This document shows, in pieces, positions 1 through 29,446 of a stretch of DNA of 29,446 bases (position 1 is the stretch's first letter; each line of letters opens with the position of its first letter). Position numbers and translations under genes: made by a program. Source of the stretch: Ectocarpus siliculosus (lineage: Eukaryota > Sar > Phaeophyceae > Ectocarpales > Ectocarpaceae). Location: the NCBI GenBank assembly GCA_000310025.1, contig FN649737.1, forward strand, positions 3,636,449-3,665,894, in the 5' to 3' direction. Under the pieces are notes generated by a model. It did not search any database and had not been told where the DNA came from. It saw only the letters and a list, made by a program, of their open reading frames with translations.

Positions 1-2600
1 TCACTACCTTCTTATTTCCTTCCCATACTTCTCCGGCGTACTCCAGCGGCGGTACGATTACGCTCTTCAAAACCGTCAATTTGATGCGTATATCAAGGTG
101 CCGGTTTGCGAGTATTGGGTGCAGCTTCCCTGCTCGTGCTTTGCCCTTTTCCGCTACCTTGGACATGTGTGCATTCCACGAGCAATCTTTTGCGATCTCT
201 ACTCCGAGGTATGTGTACTGGTCGACTACTGCAATCTCCTCGATCCCCCACTTCCATCTATGTTCTACTGGTTCCTCCCTGCCCTCGTTGCATACCATGA
301 CGGCACTCTTCGTAACGTTGGCAGACAATCTCCACTTATCAGCAAACTTCTTCGCCGCGTCAATTTGCAGTTGCAGTCCCTCAGGGGTGTCCGACATACC
401 AACAAAGTCATCCGCAAACAGCATTCCTGACACCGAAGTTTCCGTGTCCCCTACTTTTACTCCCTTCCGGACTGCCTCTACGACTTCCAACAGATCGTTG
501 ATGAACACCTGGAACAATGTTGGGGACAGCGTGCAACCTTGTGGGACCCCTTGCTCAATGTCGAAGAATTTAGACAGTTCTCCGTCTAGCATGACCGCGC
601 TTTTCGTACACTCTGTCATCTTCTTCAGCACCCTCCACATTTTCCCCTTGATCCCGTACTTGGACAATTGTTTCCACAGCCCATTTCTCCATACGGTATC
701 GTATGCCTTTTTCACGTCCAGGAAGAAGCAGTACGTCCGCTTGCCCGCCCTCTTTCTACCTTGGATGATTCTCCCTACCGTGAATGCGTGGTCTACGCAC
801 CCCCTCTTCTGTCGGAAACCTGCCTGGCCCTCACTAATGCTACGTTTCTTCTCCAATACTCCCACTATCCTATCGTTCAGCAGCTTACAGAACACTTTTC
901 CTACTGTGTTCAACAGTGTGATACCCCTGTAGTTTCCTGGGTCAGTCTTGTCTCCTTTCTTAAACAAGTTCACAACCACTCCTTCCCTCCATCTACTTGG
1001 CGCATACTCGTTTTTCCACACCCAGTTGTACAGCAGTACCATCAGCTGGATCATCCCCTTGCCCCCAAACTTCATGAACTCGTTTACTATCCCATCCGCC
1101 CCTGCTGCTTTGTGGCACTGCAGCTTGTTCACACACGCCTCAACCTCGTCCTCAGTGAACTCCTTTTCTAGTTCTACGTTCCCAACGTCTGCCTTCGATG
1201 TCTCTTCTTCTTTCTGGGCCCATGCGTCCACCTCCTTCTTAAACACTTGGTCAAAATCTTCATTCTCCGAAGGCACTCCAAGTCTCTTGTAGTGTCCTGC
1301 TAGAACTTCCCTTTTTCCCTTCCCACTGCTGACTAGTCCACCGTTCACACTTCGCAATGTTGCTACCCCTGTATCCCCCCCTTGCGCGGTCTTTTTTACC
1401 ATCCCACTAATCCCTTCCCACATCTGCTTGACGTTCCCCTCCAGGCCTCCGTTGGCCTTCTGCACTACTTCGTCCCAAATGCTCTTTTTCTTCTTTTTCA
1501 CTAGTCCCTTCACCTGTTTCCTCTTGGCCCTATACTTTTCCCAACTCTCTTCAGACCCCTCACCCAGGTACTGCTTGAAGACTTCTCTACGTTCCCCTAT
1601 TTCTTCTTTCAGCTCGTCATCCCACCACTTAACCGATACCCCACATCGTACCACCTTCTTTCCCACTACTCTCTCTGCCGTTGTGTTCACTATGGACTCC
1701 CATCCTTCAATCACCCTGTCCCCTGCTGCTTGTACGTCTACCTTTCCGTCTTCGACGCTTCTCAGCAGTTTCCTGAAGGGTTCTACACTACCAGCCAATC
1801 CCTTCTGGAATTCATCGCGTGTCCCCTCGTCTCCCAAACGCTCTACTTTCCACCGGAACACTTTCCTCTTTTTCTTACTCTTCGTCTTTCTAGATCGGTC
1901 GATGTTTGCCCATATGAGGAAATGGTCGGTCGAACCTATATCTATCGCACTTACGTGCAGCTCCGGGACCTGTGTGCTCCCCCTATCTACCAGGATGTAG
2001 TCGAGGATCGAGTATTCATTGCAAACTGCCCTCTGCCTGGTGAACTCTGGCTTATCGCTTTCCCTCCTACCGTTCAACACCATCAGCTCGTTGCTTCCCA
2101 AGAATTCAAGCATCCTCACTCCGTTGTCATTCACTTTGTCTTCTCCGTGCTGCCCGATCGCCTGTCCTCTACTGCAAGCTTTCCCTACTCTGGAGTTGAA
2201 ATCGCCCACCATGACAACTTCTCCCTTCCTACTGAACCTCTGGACATCTTCCCCAATTTGTCCGAAGTTCTCCTGCGCCTTGCTTGCGACTTTCTTCGAC
2301 GACGGTGGGACGTATACGTTCCCTAGAAACAAATCTTTCTCACCCCGCTCCCCAGGTATCTTAAGCCATAGGCTTTCCTCGAACTCCGTTTTCACCACTA
2401 CTTCCACCACGTCATACAAGTGTTCCTTGACCAGGAATCCGACTCCCCCCTCCCCCCTTTTCTTCGGGTCTAAGCCCTTTCTTGCCTTCCCTACCCACCG
2501 GTACTTCCCTATTTTGCTTACCACGTCCCCATCCTTCAGTTCCCACGTCTCTTGGATCCCCACTACATCCAGATCACGGAGGGGGGGGCTTGTTTTACAA
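1..2600 (-). mobile_element. LINE element, left copy (runs off the left edge)
   Basis: This is the element containing the endonuclease-RT frame. Its 5' boundary is placed at about 2,580-2,600, where recognisable endonuclease sequence begins next to an 8-C run. The exact junction and any target-site duplication cannot be set, because the 3' end is outside the window. Confidence 0.75.
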
Positions 2601-2707
2601 CGTCGTTGCCAAGCGACGAAAACCCAACCCCGATGGCAAACACGGGGGGGGAGAGGGGGGGGATAAACGCATTGCTCACCTGGTGATGTCGCCAGCATAA
2701 CTAACAT
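1..2707 (-). CDS. LINE (non-LTR retrotransposon) endonuclease-reverse transcriptase, 3' part outside window
   Basis: The minus strand is open without a stop from 2,731 to base 1, about 900 codons from an ATG at 2,707 (another ATG at 2,698). The N-terminal half is an exonuclease-endonuclease-phosphatase (APE-type) nuclease: QETW at 2,543-2,554, VYVPP near 2,310, GDFN at 2,195-2,206, LDYILVD near 1,990 and STDHF near 1,925. The reverse transcriptase follows: GNYRGITLLN near 925, the catalytic Asp in FLDVKKAYD near 700, QGVPQGCTLSP near 540 and the FADD box at 407-418. In this family the protein nicks the target DNA and primes cDNA synthesis on it. The first 45 or so codons, up to about 2,580, are proline-rich, encoded by C-runs and unlike an endonuclease N-terminus, so the true 5' end or a 5' truncation may lie near 2,580. 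The C-terminus lies left of the window. No stop or frameshift is visible, so this copy could be recent. Confidence 0.9.
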   Translation of the reverse strand, partial: MLVMLATSPGEQCVYPPPLPPRVCHRGWVFVAWQRRCKTSPPLRDLDVVGIQETWELKDGDVVSKIGKYRWVGKARKGLDPKKRGEGGVGFLVKEHLYDVVEVVVKTEFEESLWLKIPGERGEKDLFLGNVYVPPSSKKVASKAQENFGQIGEDVQRFSRKGEVVMVGDFNSRVGKACSRGQAIGQHGEDKVNDNGVRMLEFLGSNELMVLNGRRESDKPEFTRQRAVCNEYSILDYILVDRGSTQVPELHVSAIDIGSTDHFLIWANIDRSRKTKSKKKRKVFRWKVERLGDEGTRDEFQKGLAGSVEPFRKLLRSVEDGKVDVQAAGDRVIEGWESIVNTTAERVVGKKVVRCGVSVKWWDDELKEEIGERREVFKQYLGEGSEESWEKYRAKRKQVKGLVKKKKKSIWDEVVQKANGGLEGNVKQMWEGISGMVKKTAQGGDTGVATLRSVNGGLVSSGKGKREVLAGHYKRLGVPSENEDFDQVFKKEVDAWAQKEEETSKADVGNVELEKEFTEDEVEACVNKLQCHKAAGADGIVNEFMKFGGKGMIQLMVLLYNWVWKNEYAPSRWREGVVVNLFKKGDKTDPGNYRGITLLNTVGKVFCKLLNDRIVGVLEKKRSISEGQAGFRQKRGCVDHAFTVGRIIQGRKRAGKRTYCFFLDVKKAYDTVWRNGLWKQLSKYGIKGKMWRVLKKMTECTKSAVMLDGELSKFFDIEQGVPQGCTLSPTLFQVFINDLLEVVEAVRKGVKVGDTETSVSGMLFADDFVGMSDTPEGLQLQIDAAKKFADKWRLSANVTKSAVMVCNEGREEPVEHRWKWGIEEIAVVDQYTYLGVEIAKDCSWNAHMSKVAEKGKARAGKLHPILANRHLDIRIKLTVLKSVIVPPLEYAGEVWEGNKKVV

Positions 2708-2731
2708 GGGGAGTCGGCAAGACCTGCGTTA

Positions 2732-3225
2732 GTGCCACCAAACTCAACCCGTATTGCTCGCACGCATTCTGCCATGCGAAACTGGGATGCACTTATGCAT
2801 ACGGATGTAGATATGTGACTTTTCTTCCGTGACGAGCGATGAGTCTGTCAGGTGGAAGGTGTGACCACCGTACTTGTTATAGCACAGCATTTTCGGGCTT
2901 GTTGTTGTTGTTGTTGTTTTTTTCCTATTTATTATGGCGACAGTCCCCCCATTTTTCGTGGTGAGATGTGTACTACACTTTTCAGTGTCTTTTTTTACAA
3001 CTAGAACCATCCAGGGTCACACAAGAGAGGGGGCTTTTTTCTTCTTTTTGTTTGTTTTCGTGCCCCACCTTCCTCCTGCGGTGCGTGCTGAATTCTATTT
3101 TTATCGCGAGAAGGGTCCAGCCGCCCCTTTCCCTCGTCAACGTGCTAACGCCGAAGTTTGGTACCCACGAGAGCTTGTTCAGCTATATTTCGCTTTCACC
3201 CGCAATTTTTGTAATTTTTTCACCC
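2732..3225. other. Non-coding stretch upstream of the LINE
   Basis: I see no gene here. There is a short GTT run near 2,901-2,918. A T-rich stretch at 3,035-3,060 reads as an A-rich tract on the minus strand, and may be the 3' tail of the tRNA-like repeat that begins at 3,297. Confidence 0.4.
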
Positions 3226-3297
3226 CATGGGGATTCGAACTCACGACCTTTTTGCGACTAGCGGTTTACGAGGACAATACCACTAGACCACCGGGGC
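3226..3297 (-). repeat. tRNA-derived sequence, probable SINE head or tRNA pseudogene
   Basis: Read on the minus strand, the segment has both internal pol III promoter boxes at tRNA spacing. Box A is TGGTCTAGTGG (3,280-3,290) and box B is GAGTTCGAATCC (3,231-3,242). The ends GCCCCGG and ATGGGGT can pair over most of an acceptor stem, but the D, anticodon and T stems do not pair properly, so a working tRNA is unlikely. The following minus-strand sequence runs through a unique body to an A-rich tract near 3,060-3,035, as expected of a tRNA-headed SINE of about 260 bp. The 3' boundary and a target-site duplication were not established. Confidence 0.55.
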
Positions 3298-3652
3298 GAC
3301 CGGCTCGTGTGTTGCAGAGAGAAACCTAATTCGAAATCGACCTTGGCTTAGTCTAGACACAGTCGTGAGAGTTGTTCGTTTGAGGGTCGACTCGTTTCCG
3401 TGTGTAACCAGGAAGCACAAATTAAGACTTGAGCCCAACTCAGTAACTAACAATCTTACTGTAGCTCAAGTGGTGGGGTGGCTGAAGATGGTGTACCCCC
3501 CACAGAATATCACACCTTCGATGCGACGGCCTACTCTTGTTACGTTGTAAAACCGTATGGCTGATGATGCCAACCAGCGCAAAGCATGGCTGCCCTTCCC
3601 CCTTTTGATTCCCTGCCCCCCTGGTCGCTCGTGGGGTTCAAAATGCATCCAG

Positions 3653-4474
3653 GTTCTTGCACATCGCGCTACTTTTGGAGCACATCGTGGCGCTCATCGC
3701 TATCGCCTCCACTGTCCTCAAGTACGCTCTCCCGGTGACGGCGTCGAACTGCAATGCAACTCACAAGGTTTCGACCGCATTCGCCATCTTGTTCGATGTG
3801 AGAAAAAGTTACTCCGTAGGATCTATTTAGTAGTAGTGGGGGTTCCCGCACAAAGCCAATTTCACACGCTTTGTTGTAGGGCGACTTCCATATTAAGACC
3901 GACTTGTTCGGGGACCGCCAGTGTGGCTGATTGGTTGGTTGAGAACTGGTGTCTCTCGCATGGTAAAGAGGACACCGTTCTGCTTTCCCGGAAGGAGAAT
4001 AATATGTCTTGCCCCCTGCTACCGCGTGCAATAGAACAGTGCTGTATTCGTCGCATTTCGTGCTGATGGTGATTCACGTTCACTTAGATCGCGATATATA
4101 TCCAAAGAGTCAAGCCAGAATTAACATGAACCATGTGTGACCCAGATTCCCAGTTGATAAACCGCTATCTCATCCAACTATTGCTCGTGGCTTCACACCT
4201 ACTTACCTCGCGGTTGTTCCATACCATGGTACGGTCAAACTACGAAAACAAGCGTATTTCTAATACCGTAGTTTCTTCGTGGTTACTGTTTTTCTTTTGG
4301 TGCGTCTTGCACCCCTCTTCTCACTCCTTACTCCGTTGTCAGGCGAGTCTTCTGACGTTTCTCCTCTTCAAGGTCGATGTGACTAACGGCATCAGAAAGC
4401 TCTCCTGCTGGGAGAAGGGCGTGATCTGGATATGCAGGGCATTCGCGTGGATTTATCTGTGAGAGAGAGAGAGC

Positions 4475-4506
<32 letters not shown>

Positions 4507-7500
4507 AGGAGAGAGAAAAATGCACAGAGAGAGAGAGAGCCTCCTTGTGACCCGTTCTTTCGTGTTCCAACCCTTAGGTTCCAACCCTTAGGTTAGGTTT
4601 AGGGTTACGTTTGCCTGGCAGGAATTTCTCGTCGTGGGGCATGGTGTGGCAACGGTGAACGTGTACTACTGCTGATGTTCTCTCGCTGCGGTAGAAATTT
4701 GGGCTTGATACCATTGGGTGTTCATATGGGACGTCATATGGGAAGTCCCATGGGAAGTCCCATATGAATTCCCAATAATGCAAGTACCAACAGTTATATG
4801 CAGGTCGCCTCCGAAATGCGACGCGAGCTTGGTAATGATCGTGCTGTGATCGATTTTTCCCCAACAACTGTTATCCTTGCGGTTTGCGGTGCAATCCAAT
4901 GTTCTTGCGGAGCAGGCCTTTGGCGTCGATCTTCGTGAGCGCCACCTACCCCGGTGGTACTAACGAAGAGGTGGGTACAAGAGTGATTCACATCAAGCAC
5001 ATGGTACGGGTAGTACTTAGCAAATATCTACCAGGTACATTTGTATGTGTCTTGCTTTTTGTCATGGTAGTCATGTGCCTGTCACAATCACAGGGTTGGC
5101 TCAGGAGCAGAGATTCGATCGTCGATTCCTCGAAGAAACCAAAGACAGACGTTAACAGAGTACAACTGTACGCCAGAACATCCTAGTTGTGGTACGCACA
5201 TCATGTGGTGGCAGCAACCTCCTACAATCTCCCACACTAGTGACAGTTTTGATAAATCGCCCATGGGCTACCCATGGGTCACCCATGGGCCGTCCATGGG
5301 CCGTCCATGTGCTCTTCATGGGCCGCCCATTGGCCGCCCATGGGCATGCCCATGGGCGGCCCATGGGTAGCCCATGAAGTGCCAACAACCTAGAACTTCG
5401 CCACCGACCTATCGACCTAGAACTTTGCCACCAGCGCCAACCTAGCACGTATCGTGTGGGCTTGGGGTTAGGGTTAAGGTTGGCGTTAGGGTTATTTGCC
5501 GTTATAGTGCCCGTTCCAAAGCACCTTATCTATTGTTTAGGAGTAACCTGTTCTCATTAGCCGCCAATGGGCTTCCCATGGGTTGCCCATGGGCCGCCCA
5601 TGGGATGCCCACGGGCTACCCATGGGCAAGCCCATGGGCGACCCATATGGGCTGCCCACGGGTGACCCATGAGCGACCCATGGGAGTCCCATGGGTCGTT
5701 TGGGAAAACTGTAGAAAGTGTGGGAGCCCCATCTCCTATGTACTTGGATTGTTCATCTTCCCGACGTCGTCGTGTGGTTGGCCTCTTGATTCATGTGCAG
5801 GGCACGTTTTGCGAGAACGGTTTCAAGAGGGACGAAGACGTGAACTACGAGCGCGAGGCTAGCGACAACGCATACGGGTACGCCGTCACCAACGCGATGC
5901 TGTTGGTCCAGGTGAGGGGTCGATCGAAAACAGAACCTAGGCCAAGCAAGAAATCTTGCAAACATTTTGAGGTTCTTGAGGTGAACAGCAATGCGGTCTT
6001 CTTTCCCTGCCCCCCGCCCGCTTTCCCTTACCGGAGTGGTTACGGTTAGAGTAAGGATTGGCTTTTGTGCGAGCGGACTGGCATGCGATCTGATCCGATG
6101 TCGACACGTCTTTCGGTTGTTATTTTGTTATTTTCCCGCCGTCATCAGTACGTGCTGCTGCTGATCCTGTTCGTGAGGCCCCTCATGGTTCGTCTCGAGG
6201 GCGCCCAGTCCGGAGGGGCGGTCTACCGCAGCGTGGTGATCAGAAACATATCGTGCACGGTAGCCGTGGTCGTGTCCTACATCATCACCACCATTGTCAC
6301 GGTCATCGCCCTGCTGCGACAGCACCCCAACGATACCGCGGTATGTGTGTATGTGGTACGGTACGGAATTCCCTGCGTTGTTGCGTTTTTTTTTGTTGGG
6401 AGCGTTTAGACACACTTTTCTCTCAAAAACAAGTTACCATCACTGCATACATGCAGTAGCGGCTATGGTTTAAGCGAGATTATTTTTAGGGAAAATCGGA
6501 TATAAGAGTTGTGTTTTTACTTGTCCCGATCATGAGAAATACATGAACCACATATTACACAGGCAGCGGTTTAAGAGAAAATCACATTCATCGAGTGGTT
6601 TTTGCTTGTCCCAACCCTCTCTTATACATACCGTAGCCGCTACTGGAATTGTTTTCCCGCGCAAACGACAGTCACGACGCGGTCAACGTGAATGGTTGAT
6701 GGTATTATTTGCAGAAAATTCGTCACAATCAGCCCATCACGTGATACCCAAACTCCACTATTTCACGGAACGTTGGCTATCGAAACAGGATGACTTTGGA
6801 GCTGCGCAAAAACGCAATTTTTGTTTTTTCCCGGCATTACCATTGTTACTCTAGGATACTGTATTCAGTTCAGTGAGAGCTGCGGTAGAATGGACATAAT
6901 AATGGAGAAGAAGAACGGGGAAAATCGTTCATGTCACCAGAGTCGCACACAGTTTCATCGCCACTCTTCGGGTTAGTATGCATATGAGGCAACAAAAACA
7001 CCGCGAAAGATATACCGTAGAGAAATATCGCACCGGCGCCACATACTGTTGGGAGCTGTTCGGGCATGAGGTGATACGTGCAAGGCTGCTTGCTCCGGCG
7101 CTGCTTCCAAACCACTTACAGTAAGAAATGTTTAGTTGACGTGTGTAACCCTTTTGGGTAGTTGTTATTCATTGTCCACCCCGGATCCGACTTTCTACTG
7201 AGGTGGCGGCAATGGTCGAAGCCAGCCACGAGCTCAGCAGCAGGGCACCGTTCGAGCGACATTATTTCGCCTGCATGCTATAGGCATTGCGGGGGAGATA
7301 TGGGGGGTGGTATCATGCATCATCAGCCGCGCCCACGACTCCGTTTCTATTTTCTCGTTCCCACACGGGAGTTCAATCACGTGTAGTGCGTTGGTTTAAT
7401 CACGTTTAGTGCGTTGGGTGGTGGAGACGGTTACGCATGGTTGCGCATAGATAGCCGAATACCAGCATCCCCGTACAGGTGACGTCATGATGAGGATGTA

Positions 7501-10248
7501 CCGGTATGTATATAGGCACAGCAGTAGTAGCCCTCGATTGCTGTTCGCCTGCCGCTCGGTTGCAGAAACTGAGGCAGACGAGAAGTACAAATGGGAACAC
7601 ACAGCAGACTGCTGTCGAGCAGACTGGGCGAACTGCGTGATCTCATGTGGCGGCGTCCTATGCATACCTCCAGCATGACACACGACGGAGTTGCACCGCG
7701 CGCAAGTTGACACGGTGACGGCACGGCTGTCTACAGTTAGCGCCCGCAATTAAGAAATATTTTGTTAAGAAATTGAGGCTCACTTTTTCACGGAAAATAA
7801 GAAAATAGGCTTAAGAAACATAGCTCAATCTGGGTCACACAGTAAGAAATGTCTCAATAAGAAACACAGCAGCGACTGCTGCCCTACTACATAAGAAACG
7901 AGGGGTTACGGGGGAGTGTGTCGAATAAGAAACAAACACCACAGCTCTCTCGCTCTTTCCCCCTCTCCCCCTCCCCCCCCCCCCCCTCCCATAGTGCATT
8001 ATTATTAGTTGTACGCCGAGGGGGGAGTGTTTTTTTTGCGGCGCCCCCTCCGGCCCCCTGCGGGCTCTGCGCTCTGCCTTGCTGGCCGCTAAAGCTCTGA
8101 TTTTCGTTGTTGGCTGTCAGCGTGCGGGTGAGGCATCTTGCGGTGTTCATGCATTTGTTTAGTTTCAGCCCTCACTCATGAGGGGGGTACAAGACCTTGT
8201 AGCGATAGCAAGACGTTGCCGTTGATTACATTTCGCTTCTAGGGAGTGGCCTTACGTGCAGCCGTCGGTAGTGAGAATCGGGATTGAGTACGGGAGGCGA
8301 GGAAAGCAGAGAAATAAGAAATTGCCGATTTAAGAAATTCAGCAGGGTTTGGCTGCACGACAAAATAAGAAACATGATATATAAGAAACTGAACGACATA
8401 CGCTGAGTTTATAGCCCACAATAAGAATTCTAGGCTGAACCTGAAATAAGCGTTTCTTAATTGCGGGCGCTAACTGTATTGATAACGATGGCGGTGGATG
8501 AGATGTGATTAGCCAGCCCTTGCTGAGATTTGACACGAAGACACATACCACGCGGGTTGTCAAGCCCCCAGAGTAGGTAGTAGTCCCCTCGTAGTTCCAC
8601 GGCTGATCGCTCCAGCCGAGCGTGTTCCACCATCATCGGCTGATCGCTCCAGCCGAACGTGTTCCATCATCATCCTACCCTCGTCCCGCAGTACGAATTT
8701 CTGCTAGCTACGGGTCATTCGATGTAGCTAGCTGCTGCCCTCCTTCCCGCGTGACCCTCCGACGCGGGCTGCGTGTTACACACTGTGCATTCCTCAACAC
8801 GTGGCCCTTGGTCCAGTAGACACGCGTCTATCAAACTCTTGATGCGGAAGCAGCGAGGCAGCAGCATGAGAACTCCGTGAGACGTTTCTGTAAGACCCCA
8901 GAAAACCAACCCAAGACAACCCAACCAACACGCCTCCGGGGCGGCACAACAAGAACCCAAATATACAACCATAGATCTGGGAGATGTTCCGAATTCTTCC
9001 GTGCACAATAATCTACAGTTTATTCGGTCTTCGACAACAAACTCTCATGTTAAGTAACCGCGGAAGGCGTCCTCGTCAGTTGCAACCGGTACGGATGCTA
9101 GAATGACACCACAGAGACCGGAACGGCGCCCTCGTTCTCTCGATCACCACCACCTACCTGCTGTCTACAACCTATTTAGCCCTAACTGGTACCACGTCCT
9201 TCGTTTCCCTCGTCCTCTCGCCGCAGAGCGCTCAAGTTGTGGACGTTAGCCTGATGACCAACATGGTGGTGATCCTCTGCTTGACGGAGGTGAGGCGAAG
9301 AGGCATCTGCCCGATTGACGGTGGCTTGGGAAATCAATTCGTCTCCTTGAGAAGCTGGAAACGGACGATTTCCTCAACGTCCACGGGGGAGGTTGGGCCC
9401 TTCGTCTCATGCTAGTTGGGGGCTTTGACCTTGCCGAGGTGTTGACAATGACTCAGTCATGATCGGGTCATCACTGAGTCATGCCCCCAGTCGTGATCGG
9501 GTCATGATGATCATCACGATCACGAGCTACCCACATATGGGGTGTTTTGATTGGACGAACAAGTTCTTCCGGCATCTACCACACAATCAAGTATCAGCGA
9601 TGAAACAGGCAGCTTTGTTGCAGCTGTCTCTAGTTAGCCTATAGGACGAGTGATGATTTGTCGGCCCGGGATTGTCCGTGAAAACGCAGGTAGAATTTTT
9701 TCTTTCGCCTCTACGGCGGTAGGAGATACACAAGCACGCCAACACTGCTGTCCAACTCCCACACCCGACGCGACGCCCCTCCGCCTCATGAGTGCGTTTG
9801 CTGAAAGAGCAGAGTGTTTTGTCTCACGCAAGACCACCTCCCCCGCGCCATCCCATATAAACCGTTGTAATTTTTTACGCCCGTTTTCCTGTACTATAAT
9901 ACCATGCTTCCTTCTGAACCCGCCACCAGAAGTAAGGTGTCACCACGTTTGTACTCCCTGACCTACTATTTCAACCTCTTTGTGTGGAACCGTCCTTCCT
10001 ATTTTGAGATTGCCCTGCCTCTGGGTTTTACTAGCTGCTGGAAGGCGTGCTCCCTTGAGCTCTGCTCGTGGTCCTCTTCCTCGAAAGAAGGGCCGTCGGA
10101 CTTGGAGACAGCGGTGACAGCGGATGGCACCACCACCGCTAGCGGAACCATGATGAACAACCACAACAACCACAACAACAGAATCGTGCCCGTGGAAGTG
10201 TCATCCGTGGTGCCAGTGTCATCGCAGGTGACGCAAGATAGTGGATAG
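3653..10248 (+). CDS. Multi-exon membrane protein gene, 5' part missing; function unknown
   Basis: I assemble exons 3,653-3,797, 5,801-5,911, 6,149-6,340, 9,227-9,289 and a last exon of about 10,045-10,248 (stop TAG). The first four have AG before and GT after: CCAG/G..GAT/GTGAGA, GCAG/G..CAG/GTGAGG, TCAG/T..GCG/GTATGT and GCAG/A..GAG/GTGAGG. Every junction is phase 0. Exon 1 encodes a long hydrophobic helix (LHIALLLEHIVALIAIA) and an NAT glycosylation sequon. The exon 2/3 junction falls inside a second helix (NAMLLVQ/YVLLLILF), which supports the join. Exon 3 also encodes a third helix (AVVVSYIITTIVTVIALL). Exon 4 adds a short hydrophobic stretch (NMVVILCL), and the last exon gives a Ser/Thr/Asn-rich polar tail. 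This resembles the last four helices of a polytopic, perhaps 7TM-like, protein, but I do not recognise the family. Earlier exons must exist. The last acceptor is uncertain: one at 10,035 would instead end the protein after seven residues. Confidence 0.55.
4461..4540. repeat. GA/CT microsatellite
   Basis: This is an almost uninterrupted (GA)n run of about 80 bp with occasional GC, AA and GG interruptions. It gives a purine/pyrimidine strand asymmetry that can favour H-DNA. Confidence 0.95.
4565..4612. repeat. Telomere-like degenerate repeat
   Basis: Two copies of TTCCAACCCTTAGG are followed by TTAGGTTTAGGGTTACG. The motif resembles TTAGGG/TTTAGGG telomeric units but is degenerate and short, as in interstitial telomeric sequence. 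Confidence 0.5.
4712..4770. repeat. 11-bp palindromic minisatellite, array 1 (CATATGGG variant)
   Basis: The CATT/CATA/CATG cores begin at 4,712, 4,723, 4,735, 4,749 and 4,761, so spacing is 11-14 bp. The core here is often CCATATGG rather than CCATGG. It is the most diverged of the three arrays. Confidence 0.75.
5259..5378. repeat. 11-bp palindromic minisatellite, array 2 (CCCATGGGC core)
   Basis: The cores begin at 5,262, 5,273, 5,284, 5,295, 5,306, 5,317, 5,328 and 5,339. After a one-base slip they resume at 5,351, 5,362 and 5,373. Each unit is close to CCATGGGCNGC and carries the self-complementary core CCCATGGG. The register is kept strictly for eleven units while the spacer bases vary. 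Confidence 0.95.
5462..5502. repeat. Telomere-like degenerate repeat between minisatellite arrays
   Basis: GGGGTTAGGGTTAAGGTTGG is followed by GCGTTAGGGTTA. It is a short degenerate TTAGGG-type tract between arrays 2 and 3. Confidence 0.5.
5560..5698. repeat. 11-bp palindromic minisatellite, array 3
   Basis: Cores lie at 5,566, 5,577, 5,588, 5,599, 5,610, 5,621, 5,633, 5,644, 5,657, 5,668, 5,679 and 5,690. Spacing is 11 bp with only two slips. Some cores are CCCACGGG or CCATATGGG. The array ends about 100 bp before the inferred acceptor of exon 2 at 5,801. Confidence 0.95.
6341..7731 (+). other. Intron 3, first part: no gene seen
   Basis: I see no coding segment with credible splice sites here. 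An imperfect direct duplication (6,454-6,527 and 6,563-6,612) shares TTTAAG followed by GTTTTTACTTGTCCC-like sequence. A 20-bp duplication, AATCACGTGTAGTGCGTTGG, lies at 7,375-7,394 and, with one change, at 7,398-7,417. Confidence 0.4.
7732..8478. mobile_element. Non-autonomous TIR DNA element (MITE-like), 747 bp
   Basis: A perfect 26-bp inverted repeat bounds the element. The left end (7,732-7,757) begins TACAGTTAGCGCCCGCAATT and continues AAGAAA; the right end (8,453-8,478) is its exact reverse complement. If the outer TA is a TA target-site duplication, the terminus is CAGTTAGCG, which would suit a Tc1/mariner-type mobiliser; that assignment is inference. No transposase frame is present. 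Directly oriented TAAGAAA heptamers fill both flanks at 7,751, 7,766, 7,798, 7,812, 7,843, 7,858, 7,892 and 7,926, then 8,315, 8,331, 8,366 and 8,382. The centre holds a long C-run (7,965-8,000). It sits within intron 3 of the membrane protein gene. Confidence 0.85.
8479..9226 (+). other. Intron 3, last part: no gene seen
   Basis: It holds a tandem duplication at 8,600-8,673. A pyrimidine-rich tract (about 9,120-9,226) leads into the acceptor of exon 4. That tract is also open in the exon's frame and hydrophobic, so exon 4 might begin earlier than 9,227. Confidence 0.4.
8600..8673. repeat. 37-bp tandem duplication with hairpin
   Basis: Two adjacent 37-bp copies (8,600-8,636 and 8,637-8,673) differ at two positions. 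Each begins with CGGCTGATCGCTCCAGCCG, which can fold into a CGGCTG/CAGCCG stem. Confidence 0.9.
9443..9520. repeat. Cluster of TGACTCA/TGAGTCA and GATCGGGTCATGAT dyads
   Basis: ATGACTCAGTCATGATCGGG is followed by an inverted TGAGTCATG and a second GTGATCGGGTCATGATGATC, so the stretch is made of overlapping short inverted and direct repeats. TGACTCA is the core bound by AP-1/GCN4-type bZIP proteins. Any regulatory role is inference, as the site lies in an inferred intron. Confidence 0.4.
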
Positions 10249-10641
10249 TCTACATGCGTGCCGCTAAGAGGGCTCAGCCACGTAGAGACATGCGGGCAAT
10301 TTGGTTTGTAGAGAGTCTGGTAGAAGGGAGGTTAGCTGTACCCCGCCGCTTGTCGAAGGCTTGGAGTTTAGCAACGGAGTAGTCGAGATTGTTTTGTTCT
10401 GTGACGTTGTGGCATTGTGTTTTTTTTTATTTTTCTTAGTATGACACTACGAATCCATCTCTATCATAGAAAAGAGTCTGAGACAGATTCGCAATGAATT
10501 CATAGCGTCAGAAAGTACCTATATGTCTACGATTTCCCAGACAGCATATAGGGACATCTCCCCTTTTTTTGATCGTATGTGATATTTTCTGTGATGTCCG
10601 GTTGTTTCTGTCTGCATTGATAGATTCGTCATTTTTGTTTA

Positions 10642-10670
10642 TCTTGTTCTGTTCTGTTCTGTTCTGTTTT
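10642..10670. repeat. TTCTG pentanucleotide microsatellite
   Basis: Four to five TTCTG units lie in a T-rich context. Confidence 0.85.
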
Positions 10671-10678
10671 GCTGTCCG

Positions 10679-11040
10679 TGTGACTTTGGGTAGTCTGACT
10701 TGTCGAGTGTTTTGGTTGCCCTCTACCTCGTGTTCTGTGATGTGGCGTTGTGTTCTGTTGCCGGGTTTCGTCATTACTAGTGCCTTTTGTTTTGTTCGGT
10801 TCATTTAGGTGCTGGTCTGTTATGTTTTTCTCCGTGCGACTTTGCGTACTAGTTCAATTTTTGACGTTTTTCGGTCATGAACTCCGCTTGTTCTTTGATA
10901 TTGTGCTGTGTTCTGCCGGCAGGGATTGATCTGTTTAGTTCATTTTTTCTTTGGCCTGCTCTGTTGCTCTCTCTGTGAGACTTTGGGTATTTCAAGTTCT
11001 TGTGGGTTTTCAGGTGCGCTCTACCTCTTGCTTACCGGTT
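10679..11040. repeat. Degenerate direct repeats of about 140-160 bp
   Basis: The motif GTGNGACTTTGGGTA recurs at about 10,679, 10,836 and 10,975. The first and third copies are followed by similar text that includes CTCTACCTC. The copies are well diverged. Confidence 0.45.
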
Positions 11041-12608
11041 GTTTGTGGCCTACTACTTGTATATTCGACTGGGCCATTGTTTGCGCTTGGCCCTACTAGT
11101 GCCCCCGCTGCGAAGGCGAGGTACGCGAGCGAGGAAATCATTTGCGGTGCATGGCAGCTACCAAAGTTGCACTTGAATGTTGAATCCGAGCTCTAGGACC
11201 ATTTTGCTGAAAACACGGGAAGCTGAATCAAAACCTGTTGGAATTTTATTTTTCGGTGTTTTTTCTGTACCTTAGAATTGACTGCGGCGCGAAAACACTT
11301 GGAGAAATAAGTGTGGGTTCGTTGTGGGATACCTGGCCTCTGATGCTCAAACATCAACCATTACCGTAACGTGCTCACCTGGAACATACCGCTTTCGACA
11401 ATATACATGATGAGTTGAGCGGGTTATCGTGAGTGCTCAGACCAGGGTTCGCGTCATGTTTTTTTACGCGGTTGGACGGTGTAAACATAGATTTGTTGCG
11501 TCATTTCGTTCCTCGTTTCATGACCTTCCATTGCGGTTGTTGAGTGTGAAGCTCGTCCTTTCGTAGCATTTTCGTCATTTTAGGGAGAATCATCTCATCT
11601 CGGCAAGGCTTGTGGTGCCTGTCGTGTAGATGTGGAAGTAGGCGCGCTCCAGTAGCTGGGGCTTCATCCGTACGATTGTAAATCGAAGGCATCTCCCAGC
11701 TTGGGGCGTTTCCTTTTTGATTGGTTTCTGTGGTGTTTTGGATTCTGAAATTTTCGCCTTGACGATCCCTTTCAGGATTCACGACGGTGATGGCTGGTTT
11801 GGTTGTAACAAACGGCGAACTGCATCTCTCGGTTACCTATTCCGCCCAGGTGTTTTCTGTCTGTTTCTTTGTTCTATCTCTGTCCAGTACCAAGATGCCG
11901 TGTCAACCAAGTAGGGTTTGCGTGAACGCCCCTTCGGAAGCGTAGCCCGGCTGTCTCGTAGGCCTACTTGTGTTGAAAGTTTATTTCTTGGTGTTTTTAC
12001 GGTCGTCTAGTGTTTGATGAAACTGGAAGAACCTGCTTGTGCGCTCATTGGCACAGGGGCATGGCGTGATGGTCGTTATGGTTTGTACATCGTAGCAATA
12101 GCTCGGATTCGGAACATATTCTTTTATTGTTACAAGTTGGGCAGAGGGATGCTTAGTTTTTTGGAGAAGCCCTCGGGGCCTTAGTCTTGGGGTGTACGAT
12201 ATCTATCACGACACATCATATCTCAGAGTCACGGGGGGTCGGACGCTGAAGGGACTTTTTTGAGTGTTGAATTCGCATCGACGGAGCATTTGCCGGCTGG
12301 CCAGTGAAACTATCTCGAGTCTGGCTAGCGGGAGATAAACGTGGCGCGAAAACTCCCTCTAGCTAGCCATTGGGGCCTAGCCCCCGGCAGCAAGCACGAG
12401 GGGCAGGGTTAGCGTTAGGATGGGCGATGGGGAGGGAGGGGCCAGCCTCGGAAGCCCCACGTAGCATGTGGAGAGGAGACGGGTCGACACCACCGCGTAC
12501 TGTAGTATTCCTGCTATTGCGTTTCTGCTCCTCCAGTGCTAGACAGCATTCGCCCTGAATGGTGCTTTCTAATTTGGTTTTTTGTCATTGGGTGTGCCAC
12601 GTGGGCTC

Positions 12609-12640
12609 TGCTGCGCGTGCGTGTGCGTGCGCGCGCGAGT
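12609..12640. repeat. Alternating purine-pyrimidine (GT/GC) tract
   Basis: Near-perfect alternation (GCGCGTGCGTGTGCGTGCGC and on) covers about 30 bp, a classic Z-DNA-prone composition. Confidence 0.6.
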
Positions 12641-14030
12641 ATTTAATGTGGGGTTTTGTGTCAGTGCCCCTCCCCTCCTGTTTTCAAACTCAGCTGCTGG
12701 TATTTAATAGAGAGGTAATCAATCCACGGGGGGGGGGGCGACTAAGGGAACGCCAGGCACGGGTGATCGGGGACCAGGCTTGCCCTCGTCGGCGATATGC
12801 CACCCAGAGAGATTTGCGGCGTTCTTGAGAGCAGTACGTACGTACATAGTTTTTTTCTACAGGATAAGATTTTTTAGTAGTTTGAGGGTTCCTTTCTTCC
12901 GTTGCATTGGAAATACTTCACTTTCGTCTCCAGTTGTCTTTCTTTTTTTTGTCAAGGATCTTGCGTTCTTCCCGAGTGCTTGGTGGGAAATTCTCTCGGT
13001 TGATTTTTCATAAGTATTGTTCGGTACGCGAATAGGTCGGACCGCACGATTCACAATAGTACCATACATTTTTTTTTCGTAAATCATCGTTCGTTCTTGA
13101 CGGGAATCGGAAAGATAGATGCTTGGTAACATTTGCCAGAACGCGTTTGTGCATACAACAACTAGTAGCACGTAAGTCTGTCTCGTCGGAGGAGTCTGCG
13201 CGAAATCCGGCGCGAAACGTAGCAAAAAATAACGCGCTGATCAATATTCTATTCTTTGAGCGAAGGTCGGGATCAAACTGCCTTGTTCGCATTCTTCTCT
13301 CGGAAGGGATCGGAATGGGATGCTAACTGTACGCACATTGAGATATATCTCCTACTTCGTACATGTTTGGCAACGGAAAGTCGCAACGAACTACGTCCCG
13401 ACTAGGGGAACAAGGGTTCCCGGGTAATGGGGGGACATGTAGCCGGAGACGAGGGGTTTCAACACTACCATGAACAGGCGGGTAGCCGACACAACCATGA
13501 GTATATATGCGGGTAGATCCTGTCGAGAAGTAAGTGCCCACACGGAAGGCATCGGCGCCAGTCGGACCGGTACGGGTGGTGCAAGGTATACCGTAGTCTG
13601 CCGAGCAGCGATTTGAACGATGATTACCGTGAATAACAAGTGTTCTCACCCTCCCACAAACCGGGCACACCTCTTGCCATCGGTGTACTGGTGATCATCT
13701 CTTGACCAGTCGGTCGTGAGCTGGCCACGCACTGCACGCGTGATTTGTCGTTCACGACGTGTGGACTCTGACAAAAGACAAGCCCACGAGTGGGTTCCAA
13801 CGAGGACCTTTTCAGGTCATTATATATGAGATTCTCGATTGATTGTTGGTTGCGTCAGATACACCTCGACTGTTCTTCTGTCCAATTAAACCTTCATTTG
13901 TATGAAGGAGGGAAACTTCACCCCTCCCTACGATGCGTTCGGCGCGTCGCCGCCTGTTCCGACCGCGAAGAGTCCACCCCGGCTTCGCGGCCTTGCCGGA
14001 ACGCGCACCGAACCCGGGGCTAGGGCGGAT

Positions 14031-14052
14031 GAAGCTAGGGTTAGGGTTACGC
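14031..14052. repeat. Telomere-like motif
   Basis: GCTAGGGTTAGGGTTACGCC holds two TTAGGG-type units. It is too short to be more than an interstitial remnant. Confidence 0.4.
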
Positions 14053-14427
14053 CTAGCCTCATTCAAATTCGACAGGGTACCCGCTCGCTCGGGATCAACA
14101 TGGCACAGACAGGTAGTTCTCAACCCCACCCACAGGTCATGTGGCAGGCAACAGCCGACCTCGAAATGGGAGGACAAGGGGGGGGAGGCTCCACGAAGAC
14201 GATGGATGCCATAACCTCACGCCGCGGCCACCCGCGGGCCACCGACCTAGCCTTTTTAGCACGCACAACATGATCCAAATTCGTTTGCCTTCCGTCTTCT
14301 GCTATTTCGTGTCAAATGTCAAGCCTGTTTGAGTTGTGATTTTTCCGACTACCCAATAATACCCGTTCGTCTGATTTTTCGCAGCATGGAAATGTGTATT
14401 CTAACCTTTTTTGGTAGTTGGCCTGTG

Positions 14428-14595
14428 ACCACGGAGGAAGTCGTCCCCGCGTCAGTTAACCTAGATCACGGATGTTAGGAGGTACATGGCAGAGACCGGA
14501 ACGGTTTTTGATGTGAACACAGCAACAACCCTTTTTGGGTAATTGCCATACTTAACCCTGTGACCACAGAGGGGAGACGTCCGCGTCAGTTGCAC
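14428..14595. repeat. Direct repeat pair (CTGTGACCAC..CCGCGTCAGTT)
   Basis: Two copies of about 32 bp begin near 14,428 and 14,564, each CTGTGACCACNGAGG followed by GTC and CGCGTCAGTT. A related CGTCCTCGTCAGTTGCA lies near 9,070, and ACAGAGACCGGAACGG-like text accompanies both loci. This suggests a dispersed, decayed repeat. Confidence 0.4.
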
Positions 14596-15768
14596 CACAA
14601 AGACATGCGCTATCATTGAAGGCCCTAGGCAAGGATATGAACGGGTTTGATTCTGAGGATACTCCAAGAACCTTTCAGCTACCCTGGTAGCCTTTCTCAC
14701 CGCAGTCAAAGACGGGCCCAACATGCTTAAAAAAAGCAGGCTTAGCAGTAGCTAGTTCTTTCCGGGGACACTAGATTGATTCGCGGATGGGTGCCGCTCC
14801 TTACGCTCTCCCTAGGATTAATATCGTGAGTCTGTATACAGAGTATGATAGTCCACACCTTGCACTCGATTGAAATGTATCTCTATAACAAATACGCACA
14901 TTTATCCATACATTCTGAAGGCCCTATCGGCACTTTCAGCTCTTGTTTCCGGTTCCCTCACCCACCAAATGAACCCGAGGCAGCGATGTACCTACGGCGC
15001 ATCTCTGTACACGCAACCTACTACGACACACAAATACACATTAGCGTATCATTTCCTGTCGACATTACAAAGCAAAAAAAATAGTCACCCATGTATTCGT
15101 CCTTCCGGTGAGGAGCCCGCGGACTGCTGCAGAATCACGTTCCTTCGTGTTTTTCATGCCGGTATCCCGTTACAAGACTGATCGACCTTTCTCGTCATTA
15201 ATATACTCGCCAGTTAGAGCAGTCGAAGCTACCACCCCAGTCAAACACGCACCTCATTACACATCCATATAAGCAACAAACTTAGGCTTATGGTTTCGGA
15301 GTGGCGACCCTTTCCAATGCCAGCGTCGCGGTGCTCCTCTTGTCCCACACTTGTCTTGTCCTCCTTAACGAACATGTGTGTGCCTTCGCGGCACCAAAGT
15401 ATCACGCGGGTTTCCCTCATATACGGGCCTAGATCAACTGCACCAGTAGTGCCATCGCGAGCGAAAACGCCAAGCAAGGCATCGATCGTCAACTGACAAC
15501 ACGAAACAACAGCACAGGCAAAAATGATTCAATCCCAACGAAGCCCGAACTTTCGCGGGATTGACATGGATTACCCTTTCGTGATGTCATCTTATGACGA
15601 CACCATCCTCCGTACTATTCCCGTGCGCTGACCGGCCTCCCACAACCTTCCTCCCAATGCTGCCACAGCTAGCTGCATTTCACCCTCGAAGCATTTTCAT
15701 ATCTGGTGAGCGGTAAGGGGCGGACACCGCGTCCTGCGAAGTGGGCGCATCCACAGCGGATTTCTCTT

Positions 15769-18700
15769 TCAGGCGGGGGCGGTCCCGCACGGCCCCCCAC
15801 CCATGCAAGACATCATATTTGCTATAGCCGCGTCCACGTCGGTCTGCTCCTTGTTGTCACCGTACTGACCCCAGAAAGTGAACTTGCAGTTGTCGTCGAC
15901 GTGCCCAATCGCGTGTTCGTGCTGCACAACGGTGAAGTTAAAGGGGTAGTCGAAGCGCGGGTCCGGCAGGCCCAGGCTGCGCCCGTCGCTTGTGGTCACC
16001 GTCTCAAGATAGCGCACGGACGCCGTGTTAGGGGCGGGGTTGTTGGTGAACTTGACGTCGAAAGAAATGTCGACGACGGAGAAGGCACCGGCCCACCACC
16101 CGGGGTCGGAAACTGGCCAAGGGCGGGAGGCACAGAGGCAAAGCGGACGAGCGAGGGGTTGGCGGAGCGAAGATCCGCGATGAAGGGCTACAGTAGTGCA
16201 AGCAGACTACTTGGGGTGGCGGGAGAATAAGGCTTCATTCGGATAGCAGCCTTGACTCCACTGTCGATTCACTGACGTTTCGTTTCCCTGTCGTCTCACT
16301 GTCGACGTTTGTACGGCAGAGCGTTCGATGCTCTTCGCAGGTTGTAGGTGCTGAACTACATAATAAGCGATCCGTTTTTGTCGGCACGCTCCAGGTCCGG
16401 TTAAACCATCCTTACGCCGTTTTGTCAGCCGTCTGGTGCACGGCATGGTGCACTTTCTTCCGTGCAGCATATTCTCTGTTCATTTCACACGAAAAAAGGA
16501 CTGCTCGTCGACATGTTGCTGCACACACGTCCTCTTCCCTGCCTCGAGACACGCTAGTGATTCTCTCAAAGCAGTTTAGTCTATTGGGGAAGAGCCAAAA
16601 GTGTGTCAGCCAATCCATCCGCCATACCGGGGGACTTGCATTGTGATACTGGGCGGGAATAGTGCGGGAAACCGTTCGTTCCGGTCTGGAAAAACCCTGC
16701 ACGTCTTGCCGCGAATGATTGACTGCGATTATTTCACAAAAATTCTCGCTATCGCGAACTAAGGCAAGGGGAGGAGTGAGTGCGGCTCTCATATGCTTCT
16801 ACCCTCCTCCTTCGAGTAGATGTAGTTCAGATGTTCTTCATCGATTCCATGGATGAGTGATGGGTGTCTGTCTTCATTTGGCTGTCGTTGGAGAGTACTT
16901 TTTCGGCACCAGCACCATCATCAGTACCTACGTGTAGCGAGGCGACAGACCAAAAACGGTGCGATTTTCTGGCAGATCATATCATTGTGCGTGCGTGCGT
17001 GTAGCCTCAGCACCCGACCCGCAGATGCAACTACCTTGCTGAGTCGTGTGACGTCACTAATAATTGCCTATACAGTAGTCAAACCATATGTTTTTTTCCG
17101 CGTTGTTGGCCCTGAAAGGTAAACTACGCTGGGGTGCAGCAAGCCCGTGCTGGGCGTTACTTGGGACACTGGGTAGTCGGCCGTGTTAGGCCGAGAGAGA
17201 GAGAGATTGAGGTGGCGTTGGAGTAAGCGTTGGAGAAGGAAACTTGATTGGAGAGAGCGACGGCGGTAGCGGTGGAGAGAGAGGAAGTGAGCTGCACGCA
17301 CGCAAGCCTCATCACATCCGCCACGCCAAAAGGGTCCCCGTGACTGCACCGGTGGTACCCCACAACACACGAAATTCCCAACACGTATCCCCCTGGGATC
17401 CTCACGACCAGATACTGTTGCGAGTATATCTAACATCCCCCCTGCTCGCAACAGTTTCTCACTAAAAACTTTGCTAACATCTGATATCTCAACCAAAAGA
17501 CGTATTTTCCAGAATAATATGCCATCAAGATCATGCCAAAATATGAGAGAGAAAACCAATTCAAAGAAACATACATGCTGCATCGCGCGTAACGAATACT
17601 TGGCGCGGAAAACGAAACAAAACCAAAATAAACTCATCAGACACACAACACTCATGCCAAATTCATCACAAAATCACGGTGAGACTCAAAAGCATCCTTC
17701 GACAAACTCTTCGTGAGAAAGTCTGCACGCTGGTACGGTGACGGCACGTGGATTACCGAAATTTCCTTCCTCTCTACCAGTTCCCGGAGAAAATGGTGCC
17801 TTACATCTATGTGCTTCGAGTTCGAGTTCGAGATGGGGTTCTGCGCTAGTTGAATCGCCCCCTGGTTGTCCTCGAATATTGGGATGCACGGCATGCCAAC
17901 CTGTGGCAGCATGAAACGCCAAACCTGCCTCAAAAACAAAACCTCCTTCACTACATCACCAAGCGCGACGTACTCTGCTTCTGTCGTCGAAAGCGTAACG
18001 CACTTTTGCGTTCTGGAAAACCAAGACACGGCGCCTCCTCCACACGTCACCATGCCCCCTGATACCGACCTACGGTCTGCTGCCTTGCTTGCAAAGTCCG
18101 CATCAGCGTACCCCTGCAAGCTGAATCCCTCTACCGTACCTCTCTGATATGAAATACCAAGTGACTCGTCCTCCCCGCATACCCTAAAATACCTATCGCT
18201 GCATCCCAGTGGACCTGCTTCGGAGATGCGCAATACCTCGCTACTGCCCTTACAGCATTCGCAATGTCTGGTCTAGTCTGAGTCGCCAGCCACATCAAAG
18301 ATCCGACTGGCTCACGAAACGGAAAGTCTGTCTCTACCTCATCCGCATCAAAATCAGAAAGCTTCACTCCCGAAGACATCGGAACGCTCTTACCCCCGAC
18401 TATTCCATACTCTGCTGCTAGCTCATCCGTGAAAGTCTGCTGAGAAATCGTCAACCTACCAGTATCCTTGTTCCTCTCGAAAAAGCAGCCAGAATACCAT
18501 CTCAACTCTCCCCAGGTTCTTCACCGGCACAGACTTGTTGAGGTCAGCGCCAAACTTGCCACATCTCTCCCTCTCTCCGACAGCAAAAATATCATCTACA
18601 TGTACTATAATACCAAGATCAAAACAACACACCCATCCTCAATCAATCGAAACACACAAGCATCGGCCAAACACTGCTCAAATCCCAATGCTATCAAACA

Positions 18701-21700
18701 CCTCTTTAGCATTGCATGCCACTGCTTAGATGCCTGCCTCAAGCCATACAGAATCTTGCCAAATTTTACAATCATTCCAGATAGAGCTCCACATCCCTGC
18801 GGTAGGCGCATGTACACGTCTTCCTCCAACTCCGAACGCACAAAAGCTTGCTCAATATCGAAATGACACAGGTCGAGGTTAAACTCGCACGCCAAAGCAG
18901 CCAACATCCTAACATACGAAACAGAAACGGTAGGCGCGTACAACTCTCCAAAGTCAATGTACTCTCTCTGCATATCATCTCTCGCTACAAGTCTCGACTT
19001 AACCTTGGTGGGCCACCCAAACTCATCTGCCTTCCAATCGAATACCCACTTAGCGTTAATTGCATTCTCCACTAATTGCTACTTTGCCGGAGTAAAAGTC
19101 CCCGCTTCCAACAAGCCGTAAAACTCCCTTTGCATGGAGTCGCTCCAGAGGTGTCGGTGCTCCGACGCCATGGCCTCGTTGTAGCTCTTTGGAACACGAA
19201 GGTCGCTAGCCTGGCAGTGCGGAAGGTCAGGGCGTTGCTCCGGCGGGCGCTGGTCTCGCAGCATGGCGTCAATGTCTTCCCGGTTGGCGAGAAGCGTGGC
19301 AAATGCAAGTGGGAAGCCAGCTCCTCCAGCCCCCGGGTCGACCGCTGCGAGTGCTCCCGCCTGCTCTCCTCCCCCCGCTCCCCCCGGCTCCCTGCGCTCC
19401 TCGTCCACCGCGCTCCGAGTCTCCAACATCGACACCAGAGTATTCTTGTCTAGCATCGAGATGAGACCTGTGCTGTGCCTGGTCCCCGATCTTGTGCGGC
19501 TCGGCAGCCGCGGGTCTGTCATACCCTCGGCCTTCTTACCCGAGCGAAGCTGCCGCATGGCGTGAGCCGTAAGCAGGGGCATCGCGTGGTCCGGCGGCGG
19601 CGGCTGGGCTGAATCGGGAGTCGCCGACGGTGATGTCGAGGCGGCAGAAGGCGGAGCTGGAGCGGGAGCTGGAGCGGGAGCTGGAGCGGATGATGGCGTG
19701 GGCGCTGGCGGCGGCGTGGCGACGATCGAAGGCTTTGGAGCGGGCGCGTTAGCTGGAGCGGGCGCCGGCGTGGGCGCTGGCGGCGGCGTGGCGGCGGTCG
19801 AAGGCGTCGGGACTGGGCCAAAGTTGATCGAGACGACCGGCGGCGTGAACGGGGGGTGCGTCGGCGCAGCGGTGATACCAGCGGAACCCCCCTCGCCGGC
19901 AGGCGCCGACGTCACCCACGATACGTTGTTGGTGTAGACGACGCGGCCGGTGGACGCCTTGAGGACCTTGACGGTGCCGCTCGGGTGGTTGTCCCCGCCG
20001 TTCAGGTAGTAGCCGAGGGTGGCCTGGTCGTCGAGCTTAGTGCGGCGATCCTCACGCATGAAGCCGGGCTGGAAGAACCTCAGCACGCGGAACGGCCCCT
20101 GCTCGCCGGTGAACATCTCGAGCGGCGAGCATCGCCCGGGGTTGGCCTTGGTCGCCGACTGGTTGAGAGCGTCGGCGGCCCACTTCGCTGATTCCATCCA
20201 AAGACGGTCACCGCGCTGGTCGAGGCCGGGGATGGAGGCGAAGTCGACGTTGAACACACGGCCAGCGCTGCGGCGGGCGGCCATGCCGGCCTTCATAATC
20301 CGCCAGATGGCGCTCTCGACGACGCCGTTGTACTTCGGAGTGCCAGGCGGGGTGAACTCGACGCCGATGCCGTTGTCGTCGCAGAATTGCCGGAAGTCGC
20401 CACGGGTCCACTCGGTGCCGTTGTCGACGCGGAAACACTCGATGCGCCCGAGGTCGTACCGCCCCACGTCCGCCAGCAGCCTTTTCGTTGCCGCCAGCGC
20501 GTCGGACTTCCGCCGGAGACCGTAGACCTTGTTCCACCGCGAGGCGCTGTCGACGGCGACGAACAGGTAGAGGTTGCCGCCCAGGGAAGGCACAAGCGGT
20601 CCACACAAGTCCAGGTGAACACGCCCGAGTGGCTTGAACGCCCGCGCTCCCGGCCCCCGCGGCACCGACGCTCGCCTGCCCTTCGCCTTCATGCAGTCCG
20701 TGCACGGTTCCAGCTCGCCTGTGAGAGTGATGCCCCTCTGCCGAGCAGTTTCTCTCAATAGCGGTTCACAAGCGTGTGCGAGGGAACGGTGGAAGCGGTT
20801 GATGTCCACGGACTGATCGGTTGAACCAAGAGCAAAGGGGGACGCACCAGGGCCAAGCGCGGCCGCACCCAAGTCAAAATCAGCACCCCCATCAATATCA
20901 TCCAAAACAGCAGCCACACGCGCAGCATCAGTCTCAGGGATAAACGCGGGGAAAAACTCTTGATACGGGGTGTCATCATAGCCATCCATGAGCTGCTCGT
21001 CGGTGAGCACACTCGTATCTCCAAGATCCATACCCGGAAAAGTACCCACACACACAAACTCGGACGCCGAAGAAGGTACTACGCCGGCAGAGCCGGCGGG
21101 CGGGACGCTCTCACTCGCAGGTACTACACTGGTGGGACCAGTGGGCGTGACGCTATCAGTCGAAGGTACTACGCTGGTGGGACCAGCGGGCGTGACGCTC
21201 TCACTCGAAGGTACTACGCTAGCAGAGCCAGCGGGAGGAAAACGCAACACTGACACCAATTCGCGGAGCCCCCGCTGGGGGAAGGGGAACACGAATCGGG
21301 GGCATTCACGAATGCGGGCAAAGCAGCAGAGTCTACTACAATCGCAGATGGGTCGTAAGGCAACCGCATAGCATAAGCGGCAGACGCTTTCTCCTCTCTA
21401 GCAAACAGCAGTCCATTTTGTAAAGTCGCACCACGCTCGTCTTGAAGGATTTGTTGCTTGAGGGAAACAGCATGCGTGGAGAACAGGTTGAAATTCAGGC
21501 TTTCCACTACAGATACGTCTGTCAGCTTCACACACATCGTCGTTTGTTCGCCATTCTCATCCTCCTGAAAGAAGCTAAGGTTGATGCTACCGATAGCTTG
21601 CACTTCTAGCAGTCGACCATCACCTACGACGACATACTTCCTATTTGCGGGGATCTCCTGCAGGTCGTACATGTGTAGGCTACTGTTGGTAAAACTGTTG

Positions 21701-24700
21701 CTTGCACCTGAATCAGCTACCCATCTCTCGCTACCAGGCGGCCCCTCACTACATTCCACACTCAGCAAAGACGAAGCAGACGCAGCAGACTCAACTCCAA
21801 TCGTCACTCCTATCCTACCAAAAAAATCTTCGGGGTGAGACTTGCCTAGGGGCACCGATTGTGCCGTGCAGAGGTGGAGGTAGCCCGAAGATGGAGGCGT
21901 GCCAGGAGAAGGGGTTGAGGACGAGGAGGAAGCGGTGCTGCTGCTGCTCGCGGGGGGGGCCTGACGTGGCTGCTCGGATGACGAATCTTGGCCGGCGGGA
22001 GGGTAGTAGACTTAGTGGATCCTGCCGTCAGATGAACGGCTGTCTTCGTACCCGGAGGAGTAGCTGTAGCTGTCCCCGCCGCCGGCGTAGTGGGCGTACC
22101 CGGCGTCGTGGTAGTCGTCGTCGTAGGAGTAGCCGTCGTAGTAGTCGCCGTAATCTTCGTAGTAGCCACCATCATCGTGGGCGTAGTACACAACGTACGC
22201 CTGCTCTCTTCTGTGGCCAGGACGCGCGTGCCCCGGGCCTCTCCCTGCCCGCTCTCTCTCGGCACGACCGTCGCTGCTATGGTGTCCCGCGGGCCCACGA
22301 CCCCCCGTGTGACTCCCCAGACGACCACCAGGCCCACGTCCACGAAGAGGTCGCGGGGGGGGTGAGGCTTGGCTCCAGCCACCGCCACCATGACCGGTGT
22401 GGTGCTGCTGCTCTATCCTCACCCATCGCCCGCCACCGCGGTCGGGTCCCGGCGGCGGTCTACCCCCTCGCTGGCTACCGCCGCTACCGCGGATGCCGCC
22501 GCCCGAGCGGCGTTCCTCGGCGCCCTCTCTCGAACGCGCGCGCCGCAGTTTCTTGTGGAAACGACACTGCTCGTTGGTGTGAAAATCGGACTGGTGGTAG
22601 CGGCAAAATCCGTCGGGGTCGTCGTTGAACACGTCACCCTTTTTGTTCTCTCCGTCACGATCTGGACCGCCAGCTGCTCCGTGGCCGCCGTCTTGACCCC
22701 CGGATGCCCCCCCACTGCCCCCGCCGCGCCGGCCCATGCCGGACGCGGCGAGAGCGAGCTCCACCTCGCGCCTCTCCCCCTTGCTCCTCTCGCGCTCCAT
22801 CTCCACGTGGGCGTCCCTCACCACAGTCTCAAGGGTACGCAACGTCAGGACATCATGGGCAAGCAGTATTCCTTTTTGCACGACATACAACGAAGAGGGA
22901 AGGCCACGAACAATGTCTTTGTTGGCATCTGTTTCATCCATAATCGTGCCTACAGATGCTAGACGCAGGCGAAGGGCTTCTGCCCGGGCAATATAGTCCT
23001 GTGGACTCTCCGACTCTTTCATCTCCAACTCCTTCCAGTCCTGCTCCAACCTAGACTTTTCTGACTGCTTCTTCTCTTGATAGAACTCGGTCACTATTTT
23101 CCAGCCTTTTTGTGGACTCTCACACACCAGAATCAAACTCTGAATCGGGGGGTACAAGACCTTGCTGATGAGAATATTCCATAGTTTGAAAGACTTGTCT
23201 ACCACATTATTGCCAAAAAGTCTCCGAAGCTCTGCTACATTCACACCTTTCCAACCTTGACCTCGACCTCCAGTTCCAACGCATCATGCACACCCTCCTC
23301 CTGAAAATATGAAATCATCTTACCACGAAAAATATCAAACATAACATACAAGTCCTGCTCCTTCTTCACGCTACCAAGCCAAGGTTCTATTTCTGAGCCA
23401 GGATTGACACGAAACGTGCCTGAGCGGGCAAAGCCCTGTTGTTGAGCGATGGCCTCAGCTGTCGCCTTAGCCGCTTGCGCCACGATGTGTGCGACGCTGC
23501 TGGGGTCGTTGAATGTGGCTGGTGTACCCTGGCTGGAGGGTGATGGTTGGTTACCAGTAGGTGGGACTGGGTTGCCCGCTGGAGTGGCTGGGTTGCCGGC
23601 TGGTGGTTGGGCAATGGTGACTTCTCCCTCGTTGATCCTGTTGGCTTCGAGTTCGGCTTGCACTCGTTGCTGGACGATTTCCTCCACTTTTTGTTGTAGC
23701 TCTTCCCCGCTGAGGGCGGAGAGGTCGATGTCCTCCATGATGTTTGGTGTTGTGGGAGTCTACCGATTGCGCGTGACTGCACAACCCCCGGAAGGCTACG
23801 CCCGCGCGCAGATACCGTGATATCGCACTAGTGTGAAAGGTAAACTACGCTGGGGTGCAGCAAGCCCGTGTTGGGCGTTACTTGGGGCACTGGGTAGTCG
23901 GCCGTGTTAGGCCGCGAGAGAGAGATTGAGGTGGCGTTGGAGTAAGCGTTGGAGAAGGAAACTTGATTGGAGAGAGCGACGGCGGTAGCGGTGGAGAGAG
24001 AGGAAGTGAGCTGCACGCACGCAAGCCTCATCACATCCGCCACGCCAAAAGGGTCCCCGTGACTGCACCGGTGGTACCCCACAACACACGAAATTCCCAA
24101 CACGTATCCCCCTGGGATCCTCACGACCAGATACTGCTGCGAGTATATCTAACAGGCCCCACGAAACGTTGGCGCTGCACTGCACGATGCTACCACATCG
24201 ATAGCCGTCAATAGAGTGCAAGACCCGGAAATCTGGTAGCCACATCGCAATCACTCTTTCATTCGCAACAAATTAGTATGTTGTCTTCCTTCTCTTTGTG
24301 CTTCGATGCTTGGGTTGGATACCTGTGTTTTATTGAGTGCTTGCATGTGTCTTTTCTTCTCTTGACACGCGCGCGTTTTTGTCGGTGGTAGCGAGCTTGT
24401 TCGTTAGGTGGTTGCACGCGCGCTCGGTGATGTGCTCGTTTATATGCATGCGTAGTGCTTCTTTTATCGTGACGGCGGCAGCGAAGAAACAACCGGTTGT
24501 TTGCGTGTCTTTCATCGATCGTACGATGAATGTACTATTAATATGACTAGATCTTTGCAGCCTCTCAAGCGTTGTTGGTGATTGCTTCGCCAGTCAATGT
24601 CAGTGCCTTGATTACAAAGACCAGATGGAGTTCACGATATAGCGAACAAGAAAGAACGTGTAGTCTATAGATGCAGGAGATACCATCAATCTTTTCTACC

Positions 24701-27455
24701 AAAAATTCTGGCGAGAGGATGGGCGTGTAGACGACGCACTGCTGTTGAAACGCACACCACCCGGATCCATCCCTGGGTGTGGGTACGTTGCTCGTGATGT
24801 ATGTGTAACTCTTCTGAGATCTTCGTGTGTGTGCTGCTGCGCCAAATATTTACCGTCATTCATGCGGATACACTGGCATCGCGAAACTTCACACAGACAG
24901 ACCAGCTCGGAGATTCTATGCTGCTGCGGGCGCGTGATAGGTGCCAGTTGCAGCACCCCCGTTTGTGTATCGAGTAGTCTATCCCGAAAGCGGAATAATT
25001 GGAATTGCTCGATAGGGCCGTTTTTATATAGTCTAGTCTAAATTCATTCAATTTTTTGTTCCTAAGTACAAATTTTCCGAAATTAATTCCGGAACTTTTA
25101 CAGAGAGAGAGGCGTTTGTCCAAATATATTAAAAAAATTGGCAGCAAAAAAAAGCCACCGGGACAGATTTAACTTGGCGTCCGCCAATCAACTGTCTCCA
25201 TTTAACTTGGCGCCTACTTGGCGTCTTGTCTATTTTCGAGTAATTTTGGCAATTACGCCGCTTTTTCTTCTGCGCGCACCGCATTCGAACCAACCAGTTC
25301 AGAGACCGACACACATCAGGCGGGAGCCTGGGCGCTGCAACTGACGCATACCAGACGCCAACAGCAGCAGAGACCACTCTGGTTTCTGTGTGCACGAAGT
25401 TTCGCGATGTCAATCCACACTGAGTGTCGATGACGAGTACGCAGCAGCACCCGCTAGAAGAAGAGCTATACAAACACGAACGCACGCATCACGCACACAC
25501 ACGCGAATATTTTATGTCGAGCTACTGCAGCACAGCAGTAGTACCCACACCCAGGGATCCATGCATGCTTTTATATCATCTGCACGCCCGTCCTCTCGCC
25601 AGAACACTTCAAGTAACGTGATGATGATGCTCTGGCAGCTCCGCGTTGTTTTTTTTCGCTCTCTTGACTCCATCTATCGGTAGGTTCTTTATTGGAGTGA
25701 ACACCCCACCCAAAGCAATCGCCATCAATCATCCATCCATCCATCCCGACGCGTCGGTTTGTTGACAACCCGCATGGCAAAATATATGCACGGCGATTCT
25801 TTTGCTGCCCCAGTGACGGCACCTCTGCTCTGGTGTCTCCTTTCCTTCATCGATTCATAGAGTGAGGTGCAACATTTTGAAAGCGTTTGGCTCGCAGATG
25901 AATGGGTTTCACCGTTTATTGGCGGGCTTCGCCCGCATAATAATTAAAACTCCTAGAAGCTCTGTCCCGGTACATCAAAAATTTGCCAAAAAATTCGGAA
26001 CGAACCTGGGCGCCAAAATTTGTATAGAGAAATCCCCAAAGGCGCCAAGTTACGCATACGGGACAGCGAACAATAGTAGAAGTACATAATTGGCGGACGC
26101 CAAGATTTTTTAATCGAGGTCGTTACTTGAAGTTGTAGTCTATGGATACAAGCAGCTGTTTTTGTGTCCCGGCGGGGGTGTACGCCGTGTAAGTAAGTCT
26201 TGTTTAAGTCTTGGTTGCTACATGCGCGGCATATTCCAACGATAAATATGCGTCATATGTATGCATCCATACCAAGTCATAGATCTACAGGGGGTCTGCC
26301 AGCTTGGGTCTGGCCCGCAGCCCAAAGCCCCGCTGGTCCCCTGGTCCGCTGGTTTGTGCGAACTTTGAAGTACACCCTGGGCGCTTGGCGATTGTGATTC
26401 GCTCCTGTCTCTGTCTGTCTGTCGGTTGGCCTCTGTCTCTCTCTCTCTCTCTCTCTCCCGGCCCTCTCTCTGTCTACTGTCTACAAGTATGTGTACTCTA
26501 CACTCAATGCCGGTGGTGCAGCCCGGCGGCGCATGTTCTTTCGAGATTCTCCGCAAGGAATGAATGCGATGCGAACCAGGAACAGACACGTCTGTCTGTC
26601 CTTCCATATGGCCATATGGACGAAAGGGTCGAGGCTTGAAGTGGTGCCTCCAGCCCCCCCTCCGCATCAATTGCATGGTGACTCTTCAGACTGGGATGTA
26701 CAACATAATAATCTCTGATTCTGTTTGCTTGCTCGTTTTGCCCGTCTGTGTTGTTGTTGTTGTCTTCACATTACAATGTGTCGCTCTACAATGTTTTCGC
26801 GAGGCATGAAGAAGCGAATTATAGTCTACAGCAGCAGCAGCAAGCCGTGTTACTGCTGTAGCAGCAAGCCACTCAAACAAAATATCGCTCCCATCAATCT
26901 TGTTGACGCCACCATGAAACGCACCATCCTTTCTTTATTCACCTCGTCATGTTGGTCGTGGGTATATTACAGCGGAAATGGAGAGCACATCTGCCTTCTT
27001 CGTCACAGCACATCTTCTTGTATAATATGCGTACCTTGCTTGTGGCGGCGTACCGTATTATTCCAAGAGGCTACAGCAGTAGTCTACACAGCAATGGGAG
27101 CGGTAGTCTACATAACATGTATGTTGTATGCATTTTAATCTTTCCGAGTGCATGCCCAGGTTGCTTCTCTCTATGACTTCTGTTGCTGTGCCTTTTCCTC
27201 ACCTGCCATAGCCCCAGTAGACTCCTCATTGTGAAAGCGTTGGAAGCCGGGGTCATAGGCAGCAGCAGCGCACGCACTATCCTTCTTCGTGACGCAGTCA
27301 AACAAGGCAAGGACGGCTCCAACTGGATCCGGGCACCCTCTAATATCCGCATCAGCAGCAGTTGATGATGAACAGCTCGTGCCTTCTTTCGCAGCTACAG
27401 CAACAGCAGCGAATAGGAGAGAAGCCCCCGTGATTAGGGCAGAGGAGAATTTCAT
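15769..27455 (-). CDS. Secreted SnoaL/NTF2-like small protein, two exons split by an 11-kb intron
   Basis: Exon 1 (27,455-27,203) starts at ATG and encodes 84 residues plus one base. Its signal peptide (MKFSSALITGASLLFAAVAVA) is followed by a Cys-containing helical stretch with CPDPVGAV, FDC and AAYDPGFQRFHN. It ends GCAG/GTGAGG, a strong donor. Exon 2 (16,112-15,769) follows a pyrimidine-rich acceptor (CTTGGCCAG/TT) and supplies the other two codon bases. It encodes WWAGAFSVVDISFDV, RYLETVTTSDG, TVVQHEHAI, CKFTFWGQYGDN and EQTDVDAAI, then a TGA stop. The joined product is 198 residues with cysteines at 28, 41, 54, 62, 160, 187 and 193. Helix-rich N-terminus plus beta-rich C-terminus fits the SnoaL/NTF2-like alpha+beta cone fold. 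I recall similar secreted proteins from diatoms and brown algae, but this was not checked. The role is unknown; ligand binding or a small-molecule enzyme activity is possible. The alternative is two broken paralogues, but the phase match and continuous domain order argue for one gene. Confidence 0.7.
17113..17435 (-). repeat. 3' LTR of the copia element
   Basis: The 323-bp repeat reads TGTTAGATATACTCG at its 5' end on the minus strand and ends CCTTTCA, so it has TG..CA termini. It carries a (GA)7 run where the other LTR has GC(GA)5. Confidence 0.95.
17436..17443 (-). other. Polypurine tract
   Basis: On the minus strand AGGGGGGA directly abuts the TGTTAG start of the 3' LTR, as required for plus-strand DNA priming. 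Confidence 0.85.
17444..17651 (-). other. copia 3' untranslated region
   Basis: About 200 bp of A/T-richer sequence lies between the RNase H stop and the polypurine tract, with no frame of note. Confidence 0.6.
17652..18190 (-). CDS. pol: copia pol: RNase H
   Basis: The frame (open from 18,233) has the RNase H signature residues: D in GYADADFAS, E in STTEAEYVAL, D in FEDNQGAIQ and D in KHIDVRHHFLRE. It ends VMNLA with a stop at 17,652, about 210 bp before the 3' LTR. The domain would degrade the RNA template during cDNA synthesis. It has no internal lesion. Confidence 0.9.
18131..18505 (-). CDS. pol: copia pol: reverse transcriptase connection region
   Basis: The frame carries RWYSGCFFERNKDTG, LTISQQTFTDELAAEYG and FPFREPVGSLMWLATQTRPD, a typical copia RT C-terminal region before RNase H. 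Both ends are frame changes relative to its neighbours, near 18,490 and near 18,190. Confidence 0.88.
   Translation of the reverse strand: MRWYSGCFFERNKDTGRLTISQQTFTDELAAEYGIVGGKSVPMSSGVKLSDFDADEVETDFPFREPVGSLMWLATQTRPDIANAVRAVARYCASPKQVHWDAAIGILGYAGRTSHLVFHIREVR
18605..19078 (-). CDS. pol: copia pol: reverse transcriptase, first part (after in-frame TAG)
   Basis: In frame with the integrase but after a TAG. NAKWVFDWKADEFG, KSRLVARDDMQREYIDF and the first catalytic Asp in CHFDIEQAFV are present, followed by VYMRLPQG and ILYGLRQASKQWH. The frame ends VVLILVL-stop. The VDD catalytic box follows at once in another frame (HVDDIFAVG, about 18,604-18,580), so a one-base change breaks the enzyme at its active site. 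Confidence 0.9.
   Translation of the reverse strand, partial: QLVENAINAKWVFDWKADEFGWPTKVKSRLVARDDMQREYIDFGELYAPTVSVSYVRMLAALACEFNLDLCHFDIEQAFVRSELEEDVYMRLPQGCGALSGMIVKFGKILYGLRQASKQWHAMLKRCLIALGFEQCLADACVFRLIEDGCVVLILVL
19079..21292 (-). CDS. pol: copia pol: integrase and start of reverse transcriptase
   Basis: This 737-codon frame carries an HHCC zinc domain (H168 and H173 in FHRSLAHACE; C197 and C200 in CTDC). The integrase core has D228 (HLDLCGPL), D290 (VDNGTEW) and E326 (NGVVESAIW). A GYYLNGG..VSWV region and a long Pro/Ala linker (about residues 490-570) follow. It ends with the start of the RT (LRVPKSYNEAM) and meets TAG at 19,081-19,079, after which the RT continues in the same frame. 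N-terminal to the zinc domain lie four 45-bp repeats encoding a GPTSVVPSTDSVTPT-like unit. The integrase would insert element cDNA with the 5-bp duplication seen here. Confidence 0.92.
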   Translation of the reverse strand: MFPFPQRGLRELVSVLRFPPAGSASVVPSSESVTPAGPTSVVPSTDSVTPTGPTSVVPASESVPPAGSAGVVPSSASEFVCVGTFPGMDLGDTSVLTDEQLMDGYDDTPYQEFFPAFIPETDAARVAAVLDDIDGGADFDLGAAALGPGASPFALGSTDQSVDINRFHRSLAHACEPLLRETARQRGITLTGELEPCTDCMKAKGRRASVPRGPGARAFKPLGRVHLDLCGPLVPSLGGNLYLFVAVDSASRWNKVYGLRRKSDALAATKRLLADVGRYDLGRIECFRVDNGTEWTRGDFRQFCDDNGIGVEFTPPGTPKYNGVVESAIWRIMKAGMAARRSAGRVFNVDFASIPGLDQRGDRLWMESAKWAADALNQSATKANPGRCSPLEMFTGEQGPFRVLRFFQPGFMREDRRTKLDDQATLGYYLNGGDNHPSGTVKVLKASTGRVVYTNNVSWVTSAPAGEGGSAGITAAPTHPPFTPPVVSINFGPVPTPSTAATPPPAPTPAPAPANAPAPKPSIVATPPPAPTPSSAPAPAPAPAPAPPSAASTSPSATPDSAQPPPPDHAMPLLTAHAMRQLRSGKKAEGMTDPRLPSRTRSGTRHSTGLISMLDKNTLVSMLETRSAVDEERREPGGAGGGEQAGALAAVDPGAGGAGFPLAFATLLANREDIDAMLRDQRPPEQRPDLPHCQASDLRVPKSYNEAMASEHRHLWSDSMQREFYGLLEAGTFTPAK
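21075..21240 (-). repeat. 45-bp minisatellite inside pol (15-residue repeat)
   Basis: Units start at 21,075, 21,120, 21,165 and 21,210, exactly 45 bp apart, each opening GGTACTAC on the plus strand. On the minus strand they encode repeats like GPTSVVPSTDSVTPT between the protease and integrase zinc domain. Confidence 0.93.
21214..22011 (-). CDS. pol: copia pol: aspartic protease region
   Basis: Directly after the gag TAA the same frame continues (VYYPPAGQDSSS) through a Ser/Pro linker into the protease. WVADSGASNSF holds the catalytic DSGA motif at about 21,715-21,705. YVVVGDGRLLEVQAIG and NFNLFSTHAVSLKQ follow, the usual beta-strands and pre-integrase start. The frame ends in LPLALLA with TGA at 21,214, while the integrase frame overlaps it from 21,292, so a frameshift lies between. 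The enzyme would cleave the polyprotein during particle maturation. Confidence 0.85.
   Translation of the reverse strand, partial: VYYPPAGQDSSSEQPRQAPPASSSSTASSSSSTPSPGTPPSSGYLHLCTAQSVPLGKSHPEDFFGRIGVTIGVESAASASSLLSVECSEGPPGSERWVADSGASNSFTNSSLHMYDLQEIPANRKYVVVGDGRLLEVQAIGSINLSFFQEDENGEQTTMCVKLTDVSVVESLNFNLFSTHAVSLKQQILQDERGATLQNGLLFAREEKASAAYAMRLPYDPSAIVVDSAALPAFVNAPDSCSPSPSGGSANWCQCCVFLPLALLA
22012..23244 (-). CDS. gag: copia gag, C-terminal part with zinc knuckle and Tyr/Asp-rich tail
   Basis: A 410-codon frame begins at GTG 23,244 only because the preceding codons belong to the other gag frame; it need not start here. VNVAELRRLF and the helical region KGWKIVTEFYQEKK are typical of a copia capsid (UBN2-like) domain. 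A zinc knuckle variant C214-X2-H217-X4-H222-X4-C227 replaces the usual CCHC. Residues 246-345 are Arg/Gly-rich. Residues 349-400 are almost all Tyr, Asp, Gly and Ser. The frame ends at TAA 22,014-22,012, and the protease follows in the same frame, so gag and pol are separated only by this stop. Confidence 0.85.
   Translation of the reverse strand: MNVAELRRLFGNNVVDKSFKLWNILISKVLYPPIQSLILVCESPQKGWKIVTEFYQEKKQSEKSRLEQDWKELEMKESESPQDYIARAEALRLRLASVGTIMDETDANKDIVRGLPSSLYVVQKGILLAHDVLTLRTLETVVRDAHVEMERERSKGERREVELALAASGMGRRGGGSGGASGGQDGGHGAAGGPDRDGENKKGDVFNDDPDGFCRYHQSDFHTNEQCRFHKKLRRARSREGAEERRSGGGIRGSGGSQRGGRPPPGPDRGGGRWVRIEQQHHTGHGGGGWSQASPPPRPLRGRGPGGRLGSHTGGRGPAGHHSSDGRAERERAGRGPGHARPGHRREQAYVVYYAHDDGGYYEDYGDYYDGYSYDDDYHDAGYAHYAGGGDSYSYSSGYEDSRSSDGRIH
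23241..23738 (-). CDS. gag: copia gag, N-terminal part
   Basis: This 165-codon frame starts MEDIDLSALSGEEL and ends VKVGKV with TGA. It has a predicted coiled or helical start (ELQQKVEEIVQQRVQAELEA), a proline-rich PAGNP repeat, and then GSEIEPWLGSVKK and DLYVMFDIFRGK. The frame stops where the next gag frame, one base back, takes over. Gag is usually one continuous chain, so this is either a one-base indel or a programmed -1 frameshift. The product would be the structural protein of the particle. Confidence 0.75.
   Translation of the reverse strand: MEDIDLSALSGEELQQKVEEIVQQRVQAELEANRINEGEVTIAQPPAGNPATPAGNPVPPTGNQPSPSSQGTPATFNDPSSVAHIVAQAAKATAEAIAQQQGFARSGTFRVNPGSEIEPWLGSVKKEQDLYVMFDIFRGKMISYFQEEGVHDALELEVEVKVGKV
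23834..24154 (-). repeat. 5' LTR of the copia element
   Basis: The 321-bp copy is nearly identical to the 3' LTR. It should hold the element's promoter. The minus-strand sequence directly downstream (CACTAGTGCGATATCACGG) is where a primer-binding site would be, but I could not match it to a tRNA with confidence. Confidence 0.95.
24713..25600. repeat. Imperfect inverted duplication, arms of about 250 bp
   Basis: The left arm (about 24,713-24,965) reads TTCTGGCGAGAGGA, GGATCCATCCCTGGGTGTGG, CATCGCGAAACTTC and CCAGTTGCAGCACCC in order. The right arm (about 25,325-25,600) has the same blocks in the same order on the minus strand, with indels between them. The arms are diverged and separated by about 360 bp. 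Confidence 0.75.
25129..26114. repeat. Region bounded by inverted TTGGCG dyads (possible TIR element)
   Basis: CTTGGCGTCCGCCAAT at 25,173-25,188 has its exact reverse complement at 26,089-26,104. Each is itself a TTGGCG-TC-CGCCAA dyad. Outside them lie TTAAAAAAA (left) and its inverse TTTTTTAA (right). Further TTGGCGCC-type sites occur at 25,207, 25,218, 26,010 and 26,043. This may be a second non-autonomous DNA element or a protein-binding array. No coding frame was recognised. Confidence 0.45.
26402..26475. repeat. CT/CTGT microsatellite
   Basis: CTGTCTGTCTGTCGG is followed by a (CT)n run at 26,431-26,458 and more CTCTCTGTCT text. Confidence 0.9.
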
Positions 27456-27535
27456 GGTGCAGGGCGTTTGTTTGCGCGGTGGGGGGCAGTCAGAGTTGTG
27501 CGAGTGAGTGAAGGATGTGTGTGCGGCATGTGTAT

Positions 27536-27593
27536 GTTTATATTATTTACATACTACAGCAGTAGCATCGACCGCGCCAACTTGCTGACCAAT
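27536..27593 (-). promoter_or_regulatory. Candidate core promoter of the secreted protein gene
   Basis: On the minus strand, TAAATAATATAAAC (27,549-27,536) lies about 80-95 bp before the start codon and resembles a TATA box. A CCAAT pentamer on the plus strand (27,589-27,593, ATTGG in gene orientation) lies about 40 bp further upstream. Both spacings are plausible for a pol II promoter; function is inference. Confidence 0.35.
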
Positions 27594-27599
27594 GAAAAT

Positions 27600-28854
27600 A
27601 CGTCAGTGCCAGCGGTTAAACTCAAGGTCCCTGGAAGGGGGCCAAAATTCGAAAAATGCGCAATTATGAGACGGTTGTCTCCAGGTTCGCGTGTGAGCAA
27701 GTTCCCGTTGGGATGTGTGGTGTGGATACACACCGATTCAACCTCTGGTGAAGAGGCTGACGAGTACGGATAGTTGTGTTGAAGCAAGGTTCAGCATCCA
27801 TCCGACACTGACTCTATCTGTGGCAACACCCCGAAGGTAGATCTCCGACGACAGGTCATCTGACGTCACAATCTACTACATACATTGTCTCGATGCTTTC
27901 GAAATTTGTCATTATTTTGCGTACCCCCTTTGCTCGCCAAGGGGGAGGGGAAAAGAGCGGAGACCAGGCAGGGCAACACACCACACACGCCCCCGGTCTA
28001 CTCCTTACGATCAGTATAAACATCAGCCACCCAACGGACAGAAATATATACACTCTGTCTGCCCCCTGGTAACCACACCTATGTGTTCATACTGAAACCA
28101 CGAGAGAACCCCACAAGGCCCATCAACATTAACATCGCCACTAGGCGAAACACTCGGGCCACCAAGAAAAAACCAGTTTCCCGTCTCTCGCTACTCTCTG
28201 TTCCCCTGACACTCCATCGCACTGCAGAAAAAAACACACATGTCGCCAGGACCCCACGTACAATTAATCATATAATATATACGGGTGTCCACCAATCAAT
28301 CAGACTCGTAACGCACGCAACGGGGAAGCGCGCAGCACCAACGCAGCCGCACACAGCAGCCAATAGTGCACGCCCCCAACCATGCAACGGTCCGATACAC
28401 ACACCAACATGCGTCCTGCATATATACAACCTGAAGTAAATGCGATACACACACATCCCACTCAGAAAAAAATGGAAATGGGGACGAGCACCTCGGAACC
28501 GCGCCCAGCATAGGCACACGCGACCCCGACTGCGGCTACACAGTGAATCCCCCCGACAGGCCATCACATTGGACACAACGCCGCCGCTCCGATTTCCATG
28601 TCCACTGACACCCCCAAAAGCAAGGGTGGGTGGGTGGGAAAAAGAAACGTCACGGCAGAAACAACCCTTGGCCACCACAAGCACACACACGTGCTCTCGC
28701 TCGCCCCCGGTTAAACACGGCGAAGCGAGTATATACTGAAAACAGGAATCAACACGCTCGTCCGCTTCCTGCTTTCTGATTGGCCAACGGTTTATTTCTG
28801 CCGCTTCTCACAAAACACAGATTTCCCTTACTTCGTCAGTCAATCTTTCGCTTT
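27600..28854. other. Region between the secreted protein gene and the right LINE: no gene seen
   Basis: Apart from the 63-bp LINE-related repeat at 27,888-27,950 I see no coding signal. The stretch 28,080-28,740 is A/C-rich on the plus strand and gives only low-complexity translations. Confidence 0.4.
27888..27950 (-). repeat. Isolated 63-bp copy of the LINE 3'-end sequence
   Basis: It matches 28,855-28,916 almost base for base, including GATGCTTTCGAAATTTGTCA and the hairpin arms CCCCCTT (27,924-27,930) and AAGGGGG (27,939-27,945). No LINE coding sequence precedes it, so it fits a heavily 5'-truncated LINE insertion. Confidence 0.7.
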
Positions 28855-28916
28855 TCTCGATGCTTTCGAAATTTGTCATTTTTTTGCGTACCCCCTTTGC
28901 TCGCCAAGGGGGGGGG
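28855..28916 (-). repeat. 3' untranslated end of the right LINE with stem-loop
   Basis: It lies just after the stop codon of the LINE C-terminal frame in minus-strand reading order. Arms CCCCCTT (28,891-28,897) and AAGGGGG (28,906-28,912) enclose an 8-base loop. Shared sequence with the 27,888 copy ends at ..CATCGAGA on the minus strand, which probably marks the element's 3' end. Confidence 0.65.
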
Positions 28917-28923
28917 CGTACTC

Positions 28924-29446
28924 TTATGCTTTGCATGCCTTAGCGGTTAGACCATTGACCACGCGTCCTCGAGAGGACGGAGCATTGTTCCCACAGGACC
29001 GATCACCGATGGCCAATCGTTCCTTCCTACTTTGCCAAAGGTGGCTCAAAAATGTCTTCCCTAGTCTGTCTATCCTACCGATGTCACTTCCCGCCTTTTC
29101 AAACCACTTTCTACTCCCCAGTACCGCTACCGTCCTCTCCTCTCTATTCCATGCCTCAAACATCTCCCTGTACGTCCCTTGTATTCTTCCCAGCTCAGTC
29201 ATGTACACTTCCCTCTCCTTTTCGTACCACGGACATTCCGCGACTACATGAACACTGTCTTCGCATTCGAAGCCGCAATCGCATTTGAACTTGTCGTCTT
29301 CGTCGTCTACCGTCCTATGTCTTCGTCGACGTTCGCGAAGGCCTATGTCCCCGGTCCTGAATTTGACCTTAAGCTTTGTCCCTGCATCCATTGGTCCATG
29401 TAGGTAATCCTTGAACCCTATTCCTTCTTTCAACATTCCGTACACT
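28924..29446 (-). CDS. LINE C-terminal region with CCHC-type knuckle, 5' part outside window
   Basis: The minus strand is open from the right edge to the stop at 28,924 (at least 173 codons). FKCDCGFECEDSVHVVAECPWY gives the Cys/His cluster (C-X-C, C, H, C) found after the RT domain in many LINE proteins, followed by YMTELGRIQGTYREMFEAW and RIDRLGKTFLSHLWQSRKER. Base composition and Lys/Arg/Glu-rich style match the left-edge LINE, so the two are probably copies of one family; they cannot be the same copy, because each runs off a different edge. In related elements this domain helps bind target DNA or template RNA. The last dozen codons (RGRVVNGLTAKACKA) contain a tRNA box-A-like string on the same strand. 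Confidence 0.82.
   Translation of the reverse strand, partial: VYGMLKEGIGFKDYLHGPMDAGTKLKVKFRTGDIGLRERRRRHRTVDDEDDKFKCDCGFECEDSVHVVAECPWYEKEREVYMTELGRIQGTYREMFEAWNREERTVAVLGSRKWFEKAGSDIGRIDRLGKTFLSHLWQSRKERLAIGDRSCGNNAPSSRGRVVNGLTAKACKA

What the first reader, a model, noticed from the sequence alone, without database searches (positions are those of the whole stretch)
15769..27455. A small secreted-protein gene split by an 11-kb intron that hosts a complete retrotransposon
Exon 1 ends with one spare base at a GCAG/GTGAGG donor. Exon 2, 11,090 bp away, begins with the two bases needed, after a pyrimidine-rich AG. Joined, they give a signal peptide, helical N-terminus and beta-rich C-terminus in the order expected for a SnoaL/NTF2-like protein. 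Annotators would probably miss it or call two fragments. The intron carries a recent same-strand Ty1/copia insertion, so it also tests how a 199-codon gene tolerates a 7-kb element with its own promoter and polyadenylation signals.
Basis: partly seen in the sequence, partly recalled or inferred. Interest (0 to 1): 0.75.

Follow-up and report, generated by a model that had tools for sequence, protein, structure and literature searches.

The report
Two-exon algal gene, retrotransposon-filled intron
A small, probably secreted brown-algal protein gene really is split into two exons by an 11-kb intron that was later invaded by a 7-kb retrotransposon, an arrangement that looks ordinary for brown algae although the protein itself matched no known family.

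Summary
Minus-strand exons 27455-27203 and 16112-15769 join in phase 1 into 198 residues across an 11,090-nt GT-AG intron. New evidence: two paralogues in the same assembly carry both halves, same order and strand, split at the same position and phase by introns of 4,817 and 791 nt.

The insert, 17113-24154, is a same-strand Ty1/copia element with two LTRs (4 differences in 321 sites) and a GGCCC duplication: structurally complete, reading frames interrupted. A second multicopy repeat lies at 25132-25994. The 4.8-kb paralogue intron was filled by other repeats.

The SnoaL/NTF2 label got no support from the sequence searches made, and fold models were uninformative. Intronic transposons are commonplace in Ectocarpus (PMC12477816, passages). 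Transcription and splicing were not observed. Verdict: a real, correctly inferred gene in an ordinary setting.

The parts
27203..27455 (-). exon 1 (coding part): ATG, hydrophobic N-terminal stretch, helix-rich half; 84 codons plus 1 base
   Evidence: conserved in two paralogues
16113..27202 (-). phase-1 GT-AG intron, 11,090 nt
   Evidence: same position and phase in both paralogues; a patch of about 50 nt in its last 450 nt is shared with the C24 paralogue intron
15769..16112 (-). exon 2 (coding part to stop): second half of the protein, 113 full codons plus stop
17113..24154 (-). Ty1/copia LTR retrotransposon, 7,042 bp, inside the intron and on the gene's strand; reading frames interrupted
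23834..24154 (-). 5' LTR (321 bp)
17113..17435 (-). 3' LTR (323 bp); 4 substitutions and a 2-nt gap against the 5' LTR
17108..17112 (.). target-site duplication GGCCC, copy 1
24155..24159 (.). target-site duplication GGCCC, copy 2
25132..25994 (.). second multicopy repeat in the same intron (about 863 nt; best other copy 98% identical); class not determined

Best explanation
This is a genuine two-exon gene of a small brown-algal protein family, probably secreted. A spliceosomal phase-1 intron separates the helix-rich N-terminal half from the strand-rich C-terminal half and was present in the common ancestor of the three paralogues. The intron grew by transposon insertion: in this copy a Ty1/copia element and a shorter repeat, in the C24 paralogue different nested repeats. 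Most likely RNA polymerase transcribes through the element and the whole 11 kb is removed as one intron, with little harm to expression. Shown: exon structure by homology, intron conservation, element anatomy and relative age. Inferred: transcription, splicing, secretion and tolerance of the element.
For: Both exons match the two paralogous loci in the same order and strand (again from the C14 protein). All three introns are phase 1 at the same aligned position, with GT donors and AG acceptors: 11,090, 4,817 and 791 nt. Window and C24 introns share a patch (81% over 52 alignment columns, E=4e-8), about 390-440 nt upstream of exon 2 in the window and 440-490 nt in C24. dN/dS between window and C24 is about 0.41 overall (dN 0.206, dS 0.505), 0.53 for exon 1 and 0.33 for exon 2: constraint on both halves, modest for exon 1. 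Six cysteines are invariant in the three proteins, three per exon. Exon 1's read-through tails differ between the paralogues. LTR distance is 0.0126 against dS 0.505, so the element came long after the duplication. In Ectocarpus, 81% of genes carry at least one genic TE insertion and intronic TE load shows only a weak link to expression (PMC12477816, passages).
Against: No transcript, junction or protein evidence was available. Most of the coding divergence predates the insertion: with about 0.006 substitutions per site since, only about 4 changes are expected in the 597-nt CDS, so an intact frame says little about function after the insertion. The LTR element is sense-oriented, which could cause early polyadenylation. 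Secretion was judged by eye only.
Confidence: 0.9

Rival explanations
1. The gene was intact before, but the sense-oriented copia insertion now ends most transcripts inside the intron, so this copy is a recently silenced or N-terminally truncated paralogue.
For: Element with both LTRs on the gene's strand. Two paralogues could provide backup. The coding frame would still look intact, since few changes are expected since the insertion.
Against: Published genome-wide data for Ectocarpus show only a weak link between intronic TE content and expression (PMC12477816, passages). No AATAAA or ATTAAA was seen in the gene-sense strand of the 3' LTR; the 5' LTR and the interior were not scanned for these, and algal signals may differ.
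Confidence: 0.15
2. The two halves belong to different broken genes and their joining is a coincidence.
For: They lie 11 kb apart and no transcript evidence was available.
Against: Both paralogues carry both halves in the same order with the same intron position and phase.
Confidence: 0.01
3. On the nature of the protein, not a rival to the gene model: the joined protein has a SnoaL/NTF2-like fold.
For: Helices in the exon-1 model and mainly strands in the exon-2 model, in an order that fits, both of low confidence. Some motifs look right from memory only.
Against: No SnoaL/NTF2 hit for any of the 3 paralogues in Pfam at E<=10, in NCBIfam (trimmed proteins) or in PDB sequences. Pfam SnoaL_2 finds nothing in this assembly at E<=0.01, though the search goes exon by exon and the family is split by an intron.
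Confidence: 0.35

Closest known systems
Intronic transposable elements of Ectocarpus (Genome Biol. 2025, PMC12477816; abstract and passages seen)
   Same: Host introns are large, TEs inside introns are the rule (81% of genes have a genic TE insertion), and LTR/Copia families are known there.
   Different: [quoted passage not shown] Here a structurally full-length copia sits in an 11-kb intron of a 199-codon gene of unknown age.
Ty1/copia (Pseudoviridae) LTR retrotransposons
   Same: LTR pair, 5-bp TSD, and Retrotran_gag_2, Pol_BBD, integrase core, RVT_2 in that order.
   Different: Reading frames are interrupted in this copy; whether other copies share the interruptions was not tested.
SnoaL / NTF2-like proteins
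   Same: Size of the mature domain (recalled) and a helix-then-strand order in low-confidence models.
   Different: No such match in Pfam, NCBIfam or PDB sequences.

Membership tests
Spliceosomal two-exon gene with a conserved intron | GT-AG boundaries that keep the reading frame | tested here: met
Spliceosomal two-exon gene with a conserved intron | same intron position and phase in homologues | tested here: met
   2 of 2 paralogues found
Spliceosomal two-exon gene with a conserved intron | spliced transcript | not testable with these tools
   no RNA data available
Ty1/copia retrotransposon | two LTRs with TG...CA ends and a target-site duplication | tested here: met
Ty1/copia retrotransposon | copia-type gag, and integrase upstream of reverse transcriptase | tested here: met
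   PF14223, PF22936, PF00665, PF07727 in that order on the minus strand; 4 of 6 frames given had a match
Ty1/copia retrotransposon | uninterrupted coding frame(s), as expected of an autonomous copy (not needed for membership) | tested here: not met
   the domains lie in separate stop-to-stop frames
SnoaL/NTF2-like | match to a SnoaL/NTF2 profile | tested here: not met
SnoaL/NTF2-like | cone-shaped alpha+beta fold | tested here: inconclusive
Secreted protein | signal peptide | tested here: inconclusive
   hydrophobic N-terminus with small residues in all 3 paralogues, judged by eye; no predictor run

The most novel reading that the evidence does not exclude
The sense-oriented copia element acts as a regulated terminator inside the conserved intron: depending on silencing of the element, the gene yields either the full spliced protein or a short secreted N-terminal peptide (94 residues by read-through), in a small algal family whose single intron has been colonised separately by different transposons in at least two of its three members.
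Probability: 0.06. Interest if true: 0.55.

Novelty: new member of a known kind. Interest (0 to 1): 0.28.

Why it matters
It shows that a very long-range exon join can be inferred from raw sequence and then checked by paralogues alone. It gives a natural comparison (introns of 0.8, 4.8 and 11.1 kb at one ancestral position in three sister genes) for measuring what a full-length sense LTR element does to splicing and expression. The published Ectocarpus survey suggests that long elements are tolerated in introns mainly in young, weakly constrained genes (PMC12477816, passages); this family is a candidate test case. The protein family itself had no credible match to a family model or solved-structure sequence searched here.

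Tried and rejected
Considered and rejected: two unrelated broken genes (paralogues carry both halves); an extra small exon between the halves (the three spliced proteins align across the junction without a missing block); SnoaL/NTF2 membership by sequence. The only PDB profile hits were acetyltransferase chains at E 0.4-1.2, taken as chance. The weak Pfam hits were also taken as chance: YxzE 0.01, MP31 0.055 and IMUP 1.2 on full-length members and MP31 0.047 on trimmed ones, each for 1 of 3 members.

Led nowhere: relatives in viral contigs (88 pattern matches, 0 confirmed) and in bacterial and archaeal genomes (65 pattern matches, 0 confirmed). Neither collection is described as holding eukaryote genomes, so this says nothing about other algae. 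The exon-wise structure models were too weak for a fold search, so none was run. Literature: 'SnoaL' with 'brown alga' gave 2 papers in the listing, neither about this by title. The words orientation and polyadenylation do not occur in the main text held of PMC12477816. A search on effects of sense-oriented intronic elements was seen as a listing only and is not used.

Full report
What is there. On the minus strand, exon 1 runs from the ATG at 27455 to 27203 (253 nt, 84 codons plus one base) and is followed by GTGAGG. Exon 2 runs from 16112 to the stop at 15769 (344 nt) and follows a pyrimidine-rich stretch ending CCAG. The intron, 16113-27202, is 11,090 nt. Joined, they give 198 residues.

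Is it more than chance? Searching the window's own assembly (189 Mb, 492 contigs) with the joined protein gave six matches at E<=0.001: the two exons of this gene and two exon pairs elsewhere, at C24:381828-387160 and C14:3598799-3600078, each pair in the same order and strand. Searching with the C14 protein at E<=10 gave seven: the same six exons and one further hit at E=0.45, taken as chance. After fetching both loci and reading their exon ends, all three genes have a phase-1 intron at the same aligned place: the window's 11,090 nt, C24's 4,817 nt and C14's 791 nt, each GT...AG. The whole proteins are 65% (C24) and 41% (C14) identical to the window's. The exon-1 read-through tails are unlike each other. 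Near the 3' end of the intron, window and C24 still share a recognisable patch (52 columns at 81%, E=4e-8), about 390-440 nt upstream of exon 2 in the window and 440-490 nt in C24 (the same match). No such match was found between the window's intron and C14's. The intron position is thus inherited, not an accident of two neighbouring frames.

Constraint. A simple Nei-Gojobori count gives window-C24 dN 0.206, dS 0.505 (exon 1: 0.229, 0.432; exon 2: 0.189, 0.569) and window-C14 dN 0.535, dS 1.61. Both halves are constrained, exon 1 less. This mostly reflects time before the transposon arrived: the LTR distance is 0.0126 (4 substitutions in 321 aligned sites, standard error 0.006), so only about 4 substitutions are expected in the 597-nt CDS since then. 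An intact frame today is weak evidence that the gene still works.

The insert. 17113-24154 (7,042 bp) has LTRs of 323 and 321 bp with TG...CA ends and a GGCCC duplication on both sides. On the gene's strand, in copia order, are Retrotran_gag_2, Pol_BBD, integrase core and RVT_2. Two of the six frames given in that call had no Pfam match: the first, and the last, which by eye (recalled) looks like RNase H. These domains sit in separate stop-to-stop frames, so the element is complete in structure but not in coding frame. The LTR has relatives genome-wide: 40 of 104 candidates were scored and 40 matches are listed; by my count of that list, 10 pairs including this one lie about 6.6-6.8 kb apart, start to start. 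With the published Ectocarpus rate of 4.07e-10 per site per generation (PMC10254074, passages), the LTR distance would mean roughly 15 million generations (4-127 million over that paper's interval). The species here is not known, LTR conversion can shrink the distance, and four substitutions are few. 'Recent' is fair relative to the gene duplication, not in absolute terms.

Other intron content. 25132-25994 is a second multicopy repeat (best other copy 98%). Taking both away leaves about 3.2 kb. The 1,000 nt next to exon 2 matched only themselves in this assembly, by a search that skips simple repeats. The C24 intron holds different repeats: about 1,850 nt of one family inside a second family, by the pattern of matches, together roughly positions 585-3990 of 4,817. 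The C14 intron was not searched genome-wide; about 100 nt of it match repeated stretches of the C24 intron. So the same ancestral intron was enlarged separately in at least two of the three paralogues.

The host. PF19114 (EsV-1-7 repeats) gave 150 matches among 150 scored of 880 candidates, and none in 14 control genomes. That such abundance marks brown algae is recalled, not tested. With the genome size, a brown alga near Ectocarpus is likely but not established. [quoted passage not shown] The present locus fits that picture: unusual in size, ordinary in kind.

The protein. All three paralogues begin with a hydrophobic stretch typical of a signal peptide (by eye) and share six invariant cysteines, three from each exon. 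Secretion and disulfide bonding are inferences. No Pfam, NCBIfam or PDB sequence match supports SnoaL/NTF2. Pfam SnoaL_2 has no match in this assembly at E<=0.01 while it rings in 9 of 14 control genomes; since that search goes exon by exon, it is weak evidence for a gene split in the middle of the domain.

Most likely working. The gene is transcribed through the element and the 11 kb are spliced out as one intron; the element is a passenger. This is inferred. The main rival is that the sense-oriented element now ends many transcripts early, leaving a truncated or silenced copy backed up by two paralogues. RNA reads would settle it.

Noticed in passing
window 2-2728 (-): A 909-codon open frame with reverse transcriptase (RVT_1) and endonuclease/exonuclease matches: a LINE-like element running off the left window end.
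   Followed up: partly
window 28924-29445 (-): An open frame of 173 codons running off the right window end that by eye resembles the C-terminal end of a LINE polyprotein; no Pfam match at E<=0.01.
   Followed up: partly
window 27885-27949 and 28852-28916: Two 65-nt direct repeats, 95% identical, 967 nt apart, upstream of the gene; possibly ends of a short mobile element.
   Followed up: no
window 25132-25994: An 863-nt multicopy repeat in the same intron, with an 11-nt inverted match near its two ends (E 0.37, so possibly chance); class unknown, perhaps a non-autonomous DNA transposon.
   Followed up: partly
window 5262-5376: A CATGGG-rich inverted repeat (46-nt arms, 78% complementary, 23 nt apart).
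   Followed up: no
L007 1661-6477 (C24 paralogue intron): One roughly 1,850-nt multicopy repeat (best copies 94% identical) nested within another repeat family.
   Followed up: partly
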